59,219 nucleotides of DNA from Methanosarcinaceae archaeon (lineage in GTDB: Archaea; Halobacteriota; Methanosarcinia; Methanosarcinales; Methanosarcinaceae): contig JAIPUR010000016.1 in the NCBI GenBank assembly GCA_020055655.1, positions 1 to 59,219 on the forward strand. Reading direction: 5' to 3'. Below the pieces are notes generated by a model. That model saw only the letters and a list, made by a program, of their open reading frames with translations, was not told where the DNA came from and did not search any database. Position 1 is the stretch's first letter, and each line of letters opens with the position of its first letter. This document shows positions 1 to 59,219 of the stretch, one piece after another. A program made the position numbers and the translations under genes.

Positions 1-95
1 GGGTGAATCTTTTTGCTATGGTCTGATCCCCTCATCTTGTAGACCTCCATGCTACGCATTCTTACATACGACATAACGCCGGAAGGATTTGTCAT
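1..95 (-). CDS. Unidentified protein, N-terminal fragment
   Basis: An open frame starts with ATG at 95 and runs without a stop off the left edge, giving about 31 residues rich in Met, Arg and Ser and ending near SDHSKKIH. The upstream stretch GTGGATGA could serve as a ribosome binding site. It follows the zinc-ribbon gene on the same strand after about 50 bases, so the two may be cotranscribed. The fragment is too short for me to recognise a family. It could be a chance open frame. Confidence 0.4.
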   Translation of the reverse strand, partial: MTNPSGVMSYVRMRSMEVYKMRGSDHSKKIH

Positions 96-145
96 TCATC
101 CACATGAAGAAGTATATTCAATGTTCTGACCACATTCAAGAAATA

Positions 146-289
146 TCAGACATCAGCATAAGTTTCCTCATGACCACATTCAACACATTTATAGATAACA
201 ACTGGCCGGCCAAATTGATCATGCCTTTTGAGAACAGGATATCTCCACCTGTTCATTTTACCCTCACATTCCGGACAACGATGATACAT
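146..289 (-). CDS. Small zinc-ribbon protein (47 aa)
   Basis: This 47-residue protein is almost entirely one zinc ribbon: CPEC at residues 5-8 and CVEC at residues 35-38, each Cys-x2-Cys, separated by about 26 residues that include an Arg/Lys-rich segment. The frame stays open further upstream, but that part lies antisense to the KaiC-like gene, so ATG at 289 is preferred. Single zinc ribbons of this size are common in archaea and usually bind nucleic acid or a protein partner, but none of that is shown here. No strong Shine-Dalgarno is visible, so a leaderless transcript is possible. Function unknown. Confidence 0.7.
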   Translation of the reverse strand: MYHRCPECEGKMNRWRYPVLKRHDQFGRPVVIYKCVECGHEETYADV

Positions 290-371
290 GATATCAAAAT
301 AGGATGAGTGTACATATATTAAAGTTGTGAATGCATGAGAGATCAAACTAAAAATTAACAAGCGATCAAAA

Positions 372-1748
372 ATGGATGATTTAAACGAAATTTCCTGCGG
401 AATAGAAAGTCTGGATGAGCTATTAGGCGGATTCAAATCCCCCTCCACAATATTAGTTGCCGGTACAGCAGGTGTCGGAAAAACCATCATGGCCCTGCAG
501 ATGTTATCAGAAGCTGGCAAAAAAGGAGAAAAAACCCTATATATTCCAATAACTACAGAAAAAATAGACAAGCTTAAAATGTACCATTCCACGCTTGAAT
601 TTTTTGATGAATCCTTAGAAGTATACCCCATCAACCGCCAGCTTGCTGAAAAAGATCCTTTGACAACATTGATAGACATAGGAAATGTTATAGAGACTAA
701 AAAACCCGACAGATTGGTCATTGACCCCATTACACCCATCGGATTTGGTTTTGTGGAGCAGGAGAGAAGAAGATTCTTCTACACCCTTGATTCCATATTA
801 CAGGAAAGAAATATCCTTACCTTCCTGATAGGAGAACTTATAGACGAAGAAATGCACCAGTCAGTAGTTAGTCATCTAGCTGATGGCATAATATACCTAT
901 CAAGAAGAAGTAATGGCCTGAAAACCGATCACCATATAGAATTCCCTAAAATGAGAGGATTAGACCTGAAAAGGCAGGCTGAGATTACATCATGTAAATA
1001 TTTGTATAAGATAACCACAGATGGATTCACAGTTTACCCTCACTTGAAACCTGAAAAGGATACAAACCTTGATGATTCCAGAGTTGAAGCAGGCATCCCG
1101 GGCCTGGACACGATGCTTGGCGGAGGCATACTAAAATGCAGCAATACACTTGTAGCAGGCAAGCCAGGGACTGGTAAGAAATTGTTTGGGCTTCAATTCA
1201 TACACCATGGACTTGAAAATGGAGAGCCTGCAATAATTGTCACTTTTGAAGACTCACCACATCAGCTGCTAATGGATGCAGAAAAGATCGGATGGGATTT
1301 AAATAAATATGTACAAAGCGGATTACTTAAATTCATATGCAACAACCCCACTGAAATATACCCTGCTGAACATTCCATCCGAATCAAGAACACCATTGAA
1401 AATATGGGAGCAAGCCGCATATTTTACGATGGGTTGAATAACCTTGAAATACCGATCCCCGATAAACTGAAAATGAAAGGATACCTATACTCACTTGCAA
1501 GCTACCTGAAAAGTAAGAACATTACAAGCCTTTATACTGCAGAAACGAACCAATCGGACTGCCCAGGTAATGAAGGAAGCGAACATGCATTCCTAATGGA
1601 CTCAGTAGTCGTACTTCATAACTCCAAAGCAAGAAAACGCAGATATATGTGTGTTCTTAAATCAAGGGCCACAGAACACAAAAGCTCAATAAAAGAATAC
1701 GCAATTACAGATGCGGGCATAAAAATGCGTACTGACACACTGATATAA
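372..1748 (+). CDS. Double KaiC-domain RecA-superfamily ATPase
   Basis: The protein has 458 residues and two tandem KaiC-like domains. The first Walker A, GTAGVGKT, is at residues 31-38. The second, GKPGTGKK, is at 263-270 and has Lys where Thr/Ser normally coordinates magnesium, so the second ATPase site may be weak or inactive. Each domain starts with the typical sequence Gly-Ile-x-Gly/Ser-Leu-Asp-x-Leu-Gly-Gly (9-20 and 241-251). Archaeal proteins of this type are annotated as signal-transduction ATPases; the cellular role is generally unknown. No clock partners (KaiA/KaiB) are present. It is divergent from the zinc-ribbon gene and convergent with the winged-helix gene that ends 12 bases downstream. 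Confidence 0.85.
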   Translation: MDDLNEISCGIESLDELLGGFKSPSTILVAGTAGVGKTIMALQMLSEAGKKGEKTLYIPITTEKIDKLKMYHSTLEFFDESLEVYPINRQLAEKDPLTTLIDIGNVIETKKPDRLVIDPITPIGFGFVEQERRRFFYTLDSILQERNILTFLIGELIDEEMHQSVVSHLADGIIYLSRRSNGLKTDHHIEFPKMRGLDLKRQAEITSCKYLYKITTDGFTVYPHLKPEKDTNLDDSRVEAGIPGLDTMLGGGILKCSNTLVAGKPGTGKKLFGLQFIHHGLENGEPAIIVTFEDSPHQLLMDAEKIGWDLNKYVQSGLLKFICNNPTEIYPAEHSIRIKNTIENMGASRIFYDGLNNLEIPIPDKLKMKGYLYSLASYLKSKNITSLYTAETNQSDCPGNEGSEHAFLMDSVVVLHNSKARKRRYMCVLKSRATEHKSSIKEYAITDAGIKMRTDTLI

Positions 1749-1760
1749 TAGAAAGTAGAG

Positions 1761-2000
1761 CTAAATGCTCTGCATTCTTTTTTCAACAGCTGACCCAAGT
1801 TCAGTTAACCTGAAAGAATCATCAGCCCGAACAACCAATCCTTTTTCTATAAGCTCAGCAAGTACCTTCTCAGCTGATGGACGAGCTATTCGCATGCTTT
1901 TTGCAAGCCTGCTCCCTTCAAGTTCATCATTAGATGCCAGCAAAGCAAGCATTTTTCGGCGATTTTTATTACCAGTTACAAATCCCATATATTCGTCCAT
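1761..2000 (-). CDS. Small winged-helix transcriptional regulator
   Basis: About 79 residues fold as one winged helix-turn-helix. The region around GNKNRRKMLALL forms the first helix, ARPSAEKVLAELIEKGLV is the recognition part, and VVRADDSFRLTELG forms the wing. I chose ATG at 2000: an AT-rich TATA-like stretch at about 2036-2046 would place the transcript start near 2015, just upstream of this codon. ATG at 2021 and TTG at 2033 are in frame. It is probably a DNA-binding regulator; the target is not evident. It is convergent with the KaiC-like ATPase, and its promoter faces that of the SRP RNA. Confidence 0.75.
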   Translation of the reverse strand: MDEYMGFVTGNKNRRKMLALLASNDELEGSRLAKSMRIARPSAEKVLAELIEKGLVVRADDSFRLTELGSAVEKRMQSI

Positions 2001-2082
2001 ATTATGCACTTCATTTAGCATAAGGACGGGCAACTATAATTATATTATCACAATGAACGATCACCAAAAGCACGAAGGATAC

Positions 2083-2090
2083 TTTTATTA
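2083..2090 (+). promoter_or_regulatory. TATA box of the SRP RNA
   Basis: The sequence TTTTATTA lies about 24 bases upstream of the inferred 5' end of the SRP RNA, the normal distance for an archaeal TATA box. Confidence 0.5.
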
Positions 2091-2106
2091 CCTGTCATGC
2101 ATATGT

Positions 2107-2430
2107 AGGGGGTGGCAGGCTAGTCTGGGTAGCCCGGCGTTACCTGTAACCCGAAATCGCCGATATGCGGGAGACGAAGCCGATAGAAGATGTTCGGATC
2201 ATCTTTAAACCTGTAATTTCAACGAAGAAACCTCGTCCTGCTTGGATAATGTTGATATAAGGGCTTGTTGGAGAACTTGTTTTTATATCTTAACTGCGAG
2301 AACCAGTCCAGGCCCGGAAGGGAGCAGACCAACCGTAGACAATTGTCGCTTGGAGGGTTGCGAAGTGGAGGAGAAATTGCAGACCATTTAGAGATGTGAA
2401 AAACAGCAACTTGAGGTGTGCCTGTCACTT
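2107..2430 (+). ncRNA. ffs: Signal recognition particle 7S RNA
   Basis: The RNA scaffold of the archaeal signal recognition particle, about 320 nt long. The diagnostic SRP54-binding domain IV is at about 2305-2333, with the conserved core CCCGGAAGGGAGCAG. The 5' part has the archaeal GGGGGTGGCAGGCTAG type opening. The ends pair: 2112-2120 (GTGGCAGGC) with 2420-2428 (GCCTGTCAC) gives nine pairs with one G-U, the archaeal closing helix. The exact ends are uncertain by several bases. An open frame on the opposite strand here is a shadow. Confidence 0.93.
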
Positions 2431-2484
2431 AGAACCGGAAAGCGTTAAATAGATGAATTACGTTTAGGCACGAACACGATTAAT

Positions 2485-2572
2485 GACGAGATAGCCAAGC
2501 CCGGTATGGCGCAGGATTGCTAATCCTGTGGTGCTTTGCGCCTCGGGGGTTCGAATCCCCCTCTCGTCGCCA
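2485..2572 (+). tRNA. tRNA-Ser (GCT)
   Basis: A class II tRNA of 88 nt with a long variable arm. The acceptor is GACGAGA paired with TCTCGTC, the anticodon loop is TTGCTAA within CAGGA/TCCTG (anticodon GCT, codons AGC/AGU), and the discriminator is G as expected for serine. The T-arm reads GGTTCGAATCC. The 3' CCA (2570-2572) is encoded in the DNA, unlike the other two tRNAs of this window. A T-run follows directly and probably terminates transcription. Confidence 0.96.
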
Positions 2573-2636
2573 AATTTTTTCAAAATATCAAGAACCCTTA
2601 AACAACTTTATCTAAGAATAAGGCAGACAAAAAGCA

Positions 2637-2861
2637 ATGTCAGAAAAAACAATAATCCCGGTTCTGGACAATGAACCAGAAGAAAGTGAAGACACATCAT
2701 GTAATTCATGCGGAAAAAGCGGATGTTGTGGCGGCTTTGGAATAAAAGTAGGATCTGAAAAGGATGTTGTTTACAGAAATATATTTTTATATGCTGCAAT
2801 GGGACTCATAATATTCACAGCAACATACCTCATAATGCAGCTATTGAACAGACTAGTATGA
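2637..2861 (+). CDS. Cys-rich single-span membrane protein (74 aa)
   Basis: The first half (residues 1-45) is acidic and soluble and contains the cysteine cluster CNSCGKSGCCGG (about 22-33). The second half (about 46-70) is one hydrophobic membrane segment ending in a short polar tail. The cluster could hold a metal or undergo redox chemistry; no family is recognised. It follows tRNA-Ser by 64 bases, and its last 9 bases overlap the convergent end of rnp4. The start is preceded only by a weak purine-rich stretch. Confidence 0.65.
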   Translation: MSEKTIIPVLDNEPEESEDTSCNSCGKSGCCGGFGIKVGSEKDVVYRNIFLYAAMGLIIFTATYLIMQLLNRLV

Positions 2862-3179
2862 TTCTTTCTCGCTAAAAGGATAGCGTTTGATAGAACTGCA
2901 ATTTGTACAAGTGATAATAATATTCCCATTATCCAGCCGAACCCTGCAATTCCCACCAGGAACAAGGAAACTACCGCAATTTTTGCATATTTTTCTTTTA
3001 AGTTCAGATGGAAGACTTACACGATAGCGCATACCTATCTTTTGTGCAAGTGAAGAATACCTGTCACTCAAAGCAGGATTCACTGCATAGACCTCGCTTG
3101 CCTCAGAAAATAGATAATTTATCCGCTCCAATGCAATTTCCCGCGACAGGGCTTTCTTTTTCTTACGATGTTGTGCCAT
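2853..3179 (-). CDS. rnp4: Ribonuclease P protein component 4
   Basis: The 108-residue homologue of eukaryotic Rpp21, a protein subunit of RNase P, which removes 5' leaders from pre-tRNAs. The basic start (MAQHRKKKKA), a helical region to about residue 60, and a C-terminal zinc ribbon with Cys at 65, 68, 91 and 94 match the family in length and layout. In archaea it pairs with Rnp1 and binds the specificity domain of the RNA. It sits beside SRP RNA and a tRNA, and its 3' end overlaps the convergent small membrane protein gene by 9 bases. Confidence 0.92.
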   Translation of the reverse strand: MAQHRKKKKALSREIALERINYLFSEASEVYAVNPALSDRYSSLAQKIGMRYRVSLPSELKRKICKNCGSFLVPGGNCRVRLDNGNIIITCTNCSSIKRYPFSEKESY

Positions 3180-3206
3180 AGAAACTCCGATCTAAAATCA
3201 AATGAA

Positions 3207-3875
3207 CTAAAGTATCACCACATCTATCGAAGGATCTGCGGCATTTACCAGCTTTTTAAATTCTTCAGGATCTCCGAATTCTTCAGAATAGTGCATTGGT
3301 ATCACCACATTTGCCGACAGTTGAACTGCAGATCTAGCTGCTGTTTTTTCATCCATCACTGACACGCCACTGATTGGAAGGAGTGCAACATCGATCGAAA
3401 CATCCCCAATTTCATCCATTGGAATGAAATCCAGATCTCCCGAGTGATATATGTTCAAGCCATCCAGCTCAATAATATAACCTACGCCCTGTCCCTTTAA
3501 GTGCTCTGATGAATTTTTATTATATGCAGGAAGAACACGAATATTCACGCCTTTGATACAAAGCTCGTCAATAAGATCATCTCCCTCCATAATACGCCGC
3601 GTATCCCCCCTGAATTGTAAGCCCATATTTTCAGGAATCAATGTAGTGGAATCAGGGCTGCGAATTTTACGAATAGAATCAGGATAGCAGTGCTCTAAAT
3701 GTTCATGTGTGATCAAAAGGATATCAGCCATATCCCCATCAGGAATTGACTCCGGAAGAATGAATGGATCTATGTGTATAACGTGACCATCGCCTTTTAT
3801 CATAAAACCTGCATGACCAAACCAGCTTATCGAAACATTTCCTATAGTTGTACTGCCCACATTATCACGCCACAT
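3207..3875 (-). CDS. MBL-fold metal-dependent hydrolase
   Basis: A compact 222-residue metallo-beta-lactamase fold of the UlaG/UPF0173-like group. Metal ligands visible are THEHLEH at 56-62 (His57, His59, His62), His144 with GDLD at 146-149, and His195 in IPMHYSEEF. The usual third ligand Asp of HxHxDH is Glu61 here. The substrate is unknown; related proteins hydrolyse lactones or phosphoesters. It precedes rnp4 on the same strand with a 27-base gap and might share its transcript. Confidence 0.82.
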   Translation of the reverse strand: MWRDNVGSTTIGNVSISWFGHAGFMIKGDGHVIHIDPFILPESIPDGDMADILLITHEHLEHCYPDSIRKIRSPDSTTLIPENMGLQFRGDTRRIMEGDDLIDELCIKGVNIRVLPAYNKNSSEHLKGQGVGYIIELDGLNIYHSGDLDFIPMDEIGDVSIDVALLPISGVSVMDEKTAARSAVQLSANVVIPMHYSEEFGDPEEFKKLVNAADPSIDVVIL

Positions 3876-4045
3876 ACTTTTGAATAGATCCTTTTAATTT
3901 GAAATTTATAGATATCACGATTAATAACGAACTACTGGTTTTTTAAGATAAATAAATACCTCACATCAGTTCACTAATTTAGAAAAACATAATATATTGG
4001 CATAGAAAAATTCATTAGCAATTATGAAATCCATTATAAGCCAGC

Positions 4046-5479
4046 ATGAACAATGAAAAAATAACCATACTTTGCTCCACGGTGGATGAAGCTAGTCAGA
4101 ACATAAAGCAGAATCTATTCCACCTTAGGGACTGGAGAAAGGCCAACATAGAACACATCAATTGGGACAAGCTGGAATCCATATACGAAAATGATAGCCA
4201 CCGGATCATTGAGATAAATGAGCATCATATATATCAGGACCACATTGATGATAAGATCAAAAGCTATGGATTTGACACGAACTTAATAATAGTAGCATCA
4301 AAACATAAAAGTGCTGATGGAAGACCAGTACTCACTGCTCATTTTACAGGAAATCCAAATAAAGCTGATTTCGGGGGAAAGGACAGAGAACTATCCACAG
4401 CTGCGCCATGCATTCTGCACTCAATACTTGGGAACATGAATAAATTGGGTCTTGATACAGAATATGAAGTGAATATGGAGTCGACCCACCACGGACCCAG
4501 TAGTATCAAAACAGCAATGGTATATGCAGAAATAGGCAGCGGAAGCAAACAATGGAGAGATCCGCTTGCAGGAGATATAGTAGCCAGGTCAATCCTTGCA
4601 GCGGATCAAAGGGATCTGCCAGTTGCAATTGGTTTTGGAGGAGGGCACTATGCCACCCTACAAACACAACTGGTCCTTGGAACAGATATTACGTTTGGAC
4701 ATAATTTTCCGGAGTATCAGCTTGAACATGTCGATAAAGAGATGATTTCACAGGCCTTTGAAAAATCACTTGCCCACTTTGCATACCTTGACAGAAAATC
4801 CATGCCAACGAAAACAAGAGAACGTATCTCCAGAATCATAGAAGAGCTAAATTATCCGATTTTCAGAGAAAGTAACATACATGAAATGAAAGGATTGCCA
4901 TGGGAACTTTTTATTGAGATACATAGAAGGTCTGAGAAAGTACATGCAAATGGAAGATTCAAAATATCAGATTCATTTAGAGAGTATATTAAAAAGCATG
5001 ATCAGAATGGAAATTCAGAAATGCTCAAGAGAAACATCACCACTGAGAACATAAGTGAAGGCTTAATTCAGAAATGCATTAGTTGCGATAAGGACAAAAC
5101 CATAAAAATGCTGAACAATCTTGCCCCTGTTTATATAGAAAAAGAGAATGGCACCATATCAAATATAATACTGGGAATAAAGGATAAAATCGAAATTACG
5201 ATGCAGGATATCACAAACGAATGCATTAAAATACTAAAAGAACATTATGAACTTAAATATATCCCAGAGGATAATAAACTGCACATAATCGACGAGCAAT
5301 TTAGCCCTGACCTTGCACTGAAACTGGGAATAAAACCCGGACCAATGTATGGAAAGCTAGCTATGAAAGAGTCGATCATAATTGATGGCATGAATATCGA
5401 CCCAAAAATGGTCCATGTGCAAAAGATTATAACAATCCCATTGTCCAATGCAGTAAAAATAACTCAAGACGGAATCTAA
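4046..5479 (+). CDS. dtdA: D-aminoacyl-tRNA deacylase
   Basis: The archaeal/plant (GEK1-type) enzyme that hydrolyses D-aminoacyl-tRNA, releasing D-amino acids wrongly charged on tRNA. The family signatures are STHHGP (146-151), the GFGGGHYAT segment (196-204) and ITFGHNFPEY (215-224). The catalytic unit ends near residue 275. The remaining ~200 residues form a C-terminal extension without a motif I recognise; longer versions are, as far as I recall, usual in Methanosarcinales. ftsZ starts 30 bases downstream on the same strand, so the two may be cotranscribed. Confidence 0.9.
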   Translation: MNNEKITILCSTVDEASQNIKQNLFHLRDWRKANIEHINWDKLESIYENDSHRIIEINEHHIYQDHIDDKIKSYGFDTNLIIVASKHKSADGRPVLTAHFTGNPNKADFGGKDRELSTAAPCILHSILGNMNKLGLDTEYEVNMESTHHGPSSIKTAMVYAEIGSGSKQWRDPLAGDIVARSILAADQRDLPVAIGFGGGHYATLQTQLVLGTDITFGHNFPEYQLEHVDKEMISQAFEKSLAHFAYLDRKSMPTKTRERISRIIEELNYPIFRESNIHEMKGLPWELFIEIHRRSEKVHANGRFKISDSFREYIKKHDQNGNSEMLKRNITTENISEGLIQKCISCDKDKTIKMLNNLAPVYIEKENGTISNIILGIKDKIEITMQDITNECIKILKEHYELKYIPEDNKLHIIDEQFSPDLALKLGIKPGPMYGKLAMKESIIIDGMNIDPKMVHVQKIITIPLSNAVKITQDGI

Positions 5480-5509
5480 TATACGATTTTCATTTGAGGG
5501 AGAAAAAGA

Positions 5510-6619
5510 ATGAAATCCATAGTAGAAGAGGCACTGGAAAGATCCGAACAAGAATCTCATTTTCGTAGCTCAGCAGCAGCTCCTGACCAAAATGACATTA
5601 ACACAGAACTGGAAGCAATGTTAAGTGAGTTAACCACCAACATTAAAGTAATTGGTTGTGGTGGCGGTGGCTCAAACAGTACGCAGAGAATGATAGACGA
5701 AGGGATTAAAGGAGCAGAGCTTGTAGCTTTAAATACAGATGCACAGCACCTCCTGAGTGTCAACTGTGAGAAAAAGATATTGATCGGGCGAAAAAAGACA
5801 AGAGGTCTCGGTGCAGGCAGCTTACCACAAATTGGTGAAGATGCAGCCCTTGAAAGTCTGGACGATATATCCGCCACAGTAAAAGATAGTGATATGGTAT
5901 TCATTACTTCAGGTCTCGGTGGAGGGACCGGAACCGGGTCCGCACCCGTGGTTGCAGAAGCAGCACGTGATGCAGGGGCATTAACAATTGCAGTCGTCAC
6001 CCTTCCATTTGGAGTAGAAGGGCAGGTTAGACGCACTAATGCAGAGGCAGGTCTTGAAAGATTAAGAGACGTTGCCGACACGGTCATTGTAGTACCAAAC
6101 GATAAACTTCTGGAAGTAGTGCCAAGATTACCCCTCCAGGCAGCATTCAAAGTATCAGATGAAGTTCTGATGAGAGCTGTGAAGGGAATTACCGAACTCA
6201 TTACCAAACCAGGTCTTGTTAACCTTGATTTCGCAGACGTAAGAACCGTAATGCAGAACGGTGGTGTTGCAATGATAGGACTTGGTGAAGCCGACGGAGA
6301 AGCTAAAGCAGTAGAGTCAGTGCAGAAAGCACTTAGAAGCCCGCTACTTGATGTAGACATATCAGGTGCAACATCAGCACTGGTCAATGTTGTGGGTGGA
6401 CCTGACATGACAATCGCAGAAGCAGAGAGTGTCGTCCAGGAAGTATACAGCAGAATTGACCCAGATGCACGGCTCATATGGGGTGCGCAGGTTGATGACT
6501 CACTTGAGCATACAGTTCGCACAATGATTGTCGTAACCGGTGTGAAATCACCACAGATATACGGCCATGGTGGCGGGCAAAACGTCACCAGAAGATACGG
6601 AATAGACTTTGTGAAATAA
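5510..6619 (+). CDS. ftsZ: Cell division GTPase FtsZ
   Basis: Tubulin-like GTPase that polymerises into the division ring. The GTP-binding start GCGGGGSN is at about 49-56 and the tubulin signature GGGTGTG at 137-143. The T7 region is [13 protein letters not shown]. Length 369 is normal. The N-terminal tail opening MKSIVEEAL resembles haloarchaeal FtsZ1, so I read it as the FtsZ1 type. A ribosome binding site (TTGAGGGAG) precedes the ATG. It lies upstream of secE-spt5-rpl11, a euryarchaeal arrangement, but an inverted repeat separates it from secE. Confidence 0.95.
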
Positions 6620-6639
6620 AAATCATTTTTTACCTATTA

Positions 6640-6672
6640 CGATTGAATTGGGCTAATTATTCAATTCAATCG
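6640..6672 (+). repeat. Perfect 11-bp inverted repeat downstream of ftsZ
   Basis: CGATTGAATTG (6640-6650) and CAATTCAATCG (6662-6672) are exact reverse complements with an 11-base loop. The stem is AT-rich and a T6 run precedes it rather than follows it, so it may be an ftsZ 3' structure or an operator for the secE promoter. AAAGGTATTTTAT follows at 6673-6685 and recurs at 6756-6768. Confidence 0.6.
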
Positions 6673-6804
6673 AAAGGTATTTTATACTAGACGCTATTTA
6701 CATGGCGCTATGATTTAGTATTTTATGACATAAACTGCATGAATGCTAGATTAAAAAAGGTATTTTATCTATAAATTCATCAATCAGAACCGGTTGTGAA
6801 ATAC

Positions 6805-7008
6805 GTGGCAGAATTTGACCTAAACAAATTAAACAGTAACATCAATCAGATCCTGAAAACATACTACAGGGTACTCAAACTAACAAAGAAGCCTTCAAGA
6901 GAAGAATTCCTGATGATCTCAAAGGTCGCAGGATTGGGAATCATTGCTATTGGTTTAATGGGCTTCATCATTTTTGTGTTGCTGGTAGAAATGCCGCAAT
7001 GGGTGTGA
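6805..7008 (+). CDS. secE: Protein translocase subunit SecE/Sec61-gamma
   Basis: The small single-span subunit that clamps SecY in the protein-conducting channel. A polar, amphipathic N-terminal half (KLTKKPSREEFLMISKVAG) is followed by one C-terminal membrane helix (about GIIAIGLMGFIIFVLLV), the normal archaeal form of 60-70 residues. GTG at 6805 is preferred because GGTTGTGA at 6792-6799 then lies 5 bases upstream as ribosome binding site; GTG at 6796 would add three residues. It is followed immediately by spt5, whose binding site overlaps its 3' end. Confidence 0.88.
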   Translation: MAEFDLNKLNSNINQILKTYYRVLKLTKKPSREEFLMISKVAGLGIIAIGLMGFIIFVLLVEMPQWV

Positions 7009-7010
7009 TC

Positions 7011-7478
7011 ATGGCTGAAGATTCTGCGATATTTGTAATAAAAACAACTGCAAATCAGGAGCGATCAGTCGCAAATATGATTGCACAAGTTTCAAAGAAG
7101 GAACACTTCGACATAAGGGCCATTATTGCACCTGATGAGTTGAAAGGTTACATACTTCTGGAGTCACCTAATTCAGGCGAAGTTGAACAGGCAATCCAGA
7201 CAGTACCCCATGCACGAACTGTTGTAAAAGGTCAGTCCAGCATAGAAGAAATCGCTCATTTTCTGACACCAAAACCAACAGTTACTGGTATTGCAGAAGG
7301 TGCAATAATAGAAGTTACATCCGGACCGTTCAAGGGAGAAAAGGCACGTGTGAAGAGAGTTGACGAAGGTCACGAAGAGATTACTGTTGAACTCTTTGAT
7401 GCTGTTGTACCGATACCTATAACTATCCGCGGTGATACTGTAAGAGTCCTTAGGAAAGAGGAAGAGAATAATTCCTGA
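7011..7478 (+). CDS. spt5: Transcription elongation factor Spt5
   Basis: Archaeal Spt5/NusG binds the RNA polymerase clamp and promotes processivity, normally with Spt4. The NGN domain covers residues 1-85 (FVIKTTANQERSVANMI near the start) and one KOW domain about 90-130 (SGPFKGEKARVKRVDEGHEE). ATG at 7011 was chosen over the in-frame GTG upstream because GGTGTGATC lies directly before it. It begins two bases after the secE stop, so the two are translationally coupled. Next in line is rpl11. Confidence 0.93.
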   Translation: MAEDSAIFVIKTTANQERSVANMIAQVSKKEHFDIRAIIAPDELKGYILLESPNSGEVEQAIQTVPHARTVVKGQSSIEEIAHFLTPKPTVTGIAEGAIIEVTSGPFKGEKARVKRVDEGHEEITVELFDAVVPIPITIRGDTVRVLRKEEENNS

Positions 7479-7520
7479 ATTAATATTTATCAATAATTAG
7501 AATTTAACGGTGATATTCAA

Positions 7521-8006
7521 ATGGCAAATGTTGTTGACGCACTGGTCCCAGGAGGAAAAGCGAACCCTGGACCACCACTAGGCCCGGCGCTCGGTCCACT
7601 CGGAATCAATATCAAAGACGTGATCGATAAGATCAACGAGAAGACAAAAGATTACAACGGAATGCAAGTTCCTGTAAAAGTAATTGTCCAGGATGACAAA
7701 AGCTTCGAGATAGAAGTAGGTACACCACCAACATCCGCTCTTGTTCTGCAGGAAGCAGGAATCCAAAAAGGATCCGGCGAAGCAGGAACAGTGACTGTAG
7801 GAAACATCACAGTCCAGCAGGCTGCAAAAATTGCAAGGATGAAAAAAGATGACATACTTTCATACTCATTGAACGCAGCTATCAAGGAAGTCCTTGGATC
7901 ATGCGTACCAATGGGCATTACTGCTGAAGGTATGGATGCAAGAGCATGTCAGAAAGAACTCGATGCGGGTAAATTTGACGACATTCTTGCTAACGAAGCA
8001 TGGTAA
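7521..8006 (+). CDS. rpl11: 50S ribosomal protein L11
   Basis: L11 binds the GTPase-associated region of 23S rRNA at the base of the stalk. The N-terminal PGGKANPGPPLGPALGPLG proline/glycine motif (about 10-28) and the C-terminal rRNA-binding domain (about 70-140, IARMKKDDILSYSLNAAIKEV) are clear. Length 161 is typical for archaea. GGTGAT stands 7 bases before the ATG. It is separated from rpl1 by 165 bases holding a structured leader. Confidence 0.97.
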   Translation: MANVVDALVPGGKANPGPPLGPALGPLGINIKDVIDKINEKTKDYNGMQVPVKVIVQDDKSFEIEVGTPPTSALVLQEAGIQKGSGEAGTVTVGNITVQQAAKIARMKKDDILSYSLNAAIKEVLGSCVPMGITAEGMDARACQKELDAGKFDDILANEAW

Positions 8007-8050
8007 TTAATACCACGCTTTAACCGATAAGTTTAAGATTATTGCTTAAT

Positions 8051-8171
8051 TAATGGGCTCGCCCCATTAGATGACAGGGTTTTAGTCCATGAGATTAAAA
8101 CGCTAAACGCAGCCGTAGTAGACCGAAACGGTCCTGCCTGAACATTAAGTTCAAACTACGGGAGGTATATA
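8051..8171 (+). promoter_or_regulatory. Structured mRNA leader of rpl1
   Basis: Between rpl11 and rpl1 the RNA can form several stems: TAATGGG/CCCATTA (8051-8057 with 8063-8069), GTTTTA/TAAAAC (8079-8084 with 8096-8101) and a tight three-way junction. In the junction P1 pairs 8113-8119 with 8155-8161, P2 pairs 8121-8125 with 8129-8133, and P3 pairs 8139-8143 with 8149-8153. P1 takes in the first G of the ribosome binding site GGAGGT (8161-8166). Ribosomal protein L1 is known to repress its own operon in methanogens by binding mRNA, so this leader is a reasonable regulatory target; that is inference. Confidence 0.55.
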
Positions 8172-8813
8172 ATGGCAGACGAAAACACAATAGAAGCTAT
8201 TAACAAGTTATTAGCGGATTCACCGGAGCGTAAGTTCTCGGAAAGTATGGATCTTGCAGTTAACTTGAAGAACCTTGACATGAGTCAGCCTAAAAACCGT
8301 GTTGACGAAGAAATTATACTTCCACACGGATTAGGAAAAGGTCTTAAAATTGCTGTTTTTGCTAAAGGAGAAGTAGGACTCATGGCAAAACAAGCAGGCG
8401 CCGAATATGTATTTGGCGAAGAAGATCTTGCTGAACTCGGAGAGGATAAGACACGTGCAAAAGCAATTGCCAATGAGATCGATTTCTTCATTGCTGAAGT
8501 TCAGTACATGGCGCAGATCGGTAAGACACTTGGTATAGTGCTGGGTCCCAGAGGAAAGATGCCAACACCACTTCCACCTGGAAAGAATGTTGCTGACCTT
8601 ATAAACAGTATAGGCAACTCTATCAAGGTCAGGTCGAAGGATAAACTTACATTCCATGTGTCAATCGGGCGCAGAAACATGGATGTAACTAAACTGGCAG
8701 ACAACGTTGAAACCGTGGTAAACAGAATTGAGCAATCCATTGATAAAGGAAAGCATAACATAAAATCAATTTATGTTACAACCACCATGGGCAAATCCGT
8801 GAAGGTGATGTAA
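8172..8813 (+). CDS. rpl1: 50S ribosomal protein L1
   Basis: L1 forms the mobile side stalk of the large subunit near the E site and represses its own operon in methanogens. The protein has 213 residues. The conserved segment LGPRGKMPTPLP (about 124-135) and the FHVSIGRR strand identify it. The strong ribosome binding site GGAGGT lies 5 bases before the ATG, at the foot of the leader structure. Its stop codon overlaps the rpl10 start by one base (TAATG), so the two genes are translationally coupled. Confidence 0.97.
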   Translation: MADENTIEAINKLLADSPERKFSESMDLAVNLKNLDMSQPKNRVDEEIILPHGLGKGLKIAVFAKGEVGLMAKQAGAEYVFGEEDLAELGEDKTRAKAIANEIDFFIAEVQYMAQIGKTLGIVLGPRGKMPTPLPPGKNVADLINSIGNSIKVRSKDKLTFHVSIGRRNMDVTKLADNVETVVNRIEQSIDKGKHNIKSIYVTTTMGKSVKVM

Positions 8814-9838
8814 TGTCAGAAAATCACCACACAGAACACGTACCTCAATGGAAGAAAGAAGAAGTTGAGGCTATCAAAGAACTTATAAAAGAGTATCCTC
8901 TTTTCGGTGTCGTTGGTATAGGCGGCATTCCTGCAAAACAGCTCCAGAAGATGAGAAGAGATCTTCAGGGTACAGCTGTATTGAAAGTTGCAAGAAATAC
9001 GCTAACCAAAAGAGCACTTGACGAGTCAGATGATGACATCAAGCAGATGGAAGAGTACATTGATGTACAAACTGCTCTGGTATTTACTGAACAGAATCCA
9101 TTCAAACTTTACAAGTTGCTTGAAAATAGCAAGAGCCCTTCCCCAATCAAAGCAGGTGCAATTGCACCTAATGACATCATTGTAGAAGCAGGCCCAACAA
9201 GTTTCCCACCAGGTCCAATAATTGGTGAAATGCAGGGTGCTGGAATTCCAGCAGCTATCGATGGTGGAAAGGTAGTCATAAAAGAGACAAAGGCAGTCGC
9301 AAAGGAAGGCGAAGTAGTTTCACAGAAACTTGCAGCCATGCTAACAAGACTTGAGATCTACCCAATGGAAGTAGGTCTTGACCTTAGAGCAGTTCTTGAA
9401 AGCGGTTCAGTCTTTGAACCAGAAGTTCTTGCAATTGATGAAGACAGGTACTTCACAGACTTCACACTCGCAGCCCAGCAGGCATTCAACCTGTCCGTAA
9501 ATGCAGCATACCCAACCGCAGAGAGCATCAGCACACTTATTTCAAAGGCAGTGACAGAATCACGCAACCTTGGAATCAATGCTACAGTTCTCGAACCGGA
9601 AATCATGGATGCATTGCTTGGAAAAGCACAGTCCCAGATGCTTTCAGTTGCATCTTCAGCTTCCAGTAACAATGAAGAAGCTGTTGATGAGGAACTAAAG
9701 GAAGCTCTTGGTGCTGCAGCAAGCGCAGCAACAGCTGCCCCAGCAGTCGCAGAAGAGACAGTTGAAGAGCAGGAAGAAGAACCAGAAGAAGAGGAAGAAG
9801 AGAGCGGAATGGCCGGTCTTGGAGCACTTTTCGGATAA
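8813..9838 (+). CDS. rpl10: 50S ribosomal protein L10 (P0)
   Basis: P0 anchors the L12 dimers of the ribosomal stalk. N-terminal rRNA-binding domain (about 10-105), archaeal insertion (about 106-185), helical L12-binding spine, then an Ala/Glu-rich linker and the C-terminal tail [11 protein letters not shown]. The same tail ends L12, as known for archaeal and eukaryotic P-proteins, where it recruits translation factors. Length 341 is normal. It starts on the last base of rpl1. Confidence 0.97.
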   Translation: MSENHHTEHVPQWKKEEVEAIKELIKEYPLFGVVGIGGIPAKQLQKMRRDLQGTAVLKVARNTLTKRALDESDDDIKQMEEYIDVQTALVFTEQNPFKLYKLLENSKSPSPIKAGAIAPNDIIVEAGPTSFPPGPIIGEMQGAGIPAAIDGGKVVIKETKAVAKEGEVVSQKLAAMLTRLEIYPMEVGLDLRAVLESGSVFEPEVLAIDEDRYFTDFTLAAQQAFNLSVNAAYPTAESISTLISKAVTESRNLGINATVLEPEIMDALLGKAQSQMLSVASSASSNNEEAVDEELKEALGAAASAATAAPAVAEETVEEQEEEPEEEEEESGMAGLGALFG

Positions 9839-9894
9839 AATAACATATAACAAATTTACACAGTATTTACTATAACACAAAAAGGTGATCACAC

Positions 9895-10203
9895 ATGGAA
9901 TATATATACGCAGCACTTTTATTGCACAAAGCAGGAAAGGACATTACAGAAGAAGCAGTTACCGCTGTACTTACAGCAGCAGGTACAGAAGTAAATGACG
10001 CACGTGCAAAGGCACTCGTTGCAGCACTCGAAGACGTAGACATCGAGGAAGCAATGGCAACTGCAGCAGTCGCAGCAGCTCCAGCAGCAGCTCCAGCAGC
10101 AGCAGCTGAGGCACCTGCAGAAGAAGCACCTGCAGAAGAAGAAGAATCAAAGGAAGAGGAAGAAGAGAGCGGAATGGCCGGTCTCGGAGCACTCTTCGGA
10201 TAA
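9895..10203 (+). CDS. rpl12: 50S ribosomal protein L12 (P1)
   Basis: The acidic stalk protein that recruits elongation factors. Dimerisation helices occupy residues 1-60 (starting [14 protein letters not shown]), followed by an Ala/Pro hinge, an acidic run and the [11 protein letters not shown] tail shared with L10. Length 102 fits archaeal L12. GGTGATCACAC directly precedes the ATG, and the 56-base gap after rpl10 fits one operon. A hairpin follows the stop. Confidence 0.97.
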
Positions 10204-10213
10204 GATTGTTTCA

Positions 10214-10233
10214 TGCTCGCCTTGTGGCGAGCA
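10214..10233 (+). terminator. Hairpin after rpl12
   Basis: TGCTCGCC and GGCGAGCA form an 8-bp GC-rich stem with a 4-base loop, 10 bases after the rpl12 stop. T-containing sequence follows. It probably ends the ribosomal protein transcript. Confidence 0.6.
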
Positions 10234-10289
10234 ACTATCTTATTTTACAAAAAATTTAATCCTATTCAATTTAAACTGAATCAGAATTT

Positions 10290-10790
10290 AAGTTCAAGTT
10301 TTTTCATACTTTTCTGAATATCTGACATCTTACGTAGGATCTTAAATAGACATCTTTTACTAATTCAAGACCATTTTCCTGACACATTTCCCATAGTGAT
10401 TGTTCCAGCTATCAGCATTTTCCTTGAACATGAAGAAAGGAAGCATCATAACACTGGACAATGTAACTCTTGAACGGCAACAGTCCACAATAGCAAATCA
10501 TTCTCCTTTTTTAAGACTCTATTAAGTTCAGATATTGCCCCTTGCGTAGCTCTGTAGTTGTTTCACAAAAAGCAACTGACGTAAGCACCATATCAAAGCG
10601 CTCGTCTTTATAAGGCACATATCCATATATCCACGGCAAAAATTAAAAGAAAAGCTCCCATCCTTTTTGGTTTTTCCATTGCATACTCAAGTTATACCTT
10701 TGAAGGATCAATACCACAAATATCAACCTCTGACCCAAAATGGTGAGACTTTGTTTCTGCCTGTATCCTGTATTTTCAGCCCCCCCACAA
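10290..10790 (-). pseudogene. Decayed SAM-dependent methyltransferase
   Basis: Pieces of a class I methyltransferase can be read on the minus strand but are split among frames. Near 10730-10660 are EVDICGIDPSKV, then a TAA, then LEYAMEK: the acidic loop after motif II with its usual sequel. Near 10620-10570, in another frame, YVPYKDERFDMVLTSVAFCE corresponds to motif IV. Near 10540-10500, again in another frame, GAISELNRVLKKE matches the helix before motif VI. Further on, KDVYLRSYVRCQIFRKV resembles a family C-terminus. At least one internal stop and two frameshifts rule out a working product. It fills the otherwise gene-free stretch between rpl12 and the AarF-like gene. Confidence 0.7.
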
Positions 10791-10805
10791 CAAAGAAAAA
10801 ATCAT

Positions 10806-12425
10806 CTAAATCCTTCTTGCAAATATTATTCCAAAAAGCAGAATTGAACTAACAAATCCTGCAACCCCAAGAGTTGTTAAAGAGCCACTTCCATTGACCG
10901 CCATATATGCAGAAGAGAGCATTATAGCTGCAAGGAACCCATACTTCAAAGAAGATTCGATTGCACGATATCGCTTGATCTCTTTGCTCTTCTCCTCAAA
11001 ACGCTCGATCCGATAGCCCCTAATGGTCTCAATGACATCATTAATACCCTGTGGGAGATTCTTGACGATCTCCAGATACCTGTCACCCTCAAGTTGCAGG
11101 TATTCAGCCGCCTCAAAAGGAGAATAACGTTTCATAAATACCTTTGTAATAAGAGGCTTTGCATTTGTGAGCAGATTAAAATTTGGATCAAGCTCAAGGC
11201 AATTTGCTTCAATAAGTATCAGTGCCCTTTCGAGTGTAGAGAATTCACTTGGCAAGGATAGATTGTATTTTAAAGCCAAATTAGCATAGTTATCACTTTG
11301 CCTTTCACCAGAAGAATAATTCTGTTTAGAGATTATATCATCAAGATCCATCCTAAAGCGGCGAACATCAATGTCCTCTTTATTGATACCCGTGATCTTC
11401 AGGAATGACTCAAAAACTACGTCCATTTTTTCCTTATATATACCATAGAAAAGATTTAACATATTCCGACGGAGCTCATCATCGATAACTCCCACAGCTC
11501 CGAAATCGATGTAGGCTATCCCGTCTTCCTGAAGTATAATATTTGAGCTATGCGGATCTGCATGGTAAAAACCATCAACATAAACCTGTTTTAAATAGCT
11601 TGTACTGATAATATTCGAATACCAGCGTTTTTTTTCATCAGAAATATCAGGAAGTTTTCTGATAGTTGTTCCTTCCATATAATCCATAATAAGTACATTT
11701 TCATTAGAGAACTCATCATACACGTTGGGAACATTCACTCCCTCTACGCTGGCAAAGTTTGCCTGGAAGCGTTTAATATTCCTAGCTTCATTGCTAAGAT
11801 CGAGTTCTTTGTTCAGCAGATCTTTAAACTCGAACAAAAAAGATTCAATATCAAAATTGCTACCAAATCCAAGTGCTTTTACAATTATGAATTTAAGATC
11901 ATCCAGTATTGCAAGATCGAGATTGATAGTGTCTATCAGATTTGGGCGAGTTACCTTCACAGCAACTTTCTTACCATTAAGGACGGCTTCGTATACCTGA
12001 GCAATGGAAGCACATGCAAGGGGTTCTTCATTAAAATCATCAAAAATGTCCAGCACATCAAAATCAATCGGTGCAGAATCCGTGCCAGGTAGAGGGCAAC
12101 TGAATCCCTCAAAAGCCACTTTCATTTTAGTAAAATCAAGTGGATTTACATTATCCTGCAAGTTTGATAATTCCTCCACATATATAGCAGGAACCAGATC
12201 AGGTCTTTTGCTGAGTATCTGACCAAGCTTTATGAATGTAGGGCCCAGTTCCTCAAAGGCCTTCCTAAGCTTTATCGCCTTATCTCGATTCTTCACATCG
12301 ATAAAACATGGATTTCTGTTGGTGGAAACATAATACTGATTTACCTCACTATAAAGTAAAGTAAAAAGGTTGTACTTTGAGAATACTTTAAAAACAGTAA
12401 CATACCTGCGAAATTTCCTGAACAT
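10806..12425 (-). CDS. AarF/UbiB/ABC1-family kinase-like protein
   Basis: A 539-residue atypical kinase-like protein. The family marks are FIKLGQILSKRPDLVP (64-79, with the KxGQ motif at 66-69), the Ala-rich nucleotide loop as ACASIAQV (137-144), the lysine in VAVKV, the catalytic FYHADPHSSN and the DFG-like YIDFGAVG. Two hydrophobic segments at the C-terminus probably anchor it. Bacterial UbiB acts in ubiquinone synthesis; the archaeal role is unclear but may concern isoprenoid lipids or methanophenazine (inference). It starts 45 bases downstream of cbiO on the same strand and may be read from the nickel operon. Confidence 0.88.
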   Translation of the reverse strand: MFRKFRRYVTVFKVFSKYNLFTLLYSEVNQYYVSTNRNPCFIDVKNRDKAIKLRKAFEELGPTFIKLGQILSKRPDLVPAIYVEELSNLQDNVNPLDFTKMKVAFEGFSCPLPGTDSAPIDFDVLDIFDDFNEEPLACASIAQVYEAVLNGKKVAVKVTRPNLIDTINLDLAILDDLKFIIVKALGFGSNFDIESFLFEFKDLLNKELDLSNEARNIKRFQANFASVEGVNVPNVYDEFSNENVLIMDYMEGTTIRKLPDISDEKKRWYSNIISTSYLKQVYVDGFYHADPHSSNIILQEDGIAYIDFGAVGVIDDELRRNMLNLFYGIYKEKMDVVFESFLKITGINKEDIDVRRFRMDLDDIISKQNYSSGERQSDNYANLALKYNLSLPSEFSTLERALILIEANCLELDPNFNLLTNAKPLITKVFMKRYSPFEAAEYLQLEGDRYLEIVKNLPQGINDVIETIRGYRIERFEEKSKEIKRYRAIESSLKYGFLAAIMLSSAYMAVNGSGSLTTLGVAGFVSSILLFGIIFARRI

Positions 12426-12469
12426 TGTCTTGTTATTTGAGCTGTTAATAGATATATGTTCTTATCAGT

Positions 12470-13399
12470 CTATTTATATCCATTGTTCCGATGATGATTG
12501 TACGAATTTATCACATCATTTATCTCCTTATGTGTATGCTCATGAAGATGAAGATGAATGTGGCCCTCTTTACCCTCTATGGAACTTGTCAGAACCTGGA
12601 TCGCTTCATTAAAACACAAAGGAAGATTATCCGAAGGATAACCAAAACAATTTAACACTTTAAAAAGTTTGAAAACATCAGGAGCTTCAAGATTGTTCTT
12701 ATTAAGAAGTTCCCAGTCAGAGAAGATATCCCTAGGAGATCCTTCGGCAACTATATTCCGGTTCAATACATACACCCTGTTTGCAAGCTCCGGAATTGCA
12801 TTAACATCGTGCATGGCAATTATAGTAGTGATACCATCATTCTCATTCAGATGATTGATAAGATCTATGAAATCCACACGGCTTTTTGGATCAAGGTTCG
12901 CGGTTGGCTCATCCAACACAAGCACTTTTGGCTCCATGGAAAGCACTGATGCAAGTGCAACTCTTTTCTTTTGCCCGTAACTTAGGTTATGAGGAACTTT
13001 CTCCTCAAATCCTTCAAGTCCCACCTTTGAAAGTGCCTTAATAACACGTCTTTTAACATCATCTTCGTCAAGTCCCATATTAATAGGTCCAAAAGAAACA
13101 TCATCAAATACTGTAGGCATGAAAAGCTGATCATCGGGATCCTGGAAAACGACTCCCACCTCATGGATTCTTTCTTTAAGTTTCATAGAGGTGATAGATC
13201 TGCCAAAAACAGTGACATCACCACCCGGGTTTTTGATAGTACCATTGAGATGAAGGAAAAACGTGGTTTTACCTGCTCCGTTGGGACCTACTATAACAAC
13301 CTTCTCACCTTCATATATGGTCAGAGAGATATCTTCAAGGGCAGTTGTTCCATCAGGATAAGAATAATCCAGATTTTCAACCTTGATCGCTTCTTTCAT
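12470..13399 (-). CDS. cbiO: ECF-type nickel/cobalt transporter ATPase CbiO
   Basis: ATP-binding subunit of the metal ECF transporter. It has Walker A GPNGAGKTT (about 38-46), Q-loop VVFQDPDDQLF, signature LSYGQKKR, Walker B VLVLDEPTANLD and the His switch AMHD. After the ABC domain, about 60 residues end in a His-rich tail (HIHLHLHEHTH) that could bind Ni or Co. Its start overlaps the cbiQ end by 4 bases. Nickel is the likelier substrate given the NikL-like and DUF4198 partners. Confidence 0.93.
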   Translation of the reverse strand: MKEAIKVENLDYSYPDGTTALEDISLTIYEGEKVVIVGPNGAGKTTFFLHLNGTIKNPGGDVTVFGRSITSMKLKERIHEVGVVFQDPDDQLFMPTVFDDVSFGPINMGLDEDDVKRRVIKALSKVGLEGFEEKVPHNLSYGQKKRVALASVLSMEPKVLVLDEPTANLDPKSRVDFIDLINHLNENDGITTIIAMHDVNAIPELANRVYVLNRNIVAEGSPRDIFSDWELLNKNNLEAPDVFKLFKVLNCFGYPSDNLPLCFNEAIQVLTSSIEGKEGHIHLHLHEHTHKEINDVINSYNHHRNNGYK

Positions 13400-14169
13400 A
13401 ATAATACCAGTTGATAAGTATGCACAAAGATAGCAATCAACGTCATACAGATACTTAGTACATAATCCTTTGCACTCATTTTAAATTGGATCATTGTTAC
13501 TGGCCTTCCACCATATCCTTTGGAAAGCATTGACTGATAAACCCTGCTAGTACGATCATAACTCTTAATTATCAACATTCCCAGAGTGTTACCAAGGATG
13601 GAAAGACCATAATAATTGGCCTTCAGACGGAATCCCTTGCACTCCATTGCTTTCCACATCCTGCTGAACTCGTCGCTTATAACGAATATATAGCGATATG
13701 TGAACATAAGCATCTGAACCAATATACCAGGTACACCAAGGGCATACAATGCCTTCATTGTTACATCAAACCTTGTAGTTGCAAGCATAATAAGAGCAAG
13801 CGTAACTGCAGCCATTGCCCTTATAACGATGAGTGAAGAATAGAGCAGACCTTCAATTGACAGGGAAATTCCGCTTATACTTACAAATTCATTTCCATCA
13901 ACTGTCACCGGCATAATTATCAAAAGGGGAAAAAGGAAAAAGAATACCAAGCGAATTCTTTTCACGGCAAAGGTAAGGGGAATACGTGATGAAACTAGTA
14001 CTAAAGCTGAAAACATTAAAATGAGCAAGGCAATTTTGATGTCATTCACAAAAGCGAATGAAAAAATAAGGACGGTGAAAGATACAATCTTGGCACGGGG
14101 GTCTAAACGATGGATAAAGGAATCAAGCGATGCGAATGCATCAATTTCCGGATACTCCATTAAGTCCAC
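13396..14169 (-). CDS. cbiQ: ECF transporter transmembrane protein CbiQ
   Basis: The T-component linking the ATPase to the substrate-binding membrane protein. It has 257 residues and about five to six membrane segments. The two coupling helices carry the family motifs in the forms MECKGFR and MLSKGYGGRP (usually with Arg before Gly; here Lys). It overlaps cbiO by 4 bases and follows the nikL-like gene by 12 bases. Confidence 0.92.
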   Translation of the reverse strand: MDLMEYPEIDAFASLDSFIHRLDPRAKIVSFTVLIFSFAFVNDIKIALLILMFSALVLVSSRIPLTFAVKRIRLVFFFLFPLLIIMPVTVDGNEFVSISGISLSIEGLLYSSLIVIRAMAAVTLALIMLATTRFDVTMKALYALGVPGILVQMLMFTYRYIFVISDEFSRMWKAMECKGFRLKANYYGLSILGNTLGMLIIKSYDRTSRVYQSMLSKGYGGRPVTMIQFKMSAKDYVLSICMTLIAIFVHTYQLVLL

Positions 14170-14181
14170 CCCTTATACCAA

Positions 14182-14634
14182 TCAATTATTAGCTTTCCTT
14201 GAAGAGAAGTACATGGCAAAACCCGCAAGCCCGACTATGTAACCTAGGCCTGATATAATGTTTGCATACAGAGGCAATTCGGCCTCTTCCTGACTGGCCA
14301 ATGAGCCAGCAGCCAGGTTGAATGTCTTTTCATTCTTATGGCCGCTTTCCGAAACTACTACCCTGTATTCGGATACTCCCAACTTCGGAGTGAAATGATA
14401 CAAACCCTCTGAGTCGGTCCGGTCCTCGATGTAGAGTTCTTCTTGCCCATTCTTTACTGCATAGATAGAGATCTCTGCATCCACCATGGGATCACCTCCA
14501 CCGAACCAGGTCTTTATTTGAACATCCTTGATCTGTTCCTGGAGATATACCCTATGTGCAGATACACCAGGCACAAGAAGCATCATGAATACAATTGCGA
14601 TAAATATAATTCTTATAGATTTTGAACTGAACAT
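14182..14634 (-). CDS. NikL-like accessory subunit of the nickel transporter
   Basis: A signal peptide or membrane anchor (about 1-27, ending at VSAH) is followed by a small Ig/CarboxypepD-like beta domain (GGGDPMVDAEISIYAVKNG, then TDSEGLYHFTPKLG) and a C-terminal membrane helix. This layout and the position between cbiM and cbiQ match NikL, the subunit that replaces CbiN in many nickel systems. ATG at 14634 was chosen because GGAGGTTT stands 8 bases upstream; the frame extends to 14655 but would overlap cbiM. Confidence 0.8.
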   Translation of the reverse strand: MFSSKSIRIIFIAIVFMMLLVPGVSAHRVYLQEQIKDVQIKTWFGGGDPMVDAEISIYAVKNGQEELYIEDRTDSEGLYHFTPKLGVSEYRVVVSESGHKNEKTFNLAAGSLASQEEAELPLYANIISGLGYIVGLAGFAMYFSSRKANN

Positions 14635-14638
14635 AGAT

Positions 14639-15259
14639 CTAAACCTCCATATCAAATGGTAGCAGCTCAGGCCTTACTTTCAAAAGGAAAGTCACGACAG
14701 AACCTGTAATAATTCCTTCAATAATCATTATAGGAACATGTACCAATGCAGCGGCATAAGCAACCTCCAGAAATTCCTCACCTGTACTTATCAGAAACAG
14801 GGCAAGAAAAATACCGGACAGGAGGATTCCAAGTGCTCCACATAGTGCACCTAAAAATGCCGGGCTAAAACCTTTCCGGTAACCGAACCTGAATATCCAG
14901 TATGCAAGAATAGCAGGAATGCCCATCATCACATTGTTAATACCAATGGTTGTGATACCACCATGCTGAAAGAGGAACGACTGCAATGTAAGGCCTACCA
15001 ACATTGCTGGAAATGCCATTATTCCAAGAACGACCCCAAGAAGGCCATTAAGAAGAAGATGTACGCTTGTGGGACCAATGGATACATGAACCAGTGATGC
15101 AACAAAAAAAGCTGCGGTCATTATTGAGATCTTCGGAATGCTCTCTGCCAGATCATACTGAGATTTGCATCGCCACAAAATAAATGCACTTATGGACAGT
15201 GCTATTACCCAACCAATAACAACAACTCCAAAAGACAGTACACCATCTGAAATATGCAT
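14639..15259 (-). CDS. cbiM: Nickel/cobalt-binding membrane protein CbiM/NikM
   Basis: The substrate-binding S-component. The mature-looking start MHISDG is the family hallmark: in NikM/CbiM the N-terminal Met-His segment inserts into the protein to coordinate the metal. Further conserved His are in SLVHVSIGPTSVHLLLNG, and a late LVHVPIM segment also fits. Six to seven hydrophobic spans in 206 residues. A CATACGTATG palindrome lies at 15271-15280, upstream of the start. The DUF4198 gene precedes it by 123 bases with a possible terminator between. Confidence 0.92.
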   Translation of the reverse strand: MHISDGVLSFGVVVIGWVIALSISAFILWRCKSQYDLAESIPKISIMTAAFFVASLVHVSIGPTSVHLLLNGLLGVVLGIMAFPAMLVGLTLQSFLFQHGGITTIGINNVMMGIPAILAYWIFRFGYRKGFSPAFLGALCGALGILLSGIFLALFLISTGEEFLEVAYAAALVHVPIMIIEGIITGSVVTFLLKVRPELLPFDMEV

Positions 15260-15346
15260 AATAATTTCCCCATACGTATGATTAGTTATGATTAATCTTT
15301 AAATTCATGTGAATTCAAAAGGAATTAATTACAAACTATAAAAAAG

Positions 15347-15373
15347 GATTGATAGGGCACAAGGCACCCAATC
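15347..15373 (-). terminator. Imperfect hairpin between the DUF4198 gene and cbiM
   Basis: Read on the minus strand, GATTGGG can pair with CCC...CAATC (one 3-base bulge), followed by CTTTTTTAT. It could partly terminate transcription after the DUF4198 gene. Confidence 0.45.
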
Positions 15374-15382
15374 TCATTCAAT

Positions 15383-16360
15383 CTATTTCTTCCTCATTAT
15401 AGTATAAAGTGCACCGATGATACCTGCAAGAGCAAGAGATGCCATAAATCCCGGAGCTGTTGCTGTTTTCGCATCTTCTCCTCCCTTCTCCTCAGCTAAG
15501 GCGACATCAACACCAGGGGAAGCAGACTTTGCGGGGAATGACTCCAGCACAGGAACAATGAATACACCCCTTACAGGCTGACCTTCTTCAGGTTCCATGG
15601 TTGCTCCGACAAACCAGATCCCGGGCTCATCCAGAGTGTAAAGGAAATCACCTGCATCATTTGACCTTGTCAGCCTGGTAAATACCATGGGTGCATCGTA
15701 TGGATACATCTCCTCAGCGGCTTCCACGATCTCAATACCGTCTTCAAGGGTGTGGTATATCTCTATTTCGACATCCGCTCCTGTAAGCGCTTCACCATTG
15801 TACAGTGCTTTTCCGGCAAAGACAAAGCCTTCTTCCATGCCATATGGCCTCATGTAAGGAATGATCTCGGTCGTCTGCTGAACTTCTGCATCCCATCCAA
15901 CCCACATCTCTTCTCCACAATGAATAACAGATTTGGTGAAATCCACCATATCCTCATCAATATCCTCATATTTTACAGAGACGACAGAATCTCCCATCTG
16001 ATCGACAGTAAAGGATGTCTTGTATGCAACAAAAGTACCCATATTTCCATCTTCATCCATTCCATCAACGGTTATCTCCTCAACTGTAAGCTGCTCAAGA
16101 GTACCGTCCGGCTTGGTGACTGTAACTTCAGGAACTGTAGACATATCGAAAAGGATATGTTCGTATGGATGGCCCCATGAAATATAGATATCCTTGGTAT
16201 CCCCAAGTTCTGCAATGAAGTCTTCCGGAGCTACATCCCACATGGAATCTGCACTGTCAGCCGGAAAGACCATTGTGAAGTGTGCACCTGCAATACCTGA
16301 TGAAAAAAGAAGAATGCCTGTTAATATCATTAAACTAATCAAATTTTTCCTCATATTCAA
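15383..16360 (-). CDS. DUF4198 secreted nickel-uptake-associated protein with PGF-CTERM-like tail
   Basis: A 325-residue extracellular protein. Signal peptide about 1-26 (ending GIAGA, so His27 becomes the first or second mature residue), DUF4198-like beta domains (GHPYEHILFD near 62-71, FVFAGKALYNGEALTGADVEIE near 180-200), then a spacer and the C-terminal tail TAPGFMASLALAGIIGAL plus basic residues. That tail matches PGF-CTERM signals processed by archaeosortase. DUF4198 proteins are regularly found with nickel ECF transporters and may capture metal outside the cell. First gene of the nickel locus; its promoter region carries TTACG repeats. Confidence 0.82.
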   Translation of the reverse strand: MNMRKNLISLMILTGILLFSSGIAGAHFTMVFPADSADSMWDVAPEDFIAELGDTKDIYISWGHPYEHILFDMSTVPEVTVTKPDGTLEQLTVEEITVDGMDEDGNMGTFVAYKTSFTVDQMGDSVVSVKYEDIDEDMVDFTKSVIHCGEEMWVGWDAEVQQTTEIIPYMRPYGMEEGFVFAGKALYNGEALTGADVEIEIYHTLEDGIEIVEAAEEMYPYDAPMVFTRLTRSNDAGDFLYTLDEPGIWFVGATMEPEEGQPVRGVFIVPVLESFPAKSASPGVDVALAEEKGGEDAKTATAPGFMASLALAGIIGALYTIMRKK

Positions 16361-16395
16361 CCTCCTATCAACTTAAACGAACAATACATCTACGA

Positions 16396-16494
16396 GTGTT
16401 ACGAAATATATAAATTTTGCTACTTTAACCGAATAATTCATCTAATCGTAATACAAAACCCAACTGAAAACATATATTCTCATAAAACATTACG
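16396..16494 (-). promoter_or_regulatory. Promoter region of the nickel locus with TTACG repeats
   Basis: For the leftward DUF4198 gene, the minus strand offers a TATA box TTTATATATT at about 16404-16413. Three TTACG-type elements flank it: GTGTTAC at 16396-16402, and an inverted pair CGTAAT (16447-16452) / ATTACG (16489-16494). GTGTTAC resembles a half-site described for some NikR regulators, but I found no second half at the expected spacing, so a NikR operator is only a possibility. Confidence 0.35.
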
Positions 16495-16535
16495 AATAAA
16501 GCAAATCTTATTTACCTTATCAGGATCCCAGTTGA

Positions 16536-17537
16536 ATGACTAGCCATTACGGACAAATTGACATGACGAAATTCTCACCAATCATTGCTGCCAAAGCCCT
16601 CTGGCAGATGCGGATCAAAAAGCGACCTTTTGTATTGTCCCACGCCATCAATTCAAAATGCAACATGAAATGCAATTTTTGCGAATACTGGAAGGAAAGT
16701 GGACCCGAAATGGAACTGGAAGAGATATACAAAATGCTTGATGAAGCAAGAGATTTTGGCATTCTTGTATACAATGCGTGGACCGTTGAACCCCTGCTTA
16801 GAAAAGATCTGCCACTGATACTCAAACATGCAAAAAGCATAGGCATGAGAACGTCCCTCATCACCAATGGACTACTACTGGAAAAAAGGATAGAAGAGCT
16901 TGATGATCTGGACTATCTATCTGTATCCGTGGATGGCACAAAGAGTTACAAGGAAATAAGAGGAGTGGAATTTGAGAAGATACTTCCAGGAATCATCAAA
17001 GCCAGCAAACTTGTCAAAAATCCCCTTCTAATGAACTGTGTGATCAGCGGGAAGAACCTCGACGACATTGAAGAGCTCATCCATCTGGCAAAGGATATTG
17101 ATGTAAAGATATCTTTCGAGCCAATGTATGAATTTGGAGGGATTGGCACGAACATATGGGATGAAATGGGAATACGGGATGCAGATAAATACAGAATTAC
17201 CGTAAACCGCATCATTGAGATGAAGAAGGGAGGATACCCCATTATTAATTCTCTCACATATCTACAAATGGTCAGAGATCTGAAACCAGATTATACATGC
17301 CATGCCAACCAGATCGTACTGGGTGTTGCCGCAGACGGAAGTGTTGAGAACTGCAGAGTACACAGAGAACCCATTGGAAATATCAGTGAGGGGATTGCAA
17401 AAGTATGGGAGAGGACAAAAGCTGAAAGAGATCAGAAGGCATCTGAATGCCAGAAATGCCTCTTTTTCGGATATGTGGAAAACAGTTTACTCTATGATTT
17501 CAAATTTGAGGTCATGAAGCATTACGACTGGATGTAA
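16536..17537 (+). CDS. Radical SAM protein with C-terminal cysteine cluster
   Basis: Radical SAM enzyme of 333 residues. The cluster motif CNMKCNFC (43-50, Cys-x3-Cys-x2-Cys) binds the SAM-cleaving [4Fe-4S]. The barrel follows, with the SVSVDG segment (about 129-134). The C-terminus carries further cysteines (CHANQ, ENCRVHRE, CQKCLFFG), like SPASM-type auxiliary-cluster regions. The substrate is unknown. It is divergent from the nickel operon and upstream of the cohesin-domain gene. ATG at 16563 is an alternative start. Confidence 0.85.
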   Translation: MTSHYGQIDMTKFSPIIAAKALWQMRIKKRPFVLSHAINSKCNMKCNFCEYWKESGPEMELEEIYKMLDEARDFGILVYNAWTVEPLLRKDLPLILKHAKSIGMRTSLITNGLLLEKRIEELDDLDYLSVSVDGTKSYKEIRGVEFEKILPGIIKASKLVKNPLLMNCVISGKNLDDIEELIHLAKDIDVKISFEPMYEFGGIGTNIWDEMGIRDADKYRITVNRIIEMKKGGYPIINSLTYLQMVRDLKPDYTCHANQIVLGVAADGSVENCRVHREPIGNISEGIAKVWERTKAERDQKASECQKCLFFGYVENSLLYDFKFEVMKHYDWM

Positions 17538-17609
17538 GGGTTTTGCAAAGTAACACAGATATCTAATAAGATAAAATCCATACTTTTCTTAAAGATGGAG
17601 TTATTCATT

Positions 17610-18242
17610 ATGAATTTCAAAAATGTATTCAAGAACTGTTCATTTATTTCTCTTTTTTTAATTCTGGCCTTATTCCTACTTAGCGCAACTACCAGTGCTC
17701 AGGCCATTGCTAGCGTATCTCCAGAGAAATTGCAGGTTGAGGAAAATGCAAAATTTACATTGGACATCACAATAACGCCTGATGCGGCCTTAGCAGGGGC
17801 AGAATTCCAGCTAGAGTATGACCCTAAACTTGTCTCTGTTACAAAGGTATCTGAGGGGGCTTTTCTGAAACAGGGGAATGAAGGTACTTTGTTCTCAAAG
17901 GGTACTATTGATAACAACAATGGAATCGTGACCGACATATATGGAGTGATAATTGGAAAAGAAATGATCTTGGACCCCGGGATCTTTGCAAGCGTGGAAT
18001 TTGAGGCAGGAGATTCATCAGGAATATCTGAAATTACACTAAAAAATATGATCCTTAGCAATTCCACTGGAGTAAGCCTTCCACTGGAGGTCAACGATGG
18101 AAAAGTTCTGGTAGGGGACGTGGAAGAAGAAATACCAGAATCTGTTGACGCTAAGGATCAGGAGAAAAGTGCAGGGCAGAATGGATTCCTGATCTCGATC
18201 TTTGCAATTCTGTGCATCTCTTTTCTGTTCATGAGGAAATAA
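17610..18242 (+). CDS. Secreted cohesin-domain protein, membrane-anchored
   Basis: About 210 residues. Signal peptide (about 1-33, ending TTSAQA), then one cohesin-type domain (about 36-170) recognisable by VEENAKFTLDITI, AGAEFQLEYDPKLVSV, SEGAFL and a late GKVLV strand. An acidic linker leads to a C-terminal hydrophobic helix and a short basic end (FMRK), so it would face outside, anchored in the membrane. Cohesins bind dockerins or other surface proteins; no dockerin gene is seen in the window. ATG at 17610 has GGAG 10 bases upstream; 17595 is an in-frame alternative. Confidence 0.8.
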   Translation: MNFKNVFKNCSFISLFLILALFLLSATTSAQAIASVSPEKLQVEENAKFTLDITITPDAALAGAEFQLEYDPKLVSVTKVSEGAFLKQGNEGTLFSKGTIDNNNGIVTDIYGVIIGKEMILDPGIFASVEFEAGDSSGISEITLKNMILSNSTGVSLPLEVNDGKVLVGDVEEEIPESVDAKDQEKSAGQNGFLISIFAILCISFLFMRK

Positions 18243-18399
18243 ACTAACGATACCTAGTTCCCATTTTCTTTATTTTTATTTGGCATGATACAAATGAGCA
18301 CGCATGCTAAATAATCAAAAATATGAGGCATTGGTTGTAGAAAATAGTATTTAAATAATAATTAGAAAAATAGATGCAAGTGAAAAGAAAAGAGTAAAG

Positions 18400-18422
18400 A
18401 AGTAATGCCTGAGGCATTACTT
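18400..18422 (-). terminator. Terminator hairpin of thiC
   Basis: On the minus strand AAGTAATGCC and GGCATTACTT form a perfect 10-bp stem with a 3-base loop, followed by a pyrimidine-rich T tract. The first arm contains the thiC stop codon (TAA). Confidence 0.7.
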
Positions 18423-19703
18423 GCAAAGATCATAGCTTGCGTTTACGATCTTAAGAGCACAGAAGTCACCGCACATTGTACATGCGTCGTCATCGCCTGG
18501 TGCTCTGCTGTCTCTGACACTTCTTGCAAGTTCTGGATCGAGTGCAACCTTGTACTGTGCTTCCCAGTCGAGTTTTGCACGTGCTCTGCCCATTGCAAGA
18601 TCAAGTTCACGGGTTTCTGGATACTTGACAGTGTCACCAACGTGAGCTGCGATCTTTGAGGTCTTGACACCTTCAACAACATCTTCGATGTTTGGAAGTG
18701 CAAGGTGTTCTGCTGGTGTTACATAGCAAAGGAAGTCACAGCCTGCTGCTGCAGAAGCTGATGCTCCGATAGCTGTTACGATGTGATCACGGCCTGCTCC
18801 GATATCGGATACTAGTGGACCAAGCATGTAGAATGGCTTTCCACCACTCATTGCTTTCATGAGCTTGACATTTGTTTCTACCTGGTCTAATGGCACGTGA
18901 CCTGGACCTTCTACGATAACCTGAAGATCATATTCATCATGTGCTTTCTGTGCACATTCAGAGTTAATGATGAGTTCCTGGACCTGTGCCCTGTCGGTTG
19001 CATCTGCTATTGCACCTGCGCGCATTCCGTTACCTGTTGAAAGAGTAACTTCATGTTCCTTAAGGATCTCACAGAGGTAATCGAAGTCCTCATAAAGTGG
19101 ATTTTCCTTTTCGTTGTGAAGCATCCAAGTGCTCATGAATGCACCGCCACGGGAACAGAGACCACCATATCTGCCGTGTGCCTTCAGTCTATCAAGGACA
19201 ATGTTGTTGACACCTGTGTGGATAGCCATAAAGTTTGTTCCAAGCTTTGCCTGTTCCTCAGTTGCACTCCAAAGATCATCCTCTGTCATGTGGACAATGG
19301 AGCCGTCTCTCTTTGCAGCGGAGATGAATGCCTGATAGAGTGGTACTGAGCCAACTGGGAGTGAGATTGCATCACATACAGCTTTCCTGATACCAAGGAA
19401 ATCCCCACCTGTTCCGAGCTCCATAAGTGTGTCAGCACCTGCTGCTTCTGCTGCCTGTGCCTTTTTGACTTCCATATCTACATCAACAATATCTGATGAT
19501 GCACCGATGGATGCATTGACCTTTGTCTTGAGTCCTTCACCCATACCACATATCTTAATGTCCCTGTATGGAGTCATAGGGATTACAATTTTACCTGCAG
19601 CAATTCCACGTCTGATGAATTCAGGCTCTTTGCCTTCTACTTCAGCAACTATCTTCATTTCTTCGGTAATTTTACCGTTTTTTGCATCTGTAACTATTGT
19701 CAT
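18417..19703 (-). CDS. thiC: Phosphomethylpyrimidine synthase ThiC
   Basis: Radical SAM enzyme that rearranges aminoimidazole ribotide to HMP phosphate in thiamine synthesis. The protein has 428 residues, with MELGTGGDFLGIR, IVEGPGHVPLDQ and MLGPLVSDIGAGRDHI typical of the family. The C-terminal cluster motif reads CTMCGDFC, Cys-x2-Cys-x3-Cys, one residue shorter than the usual Cx2Cx4C. ATG at 19703 has GAGGT 8 bases upstream; the frame extends 15 codons further but lacks support. It appears monocistronic. Confidence 0.95.
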   Translation of the reverse strand: MTIVTDAKNGKITEEMKIVAEVEGKEPEFIRRGIAAGKIVIPMTPYRDIKICGMGEGLKTKVNASIGASSDIVDVDMEVKKAQAAEAAGADTLMELGTGGDFLGIRKAVCDAISLPVGSVPLYQAFISAAKRDGSIVHMTEDDLWSATEEQAKLGTNFMAIHTGVNNIVLDRLKAHGRYGGLCSRGGAFMSTWMLHNEKENPLYEDFDYLCEILKEHEVTLSTGNGMRAGAIADATDRAQVQELIINSECAQKAHDEYDLQVIVEGPGHVPLDQVETNVKLMKAMSGGKPFYMLGPLVSDIGAGRDHIVTAIGASASAAAGCDFLCYVTPAEHLALPNIEDVVEGVKTSKIAAHVGDTVKYPETRELDLAMGRARAKLDWEAQYKVALDPELARSVRDSRAPGDDDACTMCGDFCALKIVNASYDLCK

Positions 19704-20012
19704 TGTTTGTACCTCAAGTTTTGATGTAAGATAAAAAAGCAGAATCATATATAATATTTGTCGAAAAACAAACTTTAGGTAAAATCAATTTAAATTTACT
19801 AGATCGAAAATACATTATTTGATTTTTCAAAATCAAAAATAGATAATACATATTAAACGTGATCTAAAGACAACATATATTCAAAATACAGAGTATAAGA
19901 AACATTACTACGATTCTTGAAAGTCAATTAGACTTTACCAATTGACAAAACATTTTGAATTGTTTTGAAGAAAAAAGAATAGAATCATCTAATAATATCT
20001 AAAATCGTTGAA
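19704..20012 (-). promoter_or_regulatory. AT-rich region upstream of thiC
   Basis: No gene is seen. A perfect palindrome TTTGATTTT-TC-AAAATCAAA lies at 19818-19837, about 115 bases before the thiC start. A TATA-like ATTATATATG (minus strand) lies near 19747-19757. I looked for a TPP riboswitch and found none. The right part is the 3' flank of the aglJ-like gene. Confidence 0.4.
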
Positions 20013-20930
20013 TCAATCCTTATCCTCAGATATTTTCCGTAGAAAACGCATATTCTCCCTATGCAAAGACACCAACAGATCACTCATGATACCAAAAACA
20101 AACATCTGAAAACCTACTAATATCAAAAGAGTGGTCAGGATTGCCATGGGAATACGCGTGATACCCTGGAACCATTGAACGACTACAAAGGTACCTGTGA
20201 ACAAACCACCAGCTACGAAGAATGCTCCAATTATACCAAAATAGAACATTGGATTATGCATTTTAGCCATTTTGTATATGGTTGCCCCAATTCTCAAACC
20301 ATCCTTCAAAGGATTAAGCTTAGTAGCCCCCTCGGAGTGTCTTGCCAGATAAGTGGTTGGAACTTCCAGTATCCTCAGGTCCTTTTTGACACTATCTATG
20401 GTCATCTCGGATTCGACCTCAAAACCGACCTTTTTAAGGTCCAGAGATTTTATTGCTTTCCTATTGAATGCCCTGTATCCGGTAAGTATATCCTCAAGCC
20501 AGATGCCATAGGCAAAGCCGAACATCTTGTTAATGAGCTTGTTGCCAAACAGATTAAGACGGGTAAATGCACCTTTTTCATAATTGGCCAGTCGGTTACC
20601 CATAACATGATCAGCCTTGCCCTCCAGAACAGGACCTAGAACCGCATGAACATCACTGGCAACATTTGTGCCATCGCCATCTGCCATTACAATGTAATCT
20701 TCTTCAATAAGGTCAAAAGATTGCTTGATTGCCTGACCTTTGCCTTTGCCAGTCTGTACAACTACTCTGGCACCCTCAGATTCAGCGATATTACGAGTAT
20801 TATCCTTGCTGTTACCATCAATTACAAGGATATTGTCAAATCCTTCTGATCTGAAATCCCTGATAACCTGACCTATAGTAGCTTCTTCATTGAGAGTTGG
20901 CAGCAAGACACAAACGTTTTCATTTGTCAT
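20013..20930 (-). CDS. aglJ: Family 2 glycosyltransferase, AglJ-like
   Basis: A 305-residue glycosyltransferase that probably adds the first sugar to dolichol phosphate in archaeal N-glycosylation. The N-terminal GT-A domain has PTLNEEATIG (about 11-20), VIDGNSKDNT and the metal-binding ADGDGTN. The acceptor region has LTGYRAFNRKA and EVESEMTIDS. Two membrane helices (about 225-285) end the protein. The fold and order match haloarchaeal AglJ; a close DPG/DPM synthase relative is the alternative. It lies 21 bases downstream of tbp on the same strand. Confidence 0.83.
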   Translation of the reverse strand: MTNENVCVLLPTLNEEATIGQVIRDFRSEGFDNILVIDGNSKDNTRNIAESEGARVVVQTGKGKGQAIKQSFDLIEEDYIVMADGDGTNVASDVHAVLGPVLEGKADHVMGNRLANYEKGAFTRLNLFGNKLINKMFGFAYGIWLEDILTGYRAFNRKAIKSLDLKKVGFEVESEMTIDSVKKDLRILEVPTTYLARHSEGATKLNPLKDGLRIGATIYKMAKMHNPMFYFGIIGAFFVAGGLFTGTFVVVQWFQGITRIPMAILTTLLILVGFQMFVFGIMSDLLVSLHRENMRFLRKISEDKD

Positions 20931-20951
20931 TTGTCAAAAAATAAAGGGATC

Positions 20952-21503
20952 TTACAGCAATCCCATGCTGTCAAGCTGCTGTCTTACAACTTCAACACCC
21001 TGCTCACAGTTCTCTGGGGACTTCCCACCTGTGACAACAAGCTTTCCGGAACTGAATATAAGAACTACTACCTTAGGATCATCGATCCTGTACACAAGAC
21101 CCGGGAACTGTTCAGGCTCGTATTCGATATTCTCAAGACCAAGACCAATTGCAATTGCATTAAGGTTCAATACTGCCTGAAGATCAGCAGAAGCTACAAT
21201 ATTCTGCACTGTAATTTCCGGATCCTTAATTGTCTTGATGCCGATACCGTTGAGCTTTTTAGCTATATTTCCTATGACGGTGTGAACATCAGCAACGTTC
21301 TTTGCACCTGTGCATACCACTTTCCCAGAAGTAAAGACTAAAAATGCTGCCTTAGGGTCAGTTACACGATAAACAAGTCCGGGGAATTTCTGCTTATTAT
21401 ATTCAGCACCCTCGAATTCAGCTTCTATTTTGGTAAGATCGAATTCTTCCGCAAGCTTAGTAGATGCTACTACATTTTCAATCTTAATATTATAATCTGA
21501 CAT
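20952..21503 (-). CDS. tbp: TATA-box binding protein
   Basis: General transcription factor that bends promoter DNA at the TATA box. The 183 residues are two imperfect repeats of about 90: [10 protein letters not shown]...[23 protein letters not shown] and [11 protein letters not shown]...[23 protein letters not shown]. Length and symmetry are standard for archaeal TBP. The aglJ-like gene follows closely. Confidence 0.97.
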
Positions 21504-21661
21504 GGTATAATCCTCATAATTAAATTGATATTTAAACAGGAGTTATATTCTGCAATTGAGTATATAAACTTATACCCTCTTGTTTATATATCTTTTTAAA
21601 AAAATGAACTTTCAGCAAACCCGAATTACTTAAATAATAATTTGAACTTAAAAATAAAGAT

Positions 21662-22765
21662 TCAGTCCTCAAGTACCTTTAATCCATCTATGATAGCATC
21701 ATATTTACTGCAGACGCGGTCTATTATATCGCCATCGAAGCCTTTGTGAGTTGGAACCAGTATATCCGCATCTTCGCTTACATTGATGCCATCACTTGAT
21801 ATTTCATAATCAGGAGCTATGACAATACCTTCCGCAGAAACACCAATGCGTAGATCGCTGACAATACGTGCTACCATATCAGTAGCAGGTCTAACCTTCT
21901 TACTAATAACAAGAGCTTTGGAAGCATATCTTTCTTTCAGATCATTGATAGTTCTAAGCGCATGTTCTACTTTTTCAGGCTCGGATAGATTCTCGATCTG
22001 ACTGATAGCATTGATCAGATCATCAAATGTGGTGGAACTTATCTCAATGATCTCTCCATCATAATACTTGCTCACACGCTCCATATACCCTTTTGATATA
22101 AACACTTTATAAATATCCTCAAGCTCATCCAGTTCCTCTTCAGTGGGATTATAGACGTTTATCACTTTATAGTCCCTGATGCCACACATGTCCATAAGGG
22201 ATTCATACATTGGCGTGACACCGATAAATTTACGACCAAGCCATTTATTCAGACCACTTTGGCCACTTTGCATGCGGGAAAGTTCAACTATTTTCTTTTT
22301 GACCAGATCTGGAGAATTGGATTCCATTCCAAAATAATCAGCAAAAACAGGAGTGGTTTGAAGGATCTTGGTCCTGCCGTGAGGAACTGCTTCAACAAGG
22401 CCTCTTTCCTTAAGTTCACGAATATGATCATAAGCAGAATTACCCCTCATTTCAACAAGCTCTGATTGCACAAGTGGCTGATGATAGGCTATCATAGAAA
22501 GGGTACGCAGCATAGGTGCGCTCAGTTCTTTAGGTGCCACAGACCTAACAAGATCTGTATATGAAGGCTTAACTTGCATGACATAGCGTCCACCAAGGTC
22601 AAGCATTTCTATACCACTCTCACGGCTTTCGTATTCCTCAAGAAGTTCCTGAAGTATTGGAAGTACCTGTTTTTTAGTCTTATTAACAAGTTTACGAATA
22701 GAATCTATGTCAAGTGCGCAACCTGCAGCAAAAAGTGCTGCTTCAATAGCTTCTTTATCACCCAT
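21662..22765 (-). CDS. scpB: Condensin subunit ScpB with long C-terminal extension
   Basis: The winged-helix kite subunit of the SMC-ScpAB condensin. Residues 1-170 carry two winged helices (KEAIEAALFAAG; LSMIAYHQPLVQSELVEMRG; HIRELKERGLVEAVPHGR). The next ~200 residues (GRKFIGVTPMYESL... to the end) have no counterpart in bacterial ScpB of about 180-200 residues and look like a second, mixed alpha/beta part. ATG at 22765 has AGAGGTG 7 bases upstream. It follows scpA by 13 bases. Confidence 0.87.
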   Translation of the reverse strand: MGDKEAIEAALFAAGCALDIDSIRKLVNKTKKQVLPILQELLEEYESRESGIEMLDLGGRYVMQVKPSYTDLVRSVAPKELSAPMLRTLSMIAYHQPLVQSELVEMRGNSAYDHIRELKERGLVEAVPHGRTKILQTTPVFADYFGMESNSPDLVKKKIVELSRMQSGQSGLNKWLGRKFIGVTPMYESLMDMCGIRDYKVINVYNPTEEELDELEDIYKVFISKGYMERVSKYYDGEIIEISSTTFDDLINAISQIENLSEPEKVEHALRTINDLKERYASKALVISKKVRPATDMVARIVSDLRIGVSAEGIVIAPDYEISSDGINVSEDADILVPTHKGFDGDIIDRVCSKYDAIIDGLKVLED

Positions 22766-22778
22766 GGTCAAGCACCTC

Positions 22779-23609
22779 TTAAATTACCTCTACAGCAGTA
22801 TCGAATGGATACACATAAAGTTCACCAAACAGCTCTTTTTGAGCTATCCACACTTGTTTATCAGTAGCAAGGAATAATAATGATACATATGTCATTATAT
22901 TTTCAGACCTGTCTTCTCCCAGAAGATCAGAAAATTTTACAAAATCACAGCTATTAAAATCATCTTTTAGTTTCTCACCAAGGATTTTTACACGCCCCAG
23001 AATATCTTCTTCATGGGCAATCCCCAGTACCTCATCGGTAGTGGATGCGGACCTCTCTTCGAGCTTCCTGAAAACCTTACGATCCCTTCTGCGGGTTTCT
23101 ACGTTTTCAGCTTTTTTAAGTTCAAGAATAAGTTCCTGAAGAGTTACAGGTCGGGTAGCACGCCTGCGAATTGGAAGTTTTGGAACAGGATACTCATCCA
23201 CATCATAGAAATCCACATCATCATCGAACATGTCAAATTCATCATCTGGTTCTTCTTCCTGAACGATACCTGTTGATTTCATTCGAAGAAGAATAGAAGC
23301 ATAAAGAAGAGTCCTGCCGGAGATGCGCAGATCCATCATCTGTATGTGCTCAATGCGCTCAAGAAAAACATCAGTTACCTCTACAATATCGATATCCCAT
23401 GGATTGATATCCCCATTCTTAGCCAGATTCATGAGAATCTCAACTGGTTCATTCAATACATCTTCTGAGAGTTCAAAAAGGGACTCATCCACACCCAGGC
23501 TTCTAAGCGTATCTAAAATATCCGCATCAATGGAGCCCGGAAGAGGGAGGGAATTAACCGGAACAGCTTTGATTGTAGCTATTTCTCCATCTTCAATCAC
23601 CTCGCTCAT
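22779..23609 (-). CDS. scpA: Condensin kleisin subunit ScpA
   Basis: The kleisin that bridges the SMC heads. It has 276 residues, with the N-terminal helical domain (PVEILMNLAKNGDINPWDIDIVEVTDVFLERI), an acidic linker and a C-terminal winged helix (FVKFSDLLGEDRSENIMTYVSLLFLATDKQV) that binds the SMC head. Its start overlaps the smc stop by 4 bases (ATGA), so translation is coupled. Confidence 0.93.
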   Translation of the reverse strand: MSEVIEDGEIATIKAVPVNSLPLPGSIDADILDTLRSLGVDESLFELSEDVLNEPVEILMNLAKNGDINPWDIDIVEVTDVFLERIEHIQMMDLRISGRTLLYASILLRMKSTGIVQEEEPDDEFDMFDDDVDFYDVDEYPVPKLPIRRRATRPVTLQELILELKKAENVETRRRDRKVFRKLEERSASTTDEVLGIAHEEDILGRVKILGEKLKDDFNSCDFVKFSDLLGEDRSENIMTYVSLLFLATDKQVWIAQKELFGELYVYPFDTAVEVI

Positions 23610-26600
23610 CGCAATTTCACCCCTGTAATGCTTGTAATATTGTTTTCCTGCATAGCAACACCAATGGTCCTCTCTGCTGACTCTATCATTGGTTTTCTCA
23701 AAGATACCACAATGAACTGTGCATTGGCAACTGCCTTTTTCACACGCTCAGCAACTTTCCCTGCATTTGCACCGTCAAGGAACATATCGATCTCATCAAA
23801 TGCATAGAACGGTGCCGGTCTGTACTGTTGGATAGCAAATACAAATGAAAGAGCTGTAAGACTCTTTTCGCCACCGGACATGGCTTCAAGACGCTGCAAT
23901 GTTTTTTCTTTTGGTTGAGCTTTCAGCGTCATACCACCTGAGAATGGTTCATCGGCATTATCCAGAACCAGCTCCCCAGTCCCGTCAGAAAGCTCATTGA
24001 ATATTTCCTTGAATGAATTATTGATACCATTATAGGTATCCATGAACGTGTCCTTTTTAAGCTCCTCGTATTGCTTGATCCTCTCAAGGATCTGCTCCCT
24101 CTCTGAAGAAAGAGTATCCCTTCTGGTAACAAGTTCACTCAGACGCATATCTACTTCATCATATTCATCAATGGCACGCATATTAACAGGCTCAAGCTTC
24201 CCCATAGCTTTTTCAATGGATTCTATCCTTGTGCGCACTGTTTCATAATTAGGAACTTCATCACTATCTTCTATACCACGTCTCTTCAATTCTTCAGCAA
24301 GCTCAATAATCTGCTCTTCCAGAGCTGTTTTAGTAGCCTCAAGTGCTATCATCTGCCTGCTGGATTCTTCATGTTTAAGTCTGATCGCATCAAATTCCTT
24401 TTTCATTGAGACGTGGGCATCATGCAGATTCGAACGCTCAAGCTGCATCTCCTTAAGTTGCTCACCAAGTTCGGTTTCACGCTGCTGCATATCCAGGAGT
24501 GTTTGCTCAAGTTCTTCAATGCGAACTTTAAGTTCTGAAACACGTTGCTTATGAGTAGACTTCTTTTCATCCATTGACTTAATAAGTTCCCTATTCTCCT
24601 CGATCTTCGACAGGGCATGATCCCTTTCAAGATTGAAACCATTGATATCAGATTCAATGTCACGAACTCTACTATCCAGACGTCGAAGTTCATCATCAAG
24701 CTGCTCTGCCTGCCTGTTAAGTTCAGGAACTTCAGATCCTTCCAGTTTTTCTTCAAGCTCTGCTATTTTCCCTTCCAGGGAGAGTGCAAGTTCGTTCTTT
24801 TCTTCTTTCTGAGAAACGATACCTTCCATCTCCTGTCTGAGCTCTTTGCGGTCCTCTTCTATTTCCAACAGTTCGGAGTCCTTTGCCTCAATAAGTTGTG
24901 CAAGACGTTCCCCTCTACCTGATATCCCCTCAAGGTGCAGTTCCTTCTTGGAAATTTCTTTGTCACACTCGTGAATTTCACGGTTGATCTCAGAGATGTG
25001 ACCCTCTACCTGATCGAGTTTCTTGATAGCTGTTGCACGTCTTGAATCATATTCGGTGATCTTCTCTGCAAGTTTTACCAGCTTATCTTTCTCAGAAGCT
25101 GCAAATGAAAGGTTGGAACGCTGTCTGGAACCACCCACCATAGCTCCACTCTTCTCTATTACATCACCATCAAGAGTTACCATTCTAAGACCACCCATCA
25201 TACGACGGGCATTGGTGAGAGTATCAACGATCAAGGTGTCCCTGAAAACATACCAAAATGCAGGTTCGAATTTTGAATCAAAATCAATAAGGTCAATTGC
25301 ATAGCCAACGACACCTTCCTTGTCGGAAAGATCTTTGTATGGCCTGCGGGAATCCATTTTATTAAGTGGTAAGAATGTTGCCCTGCCACCATTTCTCTGT
25401 TTGAGGTAAGAAATAGCACGGGATGCATCCTCATCATTTTCTACAACAACTGCCTGCATCCTGCCGCCAGCAGCAATACCAAGAGCTGTTGAATATTTCT
25501 GGTCAACGCTTCCAAGTTCAGCAATTGTACCATATATACCAGGCAATCCATGGTGCTTTTTCTCATTCATCACCATATCGACTGCTTTTGAGTATCTGCT
25601 ATGGTCCTCTGCAGCTCTTACCCTTACTTCGATCCTGGCATAATCCTTTTCATAGGTTCGCAATTCAGATTCCAGATCCTTTACGACTTCTTTTATCTGG
25701 GCACGGTTGCGCTCGAGATCATCAATGTCCTTTGTAAGAGCATCGATCTTCTCGTTCAGTTTTTCAATATCATATTGAACGGATTTGATATCACTATCAG
25801 ATGAACCGACCTTTGATCTTGCATCTGCCACTTCACTTTCTATATCCCTCACTTCAGCAGATTTTCGCCTGAGAGAGTCAAGTAAGCGGTCTTCCTGACG
25901 CATTAATTCGTTCTTTTCATTTTTCAGGATCTCGAGTTTAGACTTCATCCCGGAAAGTTCATCCCGGGTTTCCGCAAATTTAGCATCTACGGATGCGATC
26001 TTACTTTGCAGGAGCATACGTTCGGTCTTCCGCTCAGATATCTCTGCAAGGATACCATCCTTACGAATGGTCTCTTCTGAAATACTGGAATCAAGGTCTT
26101 CTAACTTACCTTTGACATCATCGATCTCGACAAATGCTTTGCGTCTTCTGGATTCAATATCTTCCATCTCATTGTCTGCAAGTTCAATACTGCCAACACT
26201 ACGAGATATCTCTCCCCTGGTCTCTTCAATATGCTTCTTGATCTGGATCTGCTCATCCTCACCCATTTTCTGGATACGAGTGGTCATTTCCTCAAGGGAC
26301 TGCTCAAGTTCATCCACTTTCAGACGCTTTTCTTCAAGTGATCCACCAAGCTTTTCAAGGAATTCGTGTTTTGAACCTATATCGCCCATAACAGACTCAA
26401 GATCGGTTTTGGCATCCTTGAGCTTTGCAAGTAGTACAAAACCCTCAAATTTCATCTTCTCTTCTTTGAGAGACTGGTATTTGACCGCTTGATCTCGCTC
26501 TTTCTTGAGTTTCTCAAGCTGCACACCAACTTCATCAATAATAATGTCTACACGTTCGACCCGCTCACGCACAATGTCGAGTTCCCCAATTGCACGGTCC

Positions 26601-27127
26601 CTTTTGTTATCGAATTCTGCAACACCTGCAATCTCATCAATGATCTTGCGGCGCTCAGTGGGAGTCATATTAATGATGCGGGTAACGTCACCCTGCATTA
26701 CAACATTGTAACCCTCCGGAGTTACACGCGCCTTTGCAAGATGGTTATGAACATCGGAAAGGCTCACAGCCTTACCGTTAAAATAAAAATAACTGTAATA
26801 TCCGGAATCAGTTTCACGGATCTTACGTGTGATAGATATTTCATCACTGTCAACCGGCATCTCACGGTCAGTGTTGTCAAATAATATATTTACCTGAGCA
26901 AAGTCCGGTCTTTTGGAACCTTCCCCATTGTAAATAAGATCAGTTAATTTTTCAGCCCTCAGGGTCCTGGAGCTGGAAAGGCCGAGGACAAAGAGAATAC
27001 CATCTATTATATTGGACTTCCCACTACCGTTTGGTCCTGATATAGTGGTAAAACCATCAAAGAACGGGATCTTGACCTTTTTACCAAATGATTTGAAATT
27101 TATGAACTCAATTTCCTTAATATGCAC
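23606..27127 (-). CDS. smc: Chromosome segregation ATPase SMC
   Basis: Condensin ATPase of 1173 residues. Walker A GPNGSGKS (31-38), long coiled coils, the hinge (about 510-680, from GLPGIYGTIAEL), the C-terminal signature EAMSGGEKSL and Walker B FYAFDEIDMFLD. The start is GTG at 27127, with AGGAGA 5 bases upstream. It forms one continuous run with scpA and scpB downstream and the coiled-coil gene upstream. Confidence 0.97.
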   Translation of the reverse strand: MHIKEIEFINFKSFGKKVKIPFFDGFTTISGPNGSGKSNIIDGILFVLGLSSSRTLRAEKLTDLIYNGEGSKRPDFAQVNILFDNTDREMPVDSDEISITRKIRETDSGYYSYFYFNGKAVSLSDVHNHLAKARVTPEGYNVVMQGDVTRIINMTPTERRKIIDEIAGVAEFDNKRDRAIGELDIVRERVERVDIIIDEVGVQLEKLKKERDQAVKYQSLKEEKMKFEGFVLLAKLKDAKTDLESVMGDIGSKHEFLEKLGGSLEEKRLKVDELEQSLEEMTTRIQKMGEDEQIQIKKHIEETRGEISRSVGSIELADNEMEDIESRRRKAFVEIDDVKGKLEDLDSSISEETIRKDGILAEISERKTERMLLQSKIASVDAKFAETRDELSGMKSKLEILKNEKNELMRQEDRLLDSLRRKSAEVRDIESEVADARSKVGSSDSDIKSVQYDIEKLNEKIDALTKDIDDLERNRAQIKEVVKDLESELRTYEKDYARIEVRVRAAEDHSRYSKAVDMVMNEKKHHGLPGIYGTIAELGSVDQKYSTALGIAAGGRMQAVVVENDEDASRAISYLKQRNGGRATFLPLNKMDSRRPYKDLSDKEGVVGYAIDLIDFDSKFEPAFWYVFRDTLIVDTLTNARRMMGGLRMVTLDGDVIEKSGAMVGGSRQRSNLSFAASEKDKLVKLAEKITEYDSRRATAIKKLDQVEGHISEINREIHECDKEISKKELHLEGISGRGERLAQLIEAKDSELLEIEEDRKELRQEMEGIVSQKEEKNELALSLEGKIAELEEKLEGSEVPELNRQAEQLDDELRRLDSRVRDIESDINGFNLERDHALSKIEENRELIKSMDEKKSTHKQRVSELKVRIEELEQTLLDMQQRETELGEQLKEMQLERSNLHDAHVSMKKEFDAIRLKHEESSRQMIALEATKTALEEQIIELAEELKRRGIEDSDEVPNYETVRTRIESIEKAMGKLEPVNMRAIDEYDEVDMRLSELVTRRDTLSSEREQILERIKQYEELKKDTFMDTYNGINNSFKEIFNELSDGTGELVLDNADEPFSGGMTLKAQPKEKTLQRLEAMSGGEKSLTALSFVFAIQQYRPAPFYAFDEIDMFLDGANAGKVAERVKKAVANAQFIVVSLRKPMIESAERTIGVAMQENNITSITGVKLR

Positions 27128-27153
27128 GTGATTCTCCTGGGCCTGATAAAAGA

Positions 27154-27993
27154 TTACTTCCTGCGAGTTACCGTAATAACTGCATCTTCATCCTCACGCG
27201 CTTCAACGGTCTCGAATTCAGATCCACACTGCCTTCGATTACCATCTTCTTGCTCTTCTTGTTCTTCTTCTGCAACTATATAATTGCAGGATTCCCGTGG
27301 AACTTGTCTTGAATTCATATCAGCGTTGGATTTACGCTCCTCATCACTTTCAGCAATTATATACTCTGATCGAGGTTCAGGAGGCTGCGGAGCTGGAGGT
27401 TCGGGCATATTAGGCACATCCCTGATATTCACATTGACATTTGCAGGATTAGATCTTGATGGTATCCCTGAAGCAAGGTCCTGAGAAGACCTGACAGAGA
27501 CATTGGAAGTAGGACTGTTTGCCGGAATAGAGGGAGCAGGAGGTACAAATTGTCGTACCGGTGCTGTGTATACAGGACCTGGAGGAGCAGGGGTTTCCGT
27601 GACAGGAGCTTGCGGCACGAGTTCTGCAACTGGTGCTACATTCTGTGGAGGTTTGTAAACCTGTGGTTCCACGTTTTCCTGAACTAGAGGTTCAGGAGCT
27701 TTTGGAGTCTCTTTTTTAGGAATTGGAGGAGCTGTTTCTTTGAGCGTGCGGATCATAGATTTCTGATCCAGAAGTTCATCCATTACACCATTCAAATTAT
27801 TGCTCAGCGAATTGATCTTTTGCTCGATATTTGTAATTCGGTTGTTAATATCCAGATCATTCTTTAGATCACTTCTGATCTCCCGAAGAATAGAGTCATG
27901 CAAAGTGTTCTTTATGTTATCTACTTCCAGTTCCTTTTCCTTTAACTGCCGCTCAAGACGCTCAATGACAAAATCCCTGTTCTCATTACTCAT
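27154..27993 (-). CDS. Coiled-coil and proline-rich protein between rad50 and smc
   Basis: About 279 residues in three parts. Residues 1-95 are a predicted coiled coil (ERLERQLKEKELEVDNIKN and heptads after it). A proline-rich, low-complexity middle follows (PPIPKKETPKAPEP and similar). The acidic end contains two IVAE/IIAE-type elements (YIIAESDEE, YIVAEEEQEE) and finishes with VITVTRRK. I recognise no catalytic domain. ATG at 27993 has GAGG 8 bases upstream. It ends 26 bases before smc, so a role with SMC or Mre11-Rad50 is a reasonable inference. Confidence 0.75.
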   Translation of the reverse strand: MSNENRDFVIERLERQLKEKELEVDNIKNTLHDSILREIRSDLKNDLDINNRITNIEQKINSLSNNLNGVMDELLDQKSMIRTLKETAPPIPKKETPKAPEPLVQENVEPQVYKPPQNVAPVAELVPQAPVTETPAPPGPVYTAPVRQFVPPAPSIPANSPTSNVSVRSSQDLASGIPSRSNPANVNVNIRDVPNMPEPPAPQPPEPRSEYIIAESDEERKSNADMNSRQVPRESCNYIVAEEEQEEQEDGNRRQCGSEFETVEAREDEDAVITVTRRK

Positions 27994-28131
27994 GAAATTC
28001 CTCGCAAATCCATTCAATCCCTCATTAAATGTTGCTCTTGGGTTATTATAGGAATAAAAGTATAATATACCTTCTGGTTGCTTCAATATGCTCTCCCAAG
28101 CAATAAATAAGTTGCTAGGTTACCAAATCAG

Positions 28132-30801
28132 TCAATTTAAAGGGCTTATTAAAGAATTATTCTTCACCGGGTCCTTATCAACCACAAAAACATGATCAGC
28201 AGAGTCTATTAGCGATTCATCATGAGATACCAGCAATATCTGAGCAACCCCAATGTCCCGCATCATATCAATTAGCTTAATAAGTTGCTGCACATGGCCT
28301 TTGTCCAGGAACACTGTAGGCTCATCCATTATCAAAGGAGGAAGCGCAGCTTTGCTGGATAGTCCTGCGTTGCCAATGGAAAGTAAACGATATATAGCGC
28401 ATCTCAACACAAGATTGAATATAGCCCTCTCGCCGCCACTTAGCAATTTAGGCTCCAGGGGAGTCCCATCTTTACCAAACACTGTGAGGTTATAATCATG
28501 ATCCAGAAGAATATGGGAATATGCATTATTAGAATACATGAACGAAAATATCTCATTGATAAGAGCATCCAACGAGCCGATGTTCCGTGAGCGGAGGTCT
28601 GCACGAATGCGAATATACATAGCTTCCAATTCTTCGGCATCCGAATACACTGCATCAATGTAAGATGATTTCCTCTTGAGTGACTTTAACATATCCTTCA
28701 ATCCGGAAAGGCGCTTCAGCTCTGTTTCTATCATACCTATCTGCTTTGATACAGCTAGTTTCTCAGCGTCCAGTTTCTTAATTTCCAGCTCAATATTTGT
28801 CAAAACTGAAGCAAACTGTTTAGCTTTCGACTCCAGCTCGTCGACATCAAAATTCCCCATCTTCTCGGAGATTTCAACTATAGCAGTCTGCTTTTCCACT
28901 ATCTGCGAATCAAAAAGAACTATCATATCCCGGATGCTAACTATCTTATCCTCGAGCTGTTTGACATTTAGAAGTATCTTATCTGTTTCGACCAGATTCA
29001 GACTAAGTGCTCTTGCAAGATCCAGTTGTTTACGGGATAGAAGATGGGCTTTTGTAGCAGATTCAATGTCATCCCCCATTTTTGCCATCATTATCATCAT
29101 TTCACTGTGAGATTCTTCCAGCTTTGATACCTGAGTTAGAAGATCCTCTTTTTTCTTTTCATCTTCAGTTATACGGGAACTATGCTCTTCAAACAGTCTA
29201 CGGGAATTTGATATTTTATCCTTTAGGACCTTTTGATCAGAGACGATCGAATCGAATTCATTCTTAAAGTTACGGGCATCTTTGAGCTTCGAAGCCTTCA
29301 GTTCAATATCTTCCTGCTTCTTTTTTAGCTCTGATAGTTCAGACTGCAAGCTTTTTTCTTTCTCACTATCCAAATGACTGTGTTCTTCAACAGATGAGCC
29401 TGCAAGTTCCTGACCACAAGTTGGGCATTTTCCTTTTTCCAGCAATTCCTGTGATCTTTTGACAGTTGCATTGATCTCTGTGATCTTAACAAAGAGCTCC
29501 CGCTCTTTTCCATGCAGTATTCGTTGCTGATCTGCCACTAAGCCTGCGATCTCATCAAGATTTTCAATTTTATCCTCAGTAAATCCGAGGGATTCCAAGC
29601 CCTTAATAAGGGAAGAGCTTTTTTCTTCAAATTTGCTTTGGGAATTTAGAGAGGCCTCAATATCCGACTGGATAGAAACCAGCTTATCCTTGCTCTGCAA
29701 AATAGATTTCTCAACTGCATCGATCTGCTTCTTTTTTTCAGCAATTGAATTTGAGATGTTTTGAGAATCATTATTGAGAACAGATCTTTTGGATTCAAGC
29801 TGACTCAGATTATCCCTTGCAACGCGTTCATGGGAATCCAGTTCTGAAATAAATATATCAAGGTCCTTATTGCCCATGTCCAATACACTACTCATCTCTT
29901 CAGCCTTTACTTTGAGATTCTCAGATTCAGCCTTTAAGGATCCTATGTTTTTTTCAAGCGATCCTATCTGATCAAATGCCTTGATCTTTCTGTCATTGAT
30001 ATCCTTTTTTTGTAAAAGCAATGAATCTTTCTTAGATGCAAGCTCTTTGAACTCACTCTTTTGTTTTAAAACCTCATCTTTTCGGGAGCGTGCATAGTCT
30101 CTTTTTTCATTGAGAGAACTGAATTCACGATCGATCTCCAATGACCTGCTTTTTGAAACATTAAGTTGCTCCAGTGGTGAGCTTGACTCTATATTATCAA
30201 TTTCAAGTTTAGTGTCTTTAATGCGGTTATTTGCATCTCTTTTCAATCGTCCTACGCCTTTTCGTGAGCTTGATGCGCGTTCCCTGTATTCTTCCAGTTT
30301 ACCTAATTGCAGCAGATCATCTATCATCTTCTGGCGGTCTTTTGGTTTGGAATTTATGAGAAGGTCGATTTCACCCTGGCGAATATAAACACAATTTTTG
30401 TAAGCATCCTCGTCCATGTTCAGGAGATATCTTACAGCATCATAACTACGATTTGCCTGATCGGATAATATTGCCCCATCCTTTTTCAAAAGAGATTTTG
30501 TATTTGTGGCACGGGCTTTTTCAGGGTCGTTCCTGAACACCTGTTCAATCTCATAATCATGCCCATTCTGAGTGAATTGAAGATTAATAGACGCTTTTGT
30601 AGCTCCTTTCCGGACCATGTCCGAAAGTACAAATTCCTTATCAAGAGCTTTACTACCAAAAAGCCCTGTGAAACATGATTCCAACAGGCTGGATTTACCA
30701 CTACCGTTAACACCTGAAACAACAGTGACACCATCTTCAAAAGAAATATCAAGCTTTTCATAACTCCTGATATTCTCCACCTGTAACCGTTTGAGCATCA
30801 T
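28132..30801 (-). CDS. rad50: DNA double-strand break repair ATPase Rad50
   Basis: SMC-like ATPase that holds and tethers broken DNA with Mre11. It has 889 residues: Walker A GVNGSGKSS (about 30-38), coiled coils, the zinc hook CPTC at about 459-462, signature LLSGGERA, Walker B LIMDEPTVFLDKG and the D-loop/His region (LLVSHDESLID). Its ATG overlaps the mre11 stop, so the two are translated together. Confidence 0.97.
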   Translation of the reverse strand: MMLKRLQVENIRSYEKLDISFEDGVTVVSGVNGSGKSSLLESCFTGLFGSKALDKEFVLSDMVRKGATKASINLQFTQNGHDYEIEQVFRNDPEKARATNTKSLLKKDGAILSDQANRSYDAVRYLLNMDEDAYKNCVYIRQGEIDLLINSKPKDRQKMIDDLLQLGKLEEYRERASSSRKGVGRLKRDANNRIKDTKLEIDNIESSSPLEQLNVSKSRSLEIDREFSSLNEKRDYARSRKDEVLKQKSEFKELASKKDSLLLQKKDINDRKIKAFDQIGSLEKNIGSLKAESENLKVKAEEMSSVLDMGNKDLDIFISELDSHERVARDNLSQLESKRSVLNNDSQNISNSIAEKKKQIDAVEKSILQSKDKLVSIQSDIEASLNSQSKFEEKSSSLIKGLESLGFTEDKIENLDEIAGLVADQQRILHGKERELFVKITEINATVKRSQELLEKGKCPTCGQELAGSSVEEHSHLDSEKEKSLQSELSELKKKQEDIELKASKLKDARNFKNEFDSIVSDQKVLKDKISNSRRLFEEHSSRITEDEKKKEDLLTQVSKLEESHSEMMIMMAKMGDDIESATKAHLLSRKQLDLARALSLNLVETDKILLNVKQLEDKIVSIRDMIVLFDSQIVEKQTAIVEISEKMGNFDVDELESKAKQFASVLTNIELEIKKLDAEKLAVSKQIGMIETELKRLSGLKDMLKSLKRKSSYIDAVYSDAEELEAMYIRIRADLRSRNIGSLDALINEIFSFMYSNNAYSHILLDHDYNLTVFGKDGTPLEPKLLSGGERAIFNLVLRCAIYRLLSIGNAGLSSKAALPPLIMDEPTVFLDKGHVQQLIKLIDMMRDIGVAQILLVSHDESLIDSADHVFVVDKDPVKNNSLISPLN

Positions 30802-32225
30802 ATATAATCACCCAGATTGTATTGACGGGGTTTCATTGCAGCATTATCCGAATTTTCCTTGTTGGAAAAGTCAGATTCATCCTGAACATTTTCTTTGGAA
30901 TCTGCCTGATCATCTGAAGCTTCGTCATTAAACACATCTGCCTCTTCTGAATCAGTCGTTGTTTCAAATTTACCTTCATCTACAGAGTTGATATGATCAT
31001 CATAATCCTGATTTAAATGTTCAAGCTCTTCAGAGGAAAGCGTATTATTTTGTTCCTGGTCAGATCCTATTGGAATATCAGGAATATCCTGTGAAAAGTC
31101 CATTTCATCAAGCATCATGGCGATTCTAGTTTCAGCTTCGTCATCAACCCTTGTTTTTGGAACGCTTGTATCCCTTATGACCTCATCAAGAAGAATTCCA
31201 CCATCCGTGAAATGTAATTTCTTCATCTCTTCCTTTACAACATCATCAGGATCTGTAAATGATACTTTCATGGAAGGGTTCAGCAATGATTCCGTGCCCA
31301 TCCTGATGTCTTTAATAACCGGAACGAGAGCTTTTCGGGATAAGAGGAACTCCTCAATTTCACTGACCTTTGTTTTTGCTTCCGTGTCACCTGATATGTT
31401 CACAAAGACAACTTTGTCTTCAACATCATGTTCTTTAATGGCAGAAAATATCTGCTCATAGGCATCTGAATCTTTACTGATATGAACAGGAATGAAAAGG
31501 AAATCCCTTGTTTGAATGTTGCGTTTACTGATATCCAGGCCTGTTTCATTTACAGTAATGATGTTATAGGAACGGGGTTCGCGTTCTGAGCTGTTATTAC
31601 GCTCCGTACTGCCACAATAAGTAGCCCAGGTGTCATCCACCTTCGTGATCTCATGTTTGTGATTGTCGCCCAGAAGTACAGCATCTATGTGAAATGGTAA
31701 TGAATCCACCACTTCTTTTAGATCCCATTCTCCAAATGCAAATGGTTTCATCAACTGGTGCATCACAAGTATATTGTAAGCAGCATTGGCATCCTTGTTA
31801 TCAAATATTGAATAATCGAAAATAGGGATCTTTGATTTTGATACGCTGTCAATACCGTATATTGCAATATTTTTCAATATATACGGGATAGCACTTAAAC
31901 GAGTAACAAGGCCCATTCCAGCATAAAGGTCAAGCCACTGGGTGTTCTGCTTTCCCTCATGATTTCCCACTATTGCAAGTAAAGGAATTCCAGCTTCTTT
32001 CAAAATAGAGAACTGCCTCATTGTTTCAAGAATATCATCCAATGTGGGATTCCTTGAGTCGAAAAGGTCACCTGCGTGTATAACAGCATCAACCTGCATT
32101 TTAACAGCATCGGCAACAACATTTGCAAAGGCATCCATAAAATCCTGTCTGCGCACTTCATTGTGGTATTGGCGATACCCCAGATGAGTATCTCCCGTAT
32201 GAATCAATCGTATCTCATCAGCCAT
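30798..32225 (-). CDS. mre11: DNA double-strand break repair nuclease Mre11
   Basis: Mn-dependent nuclease that processes DNA ends with Rad50. Phosphoesterase motifs are in order: HTGDTHLG, HAGDLFDSRNPT, GNHEGK, a lone HQL and LLGDNHKHE. The last ~110 residues form an acidic, Asp/Glu/Ser-rich tail ending in RQYNLGDYI, not part of the nuclease. ATG at 32225 was chosen over a GTG 18 bases upstream because it starts the family-typical N-terminus. It overlaps rad50 by 4 bases and is divergent from pilin-like cluster A. Confidence 0.95.
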   Translation of the reverse strand: MADEIRLIHTGDTHLGYRQYHNEVRRQDFMDAFANVVADAVKMQVDAVIHAGDLFDSRNPTLDDILETMRQFSILKEAGIPLLAIVGNHEGKQNTQWLDLYAGMGLVTRLSAIPYILKNIAIYGIDSVSKSKIPIFDYSIFDNKDANAAYNILVMHQLMKPFAFGEWDLKEVVDSLPFHIDAVLLGDNHKHEITKVDDTWATYCGSTERNNSSEREPRSYNIITVNETGLDISKRNIQTRDFLFIPVHISKDSDAYEQIFSAIKEHDVEDKVVFVNISGDTEAKTKVSEIEEFLLSRKALVPVIKDIRMGTESLLNPSMKVSFTDPDDVVKEEMKKLHFTDGGILLDEVIRDTSVPKTRVDDEAETRIAMMLDEMDFSQDIPDIPIGSDQEQNNTLSSEELEHLNQDYDDHINSVDEGKFETTTDSEEADVFNDEASDDQADSKENVQDESDFSNKENSDNAAMKPRQYNLGDYI

Positions 32226-32348
32226 TGGAACTATGATATGCACCCCATTGGTTTAAAAATTGCCTGTCAGCAACACAATCTGCTATTTTCAGTCAGATGT
32301 GGCAATGGATACTGGAAATATCTTAAATATCCATATGACAATTTGGTT

Positions 32349-32356
32349 TTTATATT
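32349..32356 (+). promoter_or_regulatory. TATA box of pilin-like operon A
   Basis: TTATATTA is about 28-35 bases upstream of the first ATG of the operon (32384), so the leader must be very short or absent. Further upstream ATGGATA and TATCCAT (around 32304-32334) form an inverted repeat. Confidence 0.5.
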
Positions 32357-32383
32357 ATGCATTACTATATTTATACGGAAATT

Positions 32384-32851
32384 ATGGACGAAAAAGGGCA
32401 AATCACCATAGATTATCTGATCAGTATCACAATATTCCTATTCGCAGTTATTTTTGTATTTAACTACACCTCAGGGATCTTTACTCCCTTCCAGTCAAAC
32501 TCAGATGAGGTAACACTCATAGCTGACAGGGTTTCTACCACGCTCGTGGAAAAAAGACTGAGTGTAGGAGATGAGGGCACACCCAACCTTATCGATGAAT
32601 CAGAGGTTGACAGCTTCTTCACTGAACTCAATGGGAACTACGACACAGTCATAGACTCCCTGGGAATGAACGGAAGCTACCTGCGATATGACCTCAACGT
32701 TACTCTGGAGAACAGTACAGCACTCACAGATTCAGCAGGCAAGATAATCCCAGTTGGTGTCAACGTAGGGCAAACAAAGCGAATAGTCCTATTAAGAGAT
32801 AATATTTCAGGAAATACCGAGACCCTTACCATGTCATTCAGGGTGTGGTAA
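32384..32851 (+). CDS. Prepilin-like protein A1 (type 1)
   Basis: About 155 residues. The start MDEKG-QITIDYLIS has the prepilin pattern: short charged leader, Gly, Gln, then a hydrophobic helix to about residue 27. The rest is a small extracellular beta-rich domain with Asn glycosylation sequons. It is paralogous to B1 at 37438 (EDGQISLDFLLGI start). ATG at 32384 is preferred to 32357 because the TATA box spacing and the B1 start agree. First gene of operon A; its end is two bases from A2. Role: pilin or pseudopilin (inference). Confidence 0.75.
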   Translation: MDEKGQITIDYLISITIFLFAVIFVFNYTSGIFTPFQSNSDEVTLIADRVSTTLVEKRLSVGDEGTPNLIDESEVDSFFTELNGNYDTVIDSLGMNGSYLRYDLNVTLENSTALTDSAGKIIPVGVNVGQTKRIVLLRDNISGNTETLTMSFRVW

Positions 32852-32852
32852 C

Positions 32853-33470
32853 ATGAATGAAAAAAGTTTATCTGATATCAAGGCTAGTTCCTCGGCCCAA
32901 ATACACACCCTTGAAGCCGTCATTACCTCAATGATAATGGTAGGCATCATAATATTCACGGTACAGGCAACATCCCTCACCCCGCTTACATCCTCAACAG
33001 CTAATGCGCATATAGAGGCACAGCTTCAGACAATGGGACAGGACATGCTCAGTGCACTTGCATATTCATCATACGGACAGGATTCAAAGCTTAAGGAAGA
33101 CGTGCAGAACTGGAACGGAAAAGAATATGTCTGGAACGGAAGCGCTTACCAGATGTTCGCCTCAGAAAGCACAGCCCTTCAGAATAGTTCACTTGCAGAT
33201 ACACTCCTAATGGTTGCCGTCCCAAGGGGAATAGCCCACAATGTACATTTTGCTTGGATAGATGATGACGGTATCTTGAGAGACAGGAGATACATCTACA
33301 ACGGCGAGCCTTCAGACAATGCAGTAATCATATCGAAGAAGGTCCTGCTCTCAGATAACGATGTAGGCAACCTATCTACATTTTATGCAAGCACAAGGAT
33401 CCCGGATGCTGATATTTCTACAGATTTCTACAATATAGTCGACGTGAGAATGACATTATGGAGAATGTGA
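32853..33470 (+). CDS. Prepilin-like protein A2 (type 2)
   Basis: 205 residues. A 16-residue polar leader ends in SSA, followed by QIHTLEAVITSMIMVG and a membrane helix. The SAQIHTLE segment is repeated almost exactly in B2 (RAQIHTLE). The outer domain has family-like elements near the end (DNAVIISKKVLL, VRMTLW) that match B2 (EDAVVVRRLVTL, VRLTSW). It starts one base after the A1 stop. Confidence 0.75.
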   Translation: MNEKSLSDIKASSSAQIHTLEAVITSMIMVGIIIFTVQATSLTPLTSSTANAHIEAQLQTMGQDMLSALAYSSYGQDSKLKEDVQNWNGKEYVWNGSAYQMFASESTALQNSSLADTLLMVAVPRGIAHNVHFAWIDDDGILRDRRYIYNGEPSDNAVIISKKVLLSDNDVGNLSTFYASTRIPDADISTDFYNIVDVRMTLWRM

Positions 33471-33479
33471 GGCCTGATA

Positions 33480-34352
33480 ATGATCAACATGAAAAGCTTA
33501 GATGATTCCGCACAGTTGTTATTGATCGCAGGCTTTGCAGTAGGAGTTGGTATAGTAGTTATCACCATCATGCTCAACAATGTCATATATGCCAGTAATA
33601 TAGCATCGGAATCCAGTATCGATACTTCACGCTACGAAATGGCCAATGTTCTCCAGATGACCACCGAAGCATACGAAGATGCATACCATTATGCCATAAC
33701 AGGCGGTTCATTTGACAACGATGCTTTTGAACAATACCTTGAGAACTACACAGACAAGGCATCCCAGAACTACGGTGTAGCAGGCTTAAGCATCTCCTGT
33801 CAGACTGACAATATATCAACAGCATATTTCACACATAATGGACTTGCAGATGGAGAGAACGACTGGATACTTGTGAAAAATGTCAATATCACTGACTCTT
33901 TTGCGTTTGCTATACCCGATAAATCCCTGCTAGGAAACGAATCCAACAAAGTGATGATAAAGGCCACAAGCACATCCGGAACCATGTTGTGGTCAATGGA
34001 ATTCTACAATTCCAGTGGAAACATCAATATCACAGTCTCCGACCAGTCATCAACCATCGGTAACTACCAGAGCAACAGCGGGGAGATCAATATAACAGCT
34101 GACAAGATAGATGGGACCGGAATAGCTCCCGCATTCAGATTCTCTGACCGTACTGCAGGACAGGATTATTCAATAAATATCATAAACGGAAGTTATGCGG
34201 CCGGAACATACTCAATATCCGGCAATACGAGCACAGGTCAGTCTTTTATCCAGGCACGTTACTGGACGATAAATCCCATAGTCAGCATATCATCAAGAGG
34301 AATTACCATTAACAGGAGCATTCCAATATCACTACCAGGAGGAGTTCAATGA
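33480..34352 (+). CDS. Prepilin-like protein A3 (type 3)
   Basis: 290 residues. Leader to DDSA, then QLLLIAGFAVGVG and a long hydrophobic helix ending in NNVIYASN, then a large extracellular part. It corresponds to B3 (SNG-QWIALSGF, with NQAVIAGYHSS after the helix) but is nearly twice as long; the extra part is a beta-rich, Ser/Thr/Asn-rich domain. Its last bases overlap the start of A4 by 4 (ATGA). Confidence 0.72.
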   Translation: MINMKSLDDSAQLLLIAGFAVGVGIVVITIMLNNVIYASNIASESSIDTSRYEMANVLQMTTEAYEDAYHYAITGGSFDNDAFEQYLENYTDKASQNYGVAGLSISCQTDNISTAYFTHNGLADGENDWILVKNVNITDSFAFAIPDKSLLGNESNKVMIKATSTSGTMLWSMEFYNSSGNINITVSDQSSTIGNYQSNSGEINITADKIDGTGIAPAFRFSDRTAGQDYSINIINGSYAAGTYSISGNTSTGQSFIQARYWTINPIVSISSRGITINRSIPISLPGGVQ

Positions 34353-34822
34353 AGAGGTTGAGAAATGATGAGAATGCAGTCTCCCTTTCCATAGGATTTA
34401 TTCTCACCTTCTCCATAACAGTGCTGGTACTGGTTACCATCCTGACATCATTCTATTCTCTGATGAACCAGGCAGAGCAAACAGTCATGCGTGACGAATT
34501 CGAGATACACGGAAGCGACCTTGCAGTGAAGATAACGACCATTGATACCATAGCAGGAACTGCAATTAACTCAGGTGCAACTGTGGGAGAGATAAGGTAT
34601 GATGTATCCCTTCCTGAAAAGATTGCAGGAAAACACTATGAAATCGAGTTGTCCAATACGACAAATGACATAATCATTTCCTCGGAGGAAAGAGATGAGA
34701 CCCGAGTCAAAGTACCTTTTTCAACCGATGATGCAACAGTTCTTTCAACGACACTGTACAGTTCGCAGGGCGAATTCCAGATCGTCTACAACCCTAGCAC
34801 AAATACCATAGAAATGTCTTGA
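34349..34822 (+). CDS. Prepilin-like protein A4 (type 4)
   Basis: 157 residues. The leader MKRLRNDENA precedes VSLSIGFILTFSITVLVLV. The extracellular domain includes GTAINSGATVGEIRYDVSLPEKIAGKHYEI, which aligns with B4 (MYVILPANGKIEIDYTIPAKAGKDDYII). It overlaps A3 by 4 bases, consistent with coupled translation. Confidence 0.75.
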   Translation: MKRLRNDENAVSLSIGFILTFSITVLVLVTILTSFYSLMNQAEQTVMRDEFEIHGSDLAVKITTIDTIAGTAINSGATVGEIRYDVSLPEKIAGKHYEIELSNTTNDIIISSEERDETRVKVPFSTDDATVLSTTLYSSQGEFQIVYNPSTNTIEMS

Positions 34823-34827
34823 AAGCG

Positions 34828-35622
34828 ATGAATATGACAGGCAGAAAAGATAGACATAAGAACCTCAAAACATCTGAAGAAGCCATTACCGAGGTACTTG
34901 ATTTTGTAATAACCCTTGGAGTTATGCTTCTGGCACTGGCGATCATCGGGGTTGCAGGTTATCCAATGCTTGAGCATATGCAGGAAAGAGGGCATATTGA
35001 AAATGTGGAGCAGAGTTTTTCAGTCCTAAAGCCAAACATGAATAAAGTAGTATACGGCAAAGCACCTTCGCAATCCGTGGAACTGAAAATGTACGGCGGT
35101 ATGATCAGGGTTACAGGGGATAGCTCCATTAATGTCACCATGCAGGTATGGAATGAATCATCATCATCCATAGAAAATATTTTCACCACCAGAAGTTTGA
35201 GGTCAATAGAGAACGAATTTGAAGATACGTCTATAGCCTACGAGAACACAGGAGCATGGGCTAAATATTCTCAGGGAAACGCCATAGCCATCTCAGAGCC
35301 TGATATAAGCTATGACCAGAATATGCTTTTAATACCTATGGTTCCGATCTCTGGCTCCGAAGGTATTTCAGGATCAGGGCTTGTGAGAGTAATATTTGAA
35401 GGTGGGCAGTTGTCGGTTGAAAGGATCGAGAACGTATCGCAAGTAAGCATTACCGTGAAAAGTAGCTATTACACCGGATGGAAACGCTTCCTGAATGAAT
35501 CAATAGCCATGGAAATAACAAGTGTCGATGCAGCCAATGATACATTTACTGCAAGCAGAAACTACAACCCGAACATTGATGTTATTATTCCCATTGCGCC
35601 CATTACCGCAACAATAGAATGA
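34828..35622 (+). CDS. Prepilin-like protein A5 (type 5)
   Basis: About 264 residues. A longer leader (to SEEA) precedes ITEVLDFVITLGVMLLALAI. The head starts with the type-5 signature: NVEQSFSVLKPNMNKVVYG and APSQSVELKM. The same signature is in A6 and B5. ATG at 34828 was chosen; the frame opens at a TTG (34819) overlapping the A4 stop. Role unknown; pilin/pseudopilin by inference. Confidence 0.74.
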   Translation: MNMTGRKDRHKNLKTSEEAITEVLDFVITLGVMLLALAIIGVAGYPMLEHMQERGHIENVEQSFSVLKPNMNKVVYGKAPSQSVELKMYGGMIRVTGDSSINVTMQVWNESSSSIENIFTTRSLRSIENEFEDTSIAYENTGAWAKYSQGNAIAISEPDISYDQNMLLIPMVPISGSEGISGSGLVRVIFEGGQLSVERIENVSQVSITVKSSYYTGWKRFLNESIAMEITSVDAANDTFTASRNYNPNIDVIIPIAPITATIE

Positions 35623-35638
35623 AAAAGAGTGATGATAT

Positions 35639-37147
35639 ATGAAGAAACTGCTTGAATCCGAAGATGGCATCTCTCCAGTGGTCGGAATGATCATTGTCCT
35701 TGCACTTACCATTACATCCATAAGTCTGATACTACTTTACGCAACGCCTACCCTTGACAACATGGAGGATATGGCTAACGCCCAGGGAGTAGAGCAGGCA
35801 TTTACAGTTTTTGACTCCAGGACGAGTAAGGTAGCTCTGGGAGAGTCACCAAGCCAGACAACATCATTTTCCATCAGAGACGGGAATATTGAAGTAAATG
35901 GAAAAAACGACTCCTATAATGATAGCAAAATAGTTGTTATCTGTGTAAACAGCAGTTCTGGATGGTACAGCGGTTTTGAAGGGAGCATATACAATTGGAG
36001 ATCATGGGAACCATATCTTGGTCAGCCTGGGATGACTGAATTCAATGCTTCCATGGGAAGTATCACCTACACCAAAGATGATCGGATCATAGGTTATGAA
36101 GGTGGAGGTATATGGTCGAAGTATCCCAGTGGCAGTGCGGTTATGATATCCCCGCCTGAGCTACATTATAATGGAGAAACTGTCACCCTACCTATAATGG
36201 CGATAGCCGGTGGTCAGATATCCAGCGGGACAGCTAATGTGGATGTGACAGTCAGCTCTGGCAATATGCCGTCTGTATTGTACCCTGACCCTTCAGTAGA
36301 TTCGAATAGGATCAATCCTGTGGCTTCGGACAAAGTGCTTATCTACATAAAAAGTGAATTTTACAACGCCTGGGCTGATTATGCAGAAACACTGACTTCC
36401 ACCAATACTGCTCTGGATCATGAGAACAAGACAGCCATCATTGAACTGGATACTATAGCAGACATGGGAACATTTCCTCTGGCACATTCATTCAGGATCA
36501 CCGGTATGGATCATGTGGGTCCTGCACCAATCCACAATTTTTCATTTTATTTTTATGTTGAAGGAGATTCAAGTTTCTTTAAATCCTCTGGAATGATCAT
36601 GACTGCTACATCAGGAACAAAAGAGCTTGTATATAGTTTATCCAAGAAAAATCCTGGCGGTAACATAATACTGGCCAGAGCCCCAGGTGTAGCTGAGTCT
36701 AATTATGCAATCGAGTATACCGATAGCTCGGCAGGGATTATTGAAATATGGGAAAGCAATTCCAGCAGTTATTTTAGCGTTTATTCAGAAAAGAAACCTA
36801 AAAAATTTGCAGAAGGTACTGTTGACTTCCTTAGTGATACTTATCTAATGGATTACGACAGCAGTAGCCAAGCAACCTCCTGGGGTTCTGTTGGTGCCAC
36901 ATCAACCACACCCGACCTGTATATTGTAAAAGGCAATGCAAACAGCACCCAGTCATTAAACAACATTTCCCAACACTATCTAAGGCTCCTGGCACAGGAA
37001 GGTACTATAGAGTATAACTGGGATCAAAAAAAGAACGATAAGATTGAGATGGATAAATCCTCATATAGCCTGGAATATGATAGTGGTGGTGCCATTTTGA
37101 CATATCTGCATGTGAGCAGAAATGACCTTTCAGCCACGTTGACTTAA
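35639..37147 (+). CDS. Prepilin-like protein A6 (type 5, extended)
   Basis: 502 residues, the largest of the set. Leader MKKLLESEDG, then ISPVVGMIIVLALTITSI, the clearest archaeal prepilin start here. Residues about 45-260 repeat the type-5 head (GVEQAFTVFDSRTSKVALGESPSQT). About 230 further residues have no partner in A5 or B5 and look beta-rich. GTGATGATAT directly precedes the ATG. It is last in operon A; nothing obvious follows but the operon B promoter region. Confidence 0.76.
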   Translation: MKKLLESEDGISPVVGMIIVLALTITSISLILLYATPTLDNMEDMANAQGVEQAFTVFDSRTSKVALGESPSQTTSFSIRDGNIEVNGKNDSYNDSKIVVICVNSSSGWYSGFEGSIYNWRSWEPYLGQPGMTEFNASMGSITYTKDDRIIGYEGGGIWSKYPSGSAVMISPPELHYNGETVTLPIMAIAGGQISSGTANVDVTVSSGNMPSVLYPDPSVDSNRINPVASDKVLIYIKSEFYNAWADYAETLTSTNTALDHENKTAIIELDTIADMGTFPLAHSFRITGMDHVGPAPIHNFSFYFYVEGDSSFFKSSGMIMTATSGTKELVYSLSKKNPGGNIILARAPGVAESNYAIEYTDSSAGIIEIWESNSSSYFSVYSEKKPKKFAEGTVDFLSDTYLMDYDSSSQATSWGSVGATSTTPDLYIVKGNANSTQSLNNISQHYLRLLAQEGTIEYNWDQKKNDKIEMDKSSYSLEYDSGGAILTYLHVSRNDLSATLT

Positions 37148-37335
37148 AACTAAAGATGTAAACTACGTAAAATATACACAAATGGGATGTTCTAATGCTA
37201 TTGCATAGAACAAAATAATATATCTATCGTTGTTTACCATATTGTGAGAGGACATTTAGACCACTTAATAAATATAGTGTTTAATTATATAATATCTAGG
37301 ATATCAGGTGTTTGCTATACCTCCAGTAAATGGAT

Positions 37336-37420
37336 GAAGCTTATCAAATTCCTCAGTATAAGCTTCAAATTTCACTGTTTTAAGCTTGAAGCTAAATAAA
37401 AAACAAACAATTTTATATTA
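37336..37420 (+). promoter_or_regulatory. Promoter region of pilin-like operon B with spaced AAGCTT palindromes
   Basis: AAGCTT occurs at 37337, 37360 and 37382, 23 and 22 bases apart (two helical turns), inside larger inverted repeats: GAAGCTTAT/ATAAGCTTC (37336-37344 and 37358-37366) and AGCTTCAA/TTGAAGCT (37361-37368 and 37386-37393). A TATA box TTTTATATTA (37411-37420) lies 18-24 bases before the first ATG triplet, so the mRNA is probably leaderless. The arrangement suggests cooperative binding of a regulator just upstream of the TATA box. Confidence 0.55.
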
Positions 37421-37437
37421 AATAGGTAATATATTAT

Positions 37438-38409
37438 ATGATGATGGATGAAGATGGGCAAATTTCATTAGATTTTCTACTTGGCATTTCTTTGTTTCTT
37501 ATAGCACTTATGTTCATAGTACAATTCATCCCGGGATTATTCATACCTGGTACATCAGGAGAGGGAAGTCTGGACTATACGGCCTATCGCACAGCCACCA
37601 TACTAGTGGAAGACCCAGGATGGTGGGGTAACAGCACAAGCAGCGGCACTGACTGGGAAGAAAACACCGATAACATTCTGAGATTGGGACTTGCAGCTGA
37701 TGATGACAGCAGTTCAAAACTTACCAACACCCCTAACCTCCTGTCAAAGCAGAAGATCACCCAGATGATGATGGTTAACGAAAGCACCCTGGTCGAAAGG
37801 CTCGGCCTATACAATAACGTCGATGGCACCCTTTTTTCCTACGGATACAATATATCTATCACACAGAACGATACACCCCAGAGTCTGAACAACACACCCA
37901 TACTACTAGGAGAAACAATCCCGTATGACAGGGATGTATCGAAGATTACCCGAATAGTATTGGTAGAGAAAGGAGTTGAGGCACAGTTTGAAGCAGATGA
38001 ATTGACAATAAACGCATCAGAGGTTGAAGATCCCATATTGAACGTTACAGGACCCTTGAACGGTGAGATAAAAGTTCAGATCAGCAATTTGAACATAACC
38101 GGAGTGGACCCCAGTTTTAAGAGACTGATGCTTGACGGAGTACAACTTAACGAAGGTCCGGATTATATTTCTCATAAGCTGGTCAATGGAACTATGATAC
38201 CATTGGAGCCCACAGGCAAAATTAACAATAGCGATATCGTGATCTTTTACATTGAGCCGGGGATCTTCAACGATACCCGTACATACGAACTGGAGATTGA
38301 CCTCAAGGACATAACATTTACAAAATCAGGACCTCCTTTTTTGGATTTTAACCAATATATTAAAACCTTTTATGAACCCGCATACCTCACTGTGGAGGTG
38401 TGGAACTGA
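37438..38409 (+). CDS. Prepilin-like protein B1 (type 1)
   Basis: 323 residues. Three successive ATGs (37438, 37441, 37444) precede DEDG-QISLDFLLGISLFLIAL; 37444 gives the same leader as A1. After the helix, FVQFIPGLFIPG leads into a head about twice as long as that of A1. It shares a VEDPGWWGNSTSS segment and an ARIVLV-like strand (TRIVLVEKG; A1 has KRIVLLRD). Many N-glycosylation sequons. No ribosome binding site: leaderless start likely. Confidence 0.75.
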   Translation: MMMDEDGQISLDFLLGISLFLIALMFIVQFIPGLFIPGTSGEGSLDYTAYRTATILVEDPGWWGNSTSSGTDWEENTDNILRLGLAADDDSSSKLTNTPNLLSKQKITQMMMVNESTLVERLGLYNNVDGTLFSYGYNISITQNDTPQSLNNTPILLGETIPYDRDVSKITRIVLVEKGVEAQFEADELTINASEVEDPILNVTGPLNGEIKVQISNLNITGVDPSFKRLMLDGVQLNEGPDYISHKLVNGTMIPLEPTGKINNSDIVIFYIEPGIFNDTRTYELEIDLKDITFTKSGPPFLDFNQYIKTFYEPAYLTVEVWN

Positions 38410-38918
38410 ACGACAGAGCACAGATCCATACACTGGAAGGGCTTGCAGCTGCTATTTTGATGGTCATTACAATGTTAGCAATAACTCAAAGCGCCATGAT
38501 AGTAACACCCCAGAATGAGCTTTCTATGATCGTACATCAGGAACAAATATCATCCGATGCATTGACAGTGCTTGATATAGCACCTGATACAGCAATACAG
38601 TACAACCTGACAGAGTGCGTTGCAGGCTGGCAGGGAAATGAATCGAACGTTACTTCATCCAATCTGGAAACACTTGATAATGAACTTGCAAACTTGTTAC
38701 CTGATATCAAGTACAATGTAGATCTGGCTTACGTGAAGGATGGCGAATTGAACACAAAGCAAGTTATCATCAACGGAGCAGCTACTGAGGATGCGGTGGT
38801 CGTCAGACGCCTTGTGACCCTTTCCAATTCAAGCGTTACCAGTTCAGGGGGAGCATGGAACCTGACAGATGATGAGTTGATGGTTGTGGAGGTGAGGTTA
38901 ACATCATGGCAGATCTGA
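38400..38918 (+). CDS. Prepilin-like protein B2 (type 2)
   Basis: 172 residues. Short leader ending NDRA, then QIHTLEGLAAAILMVITML. It parallels A2 over its whole length and ends VEVRLTSWQI. The start is unclear: GTG at 38400 overlaps the ribosome binding site GGAGGTG (38394-38400), whereas an in-frame CTG at 38406 would have proper spacing and overlap the B1 stop as CTGA. No ATG is available upstream of the conserved start. Confidence 0.72.
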   Translation: MELNDRAQIHTLEGLAAAILMVITMLAITQSAMIVTPQNELSMIVHQEQISSDALTVLDIAPDTAIQYNLTECVAGWQGNESNVTSSNLETLDNELANLLPDIKYNVDLAYVKDGELNTKQVIINGAATEDAVVVRRLVTLSNSSVTSSGGAWNLTDDELMVVEVRLTSWQI

Positions 38919-39370
38919 AGAAAGACAGTAATGGACAATGGATAGCCCTTTCCGGTTTTGTGATATCACTGATAATCATAATTCTGGCAGTGATGGCAAA
39001 CCAGGCTGTGATCGCAGGCTATCATTCATCGAATGCGGCCCTGGAATTCCCTAAAGAGAACATACGTGAACTGAATCTGCAGACCAGAGATAATGCTGCC
39101 ATTGCCAGAGAACTGGCTTATGAGATCAATAAGACCAGTAACGAAAGCATACATATTATCTACGACGATCTTTTCAACAATTGCAGTTCACAGATGAGAA
39201 TGCTATACGCCATTCATGGAGAGAACATCAACGTAGAGTTAGTTTCGATCAATTCCACAACTAAAGTAAGCAATGCCTCTGAAATTGATATGATCAAGGT
39301 CAATATCACATATGCTAATGAAAAGACATTCTACGTAGCAGAGCCTGAGATAATAGAGGTGAATGTATGA
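38906..39370 (+). CDS. Prepilin-like protein B3 (type 3)
   Basis: 154 residues. Leader MADLKKDSNG, then QWIALSGFVISLIIIILAVMA. The short head carries LEFPKENIREL and a helical stretch. It corresponds to A3 by position, leader and helix. It overlaps B2 by 13 bases; GGAGGTGAGG lies upstream as ribosome binding site. Confidence 0.73.
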   Translation: MADLKKDSNGQWIALSGFVISLIIIILAVMANQAVIAGYHSSNAALEFPKENIRELNLQTRDNAAIARELAYEINKTSNESIHIIYDDLFNNCSSQMRMLYAIHGENINVELVSINSTTKVSNASEIDMIKVNITYANEKTFYVAEPEIIEVNV

Positions 39371-39810
39371 AACGGTTTTTCAAAGATGAAGAAGGCGTTT
39401 CTATCATGGTGGAATATGTCCTGTTATCTCTGATAGCCATTCTTTTTTTAATGATAATAAGCATCAATTCTGATGCGATATTTATCGAGAACGCCAATGA
39501 TGTCGTAATTGAAAACCAGTTCAGCGATGTGGGAAATATGATGAGCACAATGATAACCGATATGTACGTCATCCTGCCAGCTAACGGGAAGATAGAGATC
39601 GACTACACCATACCTGCTAAAGCAGGGAAAGACGATTACATCATCAATGCGGATATTGCGATGAGTGACCAGATAATAGAGGTTATTTCCCTTACATCCG
39701 GCAAAAAAGTAAGAGTGACCATCGGTGGAATTGCTAACACTATGCCAATAAATGGCACTGCATCAAGCAGCGCTAGTAAACATGTGATCAGTTATGACTC
39801 GAGAAGATAG
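39367..39810 (+). CDS. Prepilin-like protein B4 (type 4)
   Basis: 147 residues. Leader MKRFFKDEEG, then VSIMVEYVLLSLIAILFLMI. The Glu at position 6 of the mature form is like that of classical type IV pilins. The head aligns with A4 (YVILPANGKIEIDYTIP). It overlaps B3 by 4 bases (ATGA), with AGAGGTGAATGT upstream. Confidence 0.75.
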   Translation: MKRFFKDEEGVSIMVEYVLLSLIAILFLMIISINSDAIFIENANDVVIENQFSDVGNMMSTMITDMYVILPANGKIEIDYTIPAKAGKDDYIINADIAMSDQIIEVISLTSGKKVRVTIGGIANTMPINGTASSSASKHVISYDSRR

Positions 39811-40525
39811 AAATAATGCTGCAGTATCTGAAACAGTAGGATACATATTGTTGCTTGCGATCGTAACTCTGTCAATGGGAGTAATCTACGCAGGCGGATA
39901 TCCCATATTACAGTCTAACATAGATGCAACGATATTTGAAAGTGCAGAGCAGAGCTTTGTTGTGCTTCAAAGCAATATGAAAAAAGTTTCCTTTGATCAG
40001 ACTCCGGTCAAGATACTGAAGGTCAAGCTCCAGAGTAACACCCTTTCTGTTGACAGCGACTCATCGATCACAATTAACTATGACAGCGATACTATTTTGT
40101 GTCCCGCTGGAAAGATAGAGTTTTCAAAAGATAAAAAGACCATCACTTATGAGATGGGAGGCGTATTCAAGAAATACCCACCGCATGCAATGACCATGGT
40201 CTCAAAACCCCCAATATACATCGATACGGTCAACGGTATCGAAATGACAACCATTGGAGTCATTTCAGTAAAAGGCGATAATTCAATATCCGGAAGAGGG
40301 ATCTCATCTATCATCATGGAACACAACAGCAGCACTATGACAATGTCACCGGGAATTACCAACGTCACGGTCCAGGTCAACAGCACACATGCTCAGAGCT
40401 GGGAGAACTATCTTAAGGATACGGGATTTGACATAATCAATAGCACAGATTCAACTGTTATTGCAATGAAGAATGAAACATTGCTGACGGTAAGCGAACA
40501 TATAGTTGATGTTAATATCACTTAA
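39794..40525 (+). CDS. Prepilin-like protein B5 (type 5)
   Basis: 243 residues. Leader MTREDRNNAA, then VSETVGYILLLAIVTLSM. The type-5 signature follows: SAEQSFVVLQSNMKKVSFDQTP, and the rest follows A5 (GRGISSIIME and an AQSWENYL segment comparable to YTGWKRFL in A5). It overlaps B4 by 17 bases; GTGATC 13 bases upstream may be its ribosome binding site. Last gene of operon B. Confidence 0.75.
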   Translation: MTREDRNNAAVSETVGYILLLAIVTLSMGVIYAGGYPILQSNIDATIFESAEQSFVVLQSNMKKVSFDQTPVKILKVKLQSNTLSVDSDSSITINYDSDTILCPAGKIEFSKDKKTITYEMGGVFKKYPPHAMTMVSKPPIYIDTVNGIEMTTIGVISVKGDNSISGRGISSIIMEHNSSTMTMSPGITNVTVQVNSTHAQSWENYLKDTGFDIINSTDSTVIAMKNETLLTVSEHIVDVNIT

Positions 40526-41089
40526 GTTCAAAAACCACACTTTCATTAATAGGTTAAATTACCTATTGATGAACCCTTTTTTATTCCATTCATTGAACAC
40601 TAACATACGGCACTATTTTACAGAGGTCAAGATCATTGACAAAAGGAGGAGATCTAAACAGATATTAGGCTTCTCAATACCCTCTGAATATGCTCCTATT
40701 AAATTTACATAAAAACAAGCATCTCAGAAACTAGAGTCATGCTTAGTCGGGAAAATATAATTTCCACCCTGCAACTGAAGGTACTGTGCACAATAATAAC
40801 AGAAGGATCTCAAGAATTAGGCTTACTTTTTTCAATCATAAACCAAACAATATTATATCACAGAATCTTACTGCATTTTAAGTTTTCTAAAATGAACATA
40901 TATAACTTGCTAAGCAATATTTTTTCGCAAGCATCATGATGCGACTTTTTATTCAGATTTGATCAAGTAAGGATCAGCTGTAATGATTGAGCCCAGCGTA
41001 TATCTAAGTCCACTAGATATGAAGTAAAAAATAATATTTTCTGCTATACTATACTTTATTCCCACAAAATAAAAAATGAGAAGGAAATT
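40526..41089. other. 564-base stretch without a recognisable gene
   Basis: It lies between the convergent ends of operon B and the giant VWA gene. Short open frames on both strands are AT-rich and look random. A perfect palindrome GCATCATGATGC lies at 40932-40943, extended by CGCA/TGCG flanks and followed by a T-rich run, so it may be a terminator. Possibly the remains of a small gene, but I could not identify one. Confidence 0.4.
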
Positions 41090-44000
41090 TCAGCTAATGC
41101 TGATCATTCCCTTGGGCCTTACTACCAGTGTTTCACTTGCAACCAGTACATCGCTGACGTTGTTGACGTTGTAGGCGTAGCCTGTTATGTAAGCCTTGCC
41201 TGCAACTGCACTACTGAAGTTAACTGAATTGGAACCTACCACTGATATGTTAACCGGATTTGAGTAGTTATTGAAATAACCAACATTAGTATAAAGGTGT
41301 ACATAGGCTCCGGTCAAACTTCCATTTAGACCCTTGACAGTCACATTAATACTTGTTTTATTATCGATGAGCATGATCCGATCCTCGGGATCCAGGGTCA
41401 GAGACCCAAGAGGAGGTATTGTGAAGTTTGCACCCACACCACCAAGGCTTGCACCTCCTACTGAAGGGACAGTGACCGTGACCAGTTCAGATTCAAGGTC
41501 TGTGTATGTAACAGATGAAGTTGGTAGGATAATAGGTATATATCCTGCTCCCTCTAATTTAAGCTGGTACCATAAGCCCCATTTGTCACCGGATCCCAGG
41601 TTTGGTAAATACCACTGCAGTCTTTTCCTGTCGCTGTATTCACTTACAGCAGGTTCTGCATTTGCAGTAGGTGGCGATGTTGGCGTTTCAAAGTAAGATT
41701 CGTTACCCACAGTGGAATTACTGCTTCCTGAAATGTAGCTGGCCTCTGCGATTGACAACTGGGACACATAGTCTTTGGGTATGTCTATGTTCATTGCGGT
41801 GCCACTTGCTGAGAAATTGGTAATGTCTGCTGCAATGCCCCTGAATATATCCTTAAGCACACTGGAGTTAGGTGCAAAGTAGTATTCTCCACCTGTTATG
41901 TCTGCGATTTCCTCAAGCATCGGGTCCACCTCGGATTCGTCGTTACCAAAACCGACCGTGTAGATCACAGAATTGTTCCCCTTTGCCCTGTATGCTTCCT
42001 CAAGGAGGGAATGATAACCTGCATTATCCATTCCGTCCGACATGATAAGTATGGTAGAATTATCTTCTGACGATGAAAGTTCGTTATTGGCAACATGCAG
42101 ACCTTCATCAATGGCCGTCAGACCATCTGCAGTGATGGAATCGATCACACTTTCAAGGTGTACCAGAGAATCATTCTCAAAGGTAGAAGCCGCCTTTGCT
42201 GTCCACTGATTCCATTGTACATCAGGATAAGTAACAGTATTATCCTTGTCATCGATCACCAGATCGAAGGATTCGAAATATCTCTTGCTGTTCACTTCCA
42301 TTTCAAAAATATATACCCATGAAGAACCGTCCCACTTCTGGACATTGATATCATGACCACCATCGGATGTCATGAGGAATATCTCATCTGATTCGGGAAG
42401 CGGTCTCATTTGCACCCAGCGGGTGTATCCGCTTCCAAGATTGTTTGCTGATGCTTCCGGACTCCACGTGGAACCATCCCATGTACGGTACTTGGAAATA
42501 CGGGATCTGTCACCCCATACAACTATTCCCTCACCACTGGAGGATTCAAAGGCAACATCCACGGATCTCCTGTTAGCTTCATAGACATTCGTTCCAACTT
42601 CAAGTGGTGTTTCCCATGAATTTCCATCCCAGGCAGTTACATGGACATCATGATGCTCATCCTGCGTGGCAAGGAGGAGTTCATCTGAACCTGGTCTGCC
42701 TGCCATCTTTATCCAGTAGACATGTTCAGTGGAGGCATAAAGCGTATTTTCGGATTTCCATAGATTATCACCGTTCCATATGCGATAATTTACGGAACCG
42801 GACTGGTCATACCATGAGACCATAGCCCTTCCTGAATCCTGTTCATATACTACATCAAAACACTGGAATCCGTCCTGGCTTGCATTCGTTGCCAATTCCA
42901 CAAACTCATCCCATGAGGAGCCATCCCATACACTTCCATAGATCTTACCTTCACTGTCAAGTGACATAAGGACCATGTCATCAGAACCCGGGTCTGCTGC
43001 AAGCTCTATCCACTCAACACTGCTGCCGTTGCCGGTAGAATTGAAGCCTTCTATTGCGGTACCGTTATTCCATGAAGAGCCATCCCATAAACTATAAAGA
43101 GGAGTGTTATTGCTTACGCTGGTATCCATATATACGGCTAGAGCATCTCCTGAGGTCTGTTCATATTCAATGTCAAAGTTTCTGGTGTAATAATCCACAC
43201 TGGTATCAATATGTGGTTTTGAACCCAGGTTCTCAGAAAGGACATATATATCACCCCAGTCCTCCCCGTCCCATACCTGGGCCTTAAGGTCGAAGAAATC
43301 ATTTCCTGTACACAGGATGATCTCAGAGTTCAGAGGATTGGATTCAAGTTCCACCAGATAAGGCCAGCCACCTGTATGCTCGGCATATTTTTCAGCAGAC
43401 CATGAAGCACCCTCTTCCAGTAAACGATACTTAGGAGTTGATCCATCCCCGCTTGTATCGAAATACGCGGCCATTACGTTATCCAGTATGGTCTTGGAAA
43501 CATCGATGGTAAAGTACGTATCTTCCATTGAACCCGGTGACTTTGAGATATCAATATGATACGTTTCACCTGAAACAAGGGTCTTGGATACTTCAATCCC
43601 TGTGCTTCCATTTGACGACGCCACAAGGTCAGCACCATCATAAAGGGATGCATCCAATTGGGAAGCATCTGACCAGCTCACATCAAAAGTATAATAACCA
43701 TCTTCCTGGGCTGTGAAATAGCCCAGCCAGGTACTGTTATCAAGAACGTAGCTTGACTGGGTATTGCTTAATTCCTCTCCTTCAAAACTGTAAATAGCCA
43801 TACCGGCCTTATCGCCTCTTTCTTCATCAAAACTTGTCATGAATGCATGAGACGACAATTGGGTTGCACTCTTCTTATCGATATAAGTTGTAATTGTAAA
43901 GTCCTCTGTACCTTCACCAAAGCCCATGACGTCCACAGTCCAGTTACCCATTTCAACGGTATCAACGTCATCTTCGGGATATGTTGTGAACACCGGCCTG

Positions 44001-47000
44001 ACCCAGATGTATTCTGTATTACTATCTTCTGCGTAGTATCCACGGCTGTCATTGCTTTTACTATAGACATGTCCCGAGGGGCTTGTAAGTATGAGGCTGA
44101 GATCATTACTGCTGTTTTCCCAGTCCAGCTGTACCTTAATATCATTGATGCTTTCATTGATCAGGAAGGTCTCACTGTACGAATCGTCAAAATAAGGTAT
44201 GTCCCATAAAAAATCATATGAGACATCGGTTAATTGGACCGAGCTGCTGCTCTGTGCCAGTACATGGGCCTGCCAGACTATCTCTATGTTCCTTACGGCA
44301 CCATCGTAACCTGAACCTTTAATAAGATGATAATAGTCATAGAATGACAGCTTGTTTGAAACGGGATTCAAAAGGCCACTCAGATCATACTGGTAATCTT
44401 CCCATTGCCTGTTGACACCTGTATTTGAGGACGGGATAAGTGTGAAGTTTTCTCCGTTGAGCTGTATGAGAGCCTCTCCGGCGCTTGCACCTCCGTAATT
44501 GGACCCTGCATCAAAAACCACATCAAAATCATATCCTTCAAACTGGAGAGTCACATTCTTTTCGCTCAGGGAACTGTTCATTTCCAATGTGTCATGGAAA
44601 GCATGATCATAAGGGGTAAAACCATCCGTGCCAAACTCAACATCTACCGCGTCGTAATCACTCAGCTCCTGGGCAATACTCGCATATATGGTCTTGAGTT
44701 CGGAACTTGTCGGTGCATTGTAGTATTTACCACCGGTTTCAGCTGCGATGTACTGCAGAAGGGATTCGTCAAGGTTGTTTCCAAGACCTATTGTATAAAT
44801 TGTAATTCCATTGGCAAGAGCATCGTTAATTGCATTATCACCACGTTGATCTTCACCTGCATTGGTATTACCATCAGTCAGGACAATCATCGCCTTTTTG
44901 GAACTCAAGCGGCCATTGTCGATCAAAATATCATTTGCATCTCCCATGCCTTCACCCATTGCAGTTGAACCACCATCCTGTATAGAATCAATGGACGTGT
45001 GTGCAAGAGTATTGTTTGAATATGAATTAAGATGGGTCAGGCCCAGATCAGTAGAACTGGATCCTGCAAAAGAAACAAGTCCAACCTGTGCATTTGATGT
45101 AAGGTGGTCAACAAAACTTTTGGCCGCGGTCTTTGCGTCGGATATTGGCGTTCCTGACATACTTCCGGAACGGTCCATTACAAGAACAACATCTAGAGGT
45201 TCCCCTGCATAGTAATCAGGATCCATACTCCCGGAGCGGTCAAGGACAAGCATGGCACTTGCTGTAGGTCTTACTATAGGCAACTCACCTTCCACCGAGA
45301 TAACAGTGGTAACGTTTACAACAGAGCCGGTGTCTATAGTTGGCGGTTCTACAAAAAAAGATACGCTCAGGAACGGTTCATCCTTTACTGTAACATTCGC
45401 CTGTATTGTCATATTGTCTGTGGTAGCTATAATGCTTGTATTGCCTGAAACATTACCTGTGAATGTGGCATATAACCTGCCATCAGCACCTGTTGATGCA
45501 TTGATATGATCTGTAGCACCAATGCCATCGACTCTCAGTGTACCTGTACTTGTGTTAGTGTTGTTGAGTACTATGGGAATATCTGGTAGTGCATGACCCC
45601 ACTGGTCTAGGGCAACTACAGTTATTGTGGAATTATGATTACCGTCCAGGGAATTATCCAATACAGCGTTTGGAATAGCATACATGTCGATGGAATCAAG
45701 CACATCGGCTGTGAAATTCAGGGTGGTGGAGTTAATAAAAGAAGTGTATCCGGATTCATTTCTGAAAGTGGCCGTTACTGGGACAGATTCAACGTAGGGA
45801 GTAGGACCTACTTTAGTAGTCGCCTGTCCCATGTAATTCAAAGGCATCAGTATAGAGCTTGTTGGTGTTGTGAACCTGACCTGTTTACCAATGGAGCTTG
45901 TAAGAGGCACGACGGGATTTAGGAACTGATCCACCGGTTGCGCTGATAATGTGTAATAATCAATATTATTGGCGATCGCAGCTGCAGGGAATTTATTCAG
46001 GAAGAATTTATCAATATTGTCGGCAATGCCACTTATAGTTATATTATGCTGCAGAGAACTGTTTGCAACACTAATTCCTATAATATTGTTGCCTGACCTC
46101 TTGTCTGTGGTAAATGAATTGCTGAGCTGACCATAGATATCTGTAAGTCCACTGGCATGACTTACGTAAGCTGAATCATATGCAACCGGGCTATTAGAGA
46201 CTGTGTTATCAGGAGAGCTTACATTGAAAAGTACCATGGCGTTTTCTATTGGATTTGAATACCGGTCATATACTATGACATTCAGGTTCGAACTTGTGTT
46301 GACAGTATAATCCGCATTATAGGAGATCCTCATCAGGTCCGGTGGAGCAGGATCGATGCTGAGGACTGTACTATTGCTAAATGATGCGGCGCTTGAATCA
46401 ATATAGATAGTTCCTGCGATTGTGGAATTGATATGAAGTACTCCGTAATCGTAAGGAGCACTAAGATAGCTGGTATCATAGGACGTTTTGTTTGTTTCTA
46501 AAAGTACTTTGTTGCCGGCATAAAGAGGTATATCCACATCATGAAGCAGGGATCCGAAAATGTCCTTTACCCTGACATTAACTGAAATTAACTCGCTTGT
46601 GTTGGTATTTCCATATATGTCATGTGGATAGAATGTAATATTGGTCACGTTGCCTGCTATATTTACAGACTTGTTGGCATATACAGAATATGAGCTGGTC
46701 TCAAGAGGATGGATTGTTCCGTTTGTCAGTACATATGAGTCTCCTGAACTTACATTCAGATGTGCGCTACCGGCAATTGTTGAGTTAAGCAGGACCTCTG
46801 CAATGCCTGATGCATTGCTTAAGGCAGATGAAGAACTCAACACTCCAAGATCAGTTGTAAAATTGACCAGTGTATTATTTATGGGCGTTGAATTTCCGGC
46901 ATAAGTGACAAGCACAGTGATATTGGCAGGAGTACCTGCACTACTTTCAAAATCCGGATCTAGTGAATCAATATCAACCGCCATGGCAGACATTGTCAAC

Positions 47001-47047
47001 AAAATAAGTATCGAAGAAATGTATATTAACCTTTTAAAGAATTCCAT
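41090..47047 (-). CDS. Giant secreted VWA/Ig-like/Trp-repeat surface protein
   Basis: About 1985 residues with a signal peptide (about 1-23, ending SAMA). Order seen: several Ig/invasin-like modules (to about 590); two MIDAS-like DRSGSM motifs at 603 and 625; a full VWA domain following the second (IVLTDGNTNAG, TIGLGNNLDES); P-domain/PPC-like beta modules (about 900-1200); at least six WDGxSW-type repeats (about 1210-1590), likely a beta-propeller; the remainder of a second VWA (TADGLTAIDEGL, ILIMSDGMDNAG, YTVGFGNDES, about 1625-1750); a beta tail ending without a membrane helix or sorting signal. ATG at 47047 has GAGGT 6 bases upstream. It is convergent with operon B and may be a pilus-linked adhesin (inference). 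Confidence 0.88.
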   Translation of the reverse strand: MEFFKRLIYISSILILLTMSAMAVDIDSLDPDFESSAGTPANITVLVTYAGNSTPINNTLVNFTTDLGVLSSSSALSNASGIAEVLLNSTIAGSAHLNVSSGDSYVLTNGTIHPLETSSYSVYANKSVNIAGNVTNITFYPHDIYGNTNTSELISVNVRVKDIFGSLLHDVDIPLYAGNKVLLETNKTSYDTSYLSAPYDYGVLHINSTIAGTIYIDSSAASFSNSTVLSIDPAPPDLMRISYNADYTVNTSSNLNVIVYDRYSNPIENAMVLFNVSSPDNTVSNSPVAYDSAYVSHASGLTDIYGQLSNSFTTDKRSGNNIIGISVANSSLQHNITISGIADNIDKFFLNKFPAAAIANNIDYYTLSAQPVDQFLNPVVPLTSSIGKQVRFTTPTSSILMPLNYMGQATTKVGPTPYVESVPVTATFRNESGYTSFINSTTLNFTADVLDSIDMYAIPNAVLDNSLDGNHNSTITVVALDQWGHALPDIPIVLNNTNTSTGTLRVDGIGATDHINASTGADGRLYATFTGNVSGNTSIIATTDNMTIQANVTVKDEPFLSVSFFVEPPTIDTGSVVNVTTVISVEGELPIVRPTASAMLVLDRSGSMDPDYYAGEPLDVVLVMDRSGSMSGTPISDAKTAAKSFVDHLTSNAQVGLVSFAGSSSTDLGLTHLNSYSNNTLAHTSIDSIQDGGSTAMGEGMGDANDILIDNGRLSSKKAMIVLTDGNTNAGEDQRGDNAINDALANGITIYTIGLGNNLDESLLQYIAAETGGKYYNAPTSSELKTIYASIAQELSDYDAVDVEFGTDGFTPYDHAFHDTLEMNSSLSEKNVTLQFEGYDFDVVFDAGSNYGGASAGEALIQLNGENFTLIPSSNTGVNRQWEDYQYDLSGLLNPVSNKLSFYDYYHLIKGSGYDGAVRNIEIVWQAHVLAQSSSSVQLTDVSYDFLWDIPYFDDSYSETFLINESINDIKVQLDWENSSNDLSLILTSPSGHVYSKSNDSRGYYAEDSNTEYIWVRPVFTTYPEDDVDTVEMGNWTVDVMGFGEGTEDFTITTYIDKKSATQLSSHAFMTSFDEERGDKAGMAIYSFEGEELSNTQSSYVLDNSTWLGYFTAQEDGYYTFDVSWSDASQLDASLYDGADLVASSNGSTGIEVSKTLVSGETYHIDISKSPGSMEDTYFTIDVSKTILDNVMAAYFDTSGDGSTPKYRLLEEGASWSAEKYAEHTGGWPYLVELESNPLNSEIILCTGNDFFDLKAQVWDGEDWGDIYVLSENLGSKPHIDTSVDYYTRNFDIEYEQTSGDALAVYMDTSVSNNTPLYSLWDGSSWNNGTAIEGFNSTGNGSSVEWIELAADPGSDDMVLMSLDSEGKIYGSVWDGSSWDEFVELATNASQDGFQCFDVVYEQDSGRAMVSWYDQSGSVNYRIWNGDNLWKSENTLYASTEHVYWIKMAGRPGSDELLLATQDEHHDVHVTAWDGNSWETPLEVGTNVYEANRRSVDVAFESSSGEGIVVWGDRSRISKYRTWDGSTWSPEASANNLGSGYTRWVQMRPLPESDEIFLMTSDGGHDINVQKWDGSSWVYIFEMEVNSKRYFESFDLVIDDKDNTVTYPDVQWNQWTAKAASTFENDSLVHLESVIDSITADGLTAIDEGLHVANNELSSSEDNSTILIMSDGMDNAGYHSLLEEAYRAKGNNSVIYTVGFGNDESEVDPMLEEIADITGGEYYFAPNSSVLKDIFRGIAADITNFSASGTAMNIDIPKDYVSQLSIAEASYISGSSNSTVGNESYFETPTSPPTANAEPAVSEYSDRKRLQWYLPNLGSGDKWGLWYQLKLEGAGYIPIILPTSSVTYTDLESELVTVTVPSVGGASLGGVGANFTIPPLGSLTLDPEDRIMLIDNKTSINVTVKGLNGSLTGAYVHLYTNVGYFNNYSNPVNISVVGSNSVNFSSAVAGKAYITGYAYNVNNVSDVLVASETLVVRPKGMISIS

Positions 47048-47261
47048 GACCATACCTCAAGCTCACCCAGGAGTGTAAACAAGCATTTTGATTTAAATAT
47101 TAAGACCATTGAGTATGTATTATAGATATATAATTGCAAATATAAATTACTTGTTATACAATATTCACGTAAATTACGCATTATATAAAAAAGTACAAAA
47201 CTATTTACAGAAAAACTTAAATTTGGCACGCCCATTATCAAATCTCATCAAGGTGATATTT

Positions 47262-47693
47262 ATGAAGAAAACAATTATGGAAACCAATAAAGGAACCATT
47301 ATCCTGGAAATGTTCGAGAAGGATGCTCCAAAAACAGTGGCAAATTTTGAAAAACTTGCAAATGATGAATTTTATGATGGACTCACATTCCACAGAGTCA
47401 TATCAGATTTCGTTATTCAGGGAGGATGTCCAAAGGGAGACGGCACCGGTGGACCAGGATACTCAATTAAATGTGAAACAAAGGGAAATCCACGCAAACA
47501 TGAAACCGGCACAATGTCAATGGCCCATGCAGGCAAGGACACCGGTGGAAGCCAGTTCTTTATTACACACTCACCGCAGCCACACCTTGATGGCGTACAC
47601 ACTGTATTTGGCCAGGTAATTGAGGGAATGGATGTCGTCAATAAGATCAAGCCAAGAGACGTCATGAAAAAGGTAAGAGTTGTAGAAGAATAA
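47262..47693 (+). CDS. Peptidyl-prolyl cis-trans isomerase (cyclophilin)
   Basis: A 143-residue cytoplasmic cyclophilin catalysing proline isomerisation during folding. The active-site sequences [37 protein letters not shown] and [11 protein letters not shown] are all intact. ATG at 47262 has AGGTGATATTT directly upstream; the open frame continues 51 codons 5' but through promoter-like AT-rich sequence. Monocistronic, ending in a hairpin. Confidence 0.94.
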
Positions 47694-47704
47694 CTTTTTT
47701 GTTT

Positions 47705-47725
47705 TAGCAGCTTTTTGGGCTGCTA
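47705..47725 (+). terminator. Terminator of the cyclophilin gene
   Basis: TAGCAGC and GCTGCTA form a 7-bp stem, followed within 7 bases by a T6 run. Confidence 0.7.
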
Positions 47726-47857
47726 CTCTCTTTTTTAAGATACATTATTAAGCTGCTGACCTCATTTTGTATTAAGACCTGAGTATTCATTTGAAATACC
47801 CTTAACTTAACAGTATCCCTATCAGCAAAATTACTTATATCTGAAGAAAGAATTTTA

Positions 47858-47883
47858 GCGTTATGTAGCAGAGAACATAACGC
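47858..47883 (+). promoter_or_regulatory. ModE-like operator upstream of modA
   Basis: GCGTTATGT and ACATAACGC are perfect 9-bp inverted halves around an 8-base spacer. The CGTTAT/ATAACG core resembles known molybdate-responsive ModE boxes. A TATA-like TTACTTATAT lies about 20 bases upstream, so a bound dimer would cover the transcription start and repress modABC when molybdate is plentiful (inference). ModE itself is not in this window. Confidence 0.65.
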
Positions 47884-47939
47884 GAAGATAATTGATTCTA
47901 CTTTAACTTCGGCTGACTGCATTCAGGAAGGCATTAATC

Positions 47940-48764
47940 ATGACATTTAACAAAAAAATGATTCTGGCGATTGCAGCTATACTTGCGCTTGTTGTTTTTC
48001 TAAGCGGCTGCACAGACACAAATGCAGGTGAAGACTTAGAGACCAATATAAATACCGATAGTGGTTCTGATGAAGTGACAAGCATTACAGTATCTGCAGC
48101 AGCGAGCCTTACAGAAGCGTTTACAGAACTGGGAACTGTTTTTGAAGATGAGAATCCCGGCATCGATGTGAACTACAACTTTGCAGGTTCAGGAACACTC
48201 AGGATGCAGATAGAAGGTGGTGCACCTATTGACGTGTTCGCATCAGCATCACAGAGCCATATGAATATATTAAGTAATCAGTCCCTTATTGTTGAAGACT
48301 CAAGAGAGGACTTCGCATCAAACTCAATTGTACTGATAACACCATTTGACAGTGAACTGGATATTACCGACGCTGAAGATCTTCTGTCAGATGATGTTAA
48401 AACAATAAGCATCGGAAATCCACAAACCGCACCTGTTGGAAAATACACAGTTGAAGCACTGGAAGAAGCAAGCCTCTGGGAAGAACTTCAGCCCAAGACA
48501 CTGCTTGCAGATGACGTGAAGCAGGTGCTTGTATACGTTGAAAGAGGAGAGGTTGATGCAGGATTTGCCTACAGCACAGATGCGGCAACAGCAGATGAAG
48601 GAACAATTGAAGTAAAAGCAAGCATTCCAACTGTAACCCCGATCAGCTATCCAATAGCAGTAGTCGAATCATCCCAACATCAGGATGAAGCTCAGACATT
48701 TGTTGACTTTGTCACATCTGAAGAAGGAATGGCAATCCTCGATTCCTACGGATTCACAGCTTAA
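47940..48764 (+). CDS. modA: Molybdate ABC transporter substrate-binding lipoprotein
   Basis: Extracellular binding protein for molybdate/tungstate. Signal with lipobox FLSGC (Cys about 23), an acidic linker, then the ModA fold: ITVSAAASLTEAFTEL, YNFAGSGTLRMQIEGGAPIDVFASAS, IGNPQTAPVGKYT and VERGEVDAGFAYSTDA. Length 274 fits. First gene of modABC, behind a ModE-like palindrome. Molybdate serves formylmethanofuran dehydrogenase in methanogens. Confidence 0.94.
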   Translation: MTFNKKMILAIAAILALVVFLSGCTDTNAGEDLETNINTDSGSDEVTSITVSAAASLTEAFTELGTVFEDENPGIDVNYNFAGSGTLRMQIEGGAPIDVFASASQSHMNILSNQSLIVEDSREDFASNSIVLITPFDSELDITDAEDLLSDDVKTISIGNPQTAPVGKYTVEALEEASLWEELQPKTLLADDVKQVLVYVERGEVDAGFAYSTDAATADEGTIEVKASIPTVTPISYPIAVVESSQHQDEAQTFVDFVTSEEGMAILDSYGFTA

Positions 48765-48778
48765 AAGCAAAATAGATA

Positions 48779-49447
48779 ATGTTCGACCAGATTGGATTCC
48801 CCCTGTTGATCACCCTGAAGATCGCGGGCCTGTCCACATTAATTGTGGCGATAACAGGCATGTTGATATCATACATACTTGCAAGACGTGAGTTCCATGG
48901 GAAATGGCTGGCCGACATTATTGTTACTTTACCCCTTGTGCTCCCACCCACAGTAACAGGTTACCTTCTGGTAGTTCTGCTTGGGAAAAAAGGAATCCTG
49001 GGGAGCATATTATACAATCTCACAGGATGGACAATAGTATTCACCTGGCAGGCAGCAGTAATTGCAGCTTTTGTCGTATCCCTGCCGCTAATGGTAAAAA
49101 CCACCACCGCAGCAATTGAAGCTGTGGACAGGGAATATGAATATGCGGCTTTCACCCTTGGAAGAAAAGAACTGGATACTGCGCTTTTCATAACACTCCC
49201 ACTTGCCAAAAAAGGTATTCTTGCCGGAATAGTCCTCAGTTTTGCAAGGGCAGTCGGAGAGTTTGGTGCAACACTTATGTTTGCCGGCAACATTCCCGGA
49301 AGAACAAACACAATGTCAATTTCAATTTACAGCGCATTCCAGTCAGGAAACAACGATCTTGCTAACATGCTGGTGATCATACTGATACTAATGTCCCTGC
49401 TTTCAATGGCAATAACTGCAAAGATTATCAATAACTGGAAAATATGA
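48779..49447 (+). CDS. modB: Molybdate ABC transporter permease
   Basis: 222 residues with about five membrane helices. The EAA loop that docks the ATPase is EYAAFTLGRKELDTALFITLPLAKKGILAG, conserved in ModB. LPPTVTGYLLVVLLGKKG is also typical. It lies 14 bases after modA and 9 before modC. Confidence 0.94.
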   Translation: MFDQIGFPLLITLKIAGLSTLIVAITGMLISYILARREFHGKWLADIIVTLPLVLPPTVTGYLLVVLLGKKGILGSILYNLTGWTIVFTWQAAVIAAFVVSLPLMVKTTTAAIEAVDREYEYAAFTLGRKELDTALFITLPLAKKGILAGIVLSFARAVGEFGATLMFAGNIPGRTNTMSISIYSAFQSGNNDLANMLVIILILMSLLSMAITAKIINNWKI

Positions 49448-49456
49448 GGTGCTGCC

Positions 49457-50581
49457 ATGGGAATCAAAGTTGACTTCAGAAAACGTTACTTTAAAAAGAA
49501 GAGCGATAAGAGGAAAGGCAAAGACCCTGTTTTCGTGCTTGATGCACAGTTTGAGGCAGGAAACGAGCTGGTAGTACTCTTCGGTCGCTCCGGTTGCGGC
49601 AAGACAACTACCCTGCAATGTATATCAGGGCTGTTGAAACCCAATGGTGGGAAGATAATCGTTAATGATACGACCTATTTCAATTGCCACACCGATATCA
49701 ATCTCTCAGTACAGGAGCGGGGGCTGGGATATGTGTTCCAGAATTACGCTCTTTTTCCGCATATGGATGTGAAAAGGAACATTGCATACGGACTGAATGG
49801 CTGGCCTGAAGAAGACATGGATAAAAGAGTGGAAGAAATGCTTGACCTGCTCCACATAAAGGGATTAGAGGAAAATTACCCATCACAGCTTTCCGGTGGG
49901 CAGAAGCAGAGAGTGGCGCTTGCCCGGGCACTCGCACCAAAACCCGATATATTGTTACTTGACGAACCATTTTCAGCCCTGGACATGGTAGTGCGTATGA
50001 AACTGAGGGACAAGATCAAGGAGATCCAGAGGGAGCTTGGCATACCTGTGATATTCATTACCCACAACCATGTGGAAGCATTCACCATTGCTGACAGGAT
50101 TATCATCTTCCACAATGGCCGGGTTCAGCAGAACGGTACACCGGAGGAAGTTTTCTATCACCCAGAGAACAAGCATGTAGCCGAACTTGTGGGAGTGAAT
50201 AACATATTTGAAAATGCCAATATATTACAGGAAAATGATGCAGGTGAGACATTAATACTTCAAAGCGGAAAATTGAGAGTTGTGGTTAACAAATCGTGCC
50301 TAAAAGAGACTGATAGAACCTCATGGGGAATAAGGCCTGAAAATATTCGAATATTTCCAGCCGATAGCAATGAAGTTTCAGTCAAAGATGAAAATACGTT
50401 TGAAGCCAACGTGAAAAGTATTGTTAATAAAGGATCAAGTAAGATCATTGCTTTTGAACTTCAAGATCATCGAAATTTACTGACCGCAGAGATTTGGAAT
50501 CAATTCTTTGAAAACACCGATTTTGATATTGGTAATAGCTTTCTGGTAAAAATGCCAAGAGAGAAGATAGTTCTATTTTGA
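49457..50581 (+). CDS. modC: Molybdate ABC transporter ATP-binding protein
   Basis: 374 residues. Walker A GRSGCGKTT (about 40-48), Q-loop VFQNYALFPHM, signature LSGGQKQRVALARAL, Walker B ILLLDEPFSALD and His switch ITHN. The last ~130 residues after VELVGVNNIF form a regulatory TOBE-like domain that can bind oxyanion. GAGGTG precedes the ATG. A hairpin follows the gene. Confidence 0.93.
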   Translation: MGIKVDFRKRYFKKKSDKRKGKDPVFVLDAQFEAGNELVVLFGRSGCGKTTTLQCISGLLKPNGGKIIVNDTTYFNCHTDINLSVQERGLGYVFQNYALFPHMDVKRNIAYGLNGWPEEDMDKRVEEMLDLLHIKGLEENYPSQLSGGQKQRVALARALAPKPDILLLDEPFSALDMVVRMKLRDKIKEIQRELGIPVIFITHNHVEAFTIADRIIIFHNGRVQQNGTPEEVFYHPENKHVAELVGVNNIFENANILQENDAGETLILQSGKLRVVVNKSCLKETDRTSWGIRPENIRIFPADSNEVSVKDENTFEANVKSIVNKGSSKIIAFELQDHRNLLTAEIWNQFFENTDFDIGNSFLVKMPREKIVLF

Positions 50582-50616
50582 TCATCATTTTCAACCAATG
50601 TAAAATACTCATTTTT

Positions 50617-50633
50617 TGAGACTGTTGGTCTCA
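50617..50633 (+). terminator. Hairpin after modC
   Basis: TGAGAC and GTCTCA form a 6-bp stem with a 5-base loop, 36 bases after the stop; T-rich sequence follows. Confidence 0.5.
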
Positions 50634-50781
50634 TAAATGATTTTTTGGCAACATTTAAGTAGGCATTTCACCAAATTTTTTAGGATACTAGCCATCAATA
50701 TATTTAAATAACTTGTCATAAGTTCTCATATTAACTCATATTCTCGCATAATTAGATGAAACCCAAGAGGTGAAGAAATAC

Positions 50782-51327
50782 ATGATACTCCCAAACCCAT
50801 GGAAACAAGAACCAAAGATCAGTGATAAGGCATGGATATCTGAAACTGCCATTATTATAGGTGATGTCACTATTGGAGAGAATGTATTTGTGGCACATAA
50901 TGCGATAATAAGAGCAGATGAGCCAGGTTCATCCATTGTAATTGAGAATGACTGTAATATACAGGATAATGTTGTAATTCATGGACTTTCAAATTCAGAA
51001 GTGATAGTTAAGAAAAATACTTCCTTGGCTCACAGATGTACAGTACATGGCCCGTGCACCATCGGAGAAGGATGCTTCATAGGATTTGGAGCGGTTGTTT
51101 TTGACTGCACTATTGGGAATGATTCAGTGATCCTCCATAATGCAACCATCAGAAAAGTAGAGATACCCAATGGAAAAGTAGTGAACGATGGAAAAATAGT
51201 TACTGATCAGAAAGATGTGGAATTGCTTGAGGACATCAATAATGATCTGGTGAAATTCAAGGAAACAGTAATAAATGCTAACCTTGAACTCGTAGAAGGC
51301 TACAAAGACCTTGAATCTGAAAAATAA
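50782..51327 (+). CDS. Gamma-class carbonic anhydrase (CamH-like)
   Basis: 181 residues forming a left-handed beta-helix of hexapeptide repeats, then a C-terminal helix. Catalytic and metal residues of the Cam family are present: Arg and Asp in IIRADEP, Gln and His in NIQDNVVIHG, and two His in LAHRCTVHGPC. It lacks the acidic loop with the proton-shuttle Glu of Cam proper, and so is closer to CamH. It interconverts CO2 and bicarbonate. ATG at 50782 has GAGGTGA 9 bases upstream; an earlier GTG lies inside that site. TATA-like ATATATTTAAATA lies near 50699. Confidence 0.9.
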   Translation: MILPNPWKQEPKISDKAWISETAIIIGDVTIGENVFVAHNAIIRADEPGSSIVIENDCNIQDNVVIHGLSNSEVIVKKNTSLAHRCTVHGPCTIGEGCFIGFGAVVFDCTIGNDSVILHNATIRKVEIPNGKVVNDGKIVTDQKDVELLEDINNDLVKFKETVINANLELVEGYKDLESEK

Positions 51328-51330
51328 AAT

Positions 51331-51576
51331 TTAGAAATATTTGCCTTCCATTTTTTCCATAACCGTTTTCCAGGATCTGTCAAAACATATTTTCCATGTG
51401 GTTTTGGCGGGAGTCAGGCATTCAATTAATCCCTTAACCTCAAATTCCTTCAAAGCACGACTGATATTCTGAGTTGAGCCCTGGGTTTGATGGGCTATCT
51501 CAGAAGCCATGATTATTGAATTCTTATTCATATGTTCTACCAGAACAAGGCGCAGATCAACGCTTATTATCCACAT
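51331..51576 (-). CDS. Small winged-helix regulator
   Basis: 81 residues: an N-terminal helix, then a winged helix (ASEIAHQTQGSTQNISRALKEFEVKGLIEC followed by a wing ending KICF). The start is uncertain: the codons upstream of ATG 51576 continue a plausible helix (RRLIDELL) back to a stop, but no standard start codon is there, so either ATG 51576 is real or a rare start is used. The 3' end nearly touches that of the carbonic anhydrase (3-base gap, convergent). Target unknown. Confidence 0.65.
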   Translation of the reverse strand: MWIISVDLRLVLVEHMNKNSIIMASEIAHQTQGSTQNISRALKEFEVKGLIECLTPAKTTWKICFDRSWKTVMEKMEGKYF

Positions 51577-51849
51577 GAGAAGTTCATCAATGAGTCTTCG
51601 GTCATGATAGCATCAAATATTAAAGGAAACCTATAAGCCATGTATAACATTTTTTCATAAATAAGAATAAAGCCTATCCAAATATGTGTCCGGTTTTTTA
51701 GATTTTACAGAATATGGCATTAGGTAAAATAAACCTGATGTTTAAAGAAAAGAAATCACAACACATTATAAGGAAATATAGCATCCCCAAAAAGAATAAT
51801 ACCCTCCAGAATAATAATACAGAAATATTAAAAAAAATAATTCATTTTC

Positions 51850-54279
51850 ATGGCGGGGATAATGATGGGAAACAGCAAGTATATTCGCTGGTTTAAGGAG
51901 ATCAGCATAGAAGACATTCCACTTGTAGGTGGCAAAAATGCATCACTTGGGGAGATGTACAGGGAGTTAACAGATAAAGATATCAAAATACCAAACGGAT
52001 TTGCCATCACATCAGAAGCTTACTGGCATATTCTTGAATCTGCAGAGGTGCTTGACAAGCTTAAAAAGACCCTCGAAGGATTGAACATAAGAGATGTAGA
52101 AGACCTTGCAAAAAGAGGGCAAAAGGCAAGGGACATAGTACTTGACGCAGGCATCCCGGATGAACTGTGGAATGAGATAAAGGATGCTTACGACACATTA
52201 TGCGAACAATACGGATCAGATACTGACGTAGCTGTTAGAAGTTCTGCAACTGCCGAAGATCTGCCCAATGCTTCTTTTGCGGGACAACAGGAAAGTTACC
52301 TCAACATACATGGATATCACTCCCTTAAAGATTCATGTAACAGGTGTTTTGCTTCACTTTTTACAGACAGGGCCATATCATACAGGGTCAACAACGGCTT
52401 TGACCATTTTAAAGTGGGACTTTCCATAGGGGTCATGAAAATGGTTCGCTCAGACCTCGCGTCCAGTGGAGTAATATTTACAATTGATACTGAGACCGGA
52501 TTTGAGGATGTGGTGTTCATAACCGGATCCTATGGTCTTGGTGAGAATATTGTACAGGGACTTGTGAACCCAGATGAATTCTATGTGTTCAAACCAACGC
52601 TGAAAGAGGGATATAGATCCATCATCCGGAAAAAGACCGGCAGTAAAGATATCAAAATGATATACGGTCAGGGAGATTCACGCATACTGACGCGCAACGT
52701 AGAAGTCCCTGCAATAGATAAAAAGCGATTCTGCATAAATGATGAAGAAACACTCCTGCTTGCAAAATACGCAGTTACCATTGAGGAACATTACTCCAAG
52801 AAGAGGGGTAAAAATGTTCCAATGGATATTGAATGGGCAAAGGATGGGAGCACAAATGAAATATTCATTGTGCAGGCAAGGCCCGAGACTGTACAGTCAA
52901 TGAAAACAAAGGATGTAATTGAAACATATTTCCTTGACGAAAGATCAGACATCATGGTCAACGGCAGAAGTGTTGGTGACAAGATAGCAACTGGAAAAGT
53001 CCATGTTATATCCGACGTTTCCATGCTTCCTTCTTTTAAAGATGGAGAAGTACTGGTTGCGGATACTACTACACCTGACTGGGAACCGGTTATGAAGAAG
53101 GCGGCAGCTATAATCGCCAACAAAGGTGGAAGGACATGCCACGCGGCTATCGTCAGCCGAGAACTGGGAATACCTGCCGTGGTAGGTGCTGAAGATGCAA
53201 CCGAGAAGTTGATAACAGGCATGGAAGTGACTGTTAGCTGTGCAGAAGGTGATTCAGGGAAGGTTTATCGCGGAATACTTCCATTCCATATTGAAACCAT
53301 TGATCTTAGAGATTTGGGAAAAACAAAAACAAAGATAATGATGAATCTTGGGAATCCAGAGGAAGCATTTGCATTATCCATGGTTCCAAACAATGGAATT
53401 GGACTTGCGAGACTCGAATTCATTATTACAAGTTATATCAAGGTCCATCCAATGGCATTGATCCATCCCGAAAAGATAGAAGATGAAAAGGTGCTTGAGG
53501 AAATCCAAAAGCTTACATCGAGTTATGAGACAAAAGAGAATTATTTTGTTGAAAGGCTTGCCCAGGGAGTTGCCGCCATTGCAGCCGCATTTTATCCAAA
53601 ACCTGTCGTTGTCAGGATGAGTGATTTCAAATCCAACGAATACGCAAGCCTGAAAGGTGGGGAATATTTTGAATTTGCGGAAAATAATCCAATGATCGGA
53701 TTCAGGGGAGCTTCACGCTACTATGATGAGCGATATAGAGAAGGATTCGCCCTTGAGTGTAAAGCTATGAAAGTGGTCAGAGAGGAAATGGGACTTAAAA
53801 ATGTCATTCTTATGATCCCGTTCTGCAGACGTATAGATGAAGCCGAAAAAGTGCTTGCTGAAATGAAGAAGAATGGACTTGAAAGGGGAAAAGAAGACCT
53901 GCATATCTATGTGATGTGTGAGATACCCAGCAATGTTGTGCTTATGGATGAATTCAGCAAATATTTTGATGGCTTTTCAATAGGTTCCAATGATCTTACA
54001 CAGCTGACCCTGGGTGTTGACAGGGATTCAGAGATTCTGGCATCTTCCTTTGATGAAAGAGATGATGCTGTGAAAAAAATAATATCCATGGCAATTCAGG
54101 GAGCTAAAAAAAATGGAAAACATATCGGACTTTGTGGGCAGGCACCCAGTGATTTCCCCGAGTTTGCTGAGTTTCTCGTTAGAGAGGGCATAGACTCAAT
54201 ATCACTTAATCCAGATTCTATCATGAAGATAAGGGTTAAGGTAAAGGAAGCAGAGGACAAAATAGCCCGGAAACAATGA
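51850..54279 (+). CDS. ppsA: Phosphoenolpyruvate synthase
   Basis: Converts pyruvate, ATP and water to PEP, AMP and phosphate, the entry to gluconeogenesis in methanogens. The ATP-binding domain (residues 1-340) has LVGGKNASLGEM, VRSSATAEDLPNASFAGQQE and a late VQARPETV. The phosphohistidine domain has GGRTCHAAIVSRELG with catalytic His near 436. The PEP-binding barrel has IGSNDLTQLTLGVDRD and CGQAPSD. ATG at 51850 fits a TATA-like AATATTAAAA about 25 bases upstream (leaderless); ATG at 51862 or 51865 is possible. Confidence 0.95.
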   Translation: MAGIMMGNSKYIRWFKEISIEDIPLVGGKNASLGEMYRELTDKDIKIPNGFAITSEAYWHILESAEVLDKLKKTLEGLNIRDVEDLAKRGQKARDIVLDAGIPDELWNEIKDAYDTLCEQYGSDTDVAVRSSATAEDLPNASFAGQQESYLNIHGYHSLKDSCNRCFASLFTDRAISYRVNNGFDHFKVGLSIGVMKMVRSDLASSGVIFTIDTETGFEDVVFITGSYGLGENIVQGLVNPDEFYVFKPTLKEGYRSIIRKKTGSKDIKMIYGQGDSRILTRNVEVPAIDKKRFCINDEETLLLAKYAVTIEEHYSKKRGKNVPMDIEWAKDGSTNEIFIVQARPETVQSMKTKDVIETYFLDERSDIMVNGRSVGDKIATGKVHVISDVSMLPSFKDGEVLVADTTTPDWEPVMKKAAAIIANKGGRTCHAAIVSRELGIPAVVGAEDATEKLITGMEVTVSCAEGDSGKVYRGILPFHIETIDLRDLGKTKTKIMMNLGNPEEAFALSMVPNNGIGLARLEFIITSYIKVHPMALIHPEKIEDEKVLEEIQKLTSSYETKENYFVERLAQGVAAIAAAFYPKPVVVRMSDFKSNEYASLKGGEYFEFAENNPMIGFRGASRYYDERYREGFALECKAMKVVREEMGLKNVILMIPFCRRIDEAEKVLAEMKKNGLERGKEDLHIYVMCEIPSNVVLMDEFSKYFDGFSIGSNDLTQLTLGVDRDSEILASSFDERDDAVKKIISMAIQGAKKNGKHIGLCGQAPSDFPEFAEFLVREGIDSISLNPDSIMKIRVKVKEAEDKIARKQ

Positions 54280-54374
54280 TTGAGATAGCCATGTATATAC
54301 CAGCCAAAAATGAACAGAGATCGTGTTGAGGCTAAGATGCAGAATACTCTTTGAAAAATAGATTAAAAATATAG

Positions 54375-54449
54375 CGATCCCGAAGGGATTTGAACCCTTG
54401 GCCCTCGGGTTAGAAGCCCGATGCTATATCCTGGCTAAGCCACGGGACC
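54375..54449 (-). tRNA. tRNA-Arg (TCT)
   Basis: 75 nt. Acceptor GGTCCCG/CGGGATC with one G-U, anticodon arm TCGGG-CTTCTAA-CCCGA giving anticodon TCT (AGA codons), T-arm GGGTTCAAATCCC, discriminator G. CCA is not encoded. Confidence 0.96.
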
Positions 54450-54620
54450 GCTATGGATTGACTGGAGTACGAAATAGGCGTTTTAGCATAAAAGCCTTTT
54501 GTATAAACCGCCAAAAGAAGGTGTTTTAGCCATTATAACAAACACAAATAAATATTAGTTTAGCATCAACTCTAAAAGTTACGATTATATTTTAATTATT
54601 CAATTAATGAGGCTTAAAAA

Positions 54621-55499
54621 ATGAGCGAACTTTTGATCTATTACAATGGCAATTTTGTCCCAAAATCAGAGGCAACAACTTCAGTTTATGATCATGGGTT
54701 CCTTTACGGAGACGGCGTTTTCGAGGGAATCAGAGCATACAATGGACGTGTTTTCAAGTTACGTGAACACGTTGACAGGCTCTACGACTCTGCAAAGGCA
54801 ATTGCATTAACTATCCCACTGAGCAGAGATGAAATGGAAGAAGCTGTCCTTGAAACTCTCAGAAAGAATAATTTGCGCGATGCATATATCAGACCTATTG
54901 TTTCAAGAGGAATTGGAGATCTGGGATTGGATCCTAGAAAATGTCCAACACCAAACATCTTCATCATTTCCCAGGAATGGGGTGCAATGTATGGTGACCT
55001 CTACGAAGTAGGACTTACCGGCGTTACAGTTTCCGTTAGAAGAAATGCAGCTGATGCACTTTCACCAAACATCAAATCACTCAACTATCTGAACAACATC
55101 CTTGCAAAGATAGAAGCAAATGAGAAAGGCGGAGATGAAGCTATATTCTTCGACCAGAATGGTTACCTTGCAGAAGGTTCAGGAGATAACATCTTCATTA
55201 TCAAGAACGGAAAGGTCTACACACCTCCAACCATCAACAACCTCAAAGGAATCACAAGGGCAACTGCAATAGAATTGCTTGAAGAGATGGGTATCGATAT
55301 ATCCGTTGAGAATCTTGGTATGTTCGACCTCTACACAGCAGATGAGATATTTGTCACAGGAACAGCGGCCGAAGCCGCACCTCTCGTCAAGGTTGACGGG
55401 CGTGACATAGGCGATGGAAAACCAGGACCTATCACAAAGAAAATGGTAGACGCCTTTGAGCACATCACCCAGAACACAGGCACAGAAATATACCCTTAA
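54621..55499 (+). CDS. ilvE: Branched-chain amino acid aminotransferase
   Basis: PLP enzyme for the last step of Leu, Ile and Val synthesis. 292 residues of fold type [22 protein letters not shown] (about 23-42), the catalytic Lys within IKSLNYLNN (about 154), [13 protein letters not shown] and [14 protein letters not shown] purine-rich GAGGC stands before the ATG. A hairpin follows the gene. Confidence 0.95.
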
Positions 55500-55512
55500 C
55501 TTTTTCTTTTTT

Positions 55513-55532
55513 GGAGGGAGAACACACCCTCC
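55513..55532 (+). terminator. Terminator of ilvE
   Basis: GGAGGG and CCCTCC form a 6-bp GC-rich stem with an 8-base loop, 13 bases after the ilvE stop, preceded by a T-rich run. Confidence 0.6.
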
Positions 55533-55620
55533 GTGATTTAAGCGAGTTACAATTCATAAATGGAATTATATAGTATAAATTATATAATACCATGTATTAG
55601 CCTTAGCGAGGAAAATACAA

Positions 55621-55869
55621 ATGGACATGGACAGCGAAAAAGGAAAAGTGTTAATGGAAAATGTCAAGTATCTGAATGATTCGATCATGGCAATACTACT
55701 TCTTATGCCTGTTACTCTGGTAATCGTCTTTGAAGCTCTTGATTCCACACCAAAATTGAAATACCTATCTCTTGCTACCTGGTTAATATATCTCACCGGA
55801 TTATGGTACGTTGCAGCAAGAGTCTTCAAACTTAACAAAACCCTTATAGGGTATCTCGATGATAACTAA
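55621..55869 (+). CDS. Small two-span membrane protein (82 aa)
   Basis: A polar start (DMDSEKGKVLMENVKYLND) is followed by two hydrophobic segments (about 21-40 and 47-67) and a short charged end. GAGGA stands 8 bases before the ATG. Family not recognised. It ends 9 bases before the moeA start, so the two form a likely operon, but no functional link is evident. Confidence 0.7.
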   Translation: MDMDSEKGKVLMENVKYLNDSIMAILLLMPVTLVIVFEALDSTPKLKYLSLATWLIYLTGLWYVAARVFKLNKTLIGYLDDN

Positions 55870-55878
55870 GCGACCATA

Positions 55879-57792
55879 ATGGAACGCAAGGAATTCAGAG
55901 AACTAAGTTCAGTAGAAAATGCCAGAAAACTGGTAAGAAGTATAATCATTCAGCCGGATGCCGTAGTGATACCCATAGAAAGATCTACAGGGAAGATCAC
56001 GGCGAAAGATATTTTTTCAAATGTTGATGTACCAGCATTCAACCGCTCTATAAAGGACGGATATGCCATTCGGGCAAAGGACTCATATCAGGCAACTGAG
56101 CCAGAGCCGACAAGACTCACGAATATCGCATCCATACCTGCAGGATGCAATGAATCTTTTTTTGTAAATGATGATGAAGCAATAGAGATATCCACAGGCG
56201 CACCTATACCCGATGGAGCAGATGCGGTCATCATGGTTGAGCAGACCAGCCAGAGAGAAAATGATACGATCCTCATGTATCAGCCAGTCTACATTGGTGA
56301 GAACATAATGAAGACAGGCTCTGACATCATGAAAGGAGAGCGTGTGCTTAGAAAGAATACACGCATGGGCTCAAGGGAGATTGGTGTACTTGCATCCATA
56401 GGCATGGGGCAAGTCCCTGTTAAAGAACTACATGTAGGAATCATTTCAACCGGTGATGAACTAATAGAACCTGGAAACGAACTTGTTATTGGCAAGATAT
56501 TCGATGCAAATTCCTACGCCATTGCAGCAGCCATTGAAGAATGTGGCGGAATTCCAAAAATATATGGCATTGTCCCTGATGATGAGAAACTCATGGAGGA
56601 TGCACTCAACCGTGCTATTGAAGAATGTCATATAGTCCTCACATCCGGCAGTACGTCTGCTGGTGTAGGAGACATAATGTACAAGATAATTGAGGATAAA
56701 GGCGAAACACTTACCCATGGTATTGCCATCAAACCTGGAAAACCTGTTGTTATCGGAATGATAGATGGTGTTCCAACCATAGGTTTGCCTGGAAATCCCA
56801 CATCAGCATTGAGCATATTCAACGAATTCGTGGCACCCATAATATACAATTCTCTGGGAATAGCACCCTCTTTTAAGACAAGGATCACTGCATTGATGGG
56901 AACCGGCATTCGCTCAGGTGGACGTGAAGAACTGTTCCCTGTGGGAGTTGTGCGCGGAAAGGCATATCCAGCAGATAAAACATCAGGAGCAATTACCACA
57001 CTATCTGATGCCGATGGTATAATGGAGATCCGTGCAGAAACTGAGTATATAGAAGCAGGCACCCCGGTAGAAGTGACCATGTTTGGCAATGTCAAAAGTC
57101 CGGACCTCATGATAGTTGGTGGGCAGTGCCCGGGAATTGATCTGCTGGAAGATATTACAGGGCTTACATTCAGAACGCTCAACGTTGGATCTAGTTCAGG
57201 ATTTGCCGCGATATCAGCAGGTACTGCCGACATTGGTGCTGTGAGCATGCCTGATGCAGAAAAAGAATACAACCTCCCAATTATTAAAAAAATGGGTATG
57301 CAGGATGTTGTATTAGTTAAAGGTTATAAGCGAGAGATAGGCCTAATATTCCGTCTGGATACTGATGTTTCGGGAATGAATGATATAACAGAACTTCGTT
57401 TGATAAACAGGAATAGAGGTTCCGGAACAAGGGCTTTACTGGATAAGGAACTCGGGGCACTTGCAGAATCAAAGGGAATTAGCAGGACAGAACTGGCAAA
57501 GAGTATAGATGGCTACAATTCAGGATCGAAAACCCATCGTTCTGTTTGCGAAACCATTAGAAATGAGAAAGCTGATATCGGCTTTGGATTGCGTGTGACA
57601 GCAGAGGAAGCGGGGCTTCAATTTATAGGCATTGCCGAAGATGATTTTGATTTTTTGATACGGAAAGATCTCCTTGAAATAGAGGAGATACAGGCATTCA
57701 TCAGGGCTCTGGGGTCGCAAGAATTTGCAGAAGAACTGCCTGATGGTATAAGACTCTATGAGCTAACAGGCGAAATTATATCATCTACTTAA
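55879..57792 (+). CDS. moeA: MoeA-like molybdenum insertase fused to a PBP-like domain
   Basis: 637 residues. The first ~405 are MoeA, which inserts molybdate (or tungstate) into adenylated molybdopterin: VPAFNRSIKDGYAIRAKD, STGAPIPDGADAVIMVEQ, ISTGDEL, TSGSTSAGVGD and GLPGNPTSAL. The last ~230, starting near PDLMIVGGQCPGIDLL, resemble a periplasmic-binding-protein fold (LNVGSSSGFAAISAGTADIGAV, NRNRGSGTRALLD, KADIGFGLRVTAEEAGL) and may sense or hold the oxyanion. This fusion is known in archaea. It lies far from modABC. Confidence 0.92.
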   Translation: MERKEFRELSSVENARKLVRSIIIQPDAVVIPIERSTGKITAKDIFSNVDVPAFNRSIKDGYAIRAKDSYQATEPEPTRLTNIASIPAGCNESFFVNDDEAIEISTGAPIPDGADAVIMVEQTSQRENDTILMYQPVYIGENIMKTGSDIMKGERVLRKNTRMGSREIGVLASIGMGQVPVKELHVGIISTGDELIEPGNELVIGKIFDANSYAIAAAIEECGGIPKIYGIVPDDEKLMEDALNRAIEECHIVLTSGSTSAGVGDIMYKIIEDKGETLTHGIAIKPGKPVVIGMIDGVPTIGLPGNPTSALSIFNEFVAPIIYNSLGIAPSFKTRITALMGTGIRSGGREELFPVGVVRGKAYPADKTSGAITTLSDADGIMEIRAETEYIEAGTPVEVTMFGNVKSPDLMIVGGQCPGIDLLEDITGLTFRTLNVGSSSGFAAISAGTADIGAVSMPDAEKEYNLPIIKKMGMQDVVLVKGYKREIGLIFRLDTDVSGMNDITELRLINRNRGSGTRALLDKELGALAESKGISRTELAKSIDGYNSGSKTHRSVCETIRNEKADIGFGLRVTAEEAGLQFIGIAEDDFDFLIRKDLLEIEEIQAFIRALGSQEFAEELPDGIRLYELTGEIISST

Positions 57793-57851
57793 GGCTATTT
57801 AAATGCCTGATTGGAAAATCTTTTTTTATATTGACGTTATGGTAGGTGCAA

Positions 57852-58943
57852 ATGAGCATACACGAGGACATACAGGCCGTTGAAGAGGAGATCAAGAAAA
57901 CGCCTTACAATAAGGCAACATCTCACCACATAGGCAAGTTGAAAGCAAAACTTGCACGGCTACGAGAAGAGCTTGTTAAAAAAGCTGCGAGCAAATCAGG
58001 CGGAGAGGGCTATTCTGTCAAAAAATCCGGTGATGCCAGTGTAGCGCTTGTAGGTTTTCCTTCTGTGGGCAAATCCACACTTCTTAACAAACTTACTGAT
58101 GCGAATTCTGAAGTCGGAGCCTATGAATTTACAACTCTAGATGTAATTCCCGGTGTACTGGAATATAAAAATGCAACTATTCAGATACTTGATGTGCCAG
58201 GGCTTGTGAAAGGTGCGGCTAGCGGTAGAGGACGTGGAAGAGAGGTTATTGCAGTGGTTAGAAACTGTGACCTTGTTATTTTCATTCTGGACGTGTTCCA
58301 GAACTATCACCATCAAGTGCTCAAGCAAGAGCTCTATGATGCTGGAATACGCCTCGACCAATCCCCCCCCGATGTAACTATTAAGAGACAGGACAGAGGT
58401 GGAGTTGTTATCAGCAGTACTGTGAAGCAAGATATGCCTGATGACCTTATTAAGGCAATTCTCAATGAATATAAAATCCACAATGCTCACATACTCATGA
58501 GAAAGAAAATCAACGTAGACCAGCTTATAGATGCAGTTCTGGGTAACCGCGTTTACATTCCTTCTGTGGAAGTCATCAATAAGGTGGATATGGCAGATGA
58601 ATACGTACTGGAAAAATGCAGAACGGAGTTCCCAAATTCCACATACATTTCTGCAGACAAGGAAGTAAATCTGGAAGCAGTCAAGGATGTAGTATACGAT
58701 TCACTCAATTTCATCAGTGTATACATGAAGCCGCAGGGCGAGTCTGCAGATATGGACGAGCCCATGATCCTCAGAAGCGGAACGACAGTTGGAGATGTCT
58801 GTGACCACCTGCACCGTGATTTCAGGAGAAAGTTCAGGTATTCCCAGATATGGGGAGATTCAGCCAAACACCCCGGCCAGCGAGCAGGTCTGGATCACGT
58901 TCTCAAAGATGGAGATGTTATTACTCTGATAATCGCAAAATAA
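57852..58943 (+). CDS. DRG-family GTPase with TGS domain
   Basis: Developmentally-regulated GTP-binding protein family, ribosome-associated in eukaryotes. 363 residues: N-terminal helices; G1 GFPSVGKST (69-77); the ATLD-type G2 (FTTLDVIPG); G3 DVPGLVKGA; a glycine-rich GRGRGREV loop; G4 NKVD; and a C-terminal TGS domain from about 290. ATG at 57852 has AGGTG 4 bases upstream; an earlier GTG is part of that site. Confidence 0.94.
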   Translation: MSIHEDIQAVEEEIKKTPYNKATSHHIGKLKAKLARLREELVKKAASKSGGEGYSVKKSGDASVALVGFPSVGKSTLLNKLTDANSEVGAYEFTTLDVIPGVLEYKNATIQILDVPGLVKGAASGRGRGREVIAVVRNCDLVIFILDVFQNYHHQVLKQELYDAGIRLDQSPPDVTIKRQDRGGVVISSTVKQDMPDDLIKAILNEYKIHNAHILMRKKINVDQLIDAVLGNRVYIPSVEVINKVDMADEYVLEKCRTEFPNSTYISADKEVNLEAVKDVVYDSLNFISVYMKPQGESADMDEPMILRSGTTVGDVCDHLHRDFRRKFRYSQIWGDSAKHPGQRAGLDHVLKDGDVITLIIAK

Positions 58944-58999
58944 ACTCGTTTTTGCATAAGAAATAAGTATGATTATGCATTTATTCTGCTAATCGTCGT

Positions 59000-59072
59000 A
59001 GTCCCGTAGGGTAGTGGTCAATCCTTCCGGCCTTTGGAGCCGAAGACGCTGGTTCGAATCCGGCCGGGACTA
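59000..59072 (+). tRNA. tRNA-Gln (TTG)
   Basis: 73 nt. Acceptor AGTCCCG/CGGGACT, anticodon loop CTTTGGA between CGGC and GCCG giving anticodon TTG, T-arm TGGTTCGAATCCGG-type, discriminator A. CCA is not encoded. In most archaea this tRNA is charged via Glu-tRNA(Gln). Confidence 0.94.
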
Positions 59073-59157
59073 CTGAACTTCTTTACACAGTCCAATTTGT
59101 TCTATTTCCTCTTTATGAGGATTTGTTAGGTGACTGCTACTTCCTGCAATGTATAAA

Positions 59158-59175
59158 CGTGAAAAATATTTCACG
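59158..59175 (+). terminator. Hairpin downstream of tRNA-Gln
   Basis: CGTGAAA and TTTCACG form a perfect 7-bp stem with a 4-base loop, followed by CTTTT. It may end the tRNA transcript or belong to the next gene outside the window. A second inverted repeat, TCGACA-CTGA-TGTCGA, lies at 59200-59215. Confidence 0.45.
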
Positions 59176-59219
59176 CTTTTACAAGATTATTTTTCATTAT
59201 CGACACTGATGTCGAAAAA

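Follow-up and report, generated by a model that had tools for sequence, protein, structure and literature searches.

The open reading frame directly upstream of smc in a Methanosarcinaceae archaeon probably encodes a dedicated accessory factor of archaeal Smc-ScpA, acting as a coiled-coil oligomer that would present docking peptides on an acidic tail. We infer both the partner and the function, and put the probability of this reading at about 0.6. The gene was studied in a window of 59,219 nucleotides (the whole stretch of DNA that was analysed), whose relevant features are as follows.

21662–22771, minus strand: scpB-like gene (Pfam match)
22779–23609, minus strand: scpA, encoding the kleisin (Pfam match)
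23606–27127, minus strand: smc (Pfam SMC_N and SMC_hinge)
27154–27993, minus strand: target reading frame, 279 aa, coiled coil with a disordered Pro-rich/acidic tail, member of the smc-upstream family
27160–27216, minus strand: C-terminal stretch of the target (residues 260-278), conserved, predicted hairpin
27268–27282, minus strand: second tail motif, YIVAE (residues 238-242), exact
27349–27363, minus strand: first tail motif, YIIAE (residues 211-215), exact
27415–27432, minus strand: VNIRDV (residues 188-193), short stretch conserved in Methanosarcinaceae relatives only
27733–27987, minus strand: N-terminal helix/coiled coil (residues 3-87), the family core, DUF7518-like at residues 49-90
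28060–28071, minus strand: TATA-like element, conserved upstream of the target gene in 26 congeners
28132–30801, minus strand: rad50, a neighbour whose linkage is not conserved
30798–32243, minus strand: mre11, likewise a neighbour without conserved linkage

The initial annotation had described an N-terminal coiled coil, a disordered proline-rich middle, an acidic end with two repeated short motifs, and a position just before smc behind a ribosome binding site. Each of these points is borne out, the first two by structure prediction. The start codon is ATG 27993 with a GCGAGG ribosome-binding-type site immediately 5' of it, the stop codon occupies 27154-27156, and smc starts with GTG 27127, 26 nt past that stop. 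Single-sequence AlphaFold2 predicts residues 3-87 as a single helix (pLDDT mostly 82-95) and residues 88-256 as devoid of regular structure except for a 3-residue turn, and places a hairpin at 260-278 with low to moderate confidence (block pLDDT 50-75). The linker is rich in proline (29 Pro in the 130 residues 93-222) and the end is acidic (16 Asp/Glu in the 57 residues 223-279). The gene is single-copy within its genome. No Pfam or NCBIfam match above cut-off was obtained for the protein, and searches of solved structures, both by sequence and with Foldseek, returned generic coiled coils or insignificant matches only.

The target is related to DUF7518 (PF24362), whose function is listed as unknown in Pfam. 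Its own match is weak (15.0 bits, E 0.039, residues 52-90) and stays below the gathering score of 27 bits, which same-place relatives in its taxonomic family do pass (G034, G035, G032, G037 and G029). By single sequence, 26 of the 38 members of set A1 match DUF7518 at E 0.01 or better, the target not being among them, against 2 of 38 for FlaC_arch (PF05377), an archaellum accessory coiled coil that the target resembles weakly at the same residues (15 bits, E 0.035, below the gathering score of 27.8 bits). The target shares with DUF7518 the smc-upstream position, a 40-residue coil core and the haloarchaeal tail motif; it differs in an extra N-terminal helical stretch, in a Pro-rich linker of 130 residues, and in having two internal motifs in place of a single C-terminal one. 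In a protein search within its taxonomic family, 76 of 111 genomes gave a match to the target, and Methanosarcina-like genera matched weakly or not at all. The window genome belongs to family group f1, whose smc-upstream proteins include ones near-identical to that of the named Methanosarcina.

The wider family was delimited in 97 loci (100 regions taken around smc or DUF7518 matches, less three stubs) with an HMM seeded on 35 smc-upstream reading frames that had been found by the target itself. The HMM reached 83 loci after one iteration, and the next step added none. Searched against all 7255 reading frames of the 97 loci, it gave 84 matches, each to the reading frame that directly precedes smc; the one beyond the 83 is in L112, where the smc reading frame is over-extended. 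L108 and L109 have the motif upstream of smc and are not matched by the HMM, and the family gene is absent at smc from L073, L075, L076 (f3), L099, L101, L105, L106, L107, L110, L148 and L149. Separately aligned sets were compared by hhalign, with class names for the unnamed groups assigned by similarity to named records. The Methanosarcinaceae set (A2) matched the haloarchaeal set (A3) at a probability of 94.7% (E 6.2e-8, 39 columns), the Archaeoglobi-like f6 set (A4) at 98.7% and the Methanomicrobia-like set (A5) at 98.1%, and A3 matched A5 at 96.2%; the coiled-coil controls Rad50 and SMC reached 4.4% and 1.8%. These sequence comparisons establish the smc-upstream proteins of all four groups as one family. 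Chance similarity between coiled coils was considered as an explanation and is ruled out by the all-frame search together with the hhalign controls. In the open-licence literature, no publication was found on DUF7518, HVO_0688 or HVO_0690, and no title or abstract opening in the wider SMC literature describes the family gene.

Linkage to smc is nearly absolute. A search for smc-adjacent homologues had been set as a test beforehand, and the homologues do prove linked to smc. Across 246 genomes of the phylum, a Pfam scan gave 115 DUF7518 matches in 111 genomes, and 78 genomes passed the gathering cut-off. In 110 of the 111 genomes a match (110 of 115 in all) lies 1.6-2.2 kb upstream of an SMC hinge, on the same contig and strand. 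The five unlinked matches are all weak (E 1.7e-4 or worse), and four of them are second matches in genomes that also have a linked one. Selection bias, the loci having been picked around smc, was weighed as a source of the linkage and is answered by this unbiased scan against SMC hinge positions. Conserved operon position does not in itself prove contact with Smc.

The distribution of the gene follows the phylum, with gaps. Among 20 loci from named records, where phylum was read from the record title, the placement of ASS_A1 is ambiguous and several positives closely resemble sequences used in training, the gene stands directly upstream of smc in seven of eight Halobacteriota (Methanosarcina, Methanoperedenaceae, two Archaeoglobales, Halomicroarcula, Haloferax gibbonsii and Methanoculleus chikugoensis). 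The eighth, Methanothrix, has none directly upstream of smc, and neither has any of the 12 named loci outside Halobacteriota. The gene was likewise found in none of 20 smc loci from the phylum of a Methanocaldococcus (drawn from 34 smc-bearing genomes among 36), and smc loci outside the phylum in which it was not found number 32. When 30 whole genomes, mostly apparent negatives, were searched by alignment, the gene was recovered in four, namely the window's own, Methanosarcina, G246 and G124 (marginal, E 5.6e-4). By the same search it is absent from nine f3 genomes and the named Methanothrix, at a limited sensitivity that let G119 and G128 escape, both of which have motif-bearing genes at smc. 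Nineteen further loci, one of an original 20 being a stub, showed the gene in six of six from f4, f6 and f11 and at smc in none of 13 from f3, f9, f14 and f18; here L382 and L383 repeat L140 and L305, and L373, cut inside smc, is uninformative. Altogether, smc-bearing lineages without the gene at smc comprise f3/Methanothrix-type, f8, f9, f14, f17, f18, f19 and f27, and the gene is thus not essential to Smc as such. In G246, the family gene (contig C162, locus L361) follows aspS at a contig end and the smc contig of that assembly is without it, an arrangement due to either a split operon or a mixed bin. At L370-L372 (f14 and f18, no family gene), the reading frame before smc resembles a small membrane protein, with a V/I-L/I-KPI ending shared by two lineages.

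The tail peptide is the second line of evidence. As a DNA pattern, YI[IV]AE occurs twice in the whole 2.48-Mb window genome, both times in the target gene, and both repeats are kept in 26 of 26 congeneric sequences. Conservation per position among these congeners is 93% and 100% for the motifs, 88% for the coil and 56% for the remaining tail, with the C-terminal 20 residues also conserved. The family-wide pattern, hydrophobic-[IV]-[IVYFC]-[AC] counted beyond residue 85, has 118 occurrences among the 83 members. At least one copy is present in 76 of them and at least two in 41, whereas 200 shuffles of the members averaged 2.8 occurrences and never exceeded 8 in total. The residue limit conceals the terminal DIIVA of L111, and members without a counted motif include the variant endings DDIIVG (L081), DDIYVA (L100) and EIIVVD (L132). 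In L102-L104 (f11), and likewise in L377, the coil is present and the motif truly absent; of these coil-only f11 members, L103, L104 and L377 end in an FFH-type sequence and L102 in an FFK-type one. The target itself combines the tail pattern hydrophobic-I-hydrophobic-A/C with the position upstream of smc, both found here and neither a Pfam criterion. The repeated tail peptide is a family signature, with relatives far outside the window's genus.

The placement of the peptide varies with lineage and bears on what it may bind. Methanosarcinaceae tails carry YI[IV]A internally, mostly in two copies, and Methanomicrobia-like tails carry YIVAS plus an LIYAEDD-type peptide. In the Archaeoglobi-like f6 the motif lies at the C-terminus plus one residue (IIVCD), and in haloarchaea it is the extreme C-terminus (DDIIVA). 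Of 20 haloarchaeal genomes, 19 encode DIIVA followed by a stop at a single site, always in the family gene and 1.6-1.8 kb ahead of the SMC hinge; G198 reads DIIIA instead, and the reversed-pattern control gave no occurrence in haloarchaeal genomes. C-degrons sit at the extreme C-terminus, and the terminal motifs of haloarchaea and Archaeoglobi-like genomes would suit a degron, or a site for a partner unrelated to Smc such as the proteasome, the membrane or a division protein, with the coil binding Smc or nothing and the operon reflecting co-regulation only. We consider this explanation unlikely, since the Methanosarcinaceae motif is internal and duplicated, the target copies ending 64 and 37 residues before the C-terminus, and since linkage to smc is so nearly complete. 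A motif common to many proteins of a hub was also considered and not seen; taken as exact patterns only, YI[IV]AE in the window genome and DIIVA-stop in 19 of 20 haloarchaeal genomes are confined to the family gene. In the Methanomicrobia-like L078-L096, a second conserved tail stretch, IMQ-DGT-K, precedes YIVAS and may be a further docking peptide.

A docking site on Smc was sought among columns conserved in 94 family-positive Smc proteins and altered in gene-less lineages. In gene-less f3, positions 22, 27, 111, 113 and 1017 are changed in nine of nine loci, within segments 20-30, 106-113 and 1016-1017 of Smc (23606-27127 in the window), which is suggestive of a patch that lies in the head and close to where the coil joins it. 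Such co-loss was not seen in gene-less f9 (three loci, absence judged at smc only), f18 (three readable), f17 (two) and f8 (one), where the residues are all or nearly all kept, so the f3 head patch serves as a lead only. One report describes residues at the top of Smc heads, where DNA binds, in the numbering of another species, and segments 20-30 and 106-113 are numerically near the DNA contacts given there (PMC13102395). This proximity keeps alive a further alternative, in which the tail does not recruit Smc but, as a DNA mimic or chaperone, vies with DNA for the Smc head. The tails of the family are indeed acidic. However, haloarchaeal proteins are acidic proteome-wide, gene-less lineages other than f3 keep those Smc residues, and the conserved part of the motif is a hydrophobic core, all of which makes the alternative quite improbable.

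The locus itself argues for Smc-ScpA as the associated complex. Across the family the gap between the gene and smc has a median of 24 nt (n=83), and smc is the sole neighbour common to all family loci. scpA follows smc in 81 of 84 loci, the exceptions being L071, L072 and L097, the latter two cut by contig ends. At the level of the locus, and not of whole genomes, no scpB was seen at haloarchaeal and most Methanomicrobia-like family loci, and ScpB is therefore an unlikely universal partner. The TATA-like element at 28060-28071 is the likely promoter of a target-smc-scpA-scpB unit; because this element and the leader behind it are conserved in 26 congeners, the target probably heads a transcription unit separate from rad50, with smc, scpA and scpB behind it. 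The leader (28010-28080, minus strand) is strongly conserved at the DNA level in the 26 congeners (TGAGGGACTGAATGGATTTGCGAGG-like), and lying between the element and the ATG, it is possibly regulatory; congener L016 shifts frame in the target leader despite this DNA conservation. Just downstream of scpB (20952-21503, minus strand), a reading frame resembles by eye a TATA-binding protein.

The neighbours on the other side were named mre11 and rad50 on the strength of their Pfam matches (phosphoesterase and SMC_N/AAA), of gene order and of inspection. Of the 97 loci, 13 have them next to the family gene; these all come from the window's taxonomic family, and the remaining 12 of that family's 25 loci are without them (one of these, L145, shortened by a contig end). 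The initial annotation had proposed a partner of either SMC or Mre11-Rad50; the former proposal is favoured by the smc linkage and the conserved tail motifs, and the latter finds no such backing. That the protein is a partner or regulator of Mre11-Rad50 standing next to smc by happenstance is very improbable. Although rad50 is a direct neighbour both in the window and at 13 of this taxonomic family's 25 loci, mre11/rad50 are found at none of 72 loci outside it, and in 26 congeners a conserved TATA-like element belonging to the target separates it from rad50. Divergent from mre11 (32357-40525, plus strand) lie several small proteins in a row whose N-terminal segments are hydrophobic; by eye only, they resemble archaeal pilin-like proteins.

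An accessory factor of Smc-ScpA could work as follows. The protein, encoded at the start of the smc operon, would form a homo-oligomer through its N-terminal coiled coil, and its long disordered tail would carry one or two (D/E)-hydrophobic-I-(V/I/Y)-(A/C) peptides. These peptides may fit into a groove on Smc or ScpA, with avidity arising from the several tails displayed by the oligomer, and Smc-ScpA would thereby be recruited, tethered or gated on DNA. To our knowledge, archaeal Smc has no HAWK subunit. Budding-yeast condensin may nevertheless offer a model that works alike, without homology being claimed: the CR1 motif of Sgo1 and Lrs4 binds Ycg1 and recruits condensin (PMC11791182), a short linear motif thus recruiting an SMC complex, whereas the candidate receptor gene here lies inside the smc operon. 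The partners of archaeal Smc complexes named in PMC7055376 are ScpA and ScpB, which the target resembles as a small smc-linked candidate partner. Both are encoded separately in the window, and the target matches neither the kleisin nor the kite domain in Pfam (PF02616, PF04079). A bolder version is put forward tentatively, in which the target is a phylum-wide Smc subunit, a multivalent coiled-coil receptor whose almost invariant tail peptide serves to load or position Smc-ScpA, ParB-loader-like or kite-like in Halobacteriota. If true, such a subunit is described in no paper found in the open-licence literature.

The analysis provides a function hypothesis for DUF7518, now joined by relatives in methanogens and Archaeoglobi-like genomes. 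According to a review, deletion of smc in Haloferax volcanii is viable and gives a chromosome-contact phenotype. If the family protein is a dedicated Smc partner, recruitment and regulation of archaeal condensin would become directly testable in genetically tractable haloarchaea, with the six-residue C-terminal handle of the haloarchaeal member as the entry point.

Follow-up and report, generated by a model that had tools for sequence, protein, structure and literature searches.

Introduction

What do eleven prepilin-like proteins, encoded in two adjacent operons of a Methanolobus genome, build together? The window analysed here is a 59,219-nt stretch of DNA (contig C7 of that genome), and at 32384-40525 it carries eleven head-to-tail ORFs in two operons, A (A1-A6) followed by B (B1-B5). 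An earlier note, made from the sequence alone, had sorted the encoded proteins into five types and proposed that these form a fixed complex, such as a filament tip or a secretion pseudopilus, in two versions with different exposed heads. In this study, we examined the locus itself, about 150 related loci and the remainder of the host genome.

Results

Two operons of prepilin-like proteins

The block is flanked by a divergent mre11-rad50 pair and a cyclophilin gene. Within operons A and B the genes overlap or nearly touch (intergenic distances -17 to +16 nt), A6 and B1 are 290 nt apart, and operon A contains two type-5 genes (A5, A6). An inverted-repeat search gave no useful result. The features are:

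32384..32851, + strand: A1, type 1 prepilin (DUF7287), predicted cleavage site MDEKG/QITIDY; Pfam E 3e-35, prepilin filter
32853..33470, + strand: A2, type 2 prepilin (DUF7288), SSSA/QIHTLE; Pfam, prepilin filter, structure model
33480..34352, + strand: A3, type 3 prepilin (DUF7261, below cut-off), DDSA/QLLLIAGF; Pfam, prepilin filter, model, reciprocal profiles
34349..34822, + strand: A4, type 4 prepilin (DUF7266), ENA/VSLSIGF, PilA-like N-terminus, candidate major pilin; Pfam, 8fj5 profile match
34819..35622, + strand: A5, type 5 prepilin (DUF7289), EEA/ITEVLDF, TTG start; Pfam, prepilin filter
35639..37147, + strand: A6, long type 5 prepilin (DUF7289 and DUF7308), EDG/ISPVVG; Pfam, prepilin filter
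37438..38409, + strand: B1, type 1 prepilin (DUF7287), long form, EDG/QISLDF; Pfam, prepilin filter
38400..38918, + strand: B2, type 2 prepilin (DUF7288), DRA/QIHTLE, GTG start; Pfam, prepilin filter
38906..39370, + strand: B3, type 3 prepilin, short form, SNG/QWIALSGF; A-only type-3 profile E 1.2e-11
39367..39810, + strand: B4, type 4 prepilin (DUF7266, below cut-off), EEG/VSIMVEY; Pfam, prepilin filter
39794..40525, + strand: B5, type 5 prepilin (DUF7289), NAA/VSETVGY; Pfam, prepilin filter
41090..47053, - strand: giant secreted-looking protein, 1987 aa, VWA (DxSxS) and Big_1/Ig domains, Sec-type signal; Pfam, set-B co-occurrence

For A1 the start was placed at 32384; an in-frame ATG is also present upstream at 32357.

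A prepilin filter (charged leader, Gly or Ala, next Q, V, I, L, A, M or F, then an uncharged helix) was passed by all eleven set ORFs, versus none of the 38 remaining ORFs of the window, which bears out the prepilin-like nature that the earlier note had assigned to them. Its observation that residue +1 is Gln in types 1-3 and Val or Ile in types 4-5 likewise holds for every one of the eleven. In alignments independent of the motif, Gln+1 is invariant in type 3 (57 proteins) and at least 90% conserved in type 2 (56 proteins). Conservation of Asp+5 in type 1 and Glu+6 in type 2 was partly imposed by the search pattern in the locus survey; residues read free of any pattern are Gln+1 and Glu+6 of type 2, and Gln+1 only of type 3.

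In operon order, Pfam types the proteins as DUF7287 (A1, B1), DUF7288 (A2, B2), DUF7261 (A3, below cut-off), DUF7266 (A4, and B4 below cut-off) and DUF7289 (A5, A6, B5), all families of unknown function; A6 matches DUF7308 besides, and B3 has no Pfam match. No paper naming any of the five families was found in the literature searched. Homology between the A and B members exceeds shuffled-C-terminus controls for types 1, 2, 4 and 5, barely so for type 4. Type 3 is the weakest pair, with a pairwise score within noise; a type-3 profile built from A-type proteins only recovers B3 at E 1.2e-11, one built from B only recovers A3 at E 2.1e-8, and the next-best matches of both are other type-3 proteins. 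A Pilin_N family search of the host genome missed the window set, and Pilin_N alone is therefore insufficient to detect it.

Structure models show an N-terminal helix followed by a beta head for A2 (pLDDT 89.6), and a 67-residue helix followed by a beta-rich head for A3 (pLDDT 85.7), the first helix turns of which hold no acidic residue. When the models of types 2 and 3 were compared with PDB folds, no match reached significance and the heads were not recognised as pilin heads; spike and galectin-like domains were matched by type 3, but not significantly, and these matches were discarded. PDB sequence searches with type 2 and type 3 profiles returned nothing. The type-4 profile matched the solved archaeal pilin 8fj5 at E 3.2e-5, and the type-5 profile matched the same structure at E 3.1e-3.

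A conserved and ordered five-type set

Loci were drawn from Methanosarcinales, ANME, Methanomicrobia-type families and Halobacteria (80 fetched by genome handle and 76 named, some contigs in both), and every ORF was scored with profiles grown from the window pairs. Since the loci were anchored on type 2, the counts state how often the other types accompany type 2. The type order is fixed in nearly every set. All five types occur in 72 of 81 handle loci, the window included, and types missing from the others were mostly lost at contig ends or masked by frame choice. Types 3-4-5 lie downstream on the same strand of 175 of the 196 type-2 anchors. Altered gene order was seen in L061 and L069 (one family of the order) and in L116. 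The earlier note had regarded absence of co-occurrence elsewhere as grounds for abandoning a fixed, co-ordered set; the types do co-occur, and this comparison of sequences supports the five types as a fixed complex. DUF7288 was detected in 47 of 60 relatives and, sampled across the phylum, in 130 of 197 genomes and 63 of 84 genera; it is also present in the Haloferax volcanii genome. FlaD/E-domain proteins stand beside type 1 in some Methanosarcinaceae, and were rejected as a sixth component because they are encoded elsewhere within the genus.

Proteins with pilin-like signals need not share a filament. Bindosomes also employ class III signals and a PilB/TadC pair, and another locus of the host genome pairs a pilin-signal PstS with PilB/TadC. 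The set might therefore consist of membrane or cell-wall proteins, for instance in a bindosome-like or S-layer-linked array. However, a solute-binding domain was found by Pfam in none of the eleven proteins and the five-part composition and order are fixed, and we regard such an array as very unlikely.

Operons A and B are old alternatives

Operons A and B share gene order and are adjacent, as would be expected if B were a recent tandem copy of A that had decayed or diverged and had no separate function. Several findings speak against this. A-type sets combine a short type 1 with a long type 3, and B-type sets a long type 1 with a short type 3. In a type-2 tree (a quick tree with midpoint root, in which label A denotes a neighbouring type 1 that is short or was not found), one starred branch parts 63 A rows from 27 B rows and four A-labelled rows, and this split is deeper than the genus. 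B-type sets occur unaccompanied in other families, the arrangement in other Methanolobus is A+A or a larger number of copies, and every B ORF is intact. A recent copy is thus extremely improbable. By these sequence criteria, the operons are two ancient clades rather than a recent tandem duplication and, given the tree split and the A+A sets of other Methanolobus, the tandem pair brings together old paralogues. The view that the locus holds two versions with different heads is borne out, but the versions are old clades and did not arise by a simple duplication.

The putative assembly motor is encoded on another contig

The window holds no gene for an ATPase, a TadC protein or a prepilin peptidase. 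Linkage is evident in relatives: among the 36 named Halobacteria loci, a PilB-like ATPase lies directly upstream in 32 and TadC in 33, the order being ATPase, TadC, types 1-5. These ATPases mostly measure 790-1590 aa, and the long type-5 gene is often convergent and downstream of the set. In one methanogen family, ATPase/TadC genes are convergent or adjacent to the set (L120, L121, L123, L125). Some halobacterial ORFs of 838-1031 aa looked like fusions of TadC with type 1; they were dismissed, scoring of all ORFs having shown them to be spurious long frames over TadC.

The host genome encodes five pilus-type ATPases. One belongs to the archaellum genes, a separate locus on C23, and the window set is not archaellum-linked. 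Those on C11 and C21 are both beside pilin genes. Two are orphans, the C18 ATPase accompanied by two half-size TadC proteins and a MinD-like ATPase, and the C26 ATPase by a full TadC. The latter is nearest to the set-linked ATPases of the methanogen family mentioned above (57% identity); as this tree is only moderately resolved (support 92/87, long branches), we relied on co-occurrence instead. Over 60 relatives, C26 orthologues (at least 687 bits) were cleanly separated from paralogues (at most 615 bits). Both motor and pilin set were present in 43 relatives, the set only in 4, the motor only in none and neither in 13 (Fisher 4.6e-10, a significance inflated by shared descent); in genomes at least 90% complete the numbers were 40, 2, 0 and 7. 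The absences are spread over several genera of two or three families. The C26 motor is present with B-only sets (G006, G039 and members of family f3) as well as with A-only sets, which points to one motor for both. One C26 motor therefore probably serves sets A and B, the link being a correlation in a genome with four other ATPases. A prepilin peptidase is encoded by one A24/Arc_PepC_II gene (C3:49677-50375).

A giant VWA protein accompanies set B

The giant ORF at 41090-47053 is convergent to set B. Its VWA domain (Pfam E 7e-32) retains the DxSxS metal site as DRSGS, and the PilC C-terminal beta-propeller family is absent from its Pfam matches. Within the genus, the giant occurs in 15 of 15 B-set carriers versus none of 12 others (p 5.8e-8), and across 60 genomes in 19 of 22 B carriers versus one of 38 others (p 1.4e-11), Fisher values that are overstated by kinship in both cases. 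The association includes families in which the giant is unlinked. Exceptions are one set-A-only Methanosarcinaceae genome that has the giant (G029) and three B-like genomes that lack it at the threshold used. The giant is predicted to be an adhesin partner of set B.

In relatives, similar modules are found within the pilins themselves. VWA domains are inserted in type 4 (L125, L128-L131), which also carries PKD modules, and in type 3 (L122), and in L116 and L136 a VWA gene adjoins the set on the same strand. Type 2 is interrupted by FG-GAP repeats in L063, L066 and relatives, and Big_7 domains occur in types 3 and 4 (L119, L065).

These modules bear on the proposal that the set makes up a short pseudopilus instead of a surface pilus, working as a type II-like piston to secrete the giant or further proteins across the S-layer. 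Five pilins equal the pseudopilus count of one major and four minor subunits, and the giant, with its own Sec-type signal and its position beside set B, resembles a possible exported substrate. However, GspG-K-type pseudopilins have no Pfam or NCBIfam match among the set proteins, and the secretin family is absent among the Pfam matches of the window. Such archaea lack an outer membrane. Moreover, type 4 resembles pilus-forming archaeal pilins, and adhesin-type modules fused into the pilins of relatives are a better fit to display than to export. We consider a pseudopilus improbable, and the grafted modules lead us to favour a surface filament.

Discussion

The earlier note knew of no characterised system of this composition. 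This does not hold, as a euryarchaeal clade-2 type IV pilus with the PilB4 locus type has been catalogued by Makarova, Koonin and Albers (2016; PMC4858521) and fits. That type has an ATPase with extra domains in Halobacteria, a duplication-prone signature pilin of 250-550 aa (arCOG02911) and its own PilA-related candidate major pilin (arCOG03926), and its motor and pilins are often encoded apart (PMC4858521). The five-type system fits as a member of this type, in a form that has two pilin sets, a motor encoded at a distance and a VWA protein as partner. In Haloferax, pilB4-pilC4 is expressed yet unassigned (PMC4371748; PMC12542753). The literature searched gave no known function for any component of the PilB4-type pilin set and nothing experimental on it.

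We consider it likely that A and B are pilin sets of a clade-2 PilB4-type pilus, with the C26 motor, type 4 as shaft, further types as minor pilins and the giant as an adhesin with set B. The prepilins would be processed by the archaeal prepilin peptidase of the genome and put together by the orphan C26 pair of PilB-like ATPase and TadC platform, common to both sets. Type 4, being PilA-like, is the best shaft candidate, and types 1, 2, 3 and 5 would be conserved minor pilins with roles in filament initiation and capping. Potentially, type 3 caps the tip, as subunits free of the acidic residue do in bacteria. As ancient alternatives, sets A and B would give filaments with different exposed heads, and set B would carry the giant VWA/Ig protein as adhesin, much as PilHIJK carry PilC/PilY1.

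A different division of labour has a smaller yet appreciable chance of being correct, namely that the sets only initiate the filament or form its tip, the shaft being supplied by stand-alone PilA-type pilins (C43, C48) and the motor shared among systems. Stand-alone Pilin_N proteins do exist in the genome, major pilins encoded on their own have been described, as has the exchange of pilin sets between ATPase/TadC pairs (PMC4858521), and PilB3-C3 is able to replace PilB1-C1 in Haloferax (PMC6491452). However, Makarova et al. assigned the PilB4 type its own PilA-related pilin, a role that type 4 suits, and complete pilin sets that include a type 4 shaft are the reading that we prefer.

Five DUF families, until now of unknown function, thereby gain a testable role, and a motor that has no pilin gene beside it gains a predicted cargo. 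Roughly two thirds of the genomes sampled across the phylum have the set, which suggests a widespread surface structure in methanogens, ANME archaea and haloarchaea. The pilus type itself was already catalogued and has hardly been studied; this study adds A and B as ancient clades, the co-occurrence with the C26 motor and the tie between the giant and set B.

Comparison with known systems

With the PilB4 type, the system shares a pilin set beside ATPase/TadC and halobacterial ATPases with added domains. By published description (length, duplication, relation to PilA), type 5 resembles the signature pilin and type 4 the PilA-related pilin. Methanolobus differs in its two tandem pilin sets, its motor on another contig and the association of one set with the giant VWA protein. 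The adhesion pili of Haloferax, built from PilA by PilB3-C3, are likewise made of archaeal class III prepilins by a clade-2 motor. However, PilA is stand-alone and of another family, and the five types are not PilA.

In the bacterial T4aP tip, minor pilins PilHIJK are combined with PilC/PilY1 (PMC10191384). The Methanolobus locus resembles it in joining a conserved multi-pilin set to a large secreted VWA protein, and type 3 resembles its tip-capping subunits in having no acidic residue near position 5. In contrast, no sequence homology was found, the giant has no PilC/PilY1 beta-propeller, and a tip location is here putative. Most likely, the sets form type IV pili on whose conserved pilins adhesin modules can be exchanged, in the manner of PilHIJK with PilY1.

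Modular pilins such as Streptococcus sanguinis PilB, in which a VWA module is grafted on a pilin (PMC8179133), are paralleled in related archaea, where types 3 and 4 bear VWA grafts. The window differs in that its VWA protein is separate, and the archaeal grafts in that they occur in three pilin types and also include FG-GAP, PKD or Big domains. At somewhat under even chances, the system might be an archaeal counterpart of the bacterial minor-pilin tip complex with its tip adhesin: a five-pilin scaffold with VWA, FG-GAP, PKD or Ig modules, either built into types 2, 3 or 4 or present as a giant protein of its own, with one motor and two alternative pilin sets in Methanolobus. If true, adhesin-module exchange among pilins would be the same solution for pilus specificity in archaea and bacteria.

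Inserted and nested domains

The type-2 pilins (DUF7288) of five fetched loci (L063, L066, L070, L072 and L073) are 1470-1681 aa long, and in each of them the DUF7288 domain is interrupted by an insert of more than 1200 residues; FG-GAP repeats were confirmed for two of the five (L063 and L066). In the giant VWA/Ig protein of the window (41090-47053, -), the metal-site motif DRSGS occurs twice, at a spacing of some 20 residues. About 900 residues further along than this pair lies a second VWA part, a layout that looks like one VWA domain nested inside another.

Neighbours of type 1 and a cohesin-domain protein

Directly upstream of type 1 (DUF7287) in L055-L058 lie genes for proteins of roughly 700-1060 aa with an archaellum FlaD/E domain, an assignment that was confirmed by Pfam for L055 and L058 and made from position for the remaining loci. 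Such genes stand beside type 1 in several Methanosarcinaceae genera other than Methanolobus. The window also encodes a cohesin-domain protein, here in a methanogen:

17595-18242 (+), cohesin-domain protein, 215 aa

Pilus-type ATPase loci on other contigs

On contig C11 of the same genome, TadC and ATPase genes adjoin a modular pilin (L162):

C11 6125-8053 (-), modular archaeal pilin, 642 aa, with Pilin_N, PKD and concanavalin-like lectin domains

On contig C21, a PstS-like phosphate-binding protein bears a pilin-type signal (MNLKKIFNDEAG|VSPIVATLVLVVVAI) and is followed by further genes (L161):

C21 6648-16999, PstS-like protein, then PstC, PstA, PilB-like ATPase, two half TadC, Pilin_N protein and PhoU

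This gene set is a phosphate uptake locus that resembles a bindosome.
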